DNA of 55,622 nucleotides, taken from positions 1-55,622 of the IMG/VR virus record IMGVR_UViG_3300042260_000361. The stretch is one strand, 5' to 3'. Under the pieces are notes generated by a model. It ran no database searches and was not told the origin of the DNA. It saw nothing but the letters and a program-made list of their open reading frames with translations. The position numbers and the translations under genes are program-made. Below, piece after piece: positions 1-55,622 of this stretch (positions are counted from its first letter, which is position 1; each line of letters begins with the position of its first letter). The stretch comes from a virus.

Positions 1-1
1 T

Positions 2-586
2 AATGCCAAAATTTCAAAATTACAAAAAGAATTTGGATTAGGAGATACTGCAGGAGTTGCCGAATATCATCAAGCATGGTGGGAAAACTTTGTAGATAAA
101 AAATCACCATTAAAATTAGATAATAATACTAAAATGGGATTAGTTAAAAGATGGGCATTTGGTGAAAAAGGATTTAGAATAGATTCCAAAAATATAACAG
201 ACCCTAAAGTATTAGATTGGGCTACTAAAATTGATAAAGAAGATCAAGGAAAGATTACTAAAGAAAATTTAATGAAATTTGAAGATATTTTCTTAGGAGT
301 TGGTGCAGAAGTTCTTTCATTTACATCATCAGTATTGACGGTTAATCCGGATAAGGCAGTTAGGGATATGAAGAAACGATTAGACCAAACTATTAGTGAT
401 GTTAAGAAATCAGGTGACCCTAAAAAGATTGAAAAATTAAAATTAGAATTAAGAAGATTATCTGCAGTAGGTGGAGTTGATAAGATAGTTCCAATTGAAG
501 GTATTGTATTTGTTTACAATGGTAAAACTTTTAAATTAACGGGAAGTTTCGCATCGTTGAATCAATTATTGGGAATATTTTACTAA
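2..586 (+). CDS. Conserved phage protein, 5'-truncated by window edge
   Basis: The reading frame is open from base 2, so the start lies outside the window; 194 residues are visible. The C-terminal part contains EGIVFVYNGKTFKLTG followed by FASLNQLLGI. The EGIVF-K pattern recalls the EG-x-V-x-K type motif of nucleotidyltransferases and ligases, and similar endings occur in unassigned proteins of T4-like phages (recollection, not checked). No signal peptide or membrane segment is visible. An AT-rich spacer of about 75 bases separates it from the next gene. An internal ATG at 134 is unlikely to be the true start because the coding pattern continues upstream of it. Function not established. Confidence 0.6.
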   Translation, partial: NAKISKLQKEFGLGDTAGVAEYHQAWWENFVDKKSPLKLDNNTKMGLVKRWAFGEKGFRIDSKNITDPKVLDWATKIDKEDQGKITKENLMKFEDIFLGVGAEVLSFTSSVLTVNPDKAVRDMKKRLDQTISDVKKSGDPKKIEKLKLELRRLSAVGGVDKIVPIEGIVFVYNGKTFKLTGSFASLNQLLGIFY

Positions 587-663
587 TTTTTTTAAAAAAA
601 TATTGATTTTTTAGTTTTAATATATGTATATATATTAGAATAAAGAACCTAATATATAAAATT

Positions 664-1323
664 ATGGCAAAGGAGTTTCAAAAAAAATTTATGCACCCAA
701 CTCGTAGAAAGTTGGTTGATATGGTTATGAGTGGGGGTGATTATGATAAAAATACCCAAATAGGATATACACCAGAAACAATTGAACGTAAAGTTGGTGA
801 TGTTTGGGAAGATGGCTATAATCGATATGAGAAAAAAGAAGGATACACCTTAAAGACAGGTAAAAACTCCGAAGCATTTAACGATATTAGAAAATGGTTA
901 AATGACCAAAAAGAATGTAAAAATATTGAATGTAAAAGAGTTAAAAAAAGTAAAACTGATTTAAAACTGATACAAAAAACTGGTTATTGTATTGATTGTT
1001 TAGCAAAAATCGAAACCGATATTAAACTTAAAGGTATTTGGCAAGAATATCAAGATTACAAAGTTTATACTCGTATGATTATTGAAGGTAAAATCAAATT
1101 AGAACAAATCAAACAATCGTTGGATGAAGTTAAACCATTTTATGAATACATCAACGAAGATGGTTCAGTTGAAAAATGGGAATTACCACAATCGGTAGAT
1201 GAAATCAAAAAAGAAATTAAAGAATTTATCGAAAGTGGTGAAATCGAATTAAAAGAAATAGAAGACAAACGAAACGAAGCGTTTGAGGTTATACGAAAAA
1301 ACAATTATGAACATTATTTGTAA
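664..1323 (+). CDS. Conserved hypothetical phage protein with paired cysteines
   Basis: 219 residues, soluble and highly charged. Two cysteine pairs (ECKNIEC near residue 80 and CIDC near residue 109) could form a zinc-binding knuckle. The rest is mostly helical and Lys/Glu-rich, with an acidic C-terminal helical half. It sits upstream of the spanin-like pair and the large terminase, where T4-like phages might place a small terminase, but nothing in the sequence proves that role. The start at 664 follows the leader tail aatatataaaatt without a Shine-Dalgarno site. I recall similar proteins in uncultured T4-like phages but no assigned function. Confidence 0.7.
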   Translation: MAKEFQKKFMHPTRRKLVDMVMSGGDYDKNTQIGYTPETIERKVGDVWEDGYNRYEKKEGYTLKTGKNSEAFNDIRKWLNDQKECKNIECKRVKKSKTDLKLIQKTGYCIDCLAKIETDIKLKGIWQEYQDYKVYTRMIIEGKIKLEQIKQSLDEVKPFYEYINEDGSVEKWELPQSVDEIKKEIKEFIESGEIELKEIEDKRNEAFEVIRKNNYEHYL

Positions 1324-1336
1324 AAAGGATTAATTT

Positions 1337-1720
1337 ATGAGAGACATTAAATCAACCATTTTACTATTAATCATTATTGGATTAGCCGGATATAATATCT
1401 TTTTCACTAAGCAGTTGAGAACGGATATTGATGGTTACAATTCGAAGATTGATAGTATTCAAACCGAAGTTGACTCGGTTGTATTAGTTAACAAAGAATT
1501 AGATAGACATATCGACAAACTTCATCAAGAAGTATTAATAGTTGATAAGAATGTTACAAGTGTGCAAAATAAAATAACAACAATAAAGGAAAAAACAAAT
1601 GAGAAAGTTAATAACGTTGACAATTATGCTATCCATGACCTTTACCAGTTTTTCTCAAACCGTTACGAAAACGGACTCGATAGTTCCGTTAAAAGTTCCG
1701 GTAGCAAAACTAGTAATTAA
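1337..1720 (+). CDS. Candidate inner-membrane spanin-like protein
   Basis: 127 residues. Residues about 7-25 form a single hydrophobic segment (STILLLIIIGLAGYNIFF). A long charged region with heptad-like spacing follows (DIDGYNSKIDSIQTEVDSV and onward), as in Rz-type inner-membrane spanins: N-terminal anchor plus periplasmic coiled coil. The start is preceded by AAGGA. Its last 122 bases overlap the next gene in another frame, the arrangement typical of embedded or overlapping spanin genes. In that model it would join the partner below to bridge inner and outer membranes and complete lysis. No endolysin or holin is seen nearby, so the lysis role is inferred from architecture only. Confidence 0.6.
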   Translation: MRDIKSTILLLIIIGLAGYNIFFTKQLRTDIDGYNSKIDSIQTEVDSVVLVNKELDRHIDKLHQEVLIVDKNVTSVQNKITTIKEKTNEKVNNVDNYAIHDLYQFFSNRYENGLDSSVKSSGSKTSN

Positions 1721-2009
1721 GGATATACTTAGAGGTGATGGTGCAATCCAACAATTAGAAGAAACTGAAAAGGTACTTGAATTGACTAATCAAAAATTAG
1801 CATTGAAGGAAAATATATTATCAGTTTTAAATTCTAAAGTAACTAATTTAGATTATATCATTAAACAAAAAGATGAGCAATTTAAATTAGAAAGAAGTAA
1901 ATCGGAAGAATTAATTAAAGAAATTAAACAAGTTAGAAGAAATGCATTTTTCTATAAAGTTGGTTCATTCGTTGGAATCATAACTACTACTTTATTTTTA
2001 TTAAAATAA
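1599..2009 (+). CDS. Candidate spanin partner: exported coiled-coil protein with C-terminal hydrophobic segment
   Basis: 136 residues, overlapping the previous gene out of frame. It begins with a signal peptide (MRKLITLTIMLSMTFTSFSQ) with a Bacteroidota-style cleavage region and no lipobox cysteine. A coiled-coil-like region follows (about residues 48-105), then a hydrophobic stretch near 115-135 (YKVGSFVGIITTTLFLLK). An exported coiled coil ending in a membrane segment fits an envelope-spanning protein. AAGGA precedes the start. The pairing with the upstream anchored coiled-coil protein suggests a spanin complex. The alternative is an exported structural or adhesion protein. No conserved family recognised. 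Confidence 0.6.
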   Translation: MRKLITLTIMLSMTFTSFSQTVTKTDSIVPLKVPVAKLVIKDILRGDGAIQQLEETEKVLELTNQKLALKENILSVLNSKVTNLDYIIKQKDEQFKLERSKSEELIKEIKQVRRNAFFYKVGSFVGIITTTLFLLK

Positions 2010-2014
2010 ATTAA

Positions 2015-3592
2015 ATGGCTTCTTTAAAAGACATAATTAAATTAGAGTATTCTAAGTGTGCTTCGGATCCTATATACTTTATGAAAAAGTATTGTATGAT
2101 TCAACACCCGGTCCGCGGAAAAATTCCATTTCACTTATTTCCGTTTCAGGACAGAACCTTAGTAGAATTTAAAGACCATAGATATAACATTGTATTAAAA
2201 TCCCGACAAACAGGTATTTCTACTTTGGTTGCGGGATTTTCCCTTTGGAAGATGTTATTTAATCAAGATTACAACGTATTGGTAATTGCAACAAAACAAG
2301 AAGTTGCGAAAAACTTAATTACCAAAATTAGAGTAATGAATCAGTATCTACCAAGTTGGTTAAAACAAGATACGGTAGAAGATAATAAACTTTCACTTAG
2401 ATATGCAAATGGTTCTCAAGCAAAGGCAACTTCATCTTCTGGAGATGCAGGTCGTTCTGAAGCCTTATCTCTATTAGTATTTGACGAGGCTGCGTTTATC
2501 GATAATATTGAGGAAATTTGGATATCTGCACAATCTACGTTATCAACGGGTGGTAGTGCAATTATTCTTTCTACTCCAAATGGTGTGGGTAATTTCTTTC
2601 ACAGAACATGGGTAGGTGCAGAAGAAGGAACAAACGATTTCAATACAATTCGATTACACTGGTCAGTTCATCCAGAACGAGATCAAAGTTGGAGAGATGA
2701 ACAAGCAAGATTATTAGGACCAAAGGGTGCAGCACAAGAATGTGATTGTGACTTCGTAAGTTCCGGTGATACTGTCATCGATCCTGAATTACTTATGTTT
2801 TACAAAGAAACATATGTACAAGAACCAATTGAGAAGACTGGATGGGATTCTAACCTATGGAAATGGGAATATCCAAATTATAATAAAGGATATATGGTTG
2901 TTGCCGACGTTGCCCGTGGTGATGGTGGTGACTACTCTGCATGTCATGTCTTTGATATTGAAACTGCAACACAAGTAGCAGAATATAAAGGAAAAATGGA
3001 TACCAAAGATTTCGGTAATTTCTTAGTTGCATTGGCAACCGAATATAATGAAGCACTTTTAGTAATAGAGAACGCGAATATTGGTTGGGCAGTAATTCAA
3101 CAAGTAATTGATAGAGGATATCGTAATTTATTCTATATGAGTAAGGATTTAAAGTATGTAGATGTTCAACATCAACTACATAATAAATTCAGAGCAGAAG
3201 AAAGAGGTATGGTTGCAGGATTCTCTACTACATCTAAAACTCGTCCTTTGATTATTTCTAAATTAGAGGATTATGTTAGAGAAAAATCAGTTACAATTCG
3301 TTCATCGAGGTTAATAGAAGAACTATTTACATTTATATGGGTTGGTAATCGTGCAGAGGCAATGAGAGGGTATAATGATGACTTGGTGATGTCTTTAGGT
3401 ATTGGATTATGGGTTAGAGATACTGCACTTCGTTTAAGACAAGAGGGAGTTGATTTAACTAAAATGGCAATCGGTGGAATTCAACAACATTCATTCACAT
3501 TAGATGGGTTTGGTGGTAATTCATCATTAGATGAGAACCCTTGGAAAATGAGAGTTGGTGATAGAGATGAAGATTTATCACAATGGTTGTAA
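2015..3592 (+). CDS. Terminase large subunit (gp17-like ATPase/nuclease)
   Basis: 525 residues, the DNA-packaging motor that docks on the portal and cuts concatemers. The N-terminal ATPase has the T4-type Walker A SRQTGIST (63-70), Walker B LLVFDE (153-158) and coupling motif STPNG (186-190). The C-terminal RNase H-like nuclease has acidic residues at D298 (VVADVARGDGGD), E352 (LVIENANIG) and D455/D456 (YNDDLVMS). Length is close to T4 gp17. The start ATG at 2015 lies six bases after the preceding stop codon and has no SD. Downstream are a small capsid-targeted protein and the portal, as expected for a T4-like head module. Confidence 0.97.
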   Translation: MASLKDIIKLEYSKCASDPIYFMKKYCMIQHPVRGKIPFHLFPFQDRTLVEFKDHRYNIVLKSRQTGISTLVAGFSLWKMLFNQDYNVLVIATKQEVAKNLITKIRVMNQYLPSWLKQDTVEDNKLSLRYANGSQAKATSSSGDAGRSEALSLLVFDEAAFIDNIEEIWISAQSTLSTGGSAIILSTPNGVGNFFHRTWVGAEEGTNDFNTIRLHWSVHPERDQSWRDEQARLLGPKGAAQECDCDFVSSGDTVIDPELLMFYKETYVQEPIEKTGWDSNLWKWEYPNYNKGYMVVADVARGDGGDYSACHVFDIETATQVAEYKGKMDTKDFGNFLVALATEYNEALLVIENANIGWAVIQQVIDRGYRNLFYMSKDLKYVDVQHQLHNKFRAEERGMVAGFSTTSKTRPLIISKLEDYVREKSVTIRSSRLIEELFTFIWVGNRAEAMRGYNDDLVMSLGIGLWVRDTALRLRQEGVDLTKMAIGGIQQHSFTLDGFGGNSSLDENPWKMRVGDRDEDLSQWL

Positions 3593-3614
3593 AATAGGTA
3601 ATAAATTAGTTTTA

Positions 3615-3624
3615 TATATTTATA
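3615..3624 (+). promoter_or_regulatory. Late-type promoter box, gene at 3645
   Basis: TATATTTATA 20 bases before the ATG, followed by GAGGA. The same box recurs before many structural genes. Promoter function inferred from recurrence and spacing. Confidence 0.5.
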
Positions 3625-3644
3625 GTATAAAGACGAGGAATATT

Positions 3645-4121
3645 ATGATAAAATTACAATCACTACTTAATGAAGAATCTCCATGTTGGAAAGGATATCA
3701 ACAAGTTGGCATGAAAGAAAAAGATGGAAAACAAGTTCCTAATTGTGTTCCAATATCAAATGAATCATATGAAGATGATTATGATGAATTAGATGTAGAA
3801 GATGATGATGAGGAAGACTTTTTAACTTATCTACAATCATATAAAAACGAATTAAAAGAAGCAAACTGCAATTGTGTAAATGAAGCAGAATATCAAGGTA
3901 GAGATGTTCAATTAGGCAAACCAATGGCAGGTGATGTTAAAAAATTCAAAGTATATGTAAAAAATCCACAAGGAAATGTTGTTAAAGTAAATTTCGGACA
4001 AAAAGGTGTTAAAATTAAAAAGAATAACCCTGAAAGAAGAAAATCATTCAGAGCAAGACATAATTGTGAATCACCAGGACCAAGACATAAGGCAAGATAC
4101 TGGTCATGTAGAAAGTGGTAA
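3645..4121 (+). CDS. Putative capsid-targeted internal head protein
   Basis: 158 residues from the ATG at 3645. An upstream in-frame start at 3555 would overlap the terminase gene and is rejected because 3645 has a GAGGA site and a TATATTTATA box at 3615-3624. The protein opens with MIKLQSLLNEE, almost identical to the start of the gene at 9780 and resembling T4 capsid-targeting peptides that gp21 cuts after an (L/I)-x-E triad. A second candidate site is VNE at 78-80, after an acidic linker. The C-terminal half is basic (FGQKGVKIKKN, RRKSFRARHNCE, ARYWSCRKW) and looks conserved among T4-like phages. It is a candidate DNA-binding protein packaged in the head; function unknown. Confidence 0.75.
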   Translation: MIKLQSLLNEESPCWKGYQQVGMKEKDGKQVPNCVPISNESYEDDYDELDVEDDDEEDFLTYLQSYKNELKEANCNCVNEAEYQGRDVQLGKPMAGDVKKFKVYVKNPQGNVVKVNFGQKGVKIKKNNPERRKSFRARHNCESPGPRHKARYWSCRKW

Positions 4122-4161
4122 AAAATAAATAATAAAGGTTATAAATTAAAACAGAAAACAA

Positions 4162-5895
4162 ATGGCGGATACTTCATTTTTCGGTAGATTAACTAAACTT
4201 TTCCAATCTAAGGCAGTTGTGACTGTTGATAAAGATGGTAAAAGAAAAGTTTTTGATGCAGATGAAAGACAGCAAACGAATTTATCATCATTAAGAGATA
4301 GATACACAAAAATTCAAAAATCCTTTTTTGAACAAGCAGGTGGTGCACAATCAATGGCATACCAACAAGTTCGTAGAGAAGTATTTAGAGATTATGATGC
4401 AATGGATTGTGATCCAATCTTAGCATCTGCATTAGATATTTACGCGGATGAATCTACATTAAAAAATGAATTTGGTGATATATTAACCGTTCGTTCCGAT
4501 AATCAAAAAGTACAAGAAGTATTAGATAACTTATTTTACGATATTCTTAACGTTGAATTTAACTTATGGCCATGGGTTCGTAATATGTGTAAGTATGGTG
4601 ATTTTTTCTTAGGTTTAGAGATTGCCGAAGGTAAAGGTATCGTAAATGTAACACCCCATTCAGTATATAACACAGAAAGATTAGAAGGACAAGACCCAAA
4701 TAATCCAAATGTAGTTAAATTTAAAGTAACTGAAGACCCGAATGGTAAAGTAGAATACGAAAACTTTGAAATTGCACACTTTCGTTTATTAGCAGATACA
4801 AACTGGTTACCATATGGTAAGTCAATGATTGAAAATGGTAGAAGATTGTGGAAACAATTGAGTTTAATGGAAGATGCAATGTTAATCCATAGAATCATGA
4901 GAGCACCTGAAAAAAGAGTGTTCAAAATTGATATAGGTAACATTCCACCAACTGAAGTAGATAACTATATGCAAAGAATTATCAACAAAATGAAGAAAGT
5001 TCCTTTCGTTGATAAAAATAGTGGTGATTACAACTTAAAATACAACATGCAGAACTTAACGGAAGATTTCTTCTTACCGGTTAGGGGAGGTGATAGTGGA
5101 ACATCAATTGAAAACCTTGCAGGATTAGATTATGCAGCAATTGATGATATTGAATACTTAAAAGCTAAATTATTTGCTGCTCTTAAAATTCCTAAAGCAT
5201 ATTTGGGATATGATGAGAATGTAAATGGTAAAGCAACACTTGCAGCGGAAGATGTTCGTTTTGCAAGAACAATTGAAAGAATCCAAAGGACAGTAGTTTC
5301 AGAATTAAGTAAAATAGCAATCGTGCATTTATACGCACAAGGTATTACTGATTCAGAAATGACTAACTTTGAATTGCAATTAGTTAATCCATCAACTATA
5401 TACGAACAAGAGAAAGTAAATCTTTGGTCAGAAAAAGTTAGATTAGCACAAGATATGCAAGGATTGAATATGTTAAGTAAAGATTGGATTTATGAAAATA
5501 TCTTCAAAATGGCACAAGGTGATCAAACTCGTGAAAGAGGTAAGATTATTGAAGATATTAAAGATAGATTCCGTTATAGTTCTATTGAAAATCAAGGTAA
5601 TGACCCTGCAGTGGAAAGCGAACCTAATGATGTTGAGGAAAGTTTAGAACAAATCAAAACTGAATTAGCAAATAAAGGTGGAAGGCCAAGAGAAGGTAAT
5701 ACCTATGGTAAAGATAAATCACCATTTGGAAGAGACCCATTAGGTGATAAGGAAAATAAAAATGCACTTAAACACAGAACATCTGAAGAAAGAGCATTAC
5801 AATATATCAATGGAATTGCTTCAAAACGTAAATATTTAGCAGAACAAAAAGGTATGTTAGATGAGACTAATATCATCGATGACACGCAAAATTAA
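4162..5895 (+). CDS. Portal vertex protein (gp20-like)
   Basis: 577 residues, slightly longer than T4 gp20. It forms the dodecameric portal through which DNA is packaged and to which the neck attaches. The core reads like T4-type portals: SMAYQQVRREVFRDYDAMD, ASALDIYADES, WPWVRNMCKYGDFFLGLEI, LLADTNWLPYGKSMIENG and LKIPKAYLGYDENVNGK. The last 90 or so residues are hydrophilic and Lys/Glu-rich, ending in KYLAEQKGMLDETNII. It lies after the terminase and before the protease/scaffold/capsid group, as in T4. No clear SD precedes the ATG; the leader is A-rich. Confidence 0.96.
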   Translation: MADTSFFGRLTKLFQSKAVVTVDKDGKRKVFDADERQQTNLSSLRDRYTKIQKSFFEQAGGAQSMAYQQVRREVFRDYDAMDCDPILASALDIYADESTLKNEFGDILTVRSDNQKVQEVLDNLFYDILNVEFNLWPWVRNMCKYGDFFLGLEIAEGKGIVNVTPHSVYNTERLEGQDPNNPNVVKFKVTEDPNGKVEYENFEIAHFRLLADTNWLPYGKSMIENGRRLWKQLSLMEDAMLIHRIMRAPEKRVFKIDIGNIPPTEVDNYMQRIINKMKKVPFVDKNSGDYNLKYNMQNLTEDFFLPVRGGDSGTSIENLAGLDYAAIDDIEYLKAKLFAALKIPKAYLGYDENVNGKATLAAEDVRFARTIERIQRTVVSELSKIAIVHLYAQGITDSEMTNFELQLVNPSTIYEQEKVNLWSEKVRLAQDMQGLNMLSKDWIYENIFKMAQGDQTRERGKIIEDIKDRFRYSSIENQGNDPAVESEPNDVEESLEQIKTELANKGGRPREGNTYGKDKSPFGRDPLGDKENKNALKHRTSEERALQYINGIASKRKYLAEQKGMLDETNIIDDTQN

Positions 5896-5912
5896 TCAAT
5901 CATAAAAAATTT

Positions 5913-5922
5913 TATATTTATA
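5913..5922 (+). promoter_or_regulatory. Late-type promoter box, gene at 5963
   Basis: TATATTTATA in the spacer between the portal gene and the next gene, about 40 bases before the ATG. Same motif as before other structural genes. Confidence 0.5.
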
Positions 5923-5962
5923 ATAGAGTTTTTGAGTATATCAAAATAAGGATTTGAGTAAA

Positions 5963-6832
5963 ATGAAAAAAATAAAACATTCAAAATTTAAGAATACGGG
6001 TTTTCTTTTCGAACTATTAACCCGTCAGATAACTTTGGAAATTTTAAATAATTCTCCCGAGAAGGCAAAAAATATCGTATCCGAATTTTTTGGTAACGGA
6101 ACAGAATTGTCTAAAGAACTTCGTTTATTTAATTTATTAATAAATGAGAAGTATAATTCTGAAAATAAAGCAGAGAAATTTATCGATGCTATTTTAGATG
6201 CCAGAACAAAGTTAGATGAACAGAAATTGGCTAAACAAAAATATAGTTTAGTTAAATCGATTAAAGAAAATTTTGAAATAGATTCATTCTTAGCATCGCC
6301 AGTAACTAATTACAAAGTTCTTGCATCAATTCACAAATTATTTGAAGCAAAAGCAACAAATGTATTAGATGTAAAAGATGTATTTGATTCTAAACTTACA
6401 TTAGTAGAACATATATCAACTTCAACTCCATCTTTGAAACAAAAAGAAGATAGATTAGTTGAAGATTATAAGAAACAAGAAAAAGATTTAAGATTACTTA
6501 CTTATAAGATTCTTGTTGAAACTTTCAATAAAAAATATTCTAACTTAAATGATTCTCAAAAATTATTATTGAGAGAATATATCAACAACGTAACCAACAC
6601 TTCTAAATTTGGTGAGTATTATTCCAACGAATTGAAAAAAGTTGTAACCGAATTACATTCCATTTATACATCAATGGACGATACGATTACAAAAATTAAA
6701 TTAAAGGAAACTATTAATGTCTTAAAAAATCAAAAATTTGGTAAAAAAATTACCGATGAACAGGTTTCTGCATTAATGATGGGATTTGAACTTATAAAGG
6801 AAATACAGAATGTTAAGAAGCGAATCTCTTAA
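5963..6832 (+). CDS. Conserved T4-like head-module protein of unknown function
   Basis: 289 residues, highly charged and predominantly helical, with no membrane segment. It opens MKKIKHSKFKNTGFLFELLTRQ; I recall a protein of this type directly after the portal gene in several T4-like phages. A TTG start three codons upstream (5954) is possible, but the ATG at 5963 is better spaced from AAGGA at 5947-5951. A TATATTTATA box lies near 5913-5922. The C-terminus overlaps the next gene by 23 bases. Its position suggests a prohead core or capsid-assembly role, but none can be read from the sequence. Confidence 0.75.
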   Translation: MKKIKHSKFKNTGFLFELLTRQITLEILNNSPEKAKNIVSEFFGNGTELSKELRLFNLLINEKYNSENKAEKFIDAILDARTKLDEQKLAKQKYSLVKSIKENFEIDSFLASPVTNYKVLASIHKLFEAKATNVLDVKDVFDSKLTLVEHISTSTPSLKQKEDRLVEDYKKQEKDLRLLTYKILVETFNKKYSNLNDSQKLLLREYINNVTNTSKFGEYYSNELKKVVTELHSIYTSMDDTITKIKLKETINVLKNQKFGKKITDEQVSALMMGFELIKEIQNVKKRIS

Positions 6833-8228
6833 AAAATATATTGATGAAATCATTTCCGAAGTTGAAAAGGAATTAGATGAGGCAACTACAACCGGTGATA
6901 TTGCTGGTTATGAAACTCCTAATGCGTTTTCCGATGGTAGTGATGCAACAAAAAGACGTAAAAAGAAAATTGCAACTCAATTGGGTATGCAATTAGTTGG
7001 TAAGGTTGAATCAGTAAATGAAGCACACACTTCATTCGTATCAGGTAACTCTGGTAGAACTATAACTCATTTAGATAATAAAAAATATCAATTAACAAAA
7101 GATATAAAAGGTGCACAAATTGGAAACTATCATAGTGTAGTTTTACCAAAAGGAAGTATTATCACAAATCTTCCAGGCGGGGTATTTGCAAGTCATCCAT
7201 CTTTAAAGGATAGATTTTCTGGTATTAAAGAAACTCCAAACTTTGGTTTTAGAGTAACAACAAATCCAGATACCTTAATAGCAATTGAAAAATCTTCAAA
7301 AATATTAGAATCAGTAAATGAAATCATGATAACCGAAAAACAATTCAAAGGTTTAGAAGGTATTCCTGCAAATACATCATTAGAAAAAATTACTAAAGAC
7401 CAAAAATTAAAAATAATTAAAGGTGTTGGTAATATAATTGATTTTATTGTTCCAAAAGGATTAAGTAGAAACTTTTGGCAAGTTATTGGAACTGGTAAGA
7501 TAAAGAAAAACTTATCGGGTGAATACTATTTAGAAGGTAAGATAATCAGTTCACCGATGTTTAAATCTATTGATGATTTAATTGATGGTGTAAAATGGAA
7601 ATCTATGGAAGAAAGACGTAGATTTAACGAATCAGTAAATGAAGAATCTGAAGGTTTGTGGGCAAATATACGAGCTAAAAGAGCTAGAGGTGAAAAACCT
7701 GCACCTAAAAATTCAAAAGCATATAAAGATGCGGTAAAAGCAGGAAAAGAAATAAATAAAAACGAATCTGTTAATGAATATAACTTAAATGATATTATTA
7801 AACAGGTTAAAACTTATGATAACCCAAAAGATGAAAAACTTTTGACAATCAAAGTGATAAATAAACTTAAAGATAGTAGAAATAAATCAAACCCATCTAA
7901 AAAAATCGAAATTCAAAAAATCATCGATACTATTGAGGGTGATTACAAAAAAGGTAAGTATCTTAAATTAGAATCAGTAAATGAAAATCGTTGGTTAGAA
8001 TTGAAAAATGATAATTCTATGCATGCTAATAAAAAACTTGCAATAGGGTTAAAGGAGTTAAAATACCAATTATCTGAAGTTGAAACTTTTTTACGTTGGT
8101 ATAATCAAATCAAAACAATGAATGAATTAGATTCAAATCAATATTGGAAAAGAACAAATTCTCATATTTATAAGATAAAAGAACGAATAATCAATATAGC
8201 AAGAACATTGCAGGAGATAGAAAAATAA
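6810..8228 (+). CDS. Multi-module head protein with five ESVNE motifs; probable protease-processed cargo polyprotein
   Basis: 472 residues. The N-terminus is an amphipathic helix ending LDEATTTGDIAG; the major capsid protein has LDEATATGTSAG at its predicted processing site. Five copies of ESVNE (residues 67-71, 167-171, 274-278, 319-323, 388-392) separate otherwise unlike segments. One basic segment (ANIRAKRARGEKPAP) could bind DNA. T4-like prohead proteases cut after (L/I/V)-x-E, so each VNE is a plausible cut site, giving up to six or seven packaged peptides. AAGGA precedes the start, which overlaps the previous gene. Cargo identity is unknown; the polyprotein reading is inferred from the repeat pattern and the neighbouring protease gene. 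Confidence 0.7.
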   Translation: MLRSESLKKYIDEIISEVEKELDEATTTGDIAGYETPNAFSDGSDATKRRKKKIATQLGMQLVGKVESVNEAHTSFVSGNSGRTITHLDNKKYQLTKDIKGAQIGNYHSVVLPKGSIITNLPGGVFASHPSLKDRFSGIKETPNFGFRVTTNPDTLIAIEKSSKILESVNEIMITEKQFKGLEGIPANTSLEKITKDQKLKIIKGVGNIIDFIVPKGLSRNFWQVIGTGKIKKNLSGEYYLEGKIISSPMFKSIDDLIDGVKWKSMEERRRFNESVNEESEGLWANIRAKRARGEKPAPKNSKAYKDAVKAGKEINKNESVNEYNLNDIIKQVKTYDNPKDEKLLTIKVINKLKDSRNKSNPSKKIEIQKIIDTIEGDYKKGKYLKLESVNENRWLELKNDNSMHANKKLAIGLKELKYQLSEVETFLRWYNQIKTMNELDSNQYWKRTNSHIYKIKERIINIARTLQEIEK

Positions 8229-8707
8229 TGAAAATCACAAAAGAACAATTTAAGAAAATCGTTAAAGAGGTTTTAACCGAAGAAAACGAATATCAAGCAT
8301 TCTTTCAAAAAGCGTTAGATAAAGCTGGAAAATCAATTCCATCTATGAGTGATGAGGAAAAGAAAGCATTCTTTGATAAAATCGATGCATCGTGGAATGG
8401 TAGAGGAGAAAAATCTGAAGCATTAGTTGGTGGTCAAAAAGAATTAGATGTGGATGGTGATGGTGATATCTCTGGCGATGATTTAGCAGATTTAAGAGCT
8501 GGTAAAAAAGCAGACGAATCGGTAATAAAAGAAGAAGAAGAGATTAAATGGAATGCAGTTGAAAACGCAATCATTAACTTTCTAAAAATGAACACAAAGA
8601 TTTTAGATAAAAGAGTTAAAGATAAAGACACTGCAGGCGTTAAGGGTGGGTTACAATCAATCATTGATGGTTTAACTAACGCACAACGTAGTTTAAAATT
8701 AAAATAA
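8228..8707 (+). CDS. Putative internal head protein with EF-hand-like loop
   Basis: 159 residues. The start overlaps the previous stop codon (TAATG) and follows AGGAGA, so translation is probably coupled. The N-terminus MKITKEQFKKIVKEVLTEE resembles a capsid-targeting helix ending in an LTE processing triad (16-18). Residues 74-85 (DVDGDGDISGDD) match a calcium-binding EF-hand or dockerin-like loop. The C-terminal 50 residues are a helical, basic segment. Placed between the ESVNE protein and the prohead protease, it is probably part of the prohead core or packaged with DNA. No known function; the EF-hand match is to loop residues only. Confidence 0.75.
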   Translation: MKITKEQFKKIVKEVLTEENEYQAFFQKALDKAGKSIPSMSDEEKKAFFDKIDASWNGRGEKSEALVGGQKELDVDGDGDISGDDLADLRAGKKADESVIKEEEEIKWNAVENAIINFLKMNTKILDKRVKDKDTAGVKGGLQSIIDGLTNAQRSLKLK

Positions 8708-8721
8708 TATAAAGGATAGAT

Positions 8722-9315
8722 ATGAAATCATTATTAATAGAAACTAACCTATTTGAAGGTAAGGTAAATGAGGATGAAGGTGGGAGAACTCTTGTAAAGG
8801 GTATCCTACAACGTGCTGGTGCCGAAAATCAAAATGGTAGAGTATATCCTATGGAAATTCTAAGAAGAGAAGCTCAAAAATACGAGCAACTTATTAAAGA
8901 ACGTAGAGCGTTGGGAGAATTAGACCATCCAGATTCATCTGTAATCAATTTAAAGAACGTTTCTCATAACATTAAGGAAATCCATTGGGAAGGTAATGAT
9001 TTGTGTGGGACAGTTGAAATACTACCAACTCCATCGGGTAATATCTTAAAAGAATTATTAAGAGCGGGAATCCTTTTAGGAATTTCTTCTCGAGGTATGG
9101 GTTCAGTATCACCAATGGGTGAAGGTAAAGTAAAAGTAGGTGAAGATTTTGAATTAATTGGTTGGGATTTTGTTTCTAACCCATCTACACATGGTGCATT
9201 TATGACACCATTACAAGAATCCGTAAATAAACAAATACAAGAACAAGCAGTAGTATGTGGTGATTTCTGTAAGGCACAAGACCTTATGAGAGAAATTATT
9301 ACTGAATTAGCATAA
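8722..9315 (+). CDS. Prohead core protease (gp21-like)
   Basis: 197 residues, close to T4 gp21. This serine protease matures the prohead by cutting scaffold, capsid and internal proteins. Visible features are the N-terminal LLIET, the conserved ENQNGRVYPMEIL, a catalytic-histidine region GELDHPDS (H69) and the serine region LGISSRGMGS (S122/S123), followed by GWDFVSNPSTHGAF. The order and spacing fit the herpesvirus/T4 assemblin-type protease fold. It follows AAGGA closely after the EF-hand-like protein and lies among genes whose products carry (L/I/V)-x-E triads, its likely substrates. It may process itself, for example near VNE at 15-17. Confidence 0.93.
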   Translation: MKSLLIETNLFEGKVNEDEGGRTLVKGILQRAGAENQNGRVYPMEILRREAQKYEQLIKERRALGELDHPDSSVINLKNVSHNIKEIHWEGNDLCGTVEILPTPSGNILKELLRAGILLGISSRGMGSVSPMGEGKVKVGEDFELIGWDFVSNPSTHGAFMTPLQESVNKQIQEQAVVCGDFCKAQDLMREIITELA

Positions 9316-9326
9316 GGAATACAACT

Positions 9327-9761
9327 ATGGCATTCTCAATACAAGATTATTTAGAACATAACAAAATCGAATTAGGTAAAATCACTAAAGAAGTTGGTGA
9401 TACTCCATATAAAGGTGGTCATAACGATATTCGTAAAACAAATTACGATGTTAAGATTAAAGAAGATGGTAAGTTAGATTTATATACTCATAAGACAGTA
9501 TTAACTGAATCTACATTAAACGAAGCATCAGAAATTAAAATAAATGAATTAGATTCTACTAAACAAAAACAAGTTCAAGCATTTGTAAAGTTTTTTGGTG
9601 GTAAAGTTATTACAATTTGGGATGGTATTCATGGTAATATCGTTGATATTAAAATGTCTGAATCAAATTGGAGAATGGATACACAAGATTTAAAAGACTT
9701 AATTTCATTGAAAATTAGATGGATAGAATTTGATAAACAAACGGTCTCAATCGGATTTTAA
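9327..9761 (+). CDS. Head-module protein of unknown function with TLNE site
   Basis: 144 residues, soluble. AAGGA precedes the start 12 bases after the protease gene. The N-terminal half is charged and glycine-rich. The sequence TESTLNEASE contains a likely prohead-protease triad (LNE, 64-66) that would split the protein into a roughly 66-residue leader and a 78-residue C-terminal part. The C-terminal part has alternating hydrophobic residues (AFVKFFGGKVITIWDG) suggesting a small alpha/beta domain. No family recognised. The context between gp21 and gp22 genes supports a head-internal role. Confidence 0.7.
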   Translation: MAFSIQDYLEHNKIELGKITKEVGDTPYKGGHNDIRKTNYDVKIKEDGKLDLYTHKTVLTESTLNEASEIKINELDSTKQKQVQAFVKFFGGKVITIWDGIHGNIVDIKMSESNWRMDTQDLKDLISLKIRWIEFDKQTVSIGF

Positions 9762-9779
9762 AATATAGGAATAATAAAG

Positions 9780-10994
9780 ATGATTAAATTACAACAATTA
9801 CTTAACGAAGAAACTTTTACTGCTACTAATAAAGCAACAGGTAAAACATCGGTTTTCAAATCAAAAGATAGTAGAGATGCTGCAATTAAAGCAGGAACTC
9901 ATGATGAGAAAAAAGATGCCCCAACTGATAAAGGTAATGCAACAAAAGGAAATAAAACCCCAAAAGTAAATATCTTTGATAAACCATCAAAATCAGAACC
10001 AAAATCAGACACACCTAAAGCAACTCCTGCTGATTTAGCAGTTGATAAAGTTGTTTACAATACAAGAACAAAGACAGTTGGTATTGTAAGAATTGCAGAT
10101 GAAAGAGGTGAAACTAAAACTGATGCAGATGGTAATGTAAATTCATCTGAATTAGAACCATACAACCCAATGAAGTATCCACATCAAAAAGATGCTAAAG
10201 TTGCACCATCTACACAAAAAGAAGTAGATAGTAGAGGTTTATGGAATCCATTTGCACAAGATAAAGAAACATCTAAGGAAGAACCTAAATCAGAACCTAA
10301 ACAAAGAAAAGGTGTTCCTGCAGTAAATAAAGCAGTTAGACAACAAGCTCAAAAATTAGGAATTACTCCTGAAAAATTGGGTAAAGATGAATATTTGAAG
10401 AAAATGGCTCAAGCAGCAGTTTCTGCACTTACTGATTCAAACTTCCATCCTGAAGCAAGACAATTAGTTGCTGATTTAGAAGGTAAACCAGAAATGGCAG
10501 AGAAACCTGATTACCCATCAATGAAAGACCCAAAATATAAAGAAAAGATGGATGCTATAAGAGCTAAATACGATTCTGTATATAATACACCTGATAAAGA
10601 TGCAGATGAATTGGGAACTTCGGCATCACAATCTGCTGAGTGGAGTGGTGATACTGCAATCGATGCAATTGCATTTGATTTAAGAATGAACGGATTCCAC
10701 AAAATGGCAGATAAGATACAATCAGTAATCAAAGAAGGTAAAGTTAATAGAACTTCACTTATGAGAATACTGAATGAATCGGAAGCAGAAGAAATTGCCA
10801 ATTTAACTGGATTAAGAACTCAAGCTGTTAAGAAATTTATTGATGATAATAATATTGATGATAGAAAGTTATTAGCATATCTTAAAATAAAAGGACCTAA
10901 GACTTTAAGTAATAGAATGGATATGGCAACTGCAATTGTTGGTAAACCAGGAAACAAATATAGTCAAGGAATCATTAAAGCATTTAGTAAATAG
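9780..10994 (+). CDS. Putative capsid-targeted internal head protein, low-complexity centre
   Basis: 404 residues. It begins MIKLQQLLNEETF, nearly the same capsid-targeting-like start as the gene at 3645, with a processing triad LNE (8-10). A long Lys/Asp/Pro/Ser-rich low-complexity stretch follows to about residue 180, then helical segments. A second LNE occurs at 331-333. The C-terminal part (NLTGLRTQAVKKFIDDNNID and onward) resembles a small helical fold. AGGA lies upstream. It is a candidate for an abundant protein packaged with the DNA or ejected into the host; no enzymatic motif seen. Confidence 0.72.
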   Translation: MIKLQQLLNEETFTATNKATGKTSVFKSKDSRDAAIKAGTHDEKKDAPTDKGNATKGNKTPKVNIFDKPSKSEPKSDTPKATPADLAVDKVVYNTRTKTVGIVRIADERGETKTDADGNVNSSELEPYNPMKYPHQKDAKVAPSTQKEVDSRGLWNPFAQDKETSKEEPKSEPKQRKGVPAVNKAVRQQAQKLGITPEKLGKDEYLKKMAQAAVSALTDSNFHPEARQLVADLEGKPEMAEKPDYPSMKDPKYKEKMDAIRAKYDSVYNTPDKDADELGTSASQSAEWSGDTAIDAIAFDLRMNGFHKMADKIQSVIKEGKVNRTSLMRILNESEAEEIANLTGLRTQAVKKFIDDNNIDDRKLLAYLKIKGPKTLSNRMDMATAIVGKPGNKYSQGIIKAFSK

Positions 10995-11002
10995 GAGAAT
11001 AG

Positions 11003-11467
11003 ATGATTAAATTATCACAAATATTAAAAGAAGGTGAAGAAAGACAACAAAGTCAAATGTCATCTGAATTAAAGAAACATTTTTTAGAAATCGTATCTAC
11101 ATACAACAAGTATCAAGAACAGATGGATAGAAAATCGGATTTAGCAACTATCGCCGAAACATTGGGTGGTATAACTGAAGCAGCCAGAGCACTTGCATTA
11201 AATGAAGGTGATGATTGGTTTGATAAAGTAACCATCAAACGTAATATGAATGAGTTGGAGAAACTTGGTAAAGAATTTGATAAGTGTGCTTCAGAAGCAA
11301 ACTCGTTAGACCAACGTATGGGTGGATTATATGAAGATATGGGACACATTCTTTCTCGTTACTACAAATTAGGTGAAATATCCGAAGAACAAATGAAAAC
11401 AAGATTAGGTATCACAAACGAATCAGTAAAAACATCTAAAGGATGTGATATTTGTGATAAAAAATAA
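11003..11467 (+). CDS. Putative capsid-targeted helical head protein
   Basis: 154 residues, mostly alpha-helical. The N-terminus MIKLSQILKEGEE belongs to the same leader family as the genes at 3645 and 9780, with LKE at 8-10 as probable processing site. A second triad, LNE, occurs at 66-68 (ALALNEGDDW). The middle has heptad-like spacing and could form a coiled coil. The C-terminus ends CDICDKK, a CxxC pair that might bind metal or form a disulfide. AGGAG precedes the start. Function unknown. Confidence 0.72.
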   Translation: MIKLSQILKEGEERQQSQMSSELKKHFLEIVSTYNKYQEQMDRKSDLATIAETLGGITEAARALALNEGDDWFDKVTIKRNMNELEKLGKEFDKCASEANSLDQRMGGLYEDMGHILSRYYKLGEISEEQMKTRLGITNESVKTSKGCDICDKK

Positions 11468-11473
11468 TTTATA

Positions 11474-11483
11474 TATATTTATA
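11474..11483 (+). promoter_or_regulatory. Late-type promoter box, bS21 gene
   Basis: TATATTTATA 29 bases before the bS21 start codon. The spacing matches that at the tube, neck and baseplate genes, so bS21 is probably transcribed with the late class. Confidence 0.52.
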
Positions 11484-11512
11484 CAAAGTTACAAACAATT
11501 TAAATTAAATTA

Positions 11513-11776
11513 ATGAGCGGAATATCAAGATGCACAGTCGAAGTTCGTAATGGTGACATTACAAAGGCTTTGAAAATCTTTAAAAAGAAAGTTATGGAAA
11601 GTGGTCATCTCTTAGAATTAAGAGAACGTAAAGAATACGTTAAACCAACTACTAAACGAAGATTGGTTAAACAGAAGGCAGTAAGAGAAGAACAAAAGAG
11701 AGTTATTCTTGAGAAAATAGCCGATGGTGACCAAAAATTACGTTTTTATACAAAAAAACGTAAGAAAAAGGAATAA
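11513..11776 (+). CDS. rpsU: Ribosomal protein bS21 homologue
   Basis: 87 residues, very basic. The bS21 signature is clear: NGDITKALKIFKKKVMESG, then LLELRERKEYVKPTTKRRL, matching the helical bS21 core; the R-E-x-Y-x-KPTT-x-R pattern looks closer to proteobacterial bS21 than to typical Flavobacteriia forms as I recall them. A C-terminal basic extension ends TKKRKKKE. bS21 sits on the 30S platform beside the 3' end of 16S rRNA. A TATATTTATA box at 11474-11483 precedes it but no SD does. It lies between internal head proteins and the scaffold gene, so it is probably made late. Phage bS21 homologues are known; the effect on the host ribosome is inferred. Confidence 0.9.
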   Translation: MSGISRCTVEVRNGDITKALKIFKKKVMESGHLLELRERKEYVKPTTKRRLVKQKAVREEQKRVILEKIADGDQKLRFYTKKRKKKE

Positions 11777-11820
11777 AAATGTAAAATTTATAGAAAAATA
11801 TAGTTTTTTTATAAGTTGTA

Positions 11821-11861
11821 TATATTTATTATCAATTAACTCACACTCAATGTGAGTTTTT
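11821..11861 (+). promoter_or_regulatory. Late-type box plus 5'-proximal hairpin, scaffold/capsid leader
   Basis: TATATTTATT at 11821-11830 is followed by a hairpin: AACTCACA (11838-11845), loop CTCAA, TGTGAGTT (11851-11858), then a short T-run. If transcription starts about 10 bases after the box, the hairpin sits at the very 5' end of the scaffold-capsid mRNA. It could protect the mRNA, or act as a weak terminator for the upstream unit. The leader continues for about 120 bases to the ATG. Confidence 0.5.
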
Positions 11862-11981
11862 ATATTAAGTTGGTTAATGAATACCCTTCTATATAAGGTG
11901 TGACCGAACAACCGACCTAACTTTAATCTATATTGGAATTCTCCTAATAATTTCACAGAACAAACACAAGGAAGGTAAAAA

Positions 11982-13034
11982 ATGGCAAATTCAAAATTGT
12001 TAAAAGAAGCAATTGCTGATGCTAAGGCCGTTAGAGAAACTGCAATCGCTAATGCAAAAATCGCATTAGAAGAAGCTTTTACTCCAAGATTACAATCTAT
12101 CTTATCTAAAAAACTTCAATCAGAGATGGAAGGTGAAGAAGAAGAAGCAGATGTAAACGAAGAGTATGGTGTTGAAGACACATCAGATGCTGATTCATCA
12201 GCAATTGGTGATGGTGACAACAAACAACCTGCAGATGACGCTAATGACTCATCAGACATTGCACAATCAAACCCGGATACAGACGTAGAAACTGCAGAAA
12301 CAGGCGAAGAAGATGAAAACATCGAAGTAGTTGCTGAAGCAGAAGAAGACGAAGTTCCAGGAGAAACTCAATCTCGTATCGAAGAAGAAGACGAAGACGA
12401 ATTGGATTTAGAATCAATCATCAGAGAATTGGAAGATGAATTAGGTGGTGAAGAACCAACTGAAGAAGAACCATCTCAAGAAGAATCAGTTTACGAAGAA
12501 GAAGAATCTGAAGAAGCATCAGAAGAACCAGCAGTTGAAGAAGCTGAAGGTGAAGATGAAGAAATCGATTTAGATGAAATCTTACGTGAAATGGGATACG
12601 GAGATGATGAAGAAGCAGTTGAAGAAGGTGAAGAAGAAGCAGATGCAGCTATGGCAGCAAAAGATGCTGAATTGGAAGAAGCTTACAACGTAATCAAATC
12701 TCTAAAATCAACAATCAACGAAGTTAATTTGTTAAATGCAAAATTATTGTACACAAACAAATTATTCCGTTCATACGATTTGACTAATGAGCAAAAACAC
12801 AAAGTTGTTGAAACTTTAGACAGAACTCAAAACGTTAGAGAAGTAAAATTAGTGTTCTCTACTTTGGCAGAATCAATGAAAATTGGTGGAACTGCTAAAA
12901 AAGTAAAAGCACAAACAAAATTAACTGAATCATTTGCTTCTAAGCAAGTTGCTTCAACTGCACCAAAAAGAGAAATCATCGCAGAAAGCAATCAATTAGC
13001 AGACAGATTCAAGCAATTAGCAAATATTAAATAA
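11982..13034 (+). CDS. Prohead scaffold/core protein (gp22-like)
   Basis: 350 residues with a very acidic middle (long Glu/Asp runs from about 40 to 220) flanked by helical ends. This composition and the position directly before the major capsid gene are those of T4-type gp22, the core scaffold degraded by gp21. Candidate processing triads are LKE near the start (7-9), INE in the middle and IAE at 333-335 near the C-terminus, leaving a short C-terminal peptide. A strong SD (AAGGAAGG) lies before the ATG. The leader is about 150 bases long and starts with a hairpin just after a late-type box. Co-transcribed with the capsid gene (27-base gap). Confidence 0.85.
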   Translation: MANSKLLKEAIADAKAVRETAIANAKIALEEAFTPRLQSILSKKLQSEMEGEEEEADVNEEYGVEDTSDADSSAIGDGDNKQPADDANDSSDIAQSNPDTDVETAETGEEDENIEVVAEAEEDEVPGETQSRIEEEDEDELDLESIIRELEDELGGEEPTEEEPSQEESVYEEEESEEASEEPAVEEAEGEDEEIDLDEILREMGYGDDEEAVEEGEEEADAAMAAKDAELEEAYNVIKSLKSTINEVNLLNAKLLYTNKLFRSYDLTNEQKHKVVETLDRTQNVREVKLVFSTLAESMKIGGTAKKVKAQTKLTESFASKQVASTAPKREIIAESNQLADRFKQLANIK

Positions 13035-13060
13035 CAAAACAAACATTAGGAGAAAATAAA

Positions 13061-14689
13061 ATGGCAAATTTCGATTTATCAAAACTAATGGAAGGAAAGA
13101 ACCCACAACAAGTAATGTTGGCTGAAACACGTCAATTACAATCTAAGTGGGAAAAAACTGGACTTCTTGAAGGTTTAAAAAGCAGAGAGCAATCTCAAAT
13201 TGCAGTTCTTTTAGAGAACCAAGCAAAACAATTATTGGATGAAGCAACAGCAACAGGTACTTCTGCAGGTTCAGAAGAGTGGTCTGGTGTAGCACTTCCA
13301 TTAGTAAGACGTATTTTTGGTGAAATCGCAGCGAAAGAATTCGTTTCGGTTCAACCAATGAACTTACCATCAGGTCTAATATTCTTTTTAGATTTTAAAT
13401 ATGGAACAGCACAACCGGGTAACCCATCATACGCTGGAAAATCTTTATTCGGTGGTAACGGAACTTCTGCAGCTAATTCTGACTTCGGTAGAACTAAAGC
13501 AGCAGTAAATGGTCTTTATGGTGAAGGTCGTTTCGGATATTCAATCAACGATCAATCAGTAGCAGTAGCAGCAGGTAACCAATCATTTGCAACTGCATCT
13601 TGGTCAGATGTTGGATTCGATTCAGCATTATCTGCATCAATCGCAGCTTCACAAATCGCTAAGATTTCAGTATCAAAAGCAAACGTATCTGCAGTTTCTG
13701 ACGTAGATGCAGTTCGTTCATTCTACATCTCATCTTCAGTATTCGCAGCAGCAGATTCATTCTACCCAGCGTATTCTCAATTTGATGGTGCAAACTACAC
13801 ATTCTTCGCTAAAGTTGCTAACATTTCTTCAGGTTCAAACTCAACTACTTTGACAGTTAAGTATTCTGAGCAACCTGCAGCTTATGATAGAGGTGATTTC
13901 GAAGATGGTAACCCAACAGAACCGGCTACTGATTTAGGTATCCCAGAAGTTGATTTAGAATTGAAATCAGAGGCTATCGTTGCTAAGACTCGTAAGTTGA
14001 AAGCAGTGTGGACTCCAGAATTGGCTCAAGATTTAAATGCTTACCACTCAATTGATGCTGAAGCAGAATTAACATCTATGTTATCTGAATATATCTCATT
14101 AGAGATTGACTTAGAAATCTTAGATATGTTAAAAGCTAACGCTTTAACAACTGAATATTGGTCAGTAACTTTAGGTGAAGAGTATAATTCAGCAACAGGT
14201 GCATGGTTAGCAGGAACAAACTCTGCAGCATACACTAAAAACACATGGTTCCAGACTTTAGGTGCTAAAATCAACAAAGTATCTAACAAGATTCACCAAT
14301 TAACATTACGTGGTGGTGCTAACTTCATCGTAGCTTCTCCAGACGTATGTACGGTATTGGAATCTATTCCTGGATTCGTAGTAAACGCAGATAAAGATGC
14401 AATGTCATTCGCAGCTGGTGTAACAGCAGTTGGTTCTATGGCAAATCGTTATACGGTTTACAAAAACCCTTATATGACATCTAACGAAATCTTATTAGGT
14501 TTCAAAGGTTCAAACTTCTTGGAGACTGGAGCAGTTTACGCACCATACGTTCCATTGATTATGACACCATTAGTGTACGATCCAACTAACTTCACGCCAA
14601 GACGTGGTGTTATGACTCGTTACGCTAAGAAGATGGTAAGACCAGAATTCTATGGTAAGATTTATGTTAAAGATTTAGCTAATATCTAA
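13061..14689 (+). CDS. Major capsid protein (gp23-like)
   Basis: 542 residues, close to T4 gp23. The N-terminal 61 residues form a charged helical propeptide ending KQLLDE; predicted gp21 cleavage after E61 leaves ATATGTSAG as the mature start, matching the T4 site near residue 65. The conserved region after it (EEWSGVALPLVRRIFGEIAAKE, SVQPMNLPSGLIFFLDFKYG) is the T4-type capsid signature. The C-terminus contains APYVPLIMTPLVYDPTNFTPRRGVMTRYAKKM. AGGAG precedes the start, and a strong rho-independent terminator follows. Expected to be the most abundant late protein. Confidence 0.97.
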   Translation: MANFDLSKLMEGKNPQQVMLAETRQLQSKWEKTGLLEGLKSREQSQIAVLLENQAKQLLDEATATGTSAGSEEWSGVALPLVRRIFGEIAAKEFVSVQPMNLPSGLIFFLDFKYGTAQPGNPSYAGKSLFGGNGTSAANSDFGRTKAAVNGLYGEGRFGYSINDQSVAVAAGNQSFATASWSDVGFDSALSASIAASQIAKISVSKANVSAVSDVDAVRSFYISSSVFAAADSFYPAYSQFDGANYTFFAKVANISSGSNSTTLTVKYSEQPAAYDRGDFEDGNPTEPATDLGIPEVDLELKSEAIVAKTRKLKAVWTPELAQDLNAYHSIDAEAELTSMLSEYISLEIDLEILDMLKANALTTEYWSVTLGEEYNSATGAWLAGTNSAAYTKNTWFQTLGAKINKVSNKIHQLTLRGGANFIVASPDVCTVLESIPGFVVNADKDAMSFAAGVTAVGSMANRYTVYKNPYMTSNEILLGFKGSNFLETGAVYAPYVPLIMTPLVYDPTNFTPRRGVMTRYAKKMVRPEFYGKIYVKDLANI

Positions 14690-14725
14690 TCTTTACGAAT
14701 CTTATAACGATTCAATAATAGAAAG

Positions 14726-14751
14726 AGGGAGAAGAAATTCTCCCTTTTTTT
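14726..14751 (+). terminator. Rho-independent terminator after the capsid gene
   Basis: AGGGAGAA, loop GAAA, TTCTCCCT and a run of T. A strong stem right after the major capsid gene, before the SGNH-like gene. Confidence 0.85.
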
Positions 14752-14772
14752 ATGCAAGATATATTTAAATTT

Positions 14773-15516
14773 ATGAAACCAATTAGATTATTTACGTTTG
14801 GATGCAGTTTTACTAATTACAACTGGCCTACATGGGCCGATATAATTGGGAGTAAATATAAACTTCATTATAATTTAGGAAGTAAGGGTGCTGGAAATTA
14901 TTATATTGCATTTAAACTATACGAAACTCACTTAAAATATAACATTACTAAAGATGATAAGGTAATCATTATGTTAAGTAGTGCAAATAGATTTGATATT
15001 TATGATGAACGTATTAATAAATTTAATCTAAATGGAAATATATACAATTCAGAGCATATATTTGGTAAAAAATTTGTAAAAGAAGTGTGGAATGATACTC
15101 ATTCAATTTATAATACGTGGTTTTGCGTTAAAAGTATAAAAACTTTATTAGATACTATTGGATGTCAATATAAAATTGTAGAAGCGTTTGGTTTATTAAA
15201 TACCGATACTGGCAATACTCTAAATACACATGATTCAACTAAAGATTTATTGAATGATTATAAAAATTCGGTATATACTATTCAAAATTTAAATAGATTT
15301 GCATTAAAATGCAATCCATCAACTTATAAATTATCAAATGGAAGACTTGATGGTCATCCAACTATTATGTGTAATCATAATTTTGTAAAAGAACATATAT
15401 CAGAATTTTATGATGATAAAATGTATGAAGTTGCACTAAAATGGGAATCCGAAATACTACCAGATGTAATGGAAACTAAGTTTTCCAAACAATACATCAA
15501 TACATCTTTATTGTAA
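14773..15516 (+). CDS. SGNH/GDSL-like hydrolase-fold protein
   Basis: 247 residues from ATG 14773; an ATG seven codons upstream (14752) abuts the capsid terminator and is less likely. The N-terminal strand and serine motif FTFGCSFTNYNWP is an SGNH block I variant (G-x-S). GSKGAGNYYIA provides the block II-like Gly and Asn. A C-terminal D-x-H-like motif (GRLDGHPTIM) supplies the usual catalytic Asp and His. Such proteins often remove acyl or acetyl groups from glycans. It stands alone between the capsid terminator and a separate transcription unit, so it looks like accessory cargo. A second SGNH-like protein lies at 42408. Substrate unknown. Confidence 0.65.
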   Translation: MKPIRLFTFGCSFTNYNWPTWADIIGSKYKLHYNLGSKGAGNYYIAFKLYETHLKYNITKDDKVIIMLSSANRFDIYDERINKFNLNGNIYNSEHIFGKKFVKEVWNDTHSIYNTWFCVKSIKTLLDTIGCQYKIVEAFGLLNTDTGNTLNTHDSTKDLLNDYKNSVYTIQNLNRFALKCNPSTYKLSNGRLDGHPTIMCNHNFVKEHISEFYDDKMYEVALKWESEILPDVMETKFSKQYINTSLL

Positions 15517-15639
15517 TTTAAAATTTCTTGTATCTATAATGGAAACCTTGTGGTTAAACATTCAGTGTCCTATGTGACATTTGAGTTGGAGAAACACCAA
15601 CAAATGAATTTTTAAATACAAACAAAAATAAGGAAAATT

Positions 15640-16470
15640 ATGAAACAATCAGTATGGACAAACTCGTCCAAACCTCAGGCGTTTATTACTCAACGCAAAC
15701 AAAGAGTAAAACAACACAAATCAACCCAACTTTTATTGGATAGTATCATTTATCTAAGCGATGGTGATAATTATGAGATTGAATTATTCAATCCTAAATC
15801 AGTCCACATTCTTGCTAAAATCACAATCGATAAACAACAATTACCCGGTGGTGGTATTGTATTAAGACCCGGCGAGAGAGTGTTTTTAGAACGTTTCTTG
15901 GATTCAAACAATAAGTTTGTATTCAGAACCTATGAAGTGGGTAAAGAGGCAATTAACGTGGGTGCTACGGAGAATAATGGTTTTGTTCAAATCGATTTCT
16001 ACACAGAACAAATTCCATCACCAACTTATTGGAGTGGTAATCAAAATACGTTGAATTTGAATGGAAATATCACTTATACTACACTCCCTAACACTTTTAC
16101 TACAAATACATTAGGAATTAGTGGAATTACCAATACTGCATATTATAGTAGTAATACTGGAACTTTAACATCAGGTATCAATTCGGTAGTATCACCTACA
16201 TCTAATACATTTGAAGGACCGAATATTCGAAATGCAAAAAAGGTAGAAACTGGCACAACTGAAAAAGGTGAATTATCTTCTCAGCAGTTCACTCAATCAT
16301 ATAAAAATTTCAATATGCATAGTTGTGAAGCAGTTGTTTATCAAATTTTACCAAACTCACAAAAACAATATCACAAAGAAGATTTGGGTGTTCTATATTG
16401 TGGTGAATGTGGTGCAAAAAGAAAAAAAGATACACATAAGTTCTGTCCACATTGCGGAACTAAATTTTAA
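15640..16470 (+). CDS. Virion-associated candidate with C-terminal zinc ribbon
   Basis: 276 residues. Residues about 30-110 look like a beta-rich domain (YLSDGDNYEIELFNP, KITIDKQQLPGGG, LRPGERVFLERFL). A Ser/Thr/Asn-rich middle resembles virion surface proteins. The C-terminus is a zinc ribbon with CGEC (C254, C257) and CPHC (C269, C272). AAGGA precedes the start; a hairpin-rich leader of about 120 bases lies upstream and a terminator downstream. Being the first conserved-looking structural gene after the capsid gene, it might be a head decoration or vertex protein, but I do not recognise a T4 homologue. Confidence 0.65.
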   Translation: MKQSVWTNSSKPQAFITQRKQRVKQHKSTQLLLDSIIYLSDGDNYEIELFNPKSVHILAKITIDKQQLPGGGIVLRPGERVFLERFLDSNNKFVFRTYEVGKEAINVGATENNGFVQIDFYTEQIPSPTYWSGNQNTLNLNGNITYTTLPNTFTTNTLGISGITNTAYYSSNTGTLTSGINSVVSPTSNTFEGPNIRNAKKVETGTTEKGELSSQQFTQSYKNFNMHSCEAVVYQILPNSQKQYHKEDLGVLYCGECGAKRKKDTHKFCPHCGTKF

Positions 16471-16496
16471 TAAATAAAAATCACAAGGTATTCACT

Positions 16497-16525
16497 AAGG
16501 AGAGCAGAAATGTTCTCCTTTTTTA
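16497..16525 (+). terminator. Rho-independent terminator after the zinc-ribbon gene
   Basis: AAGGAGA, a ten-base loop, TCTCCTT and T-run. Separates the zinc-ribbon gene from the glycosyltransferase unit. Confidence 0.75.
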
Positions 16526-16589
16526 TGTCTTAACAATTTCATAATATATAAAATATTTCTTTTTTAAATATAATGAGTTATTTATATAG

Positions 16590-17285
16590 ATGAAGGATAA
16601 ACTTACAATTGTAATACCTTGTAAAAATGAAGGTATTATTATTTATGATTGTGTTCAAACACTTACACATCAGTATAATATAACATCTACCCAAATTGTA
16701 ATAGCAGATTGTTCTGATGAATCTGAATCACTACAATGGTTAGATAAATTACAAGATGATTTTGGTGATAAATTAAAAATAAAAATAATAAAGGGTGGAT
16801 TTCCTGCTAAAGCAAGATTAGAAGGAAGTAAATTGGTAAAAACTCCTTATTTACTATTTTTAGATGCAGATGTAATGTTATATGATAGAACTTTACTATA
16901 TGAATGTATTGAATATAATACAGATTTAGTATCAGTTCCATTCAAAACAGAAAAAAATTGGAATTGGGTATATACTATGTTTGATTTTTTCCAATTTATG
17001 AGTATTATATTAAATAGTCCTTTTGCAGTAGGTGGATTTCAATTATGGAAAACCGAAGAATATTGGAATTGTGGTGGATATAATCCAGAAGAGTTATTTG
17101 CGGAGGATTATTCAATATCATCTAAAGTATCTAAGTTAAAAATACACAAAACCAATGGTGTATGGACTTCTGCTAGAAGATTTAAAAACAAAGGAGTAAT
17201 ATGGATGTTCAAAATAATGATAATGAGTTATTTGAACCGAAACAATTCAGAATTTTTCAAACAGCATCACAACTATTGGACATGA
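16590..17285 (+). CDS. Glycosyltransferase family 2
   Basis: 231 residues with the GT-A fold. Visible are the nucleotide-sugar binding start TIVIPCKNEGIIIYD, the DxD-like LFLDADVMLYD that binds metal and sugar nucleotide, and the catalytic-base region FAEDYSISSKV. It lacks obvious C-terminal membrane anchors, although one hydrophobic patch (FDFFQFMSIILNS) could contact the membrane. The stop codon overlaps the start of the metallophosphoesterase gene (ATGA at 17282-17285), implying coupled translation and a shared pathway. A box like TTATTTATATA lies directly before the start. It probably modifies a cell-surface or phage glycan; sugar and acceptor unknown. Confidence 0.88.
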   Translation: MKDKLTIVIPCKNEGIIIYDCVQTLTHQYNITSTQIVIADCSDESESLQWLDKLQDDFGDKLKIKIIKGGFPAKARLEGSKLVKTPYLLFLDADVMLYDRTLLYECIEYNTDLVSVPFKTEKNWNWVYTMFDFFQFMSIILNSPFAVGGFQLWKTEEYWNCGGYNPEELFAEDYSISSKVSKLKIHKTNGVWTSARRFKNKGVIWMFKIMIMSYLNRNNSEFFKQHHNYWT

Positions 17286-18001
17286 AATACGAAGCAATTA
17301 TAGTATCTGATTTACATTTGGGAACAAAAGATTCAAAAACAGAAGAATTTTTAAATTTCATCGAAAAACATCCAACTGATTTATTAATTCTTAATGGAGA
17401 TATAGTTGATGGTTGGGCATTAGAACGTGGTGCAAAATGGAAAAAGAAATATACTAAAGTTATCAATAAATTATTAAAAATATCTAATAAAACTCAAATT
17501 ATTTGGATTAGAGGAAATCACGATGAATTCATAGGAGAATTTATTGGAACTCAATTCGGTAATGTTGAAATTAGAGAAGATTATGTTTTAAAATTAAAAA
17601 ATGATAAAAAATATTACATTTTTCACGGAGATGTAATTGATGTATTTATAACAAAATACAAATGGTTATCAAAAATAGGTTCAATAGGTTATGATTTTGC
17701 ACTTTGGTTAAATAGGGTGTATAATACCTATCGTAGATGGAGAAAATTACCTTATATATCTATATCTCAAAAAATCAAAGGTAAAGTAAAGGCTGCAACT
17801 AATTATATTAACGATTTTGAAACATCTGCACTTTCGATGGCTACTAAAAAGGGATGTGATGGGGTAATATGTGGCCACATACATCATCCAGAAGATATTA
17901 TGATAAATGGCAAACGATATCTTAATAGTGGTGATTGGGTTGAAAATATGAGTGCAATTCTTATAAAGGATGGTAAAATAATACTTAAAAAGGAAATTTA
18001 A
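17282..18001 (+). CDS. Metallophosphoesterase, LpxH-like
   Basis: 239 residues from the ATG at 17282. A longer frame from 17201 exists, but the ATGA overlap with the glycosyltransferase stop makes 17282 the better start. All calcineurin-like metal motifs are present: VSDLHLG (D10, H12), NGDIVDGW, IRGNHDEF, FHGDVID and CGHIHHPE. The layout, with an insert containing WLNRVYNTYRRWRKL, is like the UDP-2,3-diacylglucosamine pyrophosphatase (LpxH) family that acts on lipid A precursors, but many relatives hydrolyse other phosphoesters. With GT2 it suggests envelope lipid or glycan modification. A terminator follows immediately. Confidence 0.88.
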   Translation: MKYEAIIVSDLHLGTKDSKTEEFLNFIEKHPTDLLILNGDIVDGWALERGAKWKKKYTKVINKLLKISNKTQIIWIRGNHDEFIGEFIGTQFGNVEIREDYVLKLKNDKKYYIFHGDVIDVFITKYKWLSKIGSIGYDFALWLNRVYNTYRRWRKLPYISISQKIKGKVKAATNYINDFETSALSMATKKGCDGVICGHIHHPEDIMINGKRYLNSGDWVENMSAILIKDGKIILKKEI

Positions 18002-18012
18002 TTTCCTTTTTT
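17987..18012 (+). terminator. Terminator after the metallophosphoesterase gene
   Basis: AAAAAGGAAAT, loop TTA, ATTTCCTTTTTTT. The stem overlaps the stop codon. AT-rich but with a clear T-run. Confidence 0.7.
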
Positions 18013-18019
18013 TATACAA

Positions 18020-18091
18020 AATATTTGGAAATGTGAAATATATTTCGTATGTTAGCTTTGTAATAAGAGTTAAACATTAAAAGATAAAAAT
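18020..18091 (+). repeat. Promoter-leader cassette, copy 1
   Basis: About 72 bases including TTTGG, CGTATGTTAGCTTTGTAATA and an A-rich leader up to an ATG. A near-identical copy is at 52075-52147, 34 kb away and in front of an unrelated gene. Confidence 0.8.
18024..18060 (+). promoter_or_regulatory. Host-type (Bacteroidota) promoter, gene at 18092
   Basis: TTTG at 18024-18027 and TAGCTTTG at 18053-18060 match the TTTG / TAnnTTTG promoter of Bacteroidota. The spacing is 25 bases to TAGCTTTG; TATGTTAG at 18048-18055 is an imperfect match with 20-base spacing. The leader is A-rich with no SD. Confidence 0.75.
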
Positions 18092-18319
18092 ATGATTGGT
18101 ATTGGAATCAATAAATTAAAAGAAATTGAAGCTGAGTTTGGTGATTTTGAAATCAAACAAGTATGGGGAGGTTCGAATGATGTTTATCTTCGATTTGGAT
18201 ATTGGCGTAGAGTTGATGTAATTAAATTACAAGAAATTGTTGGTAATGGTATCAAAGTAGTTGAAGATGATGATTACGATGATGATTGTGGTTGGTTATT
18301 TAGTTATAAATTAAAATAA
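18092..18319 (+). CDS. Small unknown protein behind a host-type promoter
   Basis: 75 residues, acidic (DDDYDDDCGW near the C-terminus). No family recognised. It has its own promoter-leader segment (18020-18091) that is nearly identical to the one at 52075-52147, and its start lacks an SD, being preceded by AAGATAAAAAT. This marks it as expressed by host RNA polymerase, unlike the surrounding structural genes. It could be an early host-takeover factor or a moron-like insertion. Confidence 0.6.
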   Translation: MIGIGINKLKEIEAEFGDFEIKQVWGGSNDVYLRFGYWRRVDVIKLQEIVGNGIKVVEDDDYDDDCGWLFSYKLK

Positions 18320-18366
18320 CTTTTTTTGAAACTTTTCCATATTTATTATTAAATACAAAGTAAATA

Positions 18367-18738
18367 ATGGAACAATTAGCATCAATCTTTTTTCATAGTA
18401 GAACTCAAACACACCAATTTCATACTTTGGTTAGTGGACCGGGTTCACTTGCTATACATTTAGCGTTACAAAATTACTACGAACAAATCATACCATTAAT
18501 GGATGATTTAATAGAAGCATATCAGGGTAAATATGGTATCATAAATTATAAACAAGTAAATGGTAACGATAATGATTCATCAAAGGAAAATATAATTGCA
18601 TACTTCGATAAACTCATAAAATTCTTAGAAACCGAAAGGCAAGCAGAAAAATTAAAAGATAGTTGGATTCAAAACGAATTAGATAACATTGCTAAACTAT
18701 TATATTCTACAAAATACAAATTAGTTAACTTAGGATAA
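18367..18738 (+). CDS. Helical phage protein, possibly ferritin/Dps-like fold
   Basis: 123 residues, almost entirely alpha-helical. The N-terminus MEQLASIFFHSRTQTHQFH with later YEQIIPLMDDLIEAYQGKYG is a pattern I recall from small conserved proteins of T4-like phages that are predicted to have a Dps or ferritin-like four-helix fold. The His residues in the first helix could bind metal, but a full iron-binding set is not evident. An ATATTTATTA box at 18340-18349 precedes the ATG, and a strong terminator follows. Function unknown. Confidence 0.65.
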   Translation: MEQLASIFFHSRTQTHQFHTLVSGPGSLAIHLALQNYYEQIIPLMDDLIEAYQGKYGIINYKQVNGNDNDSSKENIIAYFDKLIKFLETERQAEKLKDSWIQNELDNIAKLLYSTKYKLVNLG

Positions 18739-18761
18739 TTAAATTTAATACTTATTGAGTT

Positions 18762-18790
18762 AAGGGAGTGATTTTTCACTCCCTTTTTTT
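18762..18790 (+). terminator. Rho-independent terminator before the neck genes
   Basis: AAGGGAGTGA, loop TTTT, TCACTCCCTT and T-run: a perfect 10-base stem. Insulates the gp13-like unit from upstream genes. Confidence 0.87.
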
Positions 18791-18797
18791 ATACGTT

Positions 18798-18807
18798 ATA
18801 TTTATAG
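18798..18807 (+). promoter_or_regulatory. Late-type promoter box, gp13-like gene
   Basis: TATATTTATA right after a strong terminator and 31 bases before the gp13-like ATG. With GAGGA downstream it forms a complete late-type initiation region. Confidence 0.55.
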
Positions 18808-18838
18808 GTGTATAATTGTATAAAAGAGGAAAGTATAT

Positions 18839-19990
18839 ATGTCTCAAGCGTTAATTTGGACGGGTTCAGCAACATTTATAACGGGTGCATCAACTCCGTT
18901 TGGTATCTATGATAATGATTCATTATTTCAATCGGATGCTCCGAAGGTTGCATCTTGGTGTGCAAAAAGACTTGGATATCCAATTATCGATATAGAATTA
19001 CAAGGTGAAAACTTCTTCGCTGTATTTGAAGAGGCAGTTAGTGAATATTCTGCACAAGTTAATCAATTCAATATTAGAAATAACTTAGGTTCATTACAAG
19101 GACAACCTATTGGAACAAATTATACAGGTAAATCAGTAAATGGTTCGGAATTAAATAATACAATACAAATATCACAAGCATACGGAACACAAGCGAATGT
19201 TGGTGGTAAAACTGATATTAAAAAGGGTTCAATTGATTTAGTTGATGGCCAACAAGAATACGATTTACAAACATTATGGTCTGATGTTAACGAATCAAGT
19301 CAATCAATATCAGTAACGAGAGTATTTTATGAAGCAACTCCTGCAATTCAACGTTTCTTTGACCCTTATTCTGTAAGTGGACAAGGAACACTTAATTTAA
19401 TTGATGAATTTGGGTTTGGTTCATTCTCTCCTGCAGCACAATTTATCTTAATGCCGATTTATGAAGATATGTTAAGAATTCAAGCAATTGAATTTAATGA
19501 CCAATTCCGTAAATCTGCGTTTACATTCAATATTGTAAATAATAAAATACAAATATTCCCAAAACCAACTCATAATGATAAATTATGGTTTGAATATATC
19601 GTTGATAGTGAATTTACATCAGCATCAGCAATCATCACACCAGATGTAGTATCTGATTATTCAAACATTGGATATGATTTTACACAATATTCAAATATTA
19701 ATGATGTGGGTAAACAATGGATTAGAAAATATACATTAGCATTAGCAAAAGAAATGTTGGGTGCAATTAGAGAGAAGTATTCACAAATACCAATCCCTGG
19801 TTCAGAAGTTTCATTGGATGGTGCAGCATTAAGAGCCGAAGCAATAACCGAAAAGGATGTATTGATGACTCAATTGAGAGAAAATTTAGAAGAAGTTAGT
19901 AGAAAGACTAGAATTGAAAACGAAGCAAACATAGTTGATCAACAACAAAAAATAATTGGTAAAGTGCCATTGGCTATTTACATCGGATAA
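18839..19990 (+). CDS. Neck protein (gp13-like)
   Basis: 383 residues; T4 gp13 is somewhat shorter. It completes the head by sealing the portal after packaging and recruits gp14 and the tail. The N-terminal region (FQSDAPKVASWCAKRLGYP, DIELQGENFFAVFEEAVSEY) and the C-terminal helical part (QWIRKYTLALAKEMLGAIREK, QLRENLEEVSRK) fit neck proteins of T4-like phages. GAGGA precedes the start, with TATATTTATA at about 18798-18807. It is the first gene of a run ordered gp13, gp14, gp15-like. Confidence 0.87.
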   Translation: MSQALIWTGSATFITGASTPFGIYDNDSLFQSDAPKVASWCAKRLGYPIIDIELQGENFFAVFEEAVSEYSAQVNQFNIRNNLGSLQGQPIGTNYTGKSVNGSELNNTIQISQAYGTQANVGGKTDIKKGSIDLVDGQQEYDLQTLWSDVNESSQSISVTRVFYEATPAIQRFFDPYSVSGQGTLNLIDEFGFGSFSPAAQFILMPIYEDMLRIQAIEFNDQFRKSAFTFNIVNNKIQIFPKPTHNDKLWFEYIVDSEFTSASAIITPDVVSDYSNIGYDFTQYSNINDVGKQWIRKYTLALAKEMLGAIREKYSQIPIPGSEVSLDGAALRAEAITEKDVLMTQLRENLEEVSRKTRIENEANIVDQQQKIIGKVPLAIYIG

Positions 19991-20003
19991 TAGGAATTAA
20001 CGT

Positions 20004-20558
20004 ATGCCAAAGTTTTTTAACGCAAGAGATTTGAATTTTATCAAAACAATCGCCGAAGAGGTGGTTGATTATGTGGTAGAACAAACTGTCACCCTATTCA
20101 AAGTATCGGTTGGTGAAACAAAAACCAATCTATATGGCGAATCATTGGGTAAAGTCTGGCATGCACCTGCTAATTTACGAGCAATTGTAGATAGAGAACC
20201 TAAAAATGTTTCATATGAAGGATTTGGTCCAGATGTAACTCAAGCGGTTGAATTTCGTTTTATGAGACATAGATTAAGAACTGAAACTTTACCTATGGTT
20301 AGAGATATTAACGGAACATTTGTACCAGTTGATGCTATTCAGAATTCATTATATGGATATCCTGAAATTGGTGATGTAATATACTTCGATGAAACTTATT
20401 TTGAAATCGATAATATTAGACAAACTCAATTAGTGGGTGGTTCTCCTAAAATGTATAATAAGGAAACTGATGAATTTGAAGATACGAGAATGCAAATTGT
20501 TGCAACGTGTCATATAGTAAGACGTTCACAAGTTCAAATAGAGGATAGAGTAAGATAA
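20004..20558 (+). CDS. Neck protein (gp14-like)
   Basis: 184 residues, shorter than T4 gp14. The pattern (MPKFFNARDLNFIKTIAEEV, then YGESLGKVWHAP, RFMRHRL, and GYPEIGDVIYFDETYFEIDN) matches the head-tail connector family in T4-like phages. It joins gp13 on the neck. AGGA precedes the ATG, and its stop overlaps the next start (TAATG at 20556-20560), so the two are probably translated together. Confidence 0.82.
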   Translation: MPKFFNARDLNFIKTIAEEVVDYVVEQTVTLFKVSVGETKTNLYGESLGKVWHAPANLRAIVDREPKNVSYEGFGPDVTQAVEFRFMRHRLRTETLPMVRDINGTFVPVDAIQNSLYGYPEIGDVIYFDETYFEIDNIRQTQLVGGSPKMYNKETDEFEDTRMQIVATCHIVRRSQVQIEDRVR

Positions 20559-21640
20559 TGAGCACAGACCCATTTAAAAAACCTTTAAACAGAGGAACAC
20601 AACTAAAAACCGAACCCAAAAATCAAAGAGGGGTTAAGTTGTATGATATCGATATGGCCATTGCGGAACATATGATAGATACTGTCGTGCCAACGGTTGA
20701 AGCAATGGGTGAAAAAATAAAAATTCCTGTAATGTATGGAAATCCCGAAAGATGGAAATCAGTGCAAAAAGATGGGTATTTAAGAGATAAACAAGGAACG
20801 ATACAAATTCCTCTTATTATGTTTAAACGTAATTCGATTGCTAGAGATGATTCAATGACATCTACAATGAATCGTAATGTGTTTTATCCAACGGTGACAA
20901 AATACTCACAAAAACATAGATATGATTTGTTTTCTCAAATGACGGGAACTAAAAGACCAATTGAACAATACAACGTAACAATGCCGGATTATGTAACGGT
21001 TAGTTATGAGTGTATTATTTGGACAGATTTTACCGAACATATGAATAAAATCGTAGAAGCATTTCAATACGCAACAGATGAATATTGGGGTGATAAAAGT
21101 GGATTTAAATTTAGAGTAAGAATCGATTCATTTGATACAACTGCCGAAGTTGGTGAAGGTTCACAACGTATGGTTCGAACAAATTTTACTATGGCAGTAA
21201 ATGCTTATTTATTACCTGAAAAATTTGATAATCAACCAACTACAATAAAAACACTCTCACCTAAAAAGGTAGTATGGGGTGTTGAAACTGATTTAACTGG
21301 TAATTCACAATCTACTACGAAATTATACAATGAGTATTCGGATGTAATTGATTTTATGACTATTAGAGGTTCAGTTCAGGCTGAATTTATTAGTTCGAAT
21401 TCATTCAAATTAACAAATGTAGAATTACCAAAATTACCACCGGAATTAAGAGGTAGTTTTAATACGGATGATTGGTTTAGAGTTTATGTAAATGGGGTAT
21501 ATGTTCAACCAACAAAATATACTTATTCATTTAATTATAGTTTAAATGAAATTACATTTGAAGTTAATACAACTTCATTAGGTTATATTATTGAAATTAC
21601 TGATGAAATTGGAGTAACTGGTAAATTTATTGAATTATGA
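20558..21640 (+). CDS. Tail completion / sheath stabiliser (gp15-like) with extra C-terminal beta domain
   Basis: 360 residues. The first 220 or so (KLYDIDMAIAEHMIDTVVP, YGNPERWKSVQKDGYLRD, IPLIMFKRNSIARDDS, and NVTMPDYVTVSYECIIWTDF) fit the gp15 tail terminator family that caps the tail tube and sheath. The remaining 140 residues form an added beta-rich domain with WFRVYVNGVYVQPTKYTYSF, like fibre domains containing a V-NG-x-x-x-D/T-Y motif. Related motifs appear in the next two small genes. The stop overlaps the next start (ATGA). The gp15 assignment is from sequence feel and gene order. Confidence 0.7.
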   Translation: MSTDPFKKPLNRGTQLKTEPKNQRGVKLYDIDMAIAEHMIDTVVPTVEAMGEKIKIPVMYGNPERWKSVQKDGYLRDKQGTIQIPLIMFKRNSIARDDSMTSTMNRNVFYPTVTKYSQKHRYDLFSQMTGTKRPIEQYNVTMPDYVTVSYECIIWTDFTEHMNKIVEAFQYATDEYWGDKSGFKFRVRIDSFDTTAEVGEGSQRMVRTNFTMAVNAYLLPEKFDNQPTTIKTLSPKKVVWGVETDLTGNSQSTTKLYNEYSDVIDFMTIRGSVQAEFISSNSFKLTNVELPKLPPELRGSFNTDDWFRVYVNGVYVQPTKYTYSFNYSLNEITFEVNTTSLGYIIEITDEIGVTGKFIEL

Positions 21641-21969
21641 TTAAAGAATTAAATAAAATATTGAGACAAGTGCATGAACCAAATGAATTTAAATTGGTTG
21701 CATACAATATGACGCATCCACTATATTGGATTTGGAAAGTTGAAAATGCACGAATGAAAGATTTAAATTTATTTTTACGTCCATTACGGAACGAACACGC
21801 ACGTTTTGATATATTTATAAACGGGCAGTATATTTTAGAAAAAGATTATTTATTTGAACAATCTGGTAGTGATTTTCATATAAAATTCAAAAAATCTAAT
21901 TTTATTAATGCTTACGATTTATCAACAAATGACGATATTAAATTAGAGGGAGATTTGGAACGAATATAA
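21637..21969 (+). CDS. Small beta-domain tail/neck protein
   Basis: 110 residues. Start and previous stop overlap as ATGA, and the end overlaps the next start as TAATG, so it is translationally coupled on both sides. The core RFDIFINGQYILEKDYLF, followed by FHIKFKKSNF and DDIKLEGDLE, repeats the pattern of the C-terminal domain of the gp15-like protein. This is probably a structural accessory of the head-tail joint. No known homologue. Confidence 0.62.
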   Translation: MIKELNKILRQVHEPNEFKLVAYNMTHPLYWIWKVENARMKDLNLFLRPLRNEHARFDIFINGQYILEKDYLFEQSGSDFHIKFKKSNFINAYDLSTNDDIKLEGDLERI

Positions 21970-22331
21970 TGAAAACTAAACCAAATATCGTAACTTCATT
22001 TAATGATAAACAGAGATTTAAAGATTTGGTATTGAATGTAATCGGTGATTCACAGATTTATTCAATAACACCAGATTCAGTATCACTAAATGGTCTATTA
22101 TTTACCCTAACACTTCTTAATAAGAAATTTGTATTTGAAGATTTGAAAGTAGATAATTTAAAAGATTACACAGATGTATATTTGCAGGGAATTAAAAAAC
22201 CTTCAAATTTATACGATGTTATACTGAACGAAACAGATATTATAATTATTTTTAATGACACGATTACTTTAGCACCAAGTGAAATTGTTGCAAGTGATTT
22301 TGTGATAAAAGGAAAGATAGTGAGTAGATAA
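21969..22331 (+). CDS. Small beta-domain tail/neck protein
   Basis: 120 residues, coupled to the preceding gene through TAATG. Contains TDVYLQGIKKPSNLYDVIL followed by ETDIIIIFNDTITL and SDFVIKGKIV, a diverged version of the beta motif in the two preceding proteins. The N-terminal half is different. It lies three bases before the first fibre-type gene, suggesting a role at the junction or as an adaptor. Function inferred only from position and repeat. Confidence 0.6.
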   Translation: MKTKPNIVTSFNDKQRFKDLVLNVIGDSQIYSITPDSVSLNGLLFTLTLLNKKFVFEDLKVDNLKDYTDVYLQGIKKPSNLYDVILNETDIIIIFNDTITLAPSEIVASDFVIKGKIVSR

Positions 22332-22333
22332 TT

Positions 22334-22984
22334 ATGGCTACACTTATTCAAAGTAAACAGATTCAAGGTGTTGTTACGGCTTCGGTAATTTCGGGTGATT
22401 TTTCCGTATCCGGTTCACAAACAACAACTGGTGATCACATAGTATCCGGTTCATCCTATGTAACGGGTGAAATGCATGCAGCTGTTTTCGTTGGGGATGG
22501 TAGTCGTTTAAGAGGAGTTGTTGCTGAAAGCACCGGTATTAACCTATTAAGTGGTTCGGTAGATGGTGTTGCAGCTAAAATTCAATTATCGGGTTCTGGA
22601 CTAGCATTAGATATTACAAATGCAACGGCATCTATCTATGTTAAATCCCCATATGAAGTAGGTGGTTTATTTAGAACATATCCAACATTTGAAGATTTAA
22701 CAACTACATCTCCATCATCATTTTCACAAGGACAAATTGTATTAGTAGTTGATACTAACAGATTGTATCAAGCAGATATTGCTTATGCAGATTTTATAAG
22801 TTCATTTACGGATACTATTACTTGGAATGATTATACCTTTACCGATAACCCACTATCATTTGTGGCATCCGATGGTTTAGTTAGTTCATTTTCAAATGGA
22901 GTTACTACTATGATGTTAGATACTGGTTCATTTCATTTTATTGAAGGTGTTCAAAAAATTACAATTGACGGCGGAAATATTTAA
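22334..22984 (+). CDS. Fibre-like structural protein with SGS repeats
   Basis: 216 residues, Ser/Thr/Gly-rich. Contains VSGSQTTTGDHIVSGSS and the fibre phrase VFVGDGSRLRGV, which occurs as GDGSQLTN in downstream fibres. The middle (EVGGLFRTYPTFEDLTT, IVLVVDTNRLYQAD) resembles a short trimeric fibre domain. It has no SD. It is the first of six fibre-type genes and may be a connector or short tail fibre. Confidence 0.68.
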   Translation: MATLIQSKQIQGVVTASVISGDFSVSGSQTTTGDHIVSGSSYVTGEMHAAVFVGDGSRLRGVVAESTGINLLSGSVDGVAAKIQLSGSGLALDITNATASIYVKSPYEVGGLFRTYPTFEDLTTTSPSSFSQGQIVLVVDTNRLYQADIAYADFISSFTDTITWNDYTFTDNPLSFVASDGLVSSFSNGVTTMMLDTGSFHFIEGVQKITIDGGNI

Positions 22985-22991
22985 GATTTTT

Positions 22992-23025
22992 ATACTTATA
23001 TACGAAAACAATGCTATATAGCATT
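22992..23025 (+). promoter_or_regulatory. Variant late box and palindromic 5' leader, long fibre gene
   Basis: ATACTTATATA at 22992-23002, a variant of the late box, is followed at 23010-23025 by the perfect palindrome AATGCTATATAGCATT, which can fold into a hairpin near the predicted 5' end. The fibre ATG lies about 90 bases further on with AAGGA. Confidence 0.48.
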
Positions 23026-23117
23026 TATTATTAGGCAAATGTCCTGTTTTAACACACGCAATAAAGGTTTTCATCGTAACAAAAATTTAACTTAACAAAC
23101 AAAGGAAAAAACAAACA

Positions 23118-26100
23118 ATGGCACAAATAATTAAACACAGACGTGGTTCGCTAGAATCCATTTCAGGTGCAACCAAAAGAGCTGGTGAATTGTTAGTAGT
23201 TACGGGTTCAACGGGAATTACAGCAGACAACGGAGATTCAATTCTTTTCGTTGGTGTTGACGGTTCTACTGCAACCCCAGCTAACAAAGTTCTTCAAGGT
23301 GCAACAAACCCAGATTTAACTGGTGCATCATACGATACCTCAATTGATGGTATCCCATTCTATAACACTCAAACTGAAAAGTTATACATCTTAAATAAAG
23401 GTGGAAACGTTGAAATTAAAGCAACGGCAAACACAGGTGGTACGGGAATCGTTTCTGGTTCTGCTCAAGTAAAAGAATTATTACCTGCGGGTTCAATTAG
23501 TGGTTCATCACAAGTTGATATTACATCTGCACAAGGATATACTTCATTAGAAAGTAGAGTTTCTACTAACGAAACTAATATCTCAACTAACACATCAGAT
23601 ATTCAATCAATTAATACTACATTAGATGGTATTGCTACTGAGCAAACAAATCAAAATGATAGATTAACTGCTTTAGAAGGTGAAGATACAGCTCAAGCTA
23701 CTATTAACTCATCAGTTGATAGTGATTTAAATGATTTATTCGCAGGACAAACTACTCAAAATGGTAGATTAGATACTTTAGAAGCATTTAGTTCATCTTT
23801 AGATGCAACTTTTGCTACTGATGCATCTGTAACATCAGTATCATCTTCATTAAAAGCAAACGTAGTAGAGTTATTCTCAACTGCTTCTGATCACGAAAGT
23901 AGAATCGATACAATCGAAGCTTCTATCGGTGGTGCATCTGGTATTGGTCAAAGAGTTGGTTCTTTAGAGGCATTCTCAGGATCACAAGAAACTAAGAATT
24001 CTACTTTAGCATCTTACACTGCTTCAGTTGATGCTCATATTTCTGCAATCAATTCATTCTCATCATCTCAAGAATCTAAGGATGCAACTTTAGCATCTTA
24101 TACATCTTCAGTTGATGCTCATATTTCTGCAGTTAATGCATTCTCTGCATCTCAATTAGCAAAAGATTCTACTTTAGCTTCTTACACTGCTTCAGTTGAT
24201 GCTCACATTTCTGCGGTTAACGCGTTTTCTGCATCACAATTATCTAAAGATTCTACATTAGCTTCTTACACTGCTTCAGTTGATTCTCAATTATCATCTA
24301 TTGATACTGCACAAGGTGTTCAAGATGATAGATTAACTGATTTAGAAGGTAGAGCAAATTCAAATGACTTAGATGTTACTGAATTATTTGCTACTGCTTC
24401 TAACCACGAAGGTAGAGTAGATACATTAGAAACATTCAAATCAGATGTTCAAACTGCTATCGCATTAGATGGTCAAAACGTAACAATCAATGGTAATTTC
24501 ACCGTAAGTGGAACACAGACTATTGTTGATTCTACAACGGTTCAAATTGGTGATAACATCATTGAATTAAATGGTTCTTCAGCAGCAAATGGTGGTTTAT
24601 TAGTAAAAGATGCTACTAACCCTAATACCGTTTCAGGTTCATTATTGTGGGATTCTACAAATGACTACTGGAAAGCTGGTGCACAAGGTGCAGAATCTAA
24701 AGTATTAGTTGCAGGTGGTGATTCAGTAGTATCTGGTTCATCTCAAATCAACTTAGCTGATGTAACCGGTAACAATACTGATAACGTATCTGAAGGTGAA
24801 GGAAATCTTTACTATACTGATGCTAGAGTTAAGAGTAAATTAAACGCTGAAGGTGTAATCTCTGGTTCATCTCAAGTAACAATTTCTTCTACAACTGGCT
24901 ACACAGCATTCAGTTCTTCATTAGCAGCAAGTGATGCAGAATTATTCGCATCTGCTTCTGATCATGAGGATAGAATTGATACAATTGAAGCTTCTATTGG
25001 TGGTGCTTCAGGTATCGGCCAAAGAGTTTCTTCTTTAGAAGCATTTAGTGGTTCTCAAGAAACTATGAACGCAACTTTAGCATCTTACACTGCTTCAGTT
25101 GATTCACATATTTCAGCAATCAACGCATTCTCTGCATCACAATTATCTAAAGATTCTACTTTAGCCTCTTACACTGCTTCAGTTGATGCACATATTGCTG
25201 CTGTAAATTCATTCTCTGCATCTCAATTAGCAAAAGATTCTACTTTAGCAACTTACACTGCTTCAGTTGATTCTCAATTATCTGATATTGCATCTGCACA
25301 AGGTGTTCAAGATGGTAGATTAGCTGATTTAGAAGCATTCTCATCTTCATTAGATGCTGGATTCGTAAATGAAACACAATTAACAAATGCAATCAATGGT
25401 GTTAATGATACTATCGATGCATTATCTACTGATAATATCGCAGAAGGTTCAAACCTTTACTATACTGATGCTAGAGTTAAAACTAAGTTAAACGTTGAAG
25501 GTGTAATCTCAGGTTCATCTCAAGTTAACGCTGATTCAATCACAAACTTTGATTCAAACGTTAAAGATAAATTGAACGCAGAAGGTGTAATCTCAGGTTC
25601 AGTACAAGTATTGGGTGGAACTGGTATCATTTCAGGTTCATCTCAATTAGATAATACAACTATCGCTGGTGCAACTTTAACAGGTGTAACTGCAGATGGA
25701 ACATTTACAGGTACATTTAGTGGTGATGGTTCTGCATTGACAGGATTAGTAACTGCATTAGATATCGCTGGTGATACTGGTACTGGTACGGTTGATTTAT
25801 TAACTGATACATTATCTGTTTTAGGTGGTGAAGGTATCGATGTATCCGTTTCAGCTGGAACAATCACAATCGCAGGTGAAGATGCTTCTACATCTAACAA
25901 AGGTGTTGCTTCATTCGATGCTGATGATTTCGCAGTATCTTCTGGTAACGTATCAATCAAAGCTGGTGGTGTAAGAGCTACTAACTTAAACGCTGATGTT
26001 GTTGGTGAAGGTCTTTCATTAGATGGAACTGATAACTCAATCAACGTTGATTATGGTTCTACAGCAGGAACTGCAGTTGAAGGTAATACTTCATTGACAG

Positions 26101-26750
26101 TTAATGGAACTGATGGTGAAATCACAATTTCAGGTGGAAACGTAACTTTAGGTAATGGTGGAACAATTACTATCGGATTACCGGATGATGTAATAATCTC
26201 AAACACATTGACAGTTAATGGTGATGTTGTTTTAGGTAATTCTTCAACTGATTCAGTTACTATCACTGGTAACTTATTCGTACAAGGAACAACTACTACG
26301 GTAGATTCTACAACTATCCAATTAGGTGATAACATCATCGAATTAAATGGTAGTGGTGCTGCTAATGGTGGTTTATTAGTAAAAGATGCTACTAACCCTA
26401 ACACTGCTTCTGGTTCATTATTGTGGGATTCTACAAATGACTTCTGGAAAGCTGGAGCATTAGGATTAGAAAAAGAAGTTGCTAGAATTGATTCATCAAT
26501 TTCTGCTAACACAGTCCTTAAATCAGACGCTAATGGTTTATTAGTAAATACAACTATTACTGATGATGGAACTGACGTATCTATTACAGGTGACTTTACA
26601 ATTGGTGGTTTATCTGCTGCTAATGCATTCTTATATGCAGATGGTAGTAAGACATTACAATCAGTTGCTCCTCAAAACGCTGGTGATATGATTCAATGGA
26701 ATGGTTCTTCATTTGTTGCTTCTAACACAGTCGATGGTGGAACATTCTAA
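23118..26750 (+). CDS. Long tail fibre protein with coiled-coil and GLLVKD repeat modules
   Basis: 1210 residues, Ser/Thr/Ala-rich. The N-terminus MAQIIKHRRGSLE is shared with three other fibre proteins and probably anchors to the baseplate. Repeats of about 28 residues (STLASYTASVDAHISAVNAF) suggest a trimeric coiled coil. Two copies of a module with IGDNIIELNGS, GGLLVKDATNPNT and SGSLLWDSTNDYW, two NLYYTDARV motifs and many SGSSQ motifs follow. No S74 chaperone at its end. The leader is about 115 bases long, with a perfect 16-base palindrome just after a late-type box. AAGGA precedes the ATG and a terminator follows. Likely a host-recognition fibre. Confidence 0.85.
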   Translation: MAQIIKHRRGSLESISGATKRAGELLVVTGSTGITADNGDSILFVGVDGSTATPANKVLQGATNPDLTGASYDTSIDGIPFYNTQTEKLYILNKGGNVEIKATANTGGTGIVSGSAQVKELLPAGSISGSSQVDITSAQGYTSLESRVSTNETNISTNTSDIQSINTTLDGIATEQTNQNDRLTALEGEDTAQATINSSVDSDLNDLFAGQTTQNGRLDTLEAFSSSLDATFATDASVTSVSSSLKANVVELFSTASDHESRIDTIEASIGGASGIGQRVGSLEAFSGSQETKNSTLASYTASVDAHISAINSFSSSQESKDATLASYTSSVDAHISAVNAFSASQLAKDSTLASYTASVDAHISAVNAFSASQLSKDSTLASYTASVDSQLSSIDTAQGVQDDRLTDLEGRANSNDLDVTELFATASNHEGRVDTLETFKSDVQTAIALDGQNVTINGNFTVSGTQTIVDSTTVQIGDNIIELNGSSAANGGLLVKDATNPNTVSGSLLWDSTNDYWKAGAQGAESKVLVAGGDSVVSGSSQINLADVTGNNTDNVSEGEGNLYYTDARVKSKLNAEGVISGSSQVTISSTTGYTAFSSSLAASDAELFASASDHEDRIDTIEASIGGASGIGQRVSSLEAFSGSQETMNATLASYTASVDSHISAINAFSASQLSKDSTLASYTASVDAHIAAVNSFSASQLAKDSTLATYTASVDSQLSDIASAQGVQDGRLADLEAFSSSLDAGFVNETQLTNAINGVNDTIDALSTDNIAEGSNLYYTDARVKTKLNVEGVISGSSQVNADSITNFDSNVKDKLNAEGVISGSVQVLGGTGIISGSSQLDNTTIAGATLTGVTADGTFTGTFSGDGSALTGLVTALDIAGDTGTGTVDLLTDTLSVLGGEGIDVSVSAGTITIAGEDASTSNKGVASFDADDFAVSSGNVSIKAGGVRATNLNADVVGEGLSLDGTDNSINVDYGSTAGTAVEGNTSLTVNGTDGEITISGGNVTLGNGGTITIGLPDDVIISNTLTVNGDVVLGNSSTDSVTITGNLFVQGTTTTVDSTTIQLGDNIIELNGSGAANGGLLVKDATNPNTASGSLLWDSTNDFWKAGALGLEKEVARIDSSISANTVLKSDANGLLVNTTITDDGTDVSITGDFTIGGLSAANAFLYADGSKTLQSVAPQNAGDMIQWNGSSFVASNTVDGGTF
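23962..24300 (+). repeat. Tandem coding repeats in the long fibre gene
   Basis: Units of about 28 codons reading STLASYTASVDAHIS with AVNAFSASQLAKD. A second block occurs at about 25040-25290. They probably form a trimeric coiled-coil shaft and are likely sites of recombination or length change. Confidence 0.8.
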
Positions 26751-26771
26751 TAAAAAATTGATTTAATTTTT

Positions 26772-26805
26772 AATCCCTCACCCAAAAGGTGGGGGATTTT
26801 TTTTT
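26772..26805 (+). terminator. Rho-independent terminator after the first long fibre gene
   Basis: AATCCCTCACC, loop CAAAA, GGTGGGGGATT (one G-T pair) and a long T-run. Confidence 0.85.
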
Positions 26806-26908
26806 AACTTTTTATTTTCCAATACTTATATACGTGAAGTTATATACTTTAATCCCAATAAATTATTACATACGATATATTTATATAAAATAAATGGAAA
26901 TCTATTAG

Positions 26909-29900
26909 ATGGCTGCAATATTACAATTACGAAGAGGAGATAATTCTCAAACTGGAAGTATTCATTTCGAAGAATCTGAACTTTTTTATAATCAAAGTAA
27001 AGAATCCTTACAAATTGGATACTCATCATCCGCAGAAGAGACTGGAAATTTAAAAACTCTCGTACGATTAGATGATATCAATACAGGTTCATTAAATATT
27101 TCAAATGATATTACTGCTAGTAATTTATCATTGAGTGGTAATGCAACTATTGGTGGAAATATCAATTTAGGTGGAACAATTGTATTAGGTGATGGAAGTG
27201 GTTCAGATCAAATTATAATTAATGCCGGTTTAACCGGTTCGTTGATTCCAAATGTTGATGATAGAGATACATTAGGAACATCGGACTATCGATTTAAAGA
27301 TTTACACGTTGTATCTGCATCAATTGATCATATTTTGTTACCGGGAAGTGGTATTTTATCATCATCAAACGAAAATTTTAGTGGATTTAGTAGTTCAGTA
27401 GATTCTCGTTTAATTGAAGTGTATTCAACTGCATCTAATCATGAAAATCGTTTAGATACAATTGAAACTACATTCTCAACTTCAGTAGATTCTCGATTGG
27501 ATTATTTAGAAGGTGAATTTTCAACTTCGGTAGATTTTAGATTAGATTCTACGGAATTATTTACATCTTCACAAGAAACAAAGAATTCAACTCTTGCAAC
27601 TTATACTGCATCAGTTGATAGTTCTTTATCTCAAATAAATTCATTTACATCTTCGCAAGAAACAAAAAATTCAACTCTTGCAAGTTGGAGTGGTTCAACT
27701 GATTTGGATATTACTGAATTATTTGGAACTGCTTCAAATCACGAAGATAGAATTACATATTTAAGTTCAAGCTTTTCACAATCGGTAGATTTTAGATTAG
27801 ATGAATTAGAATCATTGGGTAGTGGAAGTAATCAACGTTTAGATTCATTAGAATTATTCAGTTCTTCTCAAGAAACTCAAAATTCTACATTAGGAACATA
27901 CACATCATCAAATGATACTAAGTGGAGCACATTAGGAACATACACTGGTTCAAATGATACTAAAAATACAGATCAAGATAATCGTTTATCTTCATTAGAA
28001 ATTGCAAGTGGTTCTGCAATAACTCACTTATCTAATTTAGAAACTGCTAGTTTGTATTTGCTTAATCATACTCATAATTTAGAGTTATATACTCAATCAA
28101 ATGATACTAAATTTAGCACATTACAACTATATACGGCATCAATTGATTTAGATTTATCACAGATACATTCATATACCTCATCACTTAAAACTGCGTTTGA
28201 AACAACTGGTTCGAATGTAGTTGTATTGGGTGATTTAACGGTTAGAGGAACATCAACTTCAATTGATTCTACTCAAGTTAATATCGGTGACAATATTATC
28301 CACTTAAATGGTATGGGAGTATCAAATGGTGGTTTATTAGTAACAGACCCCGTAAATCCTAGTACCGCATCTGGTTCATTATTATGGAATACTGCAAATG
28401 ATTATTGGATGGCAGGACAATGGAGTTCTGAATCAAGAATCTTATTAGCAGATGGTGATAATGTAGTAACTGGTTCTGAGCAAGTTAGAGATTTATTACC
28501 AAATGGAGTAGTAAGTGGTTCTCAACAAATCCCTGCGTTATTACCAAATGGAGTAGTAAGTGGTTCTGATCAAGTAACTTCTTCATTGGATAACAGATAT
28601 TTAGAAATCAATGGTGATTCAGTTGTTAGTGGTTCATCTCAAATTGATTTAACACAAACTACCAATTACACAAGTGGTATTAAAACCAGATTAGATGCAG
28701 AAGGTGTTGTTAGTGGTTCAACTCAAATTACAGATGGTAGTGGATTATTATCATCATCAGTTGATACCTATAACGGATTTAGTTCATCAGTTGATTTAAG
28801 AATTCTTTCATTAAACTCATTCTCATCTTCTCAAGAAAGTAAAGATTCAACACTTGCAATCTACACTGGTTCAATTGATACTAAATTCAATACAATTGGA
28901 TTGGTATCATCATCTTTGAATTCATTTACATCTTCACAAGAAACAAAAAATTCAACTCTTGCAAGTTGGAGTGGTTCGGTTGATATTGCAATAAGTAATT
29001 TAAATTCAACAACTTCATCATTAAACTCATTCAGTTCTTCAATCAATACTACTATTAAAACCAAATTGGATTTAGAAGGTGTTGTAAGTGGTTCTGATCA
29101 AGTAACCTCATCATTGGATACTCGTTATGAGGGAATTGCAAGTTCAACCCATACATTAGTAAGTGGTTCTAACCAAGTAACTGCATCTTTAAATTTATTA
29201 TACGAAGTTAGTGGTTCAGTTTCTGCATTAGTTGGAGAAAGATTCACATCAGGTTCTTTAGGTTCTGCAGCATGGTATCACGTTTCAAATTCAATACAAG
29301 ATGGTAATCCTCAAGTAGTTGGTAACGCTGGTGCAGTAAAAGCATATATTGATTATGCAATGATTGTCGCGGGAGCAGGTGATATTACTGCAGTTCTTGC
29401 AGGAGATGGTATTAGTGGTGGTGCATTAAGTGGTTCTGCAACTATAACATTGGATACTGGTTCTATTCATTTTAATGAGGGTATTAAGAATAAATTAAAT
29501 ACCGAAGGTGTAATATCGGGCTCATCTCAAATTTTGGGTGGTAGTGGTATTTTATCATCATCAAATGAAACATTTAATACATTCTCACAATCAGTTGATA
29601 GTAGAGTAGATGCATTGGAATCATTTTCAGCTTCATTAGAGGCAACGTTTGTAAATCAAAGTGAATTAGCATCTGCTACTGGTGCGTTAGAAATATCAAT
29701 TGCAACCAAACTAAATACAGCATCATTTGAATTATATAGTGGTTCAGTTGATAACTCAATTGGATTATTAAGTGGATTTACATCATCACAAGAAAGTAAA
29801 AATTCAACTCTTAGTTTATATACTGCTTCGATTGATTCTAAATTTACTACATTAGGAACATATACTTCTTCGGTTGATAATTCAATTACTTTATTGAATG

Positions 29901-31123
29901 CAGTTTCACATTCACATTCTAATAAGACTAATTTAGATACTATAAACCAAAACTTAGCAACTACTTCGGATGTTACATTTGGTAGTTTCCATACAACAGG
30001 TACTGGTTCGATTGGAACTAACTTAACTATTTATGGAGATTTAAAAGTATTCGGAACACAATCAATCATTAACTCTGAAAACTTAGCAGTTTCGGATAAT
30101 ATGATTTATTTGAATAATGGTTCGACTGTAACAAATCCTGATTTGGGTATAGTTGGTAATTATAACGATGGGACTTATGCTCATAGTGGTATTTTCTCCG
30201 ATGCATCTGATTCACAAACTTGGAAAGTATTTAAAGGATATACTTTAGAACCATCCGGTTCAATTGATACTTCACATGCTTCATTTGCTTTAGCAGATTT
30301 CAAAGCAGCAAATATAACTGCAACATCATTTAATGGTGTTATTAATGCTACAAATGGTGTATTGAGTGGTTCGGTAGAAAACTACTTACCATCTGGTGTA
30401 GTAAGTGGTTCATCTCAAATAACTTATGCTTCAATCTCATCTATACCTGCTGGTATTGTATCGGGTTCATCACAAGTAGTATATACCTCTCTATCATCAA
30501 TTCCTGCGGGCATAGTGAGTGGTTCATCTCAAATAGATGGTTCTCAATTAGGTTCTAATAAAACTATCACAATTGCAGGAACATCGGTAACATTAGGTGG
30601 GTCTATAACTTTACCAACTATTACTGATGGAAGTGGTATTGTAAGTGGTTCATCTCAAATAACAAAAACATTACAAGATGTAACTACTGCAGGTGCAACC
30701 ACATCAACTGCAATAACAATAACAAACTCAACTGCATCAACGGATACACTAACCGGAGCATTAATTGTATCGGGCGGTATTGGTGTGGGTGGTGATATAA
30801 ATGCAGGTGGTGATATCGTTGCATATGCATCATCAGATAGAAGATTAAAAGATAATATTCAGCCAATTGAAAACGCATTAGGAAAAATAAATCAAATTGG
30901 TGGGTATAGTTTTGACTGGAATGCTGAAAAACAGAATATTTATAAAGGTAAAGATTATGGGGTAATTGCTCAAGAAATTGAAGAAATCCTTCCAGAATTG
31001 GTTGATACCCGAGATAATGGTTACAAAGCAGTTAAATACGATAAGCTAGTATCACTACTTATTGAAGGTATTAAGGATTTATCAAAAGAAGTTGAACAAT
31101 TAAAATCACAATTAAATAAATAG
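26909..31123 (+). CDS. Long tail fibre protein with C-terminal S74 intramolecular chaperone
   Basis: 1404 residues, the longest gene. N-terminal MAAILQLRRGDN is the shared fibre anchor. Coiled-coil repeats (SSQETKNSTLATYTASVD), one GGLLVTD module and many SGSSQ motifs make up the shaft. The C-terminus, from about base 30830, is a Peptidase_S74 chaperone: SSDRRLKDNIQPIENALGK, then YGVIAQEIEEILPELV. In this family the chaperone assists trimer folding and then cuts itself off just before the SDRRLK-type aspartate. The start has no SD; a TATATTTATA box lies at 26877-26886. Likely a receptor-binding fibre. Confidence 0.9.
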   Translation: MAAILQLRRGDNSQTGSIHFEESELFYNQSKESLQIGYSSSAEETGNLKTLVRLDDINTGSLNISNDITASNLSLSGNATIGGNINLGGTIVLGDGSGSDQIIINAGLTGSLIPNVDDRDTLGTSDYRFKDLHVVSASIDHILLPGSGILSSSNENFSGFSSSVDSRLIEVYSTASNHENRLDTIETTFSTSVDSRLDYLEGEFSTSVDFRLDSTELFTSSQETKNSTLATYTASVDSSLSQINSFTSSQETKNSTLASWSGSTDLDITELFGTASNHEDRITYLSSSFSQSVDFRLDELESLGSGSNQRLDSLELFSSSQETQNSTLGTYTSSNDTKWSTLGTYTGSNDTKNTDQDNRLSSLEIASGSAITHLSNLETASLYLLNHTHNLELYTQSNDTKFSTLQLYTASIDLDLSQIHSYTSSLKTAFETTGSNVVVLGDLTVRGTSTSIDSTQVNIGDNIIHLNGMGVSNGGLLVTDPVNPSTASGSLLWNTANDYWMAGQWSSESRILLADGDNVVTGSEQVRDLLPNGVVSGSQQIPALLPNGVVSGSDQVTSSLDNRYLEINGDSVVSGSSQIDLTQTTNYTSGIKTRLDAEGVVSGSTQITDGSGLLSSSVDTYNGFSSSVDLRILSLNSFSSSQESKDSTLAIYTGSIDTKFNTIGLVSSSLNSFTSSQETKNSTLASWSGSVDIAISNLNSTTSSLNSFSSSINTTIKTKLDLEGVVSGSDQVTSSLDTRYEGIASSTHTLVSGSNQVTASLNLLYEVSGSVSALVGERFTSGSLGSAAWYHVSNSIQDGNPQVVGNAGAVKAYIDYAMIVAGAGDITAVLAGDGISGGALSGSATITLDTGSIHFNEGIKNKLNTEGVISGSSQILGGSGILSSSNETFNTFSQSVDSRVDALESFSASLEATFVNQSELASATGALEISIATKLNTASFELYSGSVDNSIGLLSGFTSSQESKNSTLSLYTASIDSKFTTLGTYTSSVDNSITLLNAVSHSHSNKTNLDTINQNLATTSDVTFGSFHTTGTGSIGTNLTIYGDLKVFGTQSIINSENLAVSDNMIYLNNGSTVTNPDLGIVGNYNDGTYAHSGIFSDASDSQTWKVFKGYTLEPSGSIDTSHASFALADFKAANITATSFNGVINATNGVLSGSVENYLPSGVVSGSSQITYASISSIPAGIVSGSSQVVYTSLSSIPAGIVSGSSQIDGSQLGSNKTITIAGTSVTLGGSITLPTITDGSGIVSGSSQITKTLQDVTTAGATTSTAITITNSTASTDTLTGALIVSGGIGVGGDINAGGDIVAYASSDRRLKDNIQPIENALGKINQIGGYSFDWNAEKQNIYKGKDYGVIAQEIEEILPELVDTRDNGYKAVKYDKLVSLLIEGIKDLSKEVEQLKSQLNK

Positions 31124-31133
31124 GATATAACAA

Positions 31134-31778
31134 ATGGCACAAATAATCCGTTTAAAGAGGTCAACCACCTCTGGCTCAAAACCGACAATCAGTTCATTAG
31201 AAACTGGAGAAATTGCAGTAAACGTTTATGATGGTAAAGCTTTCATTCGTAAAAGTGGAAGTGTTGATGAAGTAAATGAATTAGTTTCTACCAATACTGA
31301 AACTGCAATTGCAGGTAATATCAATATTGATGGAAGCATTACAGCATCATATTTTTCCGGAGATGGTTCTCAATTAACAAACATTACCGTTGATCAAGCA
31401 TCAACCGTACAAAAATCTTTTTCAAACTCATCTACTTGGGTAATTAACCACAACTTCAATACACCAAATGCAATTGCACAGGTATTTGATGAAGATGGTT
31501 ATCAAGTAATTCCACAAACTTTGAGACATACTAATAGTAATACCGTTACTATTACATTTGAATCGCCAAGAAGTGGTTATGCAGTTGTTGCACGTGGTGG
31601 TCACATTGTTAGTGGTTCTATCGCAGCAAATTCGGTTGAAGGTTTAAGTACAGCAATTACAAACCAAGCTAATTTGTTAGGATTATTTAGTGGTTCTGCA
31701 CAAATAACAATGAGTGGTGATGTAACTGGTACTGCAGCAGGAACGATTATTTCACAAATCGATGGGGGTTCAATTTAA
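31134..31778 (+). CDS. Short tail fibre protein
   Basis: 214 residues. Opens MAQIIRLKRSTTSGSKPTIS then LETGEIAVNVYDGKAFIRK, the shared anchor domain in its clearest form. A GDGSQLTN linker leads to a beta-sandwich-like domain (WVINHNFNTPNAIAQVFDED to SGYAVVARGG) that also occurs twice in the gene at 34040. The end (VTGTAAGTIISQIDGGSI) is similar in style to the gene at 22334, which ends ITIDGGNI. AGGA precedes the start 10 bases after the S74 fibre. Probably assembles with the following fibre gene. Confidence 0.75.
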   Translation: MAQIIRLKRSTTSGSKPTISSLETGEIAVNVYDGKAFIRKSGSVDEVNELVSTNTETAIAGNINIDGSITASYFSGDGSQLTNITVDQASTVQKSFSNSSTWVINHNFNTPNAIAQVFDEDGYQVIPQTLRHTNSNTVTITFESPRSGYAVVARGGHIVSGSIAANSVEGLSTAITNQANLLGLFSGSAQITMSGDVTGTAAGTIISQIDGGSI

Positions 31779-31821
31779 AAAAAATTATATACTTATAATA
31801 TAATAAAAAGGATAAAAAAAG

Positions 31822-33945
31822 ATGATATTACACAGTCCAATAATTTCAGGTTCACTAACCTTTGCCGATGGTTCAACGTTTACGTTGCCAGATAATGGTA
31901 TATATAGTGGTTCGTATAGTGGTTCATTCCAAGGAACAACATATACCGGTGGAACATTCATAGGGAATGGTTCTCAATTAACTTTTGGTGGAACTGGAAT
32001 TGTTTCAGGTTCAACACAACTTACTACTGATTTAGATGCTCGTTACTTAAATGTAGGGGGTGAAGGTGTAGTTAGTGGTTCATCTCAAGTAAGTATTTCA
32101 GCAACCACAGGGTATTCTGATTTTAGTTCTTCATTGGATGGTAGAATTTCTACTGAAAAAGGAAGAATCGATGCTATTTTAGATGCATCTACTGCAGATG
32201 CAGATACTTTTGCAGAAATCGTATCTTTAGTAAATTCAGTTGATACAACTAATGATAATGCTTTTGCAGCATTCTATACTGCAAGTAATGCAGCAGATAC
32301 AGCTCAAAACGCAAGATTAACATCGATTGAATCTGTAACTGGCTCATATGAAACTAAAGGTAGAGGAATCGTTTCAGGTTCATCACAAGTAGTTTATACA
32401 TCGTTATCATCTATTCCTGCAGGTATTGTTTCTGGTTCATCTCAAATTAACTTAGGAAGTGTAAGTGGAAACACAACTTCAAATGTAAATGAAGGAACTA
32501 ATTTATATTATACTGACGCTAGAGTAAAAACTAAATTAAACGCAGAAGGCGTTATTAGTGGTTCAATTCAAGTATTAGGTGGAACTGGAATCGTTTCTGG
32601 ATCATCTCAAGTTAATTTGGCAGATGCAAGTGGAAACACAACATCAAATATATCTGAAGGTTCAAACTTATACTATACTGATGCTAGAGTAAAAACTAAA
32701 TTAGATGCTGAAGGTGTAATCTCTGGTTCATCTCAAGTAACTTACGCTTCAATTTCTGTAATTCCTGCAGGTATTGTAAGTGGTTCTGCACAAGTAACAC
32801 CATTATTACCAGCAGGTTCAGTATCGGGTTCATCTCAAGTAACAATTTCATCTACAACTGGATATACTGCTTTTAGTTCTTCAGTAGATAGTAGAATTAT
32901 TACAGAGAAAGAAAGAGTTGATGCTATTTTAGCTTCTGCAGATGCAAATGCAGATACTTTCGCAGAAATTGTAACATTAATCAATTCAGTTGATACAACT
33001 AATGATAACACATTCGCTTCGTTCTATACTTCTAGTAACAATACGAATGATGCTCAAAATGCAAGATTAACTTCAATCGAATCTGTAACGGGTTCTTATG
33101 AAACTAAAGGTAGAGGAATCGTTTCGGGTTCATCTCAAATAACTTATGCTTCAATCTCATCAATCCCAGCAGGTATTGTTTCAGGTTCTGCACAAGTAAC
33201 TCCATTATTACCAACTGGTACAATTAGTGGTTCATCTCAAGTAACTTATGCATCAATCTCTTCAATTCCATCGGGTATTGTAAGTGGTTCATCTCAAGTA
33301 ACTCCATTATTACCGGTAGGTGTAGTATCTGGTTCATCTCAAATTAACTTAGGAAGTGTGAATGGTAATTCTACTTCAAATGTAACTGAAGGAACTAATT
33401 TATATTACACAGATGCTAGAGTAAAAACTAAATTAAATGCAGAAGGTGTAATTTCAGGTTCAGCTCAACTTACAACTGAATTTGATACAAGATACTTAAA
33501 TACATTAGGTGAAGGAATCGTATCGGGATCATCACAGATAACATTAGCATCCACATCTGGGTTTGGAACTTATATCAACCAAGCAGTATTAACTACATCA
33601 GCAGTAACATTTGCTAGTGTATCTGCAACGGGTGATGTAATCGCATACTCATCTTCAGATAGAAGATTAAAAGATAATATTAAGAACATTGAAAATCCAA
33701 TCGAAAAAGTTCAACAATTAAATGGTGTAACTTGGGAATGGAATTCAAACGCTGATGAATTACAACAATCTTTACCAACGGTAGGGGTAATTGCACAAGA
33801 AGTTGAAGAAGTTCTACCACAATTAGTTCACAATAGAGAAAATGGTTATAAAGGTGTTGATTACGCTAAATTAACTGGTCTTTTAATTGAAGCAATCAAA
33901 GAACAACAAAAACAAATTGACGAATTAAAGTCAAAATTGCAATAA
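31822..33945 (+). CDS. Tail fibre with C-terminal S74 chaperone, lacking the N-terminal anchor
   Basis: 707 residues. Unlike the other long fibres it lacks the MAQII-type anchor and starts MILHSPIISGSLTFADGS, so it may be a distal half-fibre joined to another subunit. Three NLYYTDARVKTKL motifs, two copies of ADTFAEIV-LINSVDTTND and many SGSSQ motifs form the shaft. From about 33650 an S74 chaperone (SSDRRLKDNIKNIENPIEK, VGVIAQEVEEVLPQLV) closes the protein and is expected to self-cleave. AAGGA and a variant late box (ATACTTATA) precede the start. Confidence 0.87.
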   Translation: MILHSPIISGSLTFADGSTFTLPDNGIYSGSYSGSFQGTTYTGGTFIGNGSQLTFGGTGIVSGSTQLTTDLDARYLNVGGEGVVSGSSQVSISATTGYSDFSSSLDGRISTEKGRIDAILDASTADADTFAEIVSLVNSVDTTNDNAFAAFYTASNAADTAQNARLTSIESVTGSYETKGRGIVSGSSQVVYTSLSSIPAGIVSGSSQINLGSVSGNTTSNVNEGTNLYYTDARVKTKLNAEGVISGSIQVLGGTGIVSGSSQVNLADASGNTTSNISEGSNLYYTDARVKTKLDAEGVISGSSQVTYASISVIPAGIVSGSAQVTPLLPAGSVSGSSQVTISSTTGYTAFSSSVDSRIITEKERVDAILASADANADTFAEIVTLINSVDTTNDNTFASFYTSSNNTNDAQNARLTSIESVTGSYETKGRGIVSGSSQITYASISSIPAGIVSGSAQVTPLLPTGTISGSSQVTYASISSIPSGIVSGSSQVTPLLPVGVVSGSSQINLGSVNGNSTSNVTEGTNLYYTDARVKTKLNAEGVISGSAQLTTEFDTRYLNTLGEGIVSGSSQITLASTSGFGTYINQAVLTTSAVTFASVSATGDVIAYSSSDRRLKDNIKNIENPIEKVQQLNGVTWEWNSNADELQQSLPTVGVIAQEVEEVLPQLVHNRENGYKGVDYAKLTGLLIEAIKEQQKQIDELKSKLQ

Positions 33946-33967
33946 AATAATAGAAAAATAAAGGTTA

Positions 33968-33993
33968 AGCCCTTCCTTATATAAGGAGGGGCT
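33968..33993 (+). other. Strong hairpin between fibre genes, no T-run
   Basis: AGCCCTTCCTT, loop ATAT, AAGGAGGGGCT: an 11-pair stem with one T-G pair. The lack of a T-run argues against a simple terminator. It may be an mRNA-processing site or a 5' stabiliser for the gene at 34040. Confidence 0.6.
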
Positions 33994-34039
33994 ATTACAT
34001 AACCGAGTAGTTAAATAATGAAAACGGTAAGTCATAAAT

Positions 34040-34882
34040 ATGGCACAAGTAGTAAAGCTAAAAAGAACAGCAGTCGAGGGTAAAATCCCTACAACCGCAA
34101 CTCTTGAATTGGGGGAGTTGGCAATAAATACCTATGATGGTAGGATATTTTTTGAAAAAGATAATGGAACACCAACGGTCCAACAAATAATAACAACTGA
34201 TTCAGTTACTACTGGTTCTATACAACTTACTGGTCTCATATCCGCATCATACTTTTTAGGTAATGGTTCGGAATTATCATTTGGTGGAACAAATCTAGTT
34301 TCATCTTCAGCACAATTAACATCATCATTAGATGAAAGATATTTAAATACCATAGGTGAATTATTCTCAGGTTCGTTTACCGGTGAATATTCGGGTTCAT
34401 TTATAGGAGATGGTTCACAATTAACTAATTTACCATCTGCAGAAATATCACAAGTTGCAACCGTAACTGCATCATTTCAAAATCAATCATCAATTTCGGT
34501 AAATCACAATTTTAATTCAAAAAATGTGATAATATCCGTATATGGTAGTAACGATTCACAAATCATACCCCAATCAGTTGTTTTAACTGATAATAATACC
34601 ACTACAATTGGGTTATCTGGGTTACATAGTGGATATGTAGTAGTTGCTAAGGGTGGTCATTTAATTGCAAATGAAGATTTAACTACTCATAAAGAAATTG
34701 TGAGTGGTAATTCAACTTATACCATTCTTCATAATTTAATCGAAGAATATCCATTAGTTCAAGCATGGAATACTTTCACTAAAAGACAAGAACAACCATC
34801 GATAGTAGAATCTATTGATGAAAATTCTATATCAATTACATTTGCAGGAATATTTAACGGAAAAATTATAATCAAAAAATAA
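34040..34882 (+). CDS. Short tail fibre with two beta-sandwich repeats
   Basis: 280 residues. N-terminal MAQVVKLKRTAVEGKIPT then LELGELAINTYDGRIFFEK is the shared fibre anchor. After GDGSQLTNL come two domains like that in the gene at 31134: one with ISVNHNFNSKNVIISVYGS, the other with YTILHNLIEEYPLVQAWN. Such domains are candidate tip or adaptor modules. The leader contains a strong hairpin (33968-33993) without a T-run. There is no SD. The glycosyltransferase gene starts three bases after its stop. Confidence 0.75.
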   Translation: MAQVVKLKRTAVEGKIPTTATLELGELAINTYDGRIFFEKDNGTPTVQQIITTDSVTTGSIQLTGLISASYFLGNGSELSFGGTNLVSSSAQLTSSLDERYLNTIGELFSGSFTGEYSGSFIGDGSQLTNLPSAEISQVATVTASFQNQSSISVNHNFNSKNVIISVYGSNDSQIIPQSVVLTDNNTTTIGLSGLHSGYVVVAKGGHLIANEDLTTHKEIVSGNSTYTILHNLIEEYPLVQAWNTFTKRQEQPSIVESIDENSISITFAGIFNGKIIIKK

Positions 34883-34885
34883 TTT

Positions 34886-35884
34886 ATGGAATATGATGTA
34901 TATTACACTACTGGTGGAGGACCGTGGGTAAATGCTGGTTCTGATACTTGGGTTAATTTATGGATGGAATTGGTTGCACCTAAATTAGATGTAAAACCAA
35001 TACTTTTAATTCATAGAAATAAACCTAAAGGACACGAAGATTATAAATTTCCGATTGAAACTTATTGGCATGGTGATAATATTGAAAAATTCGAAGAACT
35101 ATGTAAAGGTGCAAGAAGAATCAATATCCTACATGGTCATTACACACCAATGAAGTGTATTGTAGATAATAAAGATAAAATACATTCAAACGTTTTACAT
35201 AATTCGGTAGACCATATACTAAAATCACAAATTGGAACTGATGCTTCACTTGCATGGCATCCATATTTAAGTTCTGAATGGGAACAAGAAGTAAATGAAT
35301 GGTCTAAAAACACAATTTGGGTAGGATTGTTTGATATTTTATTTCCTAACACAAATATTCCAAATTTCTACGAATTTAAAAATAACAAAACATTATCAGA
35401 ATCCAATACGATAGGTTTTGCTGCAAGATGTGAAGGTAGAAAGAATCCACATTATTTAGATAGATTGAAATCATACATTTTCACCAATTCCATCGAATTT
35501 AATACAATATGGAAAGATGGTGTAAAAGTAGATACTTCAAAAGCAAAAATATATCACTACAAACCTGAATTTAAAAATATGTTTTATGATATGGATTGGG
35601 GAATCTCACATTCATGTTTTACATCAGAACCATTTGGGTATAGTATATTTGAAGCAGTAGATAATGGTAAATTACCAATAATTCACACACAATGGTGTAG
35701 TGATTTAAAATATCCATACCGAGCTTCATCTAAAAAGGAATTTAATGATATTTATAATAAGTTATTAGAAACGTCATATGATGAAAAAAATCATTGGTTC
35801 AATGAGATTAAATCATATATGATGAATAAATTCACCGATAAAGTTAAATGGGTAGACCAATTACTTTATATTTATAATATATAG
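34886..35884 (+). CDS. GT-B glycosyltransferase, family 4-like
   Basis: 332 residues. The C-terminal half has the GT4 hallmark E-x7-E (E248 and E256 in SEPFGYSIFEAVDNGK), followed by PIIHTQWCSDL. TIGFAARCEGRKNPHYLDRL resembles the hinge region where the sugar-nucleotide domain begins. The N-terminal GGGPWVNAGSDTW region fits an acceptor domain. It lies immediately after a fibre gene and 11 bases before the Hint-domain gene, so it may glycosylate the Ser/Thr-rich fibres, or alter host surface glycans. Donor and acceptor unknown. A cytoplasmic enzyme, with no signal or membrane segment. Confidence 0.75.
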   Translation: MEYDVYYTTGGGPWVNAGSDTWVNLWMELVAPKLDVKPILLIHRNKPKGHEDYKFPIETYWHGDNIEKFEELCKGARRINILHGHYTPMKCIVDNKDKIHSNVLHNSVDHILKSQIGTDASLAWHPYLSSEWEQEVNEWSKNTIWVGLFDILFPNTNIPNFYEFKNNKTLSESNTIGFAARCEGRKNPHYLDRLKSYIFTNSIEFNTIWKDGVKVDTSKAKIYHYKPEFKNMFYDMDWGISHSCFTSEPFGYSIFEAVDNGKLPIIHTQWCSDLKYPYRASSKKEFNDIYNKLLETSYDEKNHWFNEIKSYMMNKFTDKVKWVDQLLYIYNI

Positions 35885-35895
35885 GAAACACATCA

Positions 35896-37155
35896 ATGGC
35901 AACATTAACATCAGGACAAACATTAAGTTTAAATGCATTGGCTTCTGCAACGGGTCAAACAGCAAAATCATTATCTGCAGCAAAAGGTAATACAACCGGC
36001 CCAATCGCAATGTCATCATTCGCAATTGATTCAGTTGGTTCAATCACTGGTTATACTTACGCAGTAGAAGGAACATCTGAAGCATATACATTAGGATTTA
36101 ATGGAGCTGGTGGTAATTTTAGTAGAATCAGTAGTAGACCAGGAAACTTTACTTGGAGTGTAGCAGCAGGTTCTTATATTTCATTAACTACAAATAGTGG
36201 TGCATCTGCAACATTTACGGTAGGGACAATGAATCCTCAAGGTGCAGGTTCACAGACATCCTTAATGGGAGTTCAAACTCATACACTTCGTGCAAAGTTT
36301 GCAGATTCATTTAATGATCACGCAACTAATTACAATACTAATATAGATAAGACAGTTTATTCCGTAGATTCATATGATGGAAACTCAACTGCACTTTGTT
36401 TAACGATTGATTCTCCTGTTTTATTAGCAGATGGAACAATTGTAGAAGCAGGTGATTTGAATGAAGGTGATGTATTAAAAGGATTCTCAATCGGTGGATT
36501 GGGAACGGATTCTGATTCAACATTCTTAGATTGGTCATCATCTGATTTATCAAAAACTGAAAAAGATGTAACAATCGTTGGATTAACATATTCATTTGCA
36601 TCTCGTTACTATAACATTAATAATGGTGAAGTTACTGCAACTGCAGAACACCCTATGTTGGTAAAAGATTCAGTTAGTGGTGATTATTCATTTAAAGAAA
36701 TGTTTAACTTAGTAGTTGGTGATAAATTAATCAAAGGTGATGGTAGCGAAGTTAACATCACATCAATTAGTATTGTTGAAAAAACAACTGAAATTGTTTC
36801 AATTGATGTTGAATCTGAAGATACTTATATGGTTAATGGATACATTACTCACAACAAAGGTGGTAATACATTCACAGATTTAGCATCACCGGGTGCACCA
36901 ACATCATTAGCATATGCATCACCATTCGTAAACTGGGTTGCACCATCTTCGGTTGGAACAACTGGTATTACTGCATATGATGTTCAAATAGATAACAATT
37001 CTGATTTCAGTTCTCTTGCATATGATTATTCTGAATGGAGTTCTACATCAATCGAAGTTAATACATTATTAACTGCAGGAACATGGTATATTAGAGTTAG
37101 AGCAATTGATCAAGGATTAAAAGGAACGTGGGCAACTTTAACATTTACTAGATAA
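35896..37155 (+). CDS. Structural protein with internal Hint (intein-like) domain and C-terminal fibronectin-like domain
   Basis: 419 residues. Residues 1-165 are Ser/Thr/Gly-rich and virion-like. Residues 168-320 form a Hint domain: Cys168 in ALCLTIDSPVLLADGT (block A), the T-x-x-H motif TAEH at 249-252 (block B), and YMVNGYITHN ending at Asn320 (blocks F/G). The residue after HN is Lys321, not Cys/Ser/Thr, and no homing endonuclease is inserted. Residues from about 330 form a fibronectin III-like beta domain (GAPTSLAY to TFTR). Hint domains self-cleave; this one could cut or cross-link rather than splice. AGGA precedes the start. Confidence 0.85.
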   Translation: MATLTSGQTLSLNALASATGQTAKSLSAAKGNTTGPIAMSSFAIDSVGSITGYTYAVEGTSEAYTLGFNGAGGNFSRISSRPGNFTWSVAAGSYISLTTNSGASATFTVGTMNPQGAGSQTSLMGVQTHTLRAKFADSFNDHATNYNTNIDKTVYSVDSYDGNSTALCLTIDSPVLLADGTIVEAGDLNEGDVLKGFSIGGLGTDSDSTFLDWSSSDLSKTEKDVTIVGLTYSFASRYYNINNGEVTATAEHPMLVKDSVSGDYSFKEMFNLVVGDKLIKGDGSEVNITSISIVEKTTEIVSIDVESEDTYMVNGYITHNKGGNTFTDLASPGAPTSLAYASPFVNWVAPSSVGTTGITAYDVQIDNNSDFSSLAYDYSEWSSTSIEVNTLLTAGTWYIRVRAIDQGLKGTWATLTFTR

Positions 37156-37180
37156 TATTTTTACGTTTGGGAAAAATCCA

Positions 37181-37190
37181 TATATTTATA
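37181..37190 (+). promoter_or_regulatory. Late-type promoter box, gene at 37222
   Basis: TATATTTATA 31 bases before the ATG of the small coiled-coil protein upstream of the sheath gene. Confidence 0.52.
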
Positions 37191-37221
37191 TATATAGAAA
37201 TACAAACTAACAATATATCAA

Positions 37222-37509
37222 ATGGCAGAACAAATTAAGTTTACGGATGAAGAAATATCACAAATTAACAAATTAAGAGATGATGTTTCCGTAGTTTTTT
37301 TAGAATTAGGACAACTACACTTAGAGAAAAAACGAAAAATAGATGAATTCAATTCGATTGAATCTAATTTATTAGAAACTCATTCTAAATTAGTAGAATT
37401 TGAAACAAATCTTTTTAAATCTCTTAACGAAAAGTATGGCGATGGGAATTATGATCCAGAAACTGGAGTATTCACACCGGTCACAACTGAAACAAATGTT
37501 TCACAATAA
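37222..37509 (+). CDS. Small coiled-coil protein upstream of the sheath gene
   Basis: 95 residues. A helical coiled coil (EISQINKLRDDVSVVFLELG and onward through about residue 70) ends in KYGDGNYDPETGVFTPV. I recall similar small proteins in T4-like phages but no assigned role. A TATATTTATA box at 37181-37190 lies 31 bases upstream. The position before the sheath suggests a tail-related chaperone or accessory; this is inferred. Confidence 0.68.
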   Translation: MAEQIKFTDEEISQINKLRDDVSVVFLELGQLHLEKKRKIDEFNSIESNLLETHSKLVEFETNLFKSLNEKYGDGNYDPETGVFTPVTTETNVSQ

Positions 37510-37540
37510 TATAAAAAATAATCTTTACAAAAAGTAGCTA

Positions 37541-37564
37541 ATACTTATATGTGTATCATTACAC
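37541..37564 (+). promoter_or_regulatory. Variant late box and 5' hairpin, sheath leader
   Basis: ATACTTATAT (37541-37550) is followed directly by a hairpin, GTGTA (37551-37555), loop TCAT, TACAC (37560-37564). The sheath SD (AGGAG) and ATG follow. Same variant box and hairpin plan as at the long fibre gene. Confidence 0.5.
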
Positions 37565-37593
37565 AACAAAAAATTTAACAGGAGTAATATAAA

Positions 37594-39906
37594 ATGGCAG
37601 AAAAAATTGTATCACCTGGTGTATTTACGAGAGAGAATGACCTTTCTTTTTTATCACAAGGAATCGGAGAAATAGGAGCAGCAATCATAGGACCTTTCGC
37701 TAAAGGACCTGCATTCGTTCCAACGATTGTTAATACACAATCTCAATTTGAATCAATTTTCGGTGTACCTAATGGTGATTACTATACAGGATATGCCGTT
37801 CAAAACTATCTACGTGAAGCAGGGACAGTAACAATTGTTCGTGTTGGTCACGTTGGTGGATATAACCAAATAGAACCAAAAGGTATCGCAGTTAGTGGTT
37901 CTGATGGAACTACATTAGTAGGTGTATTGAAATCTACTGATAAGTGGACAACTGACGGAAATGGTGATATCATCACTGGTTCTATCAACTCACAACCATC
38001 TTCATCAGAATTCAGTATCACATTAAGTGGTTCAGATGCTCAATATAACATTGCAATTTCATCATCAATCCTACCATCTGCTGGAAATGATTTATCAGAT
38101 GTATTTGGTGAATCTGCAAGAGGAACTAAAGGTGCATACGTTTCACAATATTTTGAAAACGCAGCATCTCAATTAACATCTTCTATTGATGCTGGTGCTA
38201 AAATTGTTTTGGTTGATTTAGATGACCAAAGTTTTATAGACCAAGATTGCACATTTGCTTCTACACCATGGATTCAATCACAATTGATTTCAAATGAAAG
38301 AAGTAACTTATTCCGTTTACATACTTTGGGTGATGGTACGAATTACAACAAAGAATATAAAGTTTCAGTATTTAACGTAAAAGCAGCAGGTGAATCAAAT
38401 GCTACTGATTACGCTACGTTCTCTTTATCAATCAGAGCATATTCAGATACAGATAAAAGAAAATCAGTATTAGAAACATATAATAACGTAAACTTAGACC
38501 CTGCATCTCCAAACTACATTTTAAAAGTAATTGGTGATAGAAACGTAACTATCGATGCAAATGGTAAACAAACTGAAAATGGTGATTATGCAAATCGTTC
38601 TAAGATAGTTAGAGTAGAAGTTGCAGCAGAAGGTTCATTCCCAATCATCGCAGGACCATTTGGACACGAAGCATACCAATCTCCAATCGCAGGTAACGAT
38701 TCAATCACACCAGCAGTTGTATTTACATTAGGTTCTGATGATAACACTTCATCATCATCTACTAAATATAGTGGTATTGATTTAGAATCAACTTTAATTA
38801 AAATAGATAACTCACATTTCTTAGCACCAATTCCAAACGGAGCAGGAAATGGAACAAATACTGCATTTGCATTCGATACTGAATTATCATACGAATTGAC
38901 GGGTTCTTCAACTGCAGATGTAAACAAAAGACAATTTATCGTTGGTTTCCAAGGTGGATTTGATGGTGTAACTCCAACAATATCTAATGATAAAGGAAAT
39001 GATATCTCAGCAGGTAACTCTCAAGGGTTTAACTTAGCAACATCTACATCAAATGGTTCAGTTGCATATTTGAAAGCAATTAACTCTGTATCTAATCCAG
39101 ATGATTTTGATATTAACTTAGTAGTTGCACCGGGTATTGTTAGATATCACCATTCATATGTATTTGATAAAATTATTGATATGGTTGAATCTCGTGAAGA
39201 TGCATTCTTCATCGGTGATGTAACTGGTCCTGCAGAAGGTCAAGATATTGCAGTAGAACAGGCACAGTCAATCGATTCTAACTACGTTGGAACATATTAC
39301 CCATGGATGAAAACAATCGATAGAAACACCAACAAATTAACTGCAGTTCCACCATCAGTATTGATGCCAGGAATATACGCAGCGAACGATGCAGTTGCAG
39401 CAGAATGGTTTGCACCAGCAGGTTTGAATAGAGGTGGAATCATCGGAGCAGTTTCAGTATTGGATAGATTAACACATTCAGAAAGAGATTTCTTATATGA
39501 GAACAAAGTAAATCCAATCGCTTCTTTCCCTGGTGAAGGTATCGTGGCATTTGGACAGAAAACTTTACAAGATAAAGCATCTGCATTGGATAGAATCAAT
39601 GTAAGAAGATTATTAATCAAAGTTAAGAAATATATCGCTTCTACATCTCGTTACTTAGTATTCGAACAAAATACTGCAACGACTAGAAACAAATTCTTAA
39701 ATACGGTAAATCCTTATTTAGATGCGATTCAACAAAGACAAGGTTTATATGCATTCAGAGTTGTAATGGATGAATCCAACAACACACCTGATGTAATTGA
39801 TAGAAACATTTTAGCAGGACAGATTTATTTACAACCTACTAAAACTGCTGAATTCATTGTGTTAGATTTCAACATCTTACCAACCGGAGCATCATTTACA
39901 GCATAA
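37594..39906 (+). CDS. Contractile tail sheath protein (gp18-like)
   Basis: 770 residues, longer than T4 gp18. N-terminal SPGVFTRENDLSFLSQG and GAAIIGPFAKGPAFVP are typical of T4-type sheath subunits, as is the C-terminal domain (LDRINVRRLLIKVKKYI, NPYLDAIQQRQGLYAFRVVMD, GQIYLQPTKTAEFIVLDF) that forms the interlocked inner layer. Variable Ser/Thr-rich insertions in the middle account for the extra length. A strong SD (AGGAG) precedes the ATG, and the leader begins with a GTGTA/TACAC hairpin after an ATACTTATAT box. A terminator follows. Confidence 0.96.
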   Translation: MAEKIVSPGVFTRENDLSFLSQGIGEIGAAIIGPFAKGPAFVPTIVNTQSQFESIFGVPNGDYYTGYAVQNYLREAGTVTIVRVGHVGGYNQIEPKGIAVSGSDGTTLVGVLKSTDKWTTDGNGDIITGSINSQPSSSEFSITLSGSDAQYNIAISSSILPSAGNDLSDVFGESARGTKGAYVSQYFENAASQLTSSIDAGAKIVLVDLDDQSFIDQDCTFASTPWIQSQLISNERSNLFRLHTLGDGTNYNKEYKVSVFNVKAAGESNATDYATFSLSIRAYSDTDKRKSVLETYNNVNLDPASPNYILKVIGDRNVTIDANGKQTENGDYANRSKIVRVEVAAEGSFPIIAGPFGHEAYQSPIAGNDSITPAVVFTLGSDDNTSSSSTKYSGIDLESTLIKIDNSHFLAPIPNGAGNGTNTAFAFDTELSYELTGSSTADVNKRQFIVGFQGGFDGVTPTISNDKGNDISAGNSQGFNLATSTSNGSVAYLKAINSVSNPDDFDINLVVAPGIVRYHHSYVFDKIIDMVESREDAFFIGDVTGPAEGQDIAVEQAQSIDSNYVGTYYPWMKTIDRNTNKLTAVPPSVLMPGIYAANDAVAAEWFAPAGLNRGGIIGAVSVLDRLTHSERDFLYENKVNPIASFPGEGIVAFGQKTLQDKASALDRINVRRLLIKVKKYIASTSRYLVFEQNTATTRNKFLNTVNPYLDAIQQRQGLYAFRVVMDESNNTPDVIDRNILAGQIYLQPTKTAEFIVLDFNILPTGASFTA

Positions 39907-39930
39907 GAATTTAAAAAAAATAATTAATAG

Positions 39931-39958
39931 AAAAAACCACTCAATGAGTGGTTTTTTT
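39931..39958 (+). terminator. Rho-independent terminator after the sheath gene
   Basis: AAAAAACCACTC, loop AAT, GAGTGGTTTTTTT. Ends the sheath unit before the homing endonuclease gene. Confidence 0.85.
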
Positions 39959-39996
39959 ATTTTATGGTATTTATATATAAAATAACTCAATAAAGT

Positions 39997-40746
39997 ATGA
40001 CACATTATGTATATAAAATAATTGATAAAACTACAAACGAATATTATTTTGGGAGTCGTTCATGTAATTGTTTAGCAAAAGATGATGTGTATATGGGATC
40101 TATGAAAGTATGGAAACCAAAATCTGATAATCTTATTAAAGAAATACTAAATGACACATTTTCAGATAGAATTTCTGCAATGGAATATGAAAGTAATATT
40201 ATTAAATTACATATTAAAGATTCACTCAATCAAAATTATCATATACCGACAAGTGGATTTCATACTAATGGTAGAAAACAATCTGAATTAGAAAGAACCA
40301 ACCGAAGTAATCATAGAATACAATATGAATTATCAAAAGGTAGTAATAATGCAATGTATAATAAATCACATTCATTGGATAGTATTAAAAAAATGAAAAC
40401 CCAAGCAAAAAATAGATATACTAAAAAATGGTTTATTGAAAAATATGGAGAACAAATTGGTATTCAAAAATACAATGAAAAAGGGAAACTACAAAGTAAT
40501 AAATTAAAAAGTGTTGGCAATCCAATGTTTGGTAAATCACACACACCCACCTCTAAAATAAAAATGAGCGAATCTAAACAAAAAAAAGTGGGTAAATATA
40601 ATATTAAAAACGAAATTATTCATATTTATAGCAGTATAACTGAAGCAGCATCTAAAAACAACATTAGTATAAGTGCAATCAGTTTAGTATGTGATCCAAC
40701 TCGTATTAACAAAACTGCAGGTGGGTTTATATGGAAATTTATTTAA
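39997..40746 (+). CDS. GIY-YIG homing endonuclease (Seg-like), free-standing
   Basis: 249 residues. The N-terminal nuclease contains the YVYKI and YYFGSRS elements of the GIY-YIG fold. Residues from about 115 carry NUMOD3-like repeats (MYNKSHSLDSIKKMKT, MFGKSHTPTSKIKMSESK), and the C-terminus has a NUMOD1-like helix-turn-helix (HIYSSITEAASKNNISISA). This is the usual layout of Seg and intron-type endonucleases. It lies between sheath and tube genes, which are adjacent in T4, so it is an intercalated mobile gene with its own TATTTATATATA box and no SD. Composition is more A/T- and Lys/Asn-rich than its neighbours. Confidence 0.9.
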   Translation: MTHYVYKIIDKTTNEYYFGSRSCNCLAKDDVYMGSMKVWKPKSDNLIKEILNDTFSDRISAMEYESNIIKLHIKDSLNQNYHIPTSGFHTNGRKQSELERTNRSNHRIQYELSKGSNNAMYNKSHSLDSIKKMKTQAKNRYTKKWFIEKYGEQIGIQKYNEKGKLQSNKLKSVGNPMFGKSHTPTSKIKMSESKQKKVGKYNIKNEIIHIYSSITEAASKNNISISAISLVCDPTRINKTAGGFIWKFI

Positions 40747-40757
40747 AACAAAATAAT

Positions 40758-40773
40758 CTTATATTTATATAAG
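40758..40773 (+). promoter_or_regulatory. Late-type box inside an inverted repeat, tube gene
   Basis: CTTATATTTATATAAG, a 6-base-arm inverted repeat that contains the late box. The identical 16-mer recurs at 43189-43204. The tube-gene ATG is 28 bases downstream. Confidence 0.55.
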
Positions 40774-40800
40774 TAACAATTATACAGGAGAATAATAATT

Positions 40801-41289
40801 ATGGCAGAAGTCCTTGAATTTAACGACATGTTCTATACCAATTTCGAACCAAAAACGAAAAATCGTTTTATCATGGAAATCGGTGGTATCCCTTCATATC
40901 TTATCAAAACAGCTAACAGACCATCGATTCAGTTTGAAACGATTACGTTAGATCATATCAACGTTAACAGAAAGTTGAAAGGTAAAGGAACTTGGCAACC
41001 AATAGAGATTACTCTTTTTGATCCAATCGTTCCAAGTGGTGCTCAAGCAGTAATGGAATGGGTTCGTTTATCACACGAATCATTAACAGGTAGAGATGGA
41101 TATGCAGATTTCTATAAGAAAGATGTTCAAATCTATATGTTAGGACCAGTAGGTGATAAAATTGAACAATGGACATTAAAAGGTGCATTTATCCAATCAG
41201 CAGCATTTAATGATTTGGATTGGTCATCAAACGATGTTTCAGAAATCTCCCTTACTTTAGAATACGATTACGCTATTCTAGAATTCTAA
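40801..41289 (+). CDS. Tail tube protein (gp19-like)
   Basis: 162 residues, the same size as T4 gp19. It forms the inner tube that delivers DNA. The pattern FYTNFEPKTKNRFIMEIGG, ANRPSIQFETITLDHINV, WQPIEITLFDPIVPSG and a C-terminal LTLEYDYAILEF is that of T4-like tubes. A strong AGGAG precedes the ATG, with an inverted repeat around the late-type box at 40758-40773. A terminator follows. In T4 it directly follows gene 18; here a homing endonuclease gene intervenes. Confidence 0.96.
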   Translation: MAEVLEFNDMFYTNFEPKTKNRFIMEIGGIPSYLIKTANRPSIQFETITLDHINVNRKLKGKGTWQPIEITLFDPIVPSGAQAVMEWVRLSHESLTGRDGYADFYKKDVQIYMLGPVGDKIEQWTLKGAFIQSAAFNDLDWSSNDVSEISLTLEYDYAILEF

Positions 41290-41311
41290 TCTCACTATAT
41301 ACAAAAAAACT

Positions 41312-41342
41312 AAGGTTCTCTTAACGGAGAACCTTTTTTTTT
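41312..41342 (+). terminator. Rho-independent terminator after the tube gene
   Basis: AAGGTTCTC, loop TTAACG, GAGAACCTT then a run of T. Confidence 0.86.
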
Positions 41343-41359
41343 CAACTTTTTTATAAAAG

Positions 41360-41369
41360 TATATTTATA
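41360..41369 (+). promoter_or_regulatory. Late-type promoter box, gp26-like gene
   Basis: TATATTTATA after the tube terminator and 24 bases before the gp26-like ATG. Confidence 0.52.
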
Positions 41370-41392
41370 TATAAATAAAATAAAGGTTAATT

Positions 41393-42160
41393 ATGGCAAA
41401 TTTTGAATTTCCAACGGAAGTAATCACACTTCCATCTAAAGGATTAATATATCCAGAAACAAATCCACTATCTAAGGGTTCAGTAGAAATAAAATATATG
41501 ACAGCAAGAGAAGAAGATATTCTTGCATCACAGAACCTTATCAAAAAAGGAGTGGTATTAGATAAATTATTTGAATCAGTTGTAGTATCCGAAGGAGTTA
41601 ATGTAGGTGATATTTCAGTTGGTGATAAGAACGCTATTCTTTTAGCAACACGTATTTTAGGATATGGTGCTGATTATAACGTAGAAGTAGTTGATCCATT
41701 TACAGGTGAAACTCAAAAAGTAGTAATCGATTTAGCACATATTCAAACTAAAGAAATCGATGATACTATTTTAAATAGAGAAAATCGTTATGAATTTGAA
41801 TTACCAATTAGTAAAAAGAAAATCAAATTTAAATTACTAACACACAAAGATGAAATTGATATCACTGCTGAAATTCAAGCATTAAATAGATTGGTAAAAG
41901 GTGATAATGCAGTTTCACAAGATGTATCTACTCGTTTAAGATATATGATTCAAGATGTAGATGGTAATACCGATAGAGGGTTCATCAACAATTTTGTTAA
42001 AAATAATTTATTAGCAAGAGAAAGTAAAGCATTAAGAGAATATGTTCGAACTATATCTCCTGATTTGGATTTAAAATATCAATTCACATCAGATTTAACA
42101 GGTGAATCGGAGGCACTTGATATACCCTTTGGGGTTGGGTTTTTTTACCCTACCGAGTGA
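41393..42160 (+). CDS. Baseplate hub/assembly protein (gp26-like), upstream partner of a frameshift pair
   Basis: 255 residues. FPTEVITLPSKGLIYPETNP and EIKYMTAREEDILASQ are characteristic of the T4 baseplate family that includes gp26. It ends in DIPFGVGFFYPTE at a TGA stop. The last codons lie on GGG TTT TTT TAC, a run of seven T (42140-42146). The downstream frame, +1 relative to this one, reads on as GFFTLPSDYSIQL. The longer product of about 323 residues would therefore arise by +1 (or -2) frameshifting. A TATATTTATA box lies at about 41360-41369 and AAGG precedes the start. Confidence 0.82.
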   Translation: MANFEFPTEVITLPSKGLIYPETNPLSKGSVEIKYMTAREEDILASQNLIKKGVVLDKLFESVVVSEGVNVGDISVGDKNAILLATRILGYGADYNVEVVDPFTGETQKVVIDLAHIQTKEIDDTILNRENRYEFELPISKKKIKFKLLTHKDEIDITAEIQALNRLVKGDNAVSQDVSTRLRYMIQDVDGNTDRGFINNFVKNNLLARESKALREYVRTISPDLDLKYQFTSDLTGESEALDIPFGVGFFYPTE

Positions 42161-42365
42161 TTATAGTATTCAACTACATTCTCAATTATGGGAAATGGTT
42201 AATTACGGAAATGGGTTTACTTGGTCAGAGGTTTATACAATGCCGATTCATATTAGAAGATTCTATTTCAAAAAATTAGTAGATGCTAAGAAAAAAGAAA
42301 AAGAAGAAGTTGATAAAGTAAATAAAAAGGGTGGTAATACTCCCGGTGTAAGAGTGAGGAAATAA
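42102..42365 (+). CDS. Downstream frame of baseplate/tail-chaperone pair (gp51-like); probably made by frameshifting
   Basis: The frame is open from 42102 (a GTG, not ATG, with no SD) to 42365. The useful coding part starts near 42147, directly after the T-run, giving TLPSDYSIQLHSQL, WEMVNYGNGFTWSEVYTMP and IHIRRFYFKKLVDAKKKE. This resembles the C-terminal extension or gp51-type chaperone seen after gp26-like proteins in other T4-like phages (recollection). Absence of a good start and the slippery site indicate a -2/+1 shifted extension, like tail assembly chaperone pairs in many phages. The end of the gene is duplicated at 43151-43183. Confidence 0.72.
   Translation: MNRRHLIYPLGLGFFTLPSDYSIQLHSQLWEMVNYGNGFTWSEVYTMPIHIRRFYFKKLVDAKKKEKEEVDKVNKKGGNTPGVRVRK
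42137..42149 (+). other. Candidate programmed frameshift site
   Basis: GGGTTTTTTTACC with seven T (42140-42146). In the upstream frame it reads GGG TTT TTT TAC. The downstream frame is entered by skipping one T (or a -2 slip) and continues ACC CTA CCG. Both frames give Gly-Phe-Phe across the site. Confidence 0.7.
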
Positions 42366-42378
42366 TCCTCACTTTTTT
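42346..42378 (+). repeat. 33-bp direct repeat flanking the SGNH gene (copy 1)
   Basis: A 33-base segment covering the last codons of the gp51-like frame, its stop and its terminator. The identical segment lies at 43151-43183, and the pair brackets the SGNH gene. Confidence 0.92.
42353..42378 (+). terminator. Terminator after the gp51-like frame (copy 1)
   Basis: AGTGAGGA, loop AATAA, TCCTCACT and T-run. The stem includes the last codons and the stop of the gene. An identical copy lies at 43158-43186. Confidence 0.83.
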
Positions 42379-42407
42379 ATTTAATATGTATAATAAAATA
42401 ATTTAGT

Positions 42408-43145
42408 ATGTTAATAGTGTTTGGGGATTCATTTTCTGCGTTTAGAACCTATTTAAACGATGATAATACATTAGATTCAAATTTACATTGGACATCACTT
42501 ATATGCAATGATATGAAAATTGATGAAGTTGTTAATCATGCTAAACCAGGTGCAACTAATCAGTATATTTTAACTACATTAGTTGAACAACTTCCCAATA
42601 TTAAAAAAAATGATATTGTAATAATAAACACTTCGGGACAAGGTAGAATGCCAGTTGGTGCTAATTATACTAAAACATTTTTTAATGATAGTCCTAATTT
42701 ATTATGTTTATTAACTAATACTAATAGAATTATGGGTGATTTTGAAAAATCTCAAATAACTTGGTATTATGAAAATGTTTTTTTACCTGATATCGTAGAA
42801 TATGATGTAAATGTTTCGAATATCATTAATATTGCAAATTATATCAGTTCGATTGGGGTATGTGTAATATTGTGGAATTTAACTGCATTCGGATTCGATG
42901 GAGTATTAGATGTGAAACTGAATGATAACGTAGAAACAACCCCATCTATACCATTTACAGATTTATGGACACCATCTTCAAATAATGGTAAGAAGGGGTG
43001 GGTAGATATCATAAATGAAAAAAATTTACAAATGGGGTTAGATGATTGTCATCCAAACGTTAAAGGAAATCGATATATTGCAAATGAATTTATGGATACG
43101 ATTAAACGAAAACATCCGTTATATAAAAAAAAGAATATTATTTGA
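42408..43145 (+). CDS. SGNH/GDSL-like hydrolase, inserted between duplicated terminators
   Basis: 245 residues. It begins with a textbook SGNH block I (LIVFGDSFSAF, Ser8 region), then HAKPGATNQYIL with the block II/III Gly and Asn, and a C-terminal D-x-x-H block (LDDCHPNVKGNRYIA). It probably de-esterifies a glycan or modifies a surface sugar; substrate unknown. It stands between two 33-base identical copies of a gene end plus terminator (42346-42378 and 43151-43183), evidence that it was inserted by a duplication. Neighbours are baseplate and tape-measure genes. No clear SD. Confidence 0.82.
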   Translation: MLIVFGDSFSAFRTYLNDDNTLDSNLHWTSLICNDMKIDEVVNHAKPGATNQYILTTLVEQLPNIKKNDIVIINTSGQGRMPVGANYTKTFFNDSPNLLCLLTNTNRIMGDFEKSQITWYYENVFLPDIVEYDVNVSNIINIANYISSIGVCVILWNLTAFGFDGVLDVKLNDNVETTPSIPFTDLWTPSSNNGKKGWVDIINEKNLQMGLDDCHPNVKGNRYIANEFMDTIKRKHPLYKKKNII

Positions 43146-43150
43146 GATGA

Positions 43151-43183
43151 GTGTAAGAGTGAGGAAATAATCCTCACTTTTTT
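43151..43183 (+). repeat. 33-bp direct repeat flanking the SGNH gene (copy 2)
   Basis: Second identical copy. It is not in a gene here, although it still contains the codons for VRVRK and TAA, showing that it derives from the end of the gp51-like gene. Confidence 0.92.
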
Positions 43184-43186
43184 TTT
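43158..43186 (+). terminator. Terminator after the SGNH gene (copy 2)
   Basis: Identical stem, loop and T-run to copy 1. It includes an orphan remnant of the gp51-like coding end (codons for VRVRK and the stop). Confidence 0.83.
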
Positions 43187-43188
43187 AC

Positions 43189-43204
43189 CTTATATTTATA
43201 TAAG
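43189..43204 (+). promoter_or_regulatory. Late-type box inside an inverted repeat, pre-tape-measure gene
   Basis: CTTATATTTATATAAG, identical to the tube-gene element. It lies between the duplicated terminator and the AGGAG of the gene at 43228. Confidence 0.55.
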
Positions 43205-43227
43205 ACTTAAAATATATAGGAGAAACA

Positions 43228-43434
43228 ATGTCCAAATCTAAAGAAGTTAATGAAGGTATAATACTCGCAGCTAAGAAGTTTAGTGATGCGTTTTTCGATG
43301 GGTTAAAACAAAACGCAGTAGATAGAATGCTTAAAAAAGCAGAAGATGCTAATGTTGATCCTGAAGTTTTGAAAACAATGCAACGAATTAAAAAAGATTC
43401 TGAAGAACTTAAAAAGCTACTTAGTATTCGATAA
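43228..43434 (+). CDS. Small helical protein before the tape measure
   Basis: 68 residues, charged and helical (KEVNEGIILAAKKFSDAFFD, then MLKKAEDANVDPEVLK). AGGAG precedes the start, with an inverted-repeat late-type box at 43189-43204. It ends three bases before the tape-measure gene. Position suggests a tail-assembly chaperone or a short structural part; no family recognised. Confidence 0.68.
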   Translation: MSKSKEVNEGIILAAKKFSDAFFDGLKQNAVDRMLKKAEDANVDPEVLKTMQRIKKDSEELKKLLSIR

Positions 43435-43436
43435 AC

Positions 43437-45839
43437 ATGGCTAACGAATCCAATCGAGAAATACTTGAGATATTAAAAAAACAGGCAGAGATAAAAAAAC
43501 AACTTTTAGCTTATGCCGATAGTATCGATACGCGAACTGCTTCGGAATCAAAGCATATAAAAGAATTACAGACTGAATATAAGAAACTACTTGCCGAAAA
43601 AGGAAAATTAAACGCAGAACAACTACGAGGATTTCAAAATCAAGTAGAAAGTGCATCATCTTTAACTGGTATTTATTCAAATTTGGGTAAATTAGATGAA
43701 GAACGAATCAAAAAAAATCAAAGATATGTAAGTTTAAGTGATGATCAAAATGAAGCGATTAAAAACATTGCATCATTAAACAGAGATTTAGCAAATACAA
43801 CTAGAGATGATAGTTTAGCAAAACAGGTTATTCTAAATCAGATTGAGGCAGAAAAAGGAAAATTAGCCAATATACATCATACTCAACGATCAATAGTTGA
43901 TGATTTAGATAATCAGACATCTGAAGCACAAAAATTAGGAAGTCTTAGTGAAACTCAAAAAGAATTCTTAAATGACCAATTAGCAGTTTATGAGGGTATT
44001 AAGAAAACAATTGGTGGTATATTAGATACCGCCGATATCTTATTATCTACAACTGGTGGTAAAATCGGTGCATTTATTGTTGGTGCAGGATACGCAACCG
44101 AAGCGTTAGGTAAGAATGTAAGAGAAATGGGTGGGTATTTAGGTGATGCATCAATTTCATCTACACTATTAGGAACTACATTTGATTCCGCTACCGATGT
44201 AACTAAAGGATTGGCTAAGGAAATGGGTGGATTAAAAGATGTCACCTTTCAGAACCAATTAAACACCAATCTAATGGCCATGAATATGGGTATTAGTGGT
44301 GATGAAGCCGCATCATTAACTGCAACATTATCAAGATTAAATGGTGGTTCAATTGAAACCGCTCAAAATCTAGCAGAAAGCACAAAACAATTGGCATTAC
44401 AAAATGGATTAGTTCCTGCACAAGTAATGGCCGATGTTGCCAATTCTGCTGAAGAATTTGCATTGTATGGTAAAGATGGTGGTAAAAATATATTAGAAGC
44501 CGCAGTTGCTGCTGGAAAATTGGGTGTTAGTATGGCCTCAATGAGTAAAGTAACTGAAGGTTTATTAGATTTCGAATCATCGATTTCAAAAGAATTAGAA
44601 TTATCTGCAATGTTAGGAAAGAATATCAATCTTAACAAAGCAAGAGCATTGGCATACGATGGTAAAATGGGTGATGCGGTTAAGGAAACTTTATCACAAA
44701 TGGGTGGTATTGATGCATTCAACAAAATGGATGTGTTCCAAAAGAAAGCAGCAGCAGAAGCAGCAGGATTAACCGTTGAAGAATTTCAAAAAATGGCATC
44801 GAATCTTGATAAATTAAATTCAGATGGTTCAGTTCAATTATCTACATTTGATAGTTGGTCACAATCTCTTTCTGCATTTGCATCTGGTCCATTGGGTTCT
44901 TCACTAAAAGGTGTAGGTTCGATGGTCATCGCAGCAGGACAATTTAACACTGGTTTAAGTGCAATGGGTATAAATTTAGGTGGAGTTATAAAGGGAACGG
45001 GAAACGTTCTTAAAAACCTTTATGATATGACTGCAGGTAAATTGACAAGTAAGTTATCGAATGTATTTAGTTCAATCGGTGGTAGTAGAACCCCAACTCC
45101 AACTCCTTCTGCAAATCCTGCAGGTGGTGGTGGTATGATGGATTCAATGAGTAAAGTTAATATGAGTGCAGTTCTTAAAGGAGCAGCAGCAATGGTATTA
45201 GTTGCAGGTGCTGTTTATATTTTAGGAAAGGCATTACAAGAATATACAAAAGTAGGTTTATCTGAAATTGGAATGGCAGCCGCAGGTATGTTATTATTAG
45301 GTGGTGCAGTAATGGGATTAGGATTGATAATGAGTAGTGGGGTTGGTGCAGTTGCAATCTTAGCAGGTGCAGCAGCAATGTTAGTTGTAGCAGCATCAGT
45401 TTACGTTTTAGGTAAGGCACTTCAAGAAATGGGTGCTGGATTTTCTGCATTAGGTCAAATTCAACCAATCGTATCAGGTTTAGTTAGTATGGTAGGTGGG
45501 ATTGGATTGTTGGCTGTAGCATTTACTGGCTTGGCAGGTTCACTTGCATTATTAGGAACTGCAGGTTTACTTGCGTTACCAACTTTAATGGGATTGGGTA
45601 TTGCTGGTGCAGGATTAGGAATGTTAGTAAACGCAGTAGGAGGTGAATCACAATCATCAGGAGTTGAAACTGAAAGTATATCGGAATATCAATCAACTAT
45701 GTTAACTAAAATGGATGATTTGATTAACGCAGTTAAAAGTAATAAAGATGTTTATTTGGATAAAGACAAGGTTACAAATATCGTTATGAATAAAAGTGAA
45801 CGTAGAACAACCAATACATTTGGGATAGCACAAGCTTAA
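43437..45839 (+). CDS. Tape-measure / tail-length protein (gp29-like)
   Basis: 800 residues. The N-terminal 170 residues are charged coiled coil. A central helical part follows, and the C-terminal third is rich in Gly/Ala hydrophobic helices. Two of these repeat each other: GAAAMVLVAGAVYILGKALQE and GAAAMLVVAASVYVLGKALQE. This long helical plus hydrophobic layout is typical of tape-measure proteins, which set tail length and are ejected into the cell envelope. It lies after the gp26/gp51-like pair and before baseplate tail-tube proteins, consistent with gp29 in T4-like phages. No peptidoglycan hydrolase motif was recognised. Confidence 0.83.
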   Translation: MANESNREILEILKKQAEIKKQLLAYADSIDTRTASESKHIKELQTEYKKLLAEKGKLNAEQLRGFQNQVESASSLTGIYSNLGKLDEERIKKNQRYVSLSDDQNEAIKNIASLNRDLANTTRDDSLAKQVILNQIEAEKGKLANIHHTQRSIVDDLDNQTSEAQKLGSLSETQKEFLNDQLAVYEGIKKTIGGILDTADILLSTTGGKIGAFIVGAGYATEALGKNVREMGGYLGDASISSTLLGTTFDSATDVTKGLAKEMGGLKDVTFQNQLNTNLMAMNMGISGDEAASLTATLSRLNGGSIETAQNLAESTKQLALQNGLVPAQVMADVANSAEEFALYGKDGGKNILEAAVAAGKLGVSMASMSKVTEGLLDFESSISKELELSAMLGKNINLNKARALAYDGKMGDAVKETLSQMGGIDAFNKMDVFQKKAAAEAAGLTVEEFQKMASNLDKLNSDGSVQLSTFDSWSQSLSAFASGPLGSSLKGVGSMVIAAGQFNTGLSAMGINLGGVIKGTGNVLKNLYDMTAGKLTSKLSNVFSSIGGSRTPTPTPSANPAGGGGMMDSMSKVNMSAVLKGAAAMVLVAGAVYILGKALQEYTKVGLSEIGMAAAGMLLLGGAVMGLGLIMSSGVGAVAILAGAAAMLVVAASVYVLGKALQEMGAGFSALGQIQPIVSGLVSMVGGIGLLAVAFTGLAGSLALLGTAGLLALPTLMGLGIAGAGLGMLVNAVGGESQSSGVETESISEYQSTMLTKMDDLINAVKSNKDVYLDKDKVTNIVMNKSERRTTNTFGIAQA

Positions 45840-45846
45840 AATATAT

Positions 45847-48153
45847 ATGCCAACAATATTAGAATTATTTCAAGGGTCATCAAATAATATTACTCCATCT
45901 CCATCGGAGTTTTTTCCCGTGCAAAAAAAATTCAAAGGTTCTACTCAAGAAAAAAGTGTTAAATCAAATACTGAAACCTTAATTGAAGAAGAAACTAAAG
46001 GTATAAGAGTAAAAACTGCAGTTGAGTTAAACAACCCACGTTTATATGGTAATGAATCGGTTCGTATTATGAATCGAACTACCAAATCAGTTGAAGATAT
46101 GAAAGGTTCAACTGGTGGAACATCTGCTACCGGTGGGATAATTGGTAAAGGATTAGGTGCATTGACCGGTGGTAAAATTACATCAATATCAGGTGTTAGA
46201 GATTTTGTAAATACCAAATTAGGCATTCCCTCAAACGCAATTCCAACTTATGTTAATAAGACAGGTGAATTACAAAAAGGTAAAGAACAAGATACAATGA
46301 TTACTTTAGCAAAAATTAAAAATGATGCTAAAGGAACGTTGTTAGGTCAATTATTAAAACAAAGTGGTGGGGGAACTCCTGCTACGATTGGAAAACAAAT
46401 ATTAGGTAAAGGAATCTCATTAGGTAAAGAAAAACTTAGAGGTTTCTTATTTGGTCAACCTACTCAAATGGGAACTAATAATTCTAAACCAGCAAATGGT
46501 GGATGGGATTATAGTTCACAATCAAATTATTCAACTCAAATTCGTGAAGCACGTGCACAAAATGAAGCACCAACGGTTGAGGGGGTTGATAAAGCTAAAT
46601 CTGATGCTTTGAAAAAAGCAAATGATATTAAACAAAAAGGTCAAGAAAAATTAGGTAATTTAATTGGTTCTGCAAAAGATAAATTAAAAGGAACATCTAA
46701 ACAAACGGTAGCACCTGCAATTGATCAAGCAGTTGAATCTCAAACACAAACTAAAACAACACCAACATCGGAACTCCCATATACTAAAACATTGGATGGG
46801 TATAAGAATGAAGGTGGTGATGAAAAACTAACTAGAATTGATTTATCATTGGTATCGCCAATCTATGGAGTTGATAGAAAAAGCACAAGTGGTAAATATG
46901 GAACATCGGAATATGCATTTCAGGATGTAAAAAATAATACAGGCGTATATTCACCCTATAATCCAGATAGTTCATATTCATCAACAAAGAAAAATAACTT
47001 AGAAACATATCATGGAATAAAAAATGGCAGTGATATGATAAATCGTAGTAGTAAATCTACGAAAGAAGCTAACGATTACTTAAATGATAGAGATTTAATT
47101 CCATTTTGGATAAGATCAAAATCTACGGGTGATACGATGCACTTTAGATCAATCATAACCGGACTATCCGAAACCGTATCTCCATCTTGGAGCACTAATA
47201 AATTTTTTGGTAATCCATTTAATTTTTATACATTTGATAGTGTTGAACGTAGTGTTTCATTTACATTAACTACATATTGTTTGAATCCAGATGAATTATC
47301 TAAAATGTGGACTAAAATTGAATTCTTAACAGATATCGCATATCCATCAATTAATTCATTAAAAACTAAACAACGATTCGTTACACCGCCTATAATTGAT
47401 TTTAGATTAGGTGATATGTATGATGCAAAAATCGGATTTATTGAATCATTGACATACAATATTCCAGATAATTCTACATGGGAAACCGTAGCAGATGGTG
47501 CGTTATTACCAAAGATAGTTGAAATTAATATTGGTATTAAATTTATTGAAACCGCAGATTCATCTGCTACTAAATATAGTATAGAACGTTCTAAAGATCA
47601 AATAAAACTTATAAATGATAGAAGATCTAAACAAGGTGGTGCGTTCCAAACAGATTCAATATCAACAGATGAAAATACTAAACCATTACCAAAATTAAAT
47701 GCAAAAGGTATTGAACAAACTGAAGCACCAAAGGAAGGTGGTATAAATAAACCACAAACTGATTTAAAAACAAACACACCAACACCAACACCAGCAGCAT
47801 CAGAGAGTCCAACGGTAGCACCAACACAACCGGTAACTAAATTAGATGAAATACAAGCAAAAAATTTGGAAAAACTAAAAAGTAAAGGAATACCGGAAGT
47901 ATTTCACTATGGATTTAGTCAAATTGATGTGAATGTAGATTCAATTAAAAAAATACGAGATGGTGTTTATTATTATGAAACTACATATCATGATGTTGTT
48001 TCTAGGATGGTAGCAGAACAAACTGCAAATGGATATGATTCATCAAATATTGATATATGGATTCCACGATATAATAAAGGAGTTAATCCATTTGCTTCGA
48101 ATCCAAATGAAGGTAGTTCAACTGGTAAATTACAAACCGCATTACCATTTTAA
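45847..48153 (+). CDS. Baseplate tube-cap/initiator protein (gp48/gp54-like) with long linkers
   Basis: 768 residues. The N-terminal region is low-complexity (GSTGGTSATGGIIGKGLGAL). From about residue 410 a conserved core reads LIPFWIRSKSTGDTMHFRSI, LSETVSPSWSTNKFFGNP, FYTFDSVERSVSFTL and CLNPDELSKMWTKIEFLT. This resembles T4 gp48-type proteins that initiate the tail tube. A Pro/Thr-rich linker (TPTPTPAASESPTVAPTQ) near residue 650 precedes a C-terminal tail with GVYYYETTYHDVVSRM. The gp48-like assignment rests on the core and on gene order. Confidence 0.7.
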   Translation: MPTILELFQGSSNNITPSPSEFFPVQKKFKGSTQEKSVKSNTETLIEEETKGIRVKTAVELNNPRLYGNESVRIMNRTTKSVEDMKGSTGGTSATGGIIGKGLGALTGGKITSISGVRDFVNTKLGIPSNAIPTYVNKTGELQKGKEQDTMITLAKIKNDAKGTLLGQLLKQSGGGTPATIGKQILGKGISLGKEKLRGFLFGQPTQMGTNNSKPANGGWDYSSQSNYSTQIREARAQNEAPTVEGVDKAKSDALKKANDIKQKGQEKLGNLIGSAKDKLKGTSKQTVAPAIDQAVESQTQTKTTPTSELPYTKTLDGYKNEGGDEKLTRIDLSLVSPIYGVDRKSTSGKYGTSEYAFQDVKNNTGVYSPYNPDSSYSSTKKNNLETYHGIKNGSDMINRSSKSTKEANDYLNDRDLIPFWIRSKSTGDTMHFRSIITGLSETVSPSWSTNKFFGNPFNFYTFDSVERSVSFTLTTYCLNPDELSKMWTKIEFLTDIAYPSINSLKTKQRFVTPPIIDFRLGDMYDAKIGFIESLTYNIPDNSTWETVADGALLPKIVEINIGIKFIETADSSATKYSIERSKDQIKLINDRRSKQGGAFQTDSISTDENTKPLPKLNAKGIEQTEAPKEGGINKPQTDLKTNTPTPTPAASESPTVAPTQPVTKLDEIQAKNLEKLKSKGIPEVFHYGFSQIDVNVDSIKKIRDGVYYYETTYHDVVSRMVAEQTANGYDSSNIDIWIPRYNKGVNPFASNPNEGSSTGKLQTALPF

Positions 48154-48172
48154 TAAAAATAATATTTAAATT

Positions 48173-48460
48173 ATGTCAAGTAGATACGAAAATAATGAAA
48201 TTCAAAAATTAAAAGATGGTAGAGAGGTATATCGTAGTAGAATATATCCAAATATACCATTACAAGATTCGGATTTATATATCGTCACTCAAACGGGTGA
48301 TAGATTAGATACTCTTGCATATCAATATTATGAAGATGCATCACTTTGGTGGATTATAGCAACTGCTAACAATCTACATGATTCTCCATTTGCGTTTGCA
48401 GATGGAACTATATTAAGAATACCAGAAAACTACTTAGAAATTATTAATAACTTCAGATAA
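48173..48460 (+). CDS. Baseplate wedge protein, gp53/LysM-like
   Basis: 95 residues. The section YIVTQTGDRLDTLAYQYYED, LWWIIATANNLHDSP, DGTILRIPEN is the LysM-like fold found in gp53 and related baseplate proteins of contractile tails. T4 gp53 is longer, so this is a minimal version. No SD; the leader is A-rich (ATAATATTTAAATT). It sits between the tube-cap-like protein and the large baseplate protein. Confidence 0.8.
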   Translation: MSSRYENNEIQKLKDGREVYRSRIYPNIPLQDSDLYIVTQTGDRLDTLAYQYYEDASLWWIIATANNLHDSPFAFADGTILRIPENYLEIINNFR

Positions 48461-48471
48461 AATACAAAAAT

Positions 48472-50790
48472 ATGTTATTTCCAATGCTTTCCAATTTAGA
48501 CCCTACTTTGTCTGCAAAGATGAAATCTCGTGCGGGTAAAAATGAGTCAGTATCCAAATTAGTTTCTTGGTTAAGAATTTCTGCATCATCTGGCTTAGTA
48601 TTGGAAAGTTTATCGAACGATATGTCATTTGAAAATACATATGGTAATACAACGAAATCCGGTAGAGTAGGAAATACGTTTGCAGGAGAAGCTGTGTTTG
48701 CAGATGGTGAAGATAGAGGATTTCGACCATCACCGATAATTGAATCGGTATCAGTAACGTTCGGTGCAGGTGGTTTAACTAGAAAATGTAATTTTTCAAT
48801 AAAATGTTTTACATTACCCCAGGCAGAAAAAATATGTGAATATTTTTTAGAACCGGCATATACTTGTTTAGTAGAATACGGATATAATACACAAGCATCT
48901 TTACAAGAAAAGATAAAGTTATCTCCATGTGAAATCGCAAAATTTAATTCATATGAACATGTAAAGAAAAAGCAAAAAAAATCAAACTATACATACGATG
49001 GATTTATGGGTTATATTACAGGTGGTGGATTAAAATCGGGTGATAGTGAAACTTTTATTGTTGATTGTGAATTAACTACTATTGGTGAAATACCTGCGTA
49101 TTTACAACAACATAGGGGTGGTGGTGATTCATCCAAACCAATACCTAATGGTGGTAAAAAATATGATGTAGCAGATATTCAAACGGTAGCAGAAAGAGAT
49201 AGTGGTTCTAGAAATGGTAAGGCATTATTTATGCAAATGTATAATCGATTACCGCAGGCAAAGCAAACAAATAAAGTAAAAGCATTATCTGCAGGAGTTG
49301 ATGATGATGGTATTTCATGGAGTGATATTGGTAATTTCATTAATATGGATGATGAGATTAGAAAAAAAATGATGGAAGATTTAACAAATACTAAAGTTGA
49401 ATCTGAATCGGGAGATGCTCAGATACCAGAGGGTGCTCCATTAATTTCTGCACATTCATATATTCGATTGGCATTAGCATTTGAAATTTTAAATAGTTAT
49501 GAAGTAAATTTAGAATCTAAAGAAGCTTCTAATTGCTCCGGTTTATCAACTTTTAGTTATATTATTGATTATAAAAACACAATATGTAGAGCATTTCCAC
49601 TTATATTTTCTACTGATGGTAGTAAATTATTTATCCCTAATCCCAAATTACCTGATTTTGGTTTAATGGATGCACTTAAATCTGAAACTAAAAGTGATTT
49701 TAATATAGTAAGACCGAGTGGGTATGTTAAAACCATAGATGCTAGTCAAAAATTTGAAGGAAACACACATCAGTTCCCACAGCCAATTGATTTAAATTCA
49801 AGTAATTACAAATGGCCAAATGATTCCGTTCCATATAATATTGGTGCACGAAAGTGGGGATATTTAAAAGATGTATATATAAATTTTGAATTTTTCATTG
49901 ATGTATTGGGTAGAGCAAATTATGTCACAAAAGATATTTACTATGAATTATTAAATGGTATATCTACCGCAGTAAACTCAATTTGGCATTTTGAAATAAC
50001 TCAATTACCAAACCCAGATAAAAATGGTGCATATCATTTACAAATTGTTGATATGAATTTATGTGGAACAGATTCTACTGCATTTGAAAAATGTGTTAAA
50101 TTTAGAGCATCTGGAGTAGATAGTCCATTTTTAACTTCTGAATTATCAATGGATATGCCAGGAGCAATGAAAAATATGATAGTTGGAAAACGTAATTCTA
50201 ATAACTTAGATACTGCATCTGAAGGAAACCAACCTATACAATTCAAAACATTATTTGCAAAAAAACAAGATCCTGTAATTAAAATATTGGATAGTTTCAA
50301 AGAAAAAGAGATAGAAGCACCATATGTAGATCCAGATGATATCAATGGAGATAAAGTTGTTGATGAAGATGAAGCTAGAAAAGCTAATTATGAATTGTTC
50401 ATGTCTAAAGCAGTTGTCGTTCCTAATATAAAAGATAGAGTAGCAGATCATGATGCCGCAGAAGGTGCTTGGGCTAATGTATTTAATAATTCTGATGCAA
50501 ACATTGAAGAAATTGCGTTTGTTGCAGCATGGAATGATGTGGATTTATTTAGAAAAATAGATTTAAATAGTAGAGGTGCAGGAGATGCTAATAATTTATT
50601 ATTACCAATTGAATTTAAATTTACAACATTTGGTATATCAGGTATAAAAACCGGTGATATGTTTAGAATTATAGATTTACCAAAGAAATATACAACTACT
50701 ATATTTCAAGTAGTAGAAGTATCACATGAATTATCAAATAATTTATGGCAAACATCGGTAACTGGTAAAATGAGAAATATAGGAGGATAA
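48472..50790 (+). CDS. Large baseplate structural protein with EF-hand-like loop
   Basis: 772 residues. N-terminal LSNLDPTLSAKMKSRAGKN and a core SFTLPQ-type beta region (SVTFGAGGLTRKCNFSIKCF, EYFLEPAYTCLVEYGYN) resemble baseplate structural proteins I recall from T4-like phages. Near residue 618 the segment DPDDINGDKVVDEDEA looks like a dockerin/EF-hand calcium loop. The C-terminus (GISGIKTGDMFRIIDLPKKY, VEVSHELSNNLWQTSVTGK) resembles hub-type proteins of the gp27/late-control class. The stop overlaps the next start (TAATG). Precise role not assignable. Confidence 0.7.
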   Translation: MLFPMLSNLDPTLSAKMKSRAGKNESVSKLVSWLRISASSGLVLESLSNDMSFENTYGNTTKSGRVGNTFAGEAVFADGEDRGFRPSPIIESVSVTFGAGGLTRKCNFSIKCFTLPQAEKICEYFLEPAYTCLVEYGYNTQASLQEKIKLSPCEIAKFNSYEHVKKKQKKSNYTYDGFMGYITGGGLKSGDSETFIVDCELTTIGEIPAYLQQHRGGGDSSKPIPNGGKKYDVADIQTVAERDSGSRNGKALFMQMYNRLPQAKQTNKVKALSAGVDDDGISWSDIGNFINMDDEIRKKMMEDLTNTKVESESGDAQIPEGAPLISAHSYIRLALAFEILNSYEVNLESKEASNCSGLSTFSYIIDYKNTICRAFPLIFSTDGSKLFIPNPKLPDFGLMDALKSETKSDFNIVRPSGYVKTIDASQKFEGNTHQFPQPIDLNSSNYKWPNDSVPYNIGARKWGYLKDVYINFEFFIDVLGRANYVTKDIYYELLNGISTAVNSIWHFEITQLPNPDKNGAYHLQIVDMNLCGTDSTAFEKCVKFRASGVDSPFLTSELSMDMPGAMKNMIVGKRNSNNLDTASEGNQPIQFKTLFAKKQDPVIKILDSFKEKEIEAPYVDPDDINGDKVVDEDEARKANYELFMSKAVVVPNIKDRVADHDAAEGAWANVFNNSDANIEEIAFVAAWNDVDLFRKIDLNSRGAGDANNLLLPIEFKFTTFGISGIKTGDMFRIIDLPKKYTTTIFQVVEVSHELSNNLWQTSVTGKMRNIGG

Positions 50791-51179
50791 TGAGTATTTT
50801 AGATTCATATAAAAAATTAACTCAAAATAAATTATTTAGATTGAGAACAAATATTGAAACACATATTCCTACCCCAACCGAGGAAGAATATAAACGTGGC
50901 TGGATAACAAGATATTTTATACAACGAACAAATGATAAAACTTCACCTATATTTGAAGTAAATTCGAATCAGTTTTCAAAATCAATATCAAACGATTTAT
51001 ATACTGCAGTTTCAATACGGTGGAGATTAACTGGCCCTAAAGAAACTATATATGATTCGAATGGTAACCTTAAAGAAAAAAGTGTTTCGGAATCAAATCG
51101 TATTGCAATTCAGTTAGTATATGATAGAATTCCAAATTTAAAATTATATTTACCAAATCTTTTACAATTTTATAAATAA
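50790..51179 (+). CDS. Small baseplate-linked protein
   Basis: 129 residues, translationally coupled to the large baseplate protein through TAATG, with AGGAGG just upstream inside the previous gene. The core KRGWITRYFIQRTNDKTSPI, followed by SIRWRLTGPKETIYDSNG, looks conserved-structural. No family recognised. It ends the tail transcription unit. Confidence 0.67.
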   Translation: MSILDSYKKLTQNKLFRLRTNIETHIPTPTEEEYKRGWITRYFIQRTNDKTSPIFEVNSNQFSKSISNDLYTAVSIRWRLTGPKETIYDSNGNLKEKSVSESNRIAIQLVYDRIPNLKLYLPNLLQFYK

Positions 51180-51181
51180 TA

Positions 51182-51191
51182 TATATTTATA
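51182..51191 (+). promoter_or_regulatory. Late-type promoter box, PhyH-like gene
   Basis: TATATTTATA just after the last baseplate gene and about 20 bases before the dioxygenase ATG. This groups the dioxygenase with the late genes despite the lack of an SD. Confidence 0.5.
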
Positions 51192-51209
51192 TAAAACAAA
51201 ATAAGTTAT

Positions 51210-51992
51210 ATGAGCAATTTTAAACATCTTACGAGAGAAGAAATTCAACAAATGACGTTCGATTGGCGTTATAGAGGTTGGACAGTATTACAATTACTTA
51301 CTGAAGAAGAGTGTGATGAAATCAACGCAGAATTAGAAAAGTTGAGAGTAGAACGTTCTAAAACCACTAAAGAAGGTGGTGAAGAGTGGGGAGAGTGGGA
51401 CCCGTTTGCATATCCACATAAAATTTCACCAAAATTAGAAAAATTATTTGCACACCCTAAAGTATTAGAGGCGTGTGAATTCTTAATGGAAGGTGATGTA
51501 GTTGGATTACAAACTTGGTCGTATTTTAAACCACCGGGACAATTAGGTAGAGATATGCACCAAAATGCATTCTATACTGGTTGTGGTCATAATGAAATTA
51601 TCAACACTGCATTGGCATTAGATAATCACGACAAAGAAAATGGTGCGGTATGGAACTACGAAGGTTCTCACAGATTACCGGTTTTACCAATCGAAGTTGA
51701 TGAAGAAAGAACACAAACAAATCCTAAATTTTGGAGAAACGAAAGAGGTAAACCTTGTGTAATGCCTGAAGGACATGATTTCCGTAAAATTGAAGGATAT
51801 TTACAAAAAGGACAAGTTGTATTATTACACTCACATTGTGTTCACGGTTCAGAACCAAATGATTCAAATCGTTTCCGTAGAAATTTCTTAGGTGGATATT
51901 TGAAAAAAGGTGCATACTTTAATCAAGGTGGTCATATGAAAAGAGAACCAATTGATATGTATGAATTGAGAAAACAACATTGGGGAGAATAG
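51210..51992 (+). CDS. PhyH-like Fe(II)/2-oxoglutarate dioxygenase
   Basis: 260 residues with the double-stranded beta-helix layout of phytanoyl-CoA dioxygenases: DWRYRGWTVLQLLTEEECDE at the start, the first metal motif at HQN (117-119), LALDNHDKENGAVWNYEGSH in the middle, and the distal His at 212 (HCVHGSEPN) with Arg 222/224 for 2-oxoglutarate. The first motif is H-x-N rather than the usual H-x-D, so activity may be altered. PhyH-type genes are known in T4-like cyanophages. A TATATTTATA box lies at 51182-51191. A terminator follows. Substrate unknown. Confidence 0.85.
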   Translation: MSNFKHLTREEIQQMTFDWRYRGWTVLQLLTEEECDEINAELEKLRVERSKTTKEGGEEWGEWDPFAYPHKISPKLEKLFAHPKVLEACEFLMEGDVVGLQTWSYFKPPGQLGRDMHQNAFYTGCGHNEIINTALALDNHDKENGAVWNYEGSHRLPVLPIEVDEERTQTNPKFWRNERGKPCVMPEGHDFRKIEGYLQKGQVVLLHSHCVHGSEPNDSNRFRRNFLGGYLKKGAYFNQGGHMKREPIDMYELRKQHWGE

Positions 51993-52013
51993 CCCATTGA
52001 TAATGAATACTTT

Positions 52014-52046
52014 ATAACCCATTGATTTTCAATGGGTTATTTTTTG
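52014..52046 (+). terminator. Terminator after the PhyH-like gene
   Basis: ATAACCCATTGA, loop TTT, TCAATGGGTTAT then TTTTT. A CCCATTGA also occurs at 51993-52000, just before it, so an alternative pairing is possible. Confidence 0.82.
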
Positions 52047-52074
52047 CGATAAAAAAAGTAAAAATAATTGATAA

Positions 52075-52147
52075 AATATTTGGAAATGTAAAATATTCTT
52101 CGTATGTTAGCTTTGTAATAAGAGATAAACAATTAAAATATAAAAAT
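52075..52147 (+). repeat. Promoter-leader cassette, copy 2
   Basis: Near-identical to 18020-18091, differing at a few positions. The downstream proteins are unrelated, so only the promoter region is shared. Confidence 0.8.
52079..52115 (+). promoter_or_regulatory. Host-type (Bacteroidota) promoter, gene at 52148
   Basis: TTTG at 52079-52082 and TAGCTTTG at 52108-52115 with the same 25-base spacing as at 18024. The whole region to the ATG is nearly identical to 18020-18091. Confidence 0.76.
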
Positions 52148-52390
52148 ATGAAAATTAGAGAATTTTATTTAGAGAATTACCCATCAGATGAGTTAGGTGT
52201 TGAAATTAATAAAGAAGCAACATTCGGTGGATTGTGGGCCGCAATTCGTAGTGGTATTGTGTATGATTACATCGGTGTTTATGATAGTATTGTAAGAGAA
52301 AGATGCTTTGAAAAACTTTCAGAATTATCTGGACATGATTATGAATACATTTACAACGAATGGGTAGTATCCGAATACATTGTATCTTAA
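52148..52390 (+). CDS. Small unknown protein, probable early gene
   Basis: 80 residues from the ATG at 52148. The frame is open upstream to 52022, but that part overlaps a terminator and the host-type promoter (52079-52115), so 52148 is the real start. The sequence is acidic (EFYLENYPSDELGVEINKEA). No family recognised. The leader is A-rich, with no SD. Its promoter-leader segment is a near copy of the one at 18020. Confidence 0.65.
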   Translation: MKIREFYLENYPSDELGVEINKEATFGGLWAAIRSGIVYDYIGVYDSIVRERCFEKLSELSGHDYEYIYNEWVVSEYIVS

Positions 52391-52416
52391 ATAATAACCC
52401 TTAAAATATAAAATAT

Positions 52417-52665
52417 ATGAGTTATACAAAGTTTGATAGACATTCTAATATGAGTGGTGAAACGTTAAGTGAATTGATGGATATTCTAAAAGATATCCGT
52501 TGGGAAACAAGTTTCCAACTTAATAATATGATTTACGGATTATTCGATGGTTATTTATATGATGAATTGGTTTCAACGGCAAAATTAGAGGCATCATCGG
52601 AGAATTATAAACGAATAAAAAAAGTTGTAAATATAGTCAAAAATTATCCAAAAATATTTGGATAA
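52417..52665 (+). CDS. Small unknown protein
   Basis: 82 residues, helical, with ETLSELMDILKDIRWETSFQ. No motif recognised. It follows the previous gene by 26 bases and shares its A-rich, SD-less leader (AAAATATAAAATAT). Its last codons overlap the -33 element of the next promoter (52657-52660). Likely part of an early operon. Confidence 0.6.
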   Translation: MSYTKFDRHSNMSGETLSELMDILKDIRWETSFQLNNMIYGLFDGYLYDELVSTAKLEASSENYKRIKKVVNIVKNYPKIFG

Positions 52666-52693
52666 TTCGAAAAAAATACCTATATTAGCTTTG
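52657..52693 (+). promoter_or_regulatory. Host-type (Bacteroidota) promoter, gene at 52733
   Basis: TTTG at 52657-52660 inside the end of the previous gene and TAGCTTTG at 52686-52693, again 25 bases apart. The downstream GTAATGAGAGATAAACATTA resembles the leaders of the other two copies. Confidence 0.74.
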
Positions 52694-52732
52694 TAATGAG
52701 AGATAAACATTAAAACTTTAAAATATAAAATT

Positions 52733-53092
52733 ATGAGCTTACCATTTAGTCTTACTTCCGTTTTAGAAACCGCTTCTCTTATAGAAGGATATGGTGTTAT
52801 TAAAAATGCTTTCCCCGTTAAAGGACAATTTGTTGATAGGATTATTACATATCCAGAAGCAGTGTTCGATGCACTTGCGGAAGTTGCAGAAGATTATCAA
52901 GATTGGCCGGAAGACCAAGGGTTTGGTAGTTCTGATATGACATATGCTCGTAAATCATTTATCGATACGATGATTTCGATTGCTAACCTTAGAGGTTATT
53001 ACGAAACAAAGTTTGACCCTTATCTAAAAGTGGTTGAATATTCAGAAGCAGAATATCATGAAACTATGTTGAGAAGAGAACAAGGACTTTAA
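52733..53092 (+). CDS. Small unknown protein, own host-type promoter
   Basis: 119 residues, acidic (VAEDYQDWPEDQGFGSSDM). A host-type promoter (52657-52693) and an A-rich leader (CTTTAAAATATAAAATT) precede it. No SD and no known domain. Contains a helical middle (IDTMISIANLRGYYETK). Likely an early takeover or anti-defence protein, without direct evidence. Confidence 0.62.
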   Translation: MSLPFSLTSVLETASLIEGYGVIKNAFPVKGQFVDRIITYPEAVFDALAEVAEDYQDWPEDQGFGSSDMTYARKSFIDTMISIANLRGYYETKFDPYLKVVEYSEAEYHETMLRREQGL

Positions 53093-53108
53093 TATTAAAA
53101 CATAAACT

Positions 53109-53465
53109 ATGAAAAAAATCAACAAAGACCAGATAATATCTTTTAAATTATCTGATATAAAAAAGATGGAAGGTTATAAGTTCTTTCCAGCAACTAAGGT
53201 AGTAATACCATTTACTAACATTGTATGGTCTGAATCCACTGGATATTGGGCAACCAAAAAAGATTCAATGTGGGATCAAATAGATGAAGATTCAACGAAT
53301 TACATTGTAATCGATAATGAATTATATCGCAAACCTACTATATATCTTTCATTCGCAAGTGGATGGAGAGATGATGTAATAAAATACTTTGATACTAAAG
53401 TAGATGCAGAAAAGTGGATATCTGCTAATGATTTAGATGATAACAATTGGATTAACGTTGATTAA
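53109..53465 (+). CDS. Small unknown protein
   Basis: 118 residues, mixed alpha/beta (FFPATKVVIPFTNIVWSEST, then TKVDAEKWISANDLDD). No domain recognised. It lies 16 bases after the previous gene with no SD, so it is presumably carried on the transcript from 52693. The middle (YIVIDNELYRKPTIYLSFAS) suggests a small beta-rich fold. Confidence 0.6.
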   Translation: MKKINKDQIISFKLSDIKKMEGYKFFPATKVVIPFTNIVWSESTGYWATKKDSMWDQIDEDSTNYIVIDNELYRKPTIYLSFASGWRDDVIKYFDTKVDAEKWISANDLDDNNWINVD

Positions 53466-53468
53466 GGT

Positions 53469-53792
53469 ATGCGGACACAAACAATAGAATACTTTGATTG
53501 GTTTGATATCGAAAAAGAAATCTGTAAAGAGATGGGTATTGAAGAAAAATACTTTAGAGATTACCATAAGTTAGTTGGCGGTGAATATAAAGACCTATGG
53601 CACTTTTGGTTAGAATACTTTGATTCAGTTCCTAATAACGATACCATTGTATTCAATGATTTGGGTGAAACTATGGAATCGAAAATTGATTGGGTGAAAA
53701 TCAAAGGAGAGGATTGGGGAATCCCGTTTATCGAAGCTGTTTATAGAGTTTGGGATGAATATGAAATCGAATATATAAAATATAGTTGGTAA
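53469..53792 (+). CDS. Small acidic unknown protein
   Basis: 107 residues, strongly acidic and Trp-rich (DYHKLVGGEYKDLWHFWLEY). Acidic small proteins of phages can mimic DNA or bind host factors, but no specific similarity is seen. It starts three bases after the previous stop and is preceded by a weak AAGG, which overlaps that stop region. Confidence 0.58.
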   Translation: MRTQTIEYFDWFDIEKEICKEMGIEEKYFRDYHKLVGGEYKDLWHFWLEYFDSVPNNDTIVFNDLGETMESKIDWVKIKGEDWGIPFIEAVYRVWDEYEIEYIKYSW

Positions 53793-53806
53793 TATAATAA
53801 CAAAAT

Positions 53807-54130
53807 ATGAAAGGTTGGTATTGCATATACGAGTGTAGTAAGAATCAATGGTTGATGCATAATCAATGGTGGCAAAAAGATAGAGATTTGAATATTGTGA
53901 ATATTCCCACACAAACTAAATTAGATAGTTATATAAATCATAGTGCTGATATGGAATATCATCTAATTCAGACTAATTACCAAAACGTATTAACACTTGG
54001 AGATACTAAGGTAGGTGCATGGAGTATTTTAACTTTTGAAACACTACAAAATGCAGAAAAATATTTACTCAATGCTGGATTTTCTACAAACGAAGGTCAA
54101 TTCTACTCCATTCGTAAAATATACTTTTAA
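53807..54130 (+). CDS. Small unknown protein
   Basis: 107 residues. MKGWYCIYECSKNQWLMHNQ, and ILTFETLQNAEKYLLNAGFS near the end, are not recognised. The start has no SD (ATAATAACAAA). It ends just before the promoter for the polymerase gene, so it closes the group of small early-type genes. Confidence 0.58.
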   Translation: MKGWYCIYECSKNQWLMHNQWWQKDRDLNIVNIPTQTKLDSYINHSADMEYHLIQTNYQNVLTLGDTKVGAWSILTFETLQNAEKYLLNAGFSTNEGQFYSIRKIYF

Positions 54131-54135
54131 ATAAA

Positions 54136-54167
54136 TTTGGAAATTATAAAAATAATCCGTATCTTTG
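54136..54167 (+). promoter_or_regulatory. Host-type (Bacteroidota) promoter, DNA polymerase gene
   Basis: TTTG at 54136-54139 and TATCTTTG at 54160-54167, spacing 20 bases. The ATG at 54172 follows by four bases, so transcription should begin at or next to the start codon. Confidence 0.76.
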
Positions 54168-54171
54168 TAAA

Positions 54172-55473
54172 ATGATTATAGTAGAATCTCAAAATGAGAT
54201 AGATGATTTTTTGAACCAATGGGAAACTCAATCCTCATTGGTTATACCTATTTGGTCTGATTTGGATTGTCATCCAATGAACACTCATTTATCTTTTTTA
54301 TATGTGAGATTTGAAGATGGTAAATATATCATACCATTCAATCACAATGATTGCGAAAATATTCAAATTGATTTATCTCAATCTACACAATCAAAGTGGG
54401 TATGGAATAAGAAAGGTATTTTACAAACTCCACTTAATTTACAAAACATTCGCGATATCCAATCGGAATCATTCTTCATCAATAATAATCTAATCGATTT
54501 AAACACGCAATTAGAACCCCTTACGAACTTTTATACTCGTTTGGGATTACGTGATGAATTAGGTAAATCAATCCCTATAATGAAGTGGATTGAGGTATTA
54601 AATACTATTACAAACGGATGGTCATTTTTACCACTTTTTTCAAATAATGGTAATATTGAGAAAAACTCACTTTTACCACTAAGTTGGGTTGATGAGACGA
54701 TGATTCCCATTCTTTCAGATATCGAGAATATGGGCCTCCGTGTCGATACCGAAAAATTTTTTGATAGATGGCCATCTAATTCCAAACATTTGCGTAACGA
54801 TATCATTTGGACCGAATATAACCCATATACCCTTACCTCACGTCCCTCAAACCGACATGGGGGTATCAACTTTGGTGCACTTAATAAAAAAGATGGATCA
54901 AGAGAAGTCTTCATTCCAAGAGAAAACACAATCTTTTTACAATTCGATTATGATGCATACCACGTACGGATTATTGGTAAGATGATTGGATACGAATTAC
55001 CTACGACTTCCGTCCACCAATGGTTAGCAGACCAATATGGGTGTCCTTATGATGAATCGAAAGGAAGAACGTTTCGAATTCTTTATGGGGGTGTGAGTGA
55101 AGAAGATAAGGAGATTCCGTTTTTTAAGAAGGTTGATGAGTTCATCCAACGGGTCTATACCGAATCCCAACAAAGAGGATACCTCCTAACTCCAAAGGGA
55201 AGGAAGATACCTCTAAATTGGATTGAAGGGTCAAATCCCCAAAAGGTATTTAATTATCTTTTACAAGCAATGGAAACAGAATTTAATATGGAAGTTCTTA
55301 AAAGATTGAAAGTCCAAAATCACCCGTTGCCGATTCTTTATACCTACGACTCATTTTTATTTGAGTATAATTTAAGTTGGGATACTGAAAGGGCAAAGGA
55401 AATTAAGTCCGTTCTTCAAAGTTTTGGATTTCCCGTAAAAGCGAGTTGGGGAACGGATTACTCAAAACTTTAA
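54172..55473 (+). CDS. Compact family A DNA polymerase
   Basis: 433 residues, much shorter than bacterial Pol I. The polymerase motifs are present: motif A LQFDYDAYHVRIIGKMIG (Asp259/261), motif B KGRTFRILYGG (Lys297, Tyr305), and motif C LYTYDSFLFEY (Asp393). The fingers segment between A and B is short. The N-terminal region has DLD (SDLDCHPMNTHLSFLYV) where the 3'-5' exonuclease usually has D-x-E, so proofreading may be lost or degenerate. T4 uses a family B polymerase, so this differs. A host-type promoter ends four bases before the ATG, giving a nearly leaderless mRNA. Confidence 0.85.
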   Translation: MIIVESQNEIDDFLNQWETQSSLVIPIWSDLDCHPMNTHLSFLYVRFEDGKYIIPFNHNDCENIQIDLSQSTQSKWVWNKKGILQTPLNLQNIRDIQSESFFINNNLIDLNTQLEPLTNFYTRLGLRDELGKSIPIMKWIEVLNTITNGWSFLPLFSNNGNIEKNSLLPLSWVDETMIPILSDIENMGLRVDTEKFFDRWPSNSKHLRNDIIWTEYNPYTLTSRPSNRHGGINFGALNKKDGSREVFIPRENTIFLQFDYDAYHVRIIGKMIGYELPTTSVHQWLADQYGCPYDESKGRTFRILYGGVSEEDKEIPFFKKVDEFIQRVYTESQQRGYLLTPKGRKIPLNWIEGSNPQKVFNYLLQAMETEFNMEVLKRLKVQNHPLPILYTYDSFLFEYNLSWDTERAKEIKSVLQSFGFPVKASWGTDYSKL

Positions 55474-55509
55474 TATTTATATACTAAAGGAAAAAGAATT
55501 TAGTATATT

Positions 55510-55622
55510 ATGAAAAAGTTTTTTACATTAGTTTTAATATTATTTTTTGCGTTCGTATCGTTCGGACAAGATGTGGTGATTTTAAAACATCAAAATTACA
55601 CCTCCCATTTCAGTAAATCAAA
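55510..55622 (+). CDS. Secreted protein, 3'-truncated at window edge
   Basis: The first 37 complete codons are visible. The N-terminus MKKFFTLVLILFFAFVSFGQ is a signal peptide with a Bacteroidota-style SFGQ cleavage region; the mature part begins DVVILKHQNYTSHFSKS. The phrase NYTSHFSKS recalls secreted DNA/RNA non-specific nucleases of Bacteroidota, but only a few residues are seen. AAGGA lies about 17 bases before the ATG, rather far, and an ATATTTATATA box lies at 55474-55483. Confidence 0.6.
   Translation, partial: MKKFFTLVLILFFAFVSFGQDVVILKHQNYTSHFSKS

Follow-up and report, generated by a model that had tools for sequence, protein, structure and literature searches.

What does a gene for a ribosomal protein do in the midst of a phage's head genes? 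Masking of the anti-Shine-Dalgarno (anti-SD) sequence that depends on the ribosomal protein bS21 was reportedly described in Flavobacterium johnsoniae by Jha et al. in 2021. In the Bacteroidia, three proteins, bS21, bS18 and bS6, keep hold of the 16S rRNA 3' tail, and Tyr54 of bS21 stacks on A1534 (PMC9976891); in Bacteroidota classes such as Flavobacteriia 1-3% of genes carry an SD (PMC10783764). No other ribosomal protein is encoded by phages as often as bS21, and earlier work has proposed that the phage protein takes the place of its host counterpart (PMC6375957, PMC9723584, PMC9976891). We analyzed a bS21 gene in a stretch of viral DNA of 55,622 nucleotides (IMG/VR record IMGVR_UViG_3300042260_000361, positions 1 to 55,622), which we call the window. 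An initial annotation had suggested that this bS21 could switch the ribosomes of a Bacteroidota host to SD-bearing late mRNAs of the phage.

Judged by family, the gene encodes an ordinary bS21. Its product scores 54 bits on Ribosomal_S21 (PF01165; cut-off 27, E 8e-16), the alignment spans profile positions 1-53 of 55, and by Pfam it is the sole bS21 copy in the record. Past the family domain, the protein ends in about 20 residues that are basic in character (KKRKKKE) and weakly predicted, in agreement with the basic C-terminal extension that had been noted at the outset. The AlphaFold model has a pLDDT of 77 and a pTM of 0.36, with helices at residues 16-30, 32-39 and 47-70, and its top Foldseek matches are mitochondrial small ribosomal subunit chains with weak scores (best E 1.1). 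The remark that the KPTT region is nearer to other phyla was also upheld, since phmmer gave 29 bits against bS21 from E. coli and 24 bits against that from F. johnsoniae. The features of the window that bear on the gene are as follows.

2015-3592, plus strand: terminase large subunit gene, no SD (PHROGs 2 and 213, the terminase/portal pair)
4162-5895, plus strand: portal gene, no SD in the window (PHROGs 2 and 213, the terminase/portal pair)
8722-9315, plus strand: prohead protease gene, gp21-like (PHROG 207), SD AAAGGA at 8711-8716
11003-11467, plus strand: late gene with no assigned function directly 5' of the bS21 gene, SD AGGAG at 10993-10997
11474-11482, plus strand: late-type promoter box TATATTTAT 5' of the bS21 gene (from sequence; motif enriched and strand-biased between genes)
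11490-11512, plus strand: bS21 leader, short, A/T-rich and without an SD (by duplex energy)
11513-11776, plus strand: bS21 gene (rpsU-like), 87 aa, MSGISRCTVEVRNGDITKALKIFKKKVMESGHLLELRERKEYVKPTTKRRLVKQKAVREEQKRVILEKIADGDQKLRFYTKKRKKKE (open reading frame and Pfam match)
11821-11829, plus strand: second late-type box, 5' of the scaffold-like gene (from sequence; the gene at 11982 is the first behind it)
11838-11858, plus strand: hairpin followed by a U run, between the 11821 box and the scaffold-like gene (fold and sequence)
11982-13034, plus strand: acidic scaffold-like gene, so called from position and acidity only, SD AAGGA(AGG) at 11968-11975
13061-14689, plus strand: major capsid gene, gp23-like (PHROG 138, E 6e-74), SD AGGAG at 13048-13052
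37594-39906, plus strand: tail sheath gene (Pfam PF17482 and PF04984), SD AGGAG at 37580-37584
40801-41289, plus strand: tail tube gene, gp19-like (PF06841), SD AGGAG at 40786-40790
54160-54167, plus strand: Bacteroidota-type -7 element TATCTTTG 5' of an SD-less DNA polymerase A-like gene

The bS21 gene is inside the terminase-portal-protease-capsid region and on the same strand as the head genes, between the prohead protease gene at 8722 and the scaffold-like and capsid genes at 11982 and 13061, so that the scaffold/capsid neighborhood described earlier is correct. By homology the window is a T4-like myovirus module, with homologues of gp17, gp20, gp21, gp23, a contractile sheath and gp19. 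Comparison with relatives indicates that it is a fragment of a larger T4-like phage of about 288 kb. The genome G001 (288,673 bases) covers the window at approximately 88% nucleotide identity and has a bS21 that is 99% identical. G002 (287,455 bases) is related more distantly. G005 (252,603 bases) has the module in common, at 60-84% protein identity for those core genes that were compared, and has its bS21 gene at a different genomic location. The scaffold-like product (11982-13034) gave no family match, the leader of this gene folded no better than its shuffles (z -0.9), and no RNA element in the window matched Rfam. The hairpin at 11838-11858 is either the terminator of the bS21 transcript or a leader hairpin of the next one.

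If the phage bS21 acts on the masking of the anti-SD, residue 54 is the place to look. In F. johnsoniae, SD-dependent translation goes up when bS21 carries Y54A or is truncated at its C-terminus; with Y54A alone, a strong-SD reporter yielded 70% more GFP in vivo, and threefold more protein was made in vitro (PMC9976891). To locate position 54 we counted without gaps from the invariant KP, which is K40-P41 in the F. johnsoniae protein, with the reference sequence of that species verified against 7JIL. The bS21 of the window has Arg58 at the position of Tyr54, and Arg occupies this position throughout the window clade and in G005. The phage protein has therefore lost the equivalent of the Tyr that stacks on the 16S rRNA tail, whereas Tyr is present in 80 of the 80 flavobacterial host bS21s checked. 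In a set of phages examined by Chen et al. in 2022, Tyr, His or Phe was found at position 54 in 61 of 61 bS21s and masking was concluded to be kept (PMC9723584). Many other bacteria normally have Arg54. By analogy with Y54A, we propose that Arg54 would unmask the anti-SD inside a Bacteroidia ribosome. No phage copies of bS18 or bS6 were found; these two proteins remain those of the host and thus part of the anti-SD pocket would persist.

The leader of the phage bS21 gene also differs from that of its host counterpart. The duplex energy between this leader and CCUCCUUUCU is +2.0 kcal/mol, that is, there is no pairing, and the leader lacks an SD in all four genomes (the window, G001, G002 and G005). 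By contrast, the rpsU leaders of all 80 flavobacterial hosts have an SD of six or more bases. This is the reverse arrangement.

The promoters of these phages bear on both the timing of bS21 and the host. The late-type box that had been noticed before the bS21 gene belongs to a motif that is enriched and strand-biased between genes, with 8 copies in the window against 0.6 in shuffled sequence and none antisense, and 23 in G001 against 0.9 with 2 antisense. Early promoters of the form TTTG-N16-22-TAnnTTTG were also enriched between genes relative to shuffled sequence (15 against 0.8 in G001, 14 against 0.3 in G002 and 12 against 0.7 in G005), with 2, 1 and 0, respectively, on the antisense strand and a spacing of exactly 20 in nearly all. 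The window contains one full promoter of the early type. The DNA polymerase A-like gene (54172-55473) is a weak match and its listed start is perhaps slightly too far upstream. We take the TTTG-N-TAnnTTTG form to be that of the Bacteroidota sigma-A promoter. The early promoters in the 288-kb relatives thus support a Bacteroidota host, as the initial annotation had guessed, and the class of this host we infer. The promoter alone does not prove a host with Tyr54 because many genomes of the wider phylum carry an Arg54 bS21; the SD-less early genes do argue for a Tyr54 host. The tmRNA tag was considered as a marker of host class and rejected, since the tag of G002, GVNNYALAA, resembles the tags of both kinds of genome.

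We then asked where in these genomes SDs are found. Genes were called mechanically as ATG open reading frames, and an SD was defined as at least 4 bases of anti-SD complement containing GG at positions -19 to -5, with shuffles of the same leaders giving the expectation. Genes were assigned as late by homology and promoter box. Among structural homologues, SDs preceded 23 of 41 genes in the window (6.8 expected), 25 of 42 in G001 (8.7), 22 of 39 in G002 (7.7) and 14 of 28 in G005 (3.7), or about 3-4 times the number in shuffled leaders. In other genes the counts were 49/356 in G001 (32.2 expected), 49/331 in G002 (29.1) and 35/252 in G005 (21.3), and late and other genes differed by Fisher's test in each genome (2.9e-10, 3.5e-8 and 2.8e-5). 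First genes behind the late box had SDs in 12 of 27 cases in G001 (4.0 expected), 11 of 22 in G002 (3.1) and 6 of 18 in G005 (2.5). First genes behind early promoters had 0 of 18, 3 of 18 and 1 of 12, respectively. As a control, in-frame internal ATGs in the late genes of G001, G002 and G005 had an SD fraction of 0.15-0.22, compared with 0.50-0.60 at the starts of late genes and about 0.14 at the starts of other genes. Thus, the starts of other genes show no SD use and late starts do. Anti-SD duplex energy also sets late genes apart from the others (p 5e-7 in G001).

The usual position of an SD is -12 to -10, and this is where G content peaks in late genes (0.26-0.31 compared with about 0.1). 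Not all late genes follow the pattern: the terminase, the portal and several others have no SD. Terminase is SD-less in all four genomes despite its location in the late module, and the portal has an SD only in G005. Chance purine runs are excluded as the source of the signal by the leader shuffles, the internal-ATG control and conservation, and SD use across the whole phage is excluded by the genome-wide profile. The SD-bearing late genes that had been predicted are therefore present, with SDs concentrated there and near background elsewhere.

SDs were maintained while the leaders around them changed. Among late orthologues of G001 and G002, whose leaders have diverged, 17 have an SD in both genomes, 8 in one and 10 in neither. 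In front of the capsid gene, each of the four genomes has an SD, written in different letters (TTAGGAG, CTAAGGAG, AAAAAGGA). Genes outside the module with an SD in both G001 and G002 include, judging from their sequences, ones for a putative gp25-like baseplate protein, tail-fibre-like proteins and a GH19-like lysin; the remaining ones have no assigned role.

In Bacteroidota phages without bS21, there is no clear excess of late SDs (immuto 1/18, phi14:2 1/30, FCL-2 3/38 and PTm1 1/18); crAss001 is slightly up at 8/28 against 4.4 expected. Six contigs with a Tyr54 bS21 (G018 and G021-G025) had SDs in 0 of 18 of their few recognisable structural genes and background levels elsewhere. Across 57 bS21 clusters, the mean SD fraction of flanking genes was 0.22 where residue 54 is aromatic and 0.51 in the others (p 2.6e-4). 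This correlation is only a tendency and is confounded by host and ancestry. A rule by which Arg54 means SDs and Tyr54 means none in all phages was rejected because there are exceptions in both directions. Tyr54 contigs L085/G008, L219 and L232 have SDs despite the aromatic residue, LR756508 (Met) and L128 (Leu) are non-aromatic without SDs, and the Arg54 contigs L095, L116 and L214 have few. The bS21 tree is poorly resolved, with at least 6 label changes, 2 of them forced. One of the exceptions, G008, has sigma-70-like TTGACA motifs (11 against 3.1 shuffled), and it probably has another host.

Taken with the published effects of bS21, these patterns suggest a mechanism. Host ribosomes would be blind to SDs as long as the 16S rRNA 3' tail is kept in place by their own bS21 (Tyr54), bS18 and bS6, and the SD-less early genes of the phage would suit such unmodified ribosomes. 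In the late phase, phage bS21 would be made from its SD-less leader, which makes it translatable by intact host ribosomes. This protein, with Arg for Tyr54 and a long basic tail, could then replace host bS21 on 30S subunits and, lacking Tyr54, let the anti-SD go. Initiation would become biased to SD-bearing late mRNAs for structural, tail and lysis proteins and away from SD-less mRNAs. We regard it as reasonably probable, though with considerable doubt, that the phage protein takes over from host bS21, releases the anti-SD and shifts the preference of ribosomes in this manner. We put at slightly better than even the chance that the swap of one protein switches host ribosomes from SD-independent to SD-dependent initiation, with the early and bS21 genes fitted to the first mode and the late genes to the second. 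The size of the Y54A effect in F. johnsoniae makes a partial bias the realistic expectation. The ribosome-switch reading of the initial annotation is partly supported, by the loss of the Tyr54 equivalent and by the concentration of SDs in late genes; the exchange of bS21, the unmasking of the anti-SD and a need for the phage protein in late translation are inferred steps. Neither the restriction of SDs to late genes nor the SD-less bS21 leader was part of that annotation. A freed anti-SD should also boost host rpsU with its strong SD, which would be adverse to the phage unless host mRNA is gone. In addition, the one phage bS21 that has been tested made E. coli ribosomes nearly inactive (PMC6375957).

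It is unlikely that the host comes from a Chlorobia, Ignavibacteria or Rhodothermia-like lineage with its own Arg54 bS21 and partial SD use, that the phage protein simply resembles the host's, and that the late SDs reflect high expression. Such proteins are common, since, of the 26 bS21s that were scored from the 30 best-scoring loci in the wider Bacteroidota phylum, 21 had Arg54; the sampled Arg54 genomes do use SDs somewhat (81/205 compared with 51.6 expected), and the tmRNA tag of G002 resembles those of Arg54 as well as Tyr54 genomes. However, an SD-using host fits poorly with the SD-less genes behind early promoters (0/18, 3/18 and 1/12). In a small sample, TAnnTTTG was enriched upstream of genes in Tyr54 genomes (24 against 10 antisense) and hardly so in Arg54 genomes (12 against 8), and the GC content of the sampled Arg54 genomes was 0.35-0.65 compared with 0.31 in the phage. 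Phage bS21 might also work in the mode proposed by Chen et al. in 2022, substituting for host bS21 and selecting phage mRNAs via its N-terminal helix while bS18 and bS6, which stay those of the host, hold the anti-SD and the late SDs are of little consequence. Replacement and late expression have been argued for those related phages (PMC9723584), but all of them are aromatic at position 54 and the window clade is not, and this mode gives no reason for the upkeep of late SDs in diverging genomes. We consider it quite unlikely.

The late SDs could instead be read, in the manner of host rpsU mRNA, by host 30S subunits without any bS21, if the phage depleted host bS21 or made new subunits outrun it, with phage bS21 restoring general activity only. 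F. johnsoniae ribosomes lacking bS21 translate SD mRNAs, and the authors of that work speculate that phages may remove host bS21 (PMC9976891). Phage bS21 made in the same late phase would close this bS21-less interval unless it too were non-masking, which is the displacement model again, and no bS21-specific protease was identified; we judge depletion very unlikely. We give slightly less credence still to the idea that the late SDs are left over from an ancestor in SD-using hosts, or came with a late module taken from such a phage. SDs are indeed used throughout by related T4-like phages that infect other hosts (G006, G009 and Mel-JY01). Against a relic, SDs were retained or re-formed with other letters as leaders diverged and also occur at a distance from the module, in genes for baseplate, fibre and lysis proteins, and the Flavobacterium phage immuto has head proteins 49-55% identical to those of the window and no SDs.

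Displacement of host bS21 with release of the anti-SD can be set beside several known systems. The freshwater-lake Bacteroidetes myophages of Chen et al. (PMC9723584) resemble the window in having bS21 in the head-gene region, with late expression and Bacteroidota hosts proposed. They differ in that their bS21 is on the strand opposite the head genes and has Tyr, His or Phe at position 54, whereas the window has the same strand, Arg54 and late SDs. In F. johnsoniae, the same ribosomal protein and residue govern SD recognition (McNutt et al. 2023, PMC9976891), but there the effect serves feedback on one gene, rpsU, while the phage has an SD-less bS21 gene and SD-bearing late genes. Pelagiphage HTVC008M is also T4-like, and its bS21, on expression in E. 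coli, enters the ribosomes there (Mizuno et al. 2019, PMC6375957); the host of HTVC008M is an alphaproteobacterium, where, unlike for the window phage, masking of the anti-SD is no issue. Flavobacterium phage immuto (NC_055915) has the related terminase, portal, protease and capsid at the identities given above, but lacks both a bS21 gene and SDs in the module (1/18). In the literature searched, we did not find the combination of Arg54, SDs confined to late genes and an SD-less bS21 leader in one Bacteroidota phage. The published general idea that phage bS21 favours phage mRNA would thus become a specific, testable mechanism with a code that is readable in mRNA leaders. Phage-encoded bS21 is common, and here a proposed function can be tested directly; if true, the composition of the ribosome would control the timing of gene expression, a possibility that has been debated for a long time.

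Several other features of these genomes were observed. Behind the capsid gene of the window, a GGGAGAA...TTCTCCC hairpin with a T run is followed by a gene for 254 aa (14752-15516) whose product had no family match and no orthologue in G001, G002 or G005. Genes for a glycosyltransferase (PF00535) and a metallophosphoesterase are within the structural module (16590-18001), and GDSL lipase-like and phytanoyl-CoA dioxygenase-like genes are at 42408-43145 and 51210-51992. In a sister lineage with an Arg54 bS21 (L162, L167, L171, L172, L175 and L178), the bS21 leader ends in AAAGGAGA abutting the ATG, which is too close for a normal SD. The Microcystis phage Mel-JY01 (PP395634.1; L002 and L234-L243) has a Lys54 bS21 and genome-wide SDs, and it has promoters of the Bacteroidota form TTG-N20-TAnnTTTG (23 against 1.1 shuffled); the cyanobacterial host on record for it would be worth verifying. 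Both 288-kb relatives contain a GOLLD RNA (RF02032, 260 and 261 bits) at L047:883-1294 (G001 20883-21294) and L069:29-436 (G002 160029-160436), adjoining a tmRNA gene and about 25 tRNAs. The phage tmRNA genes are at L046:19030-19404 and L068:18606-18951. The tag encoded in G002 is one residue off that of F. defluvii (GENNYALAA), and the tag of G001 according to ARAGORN is unusual, AEEKSSFTFADAMAFVGADLAVAA.
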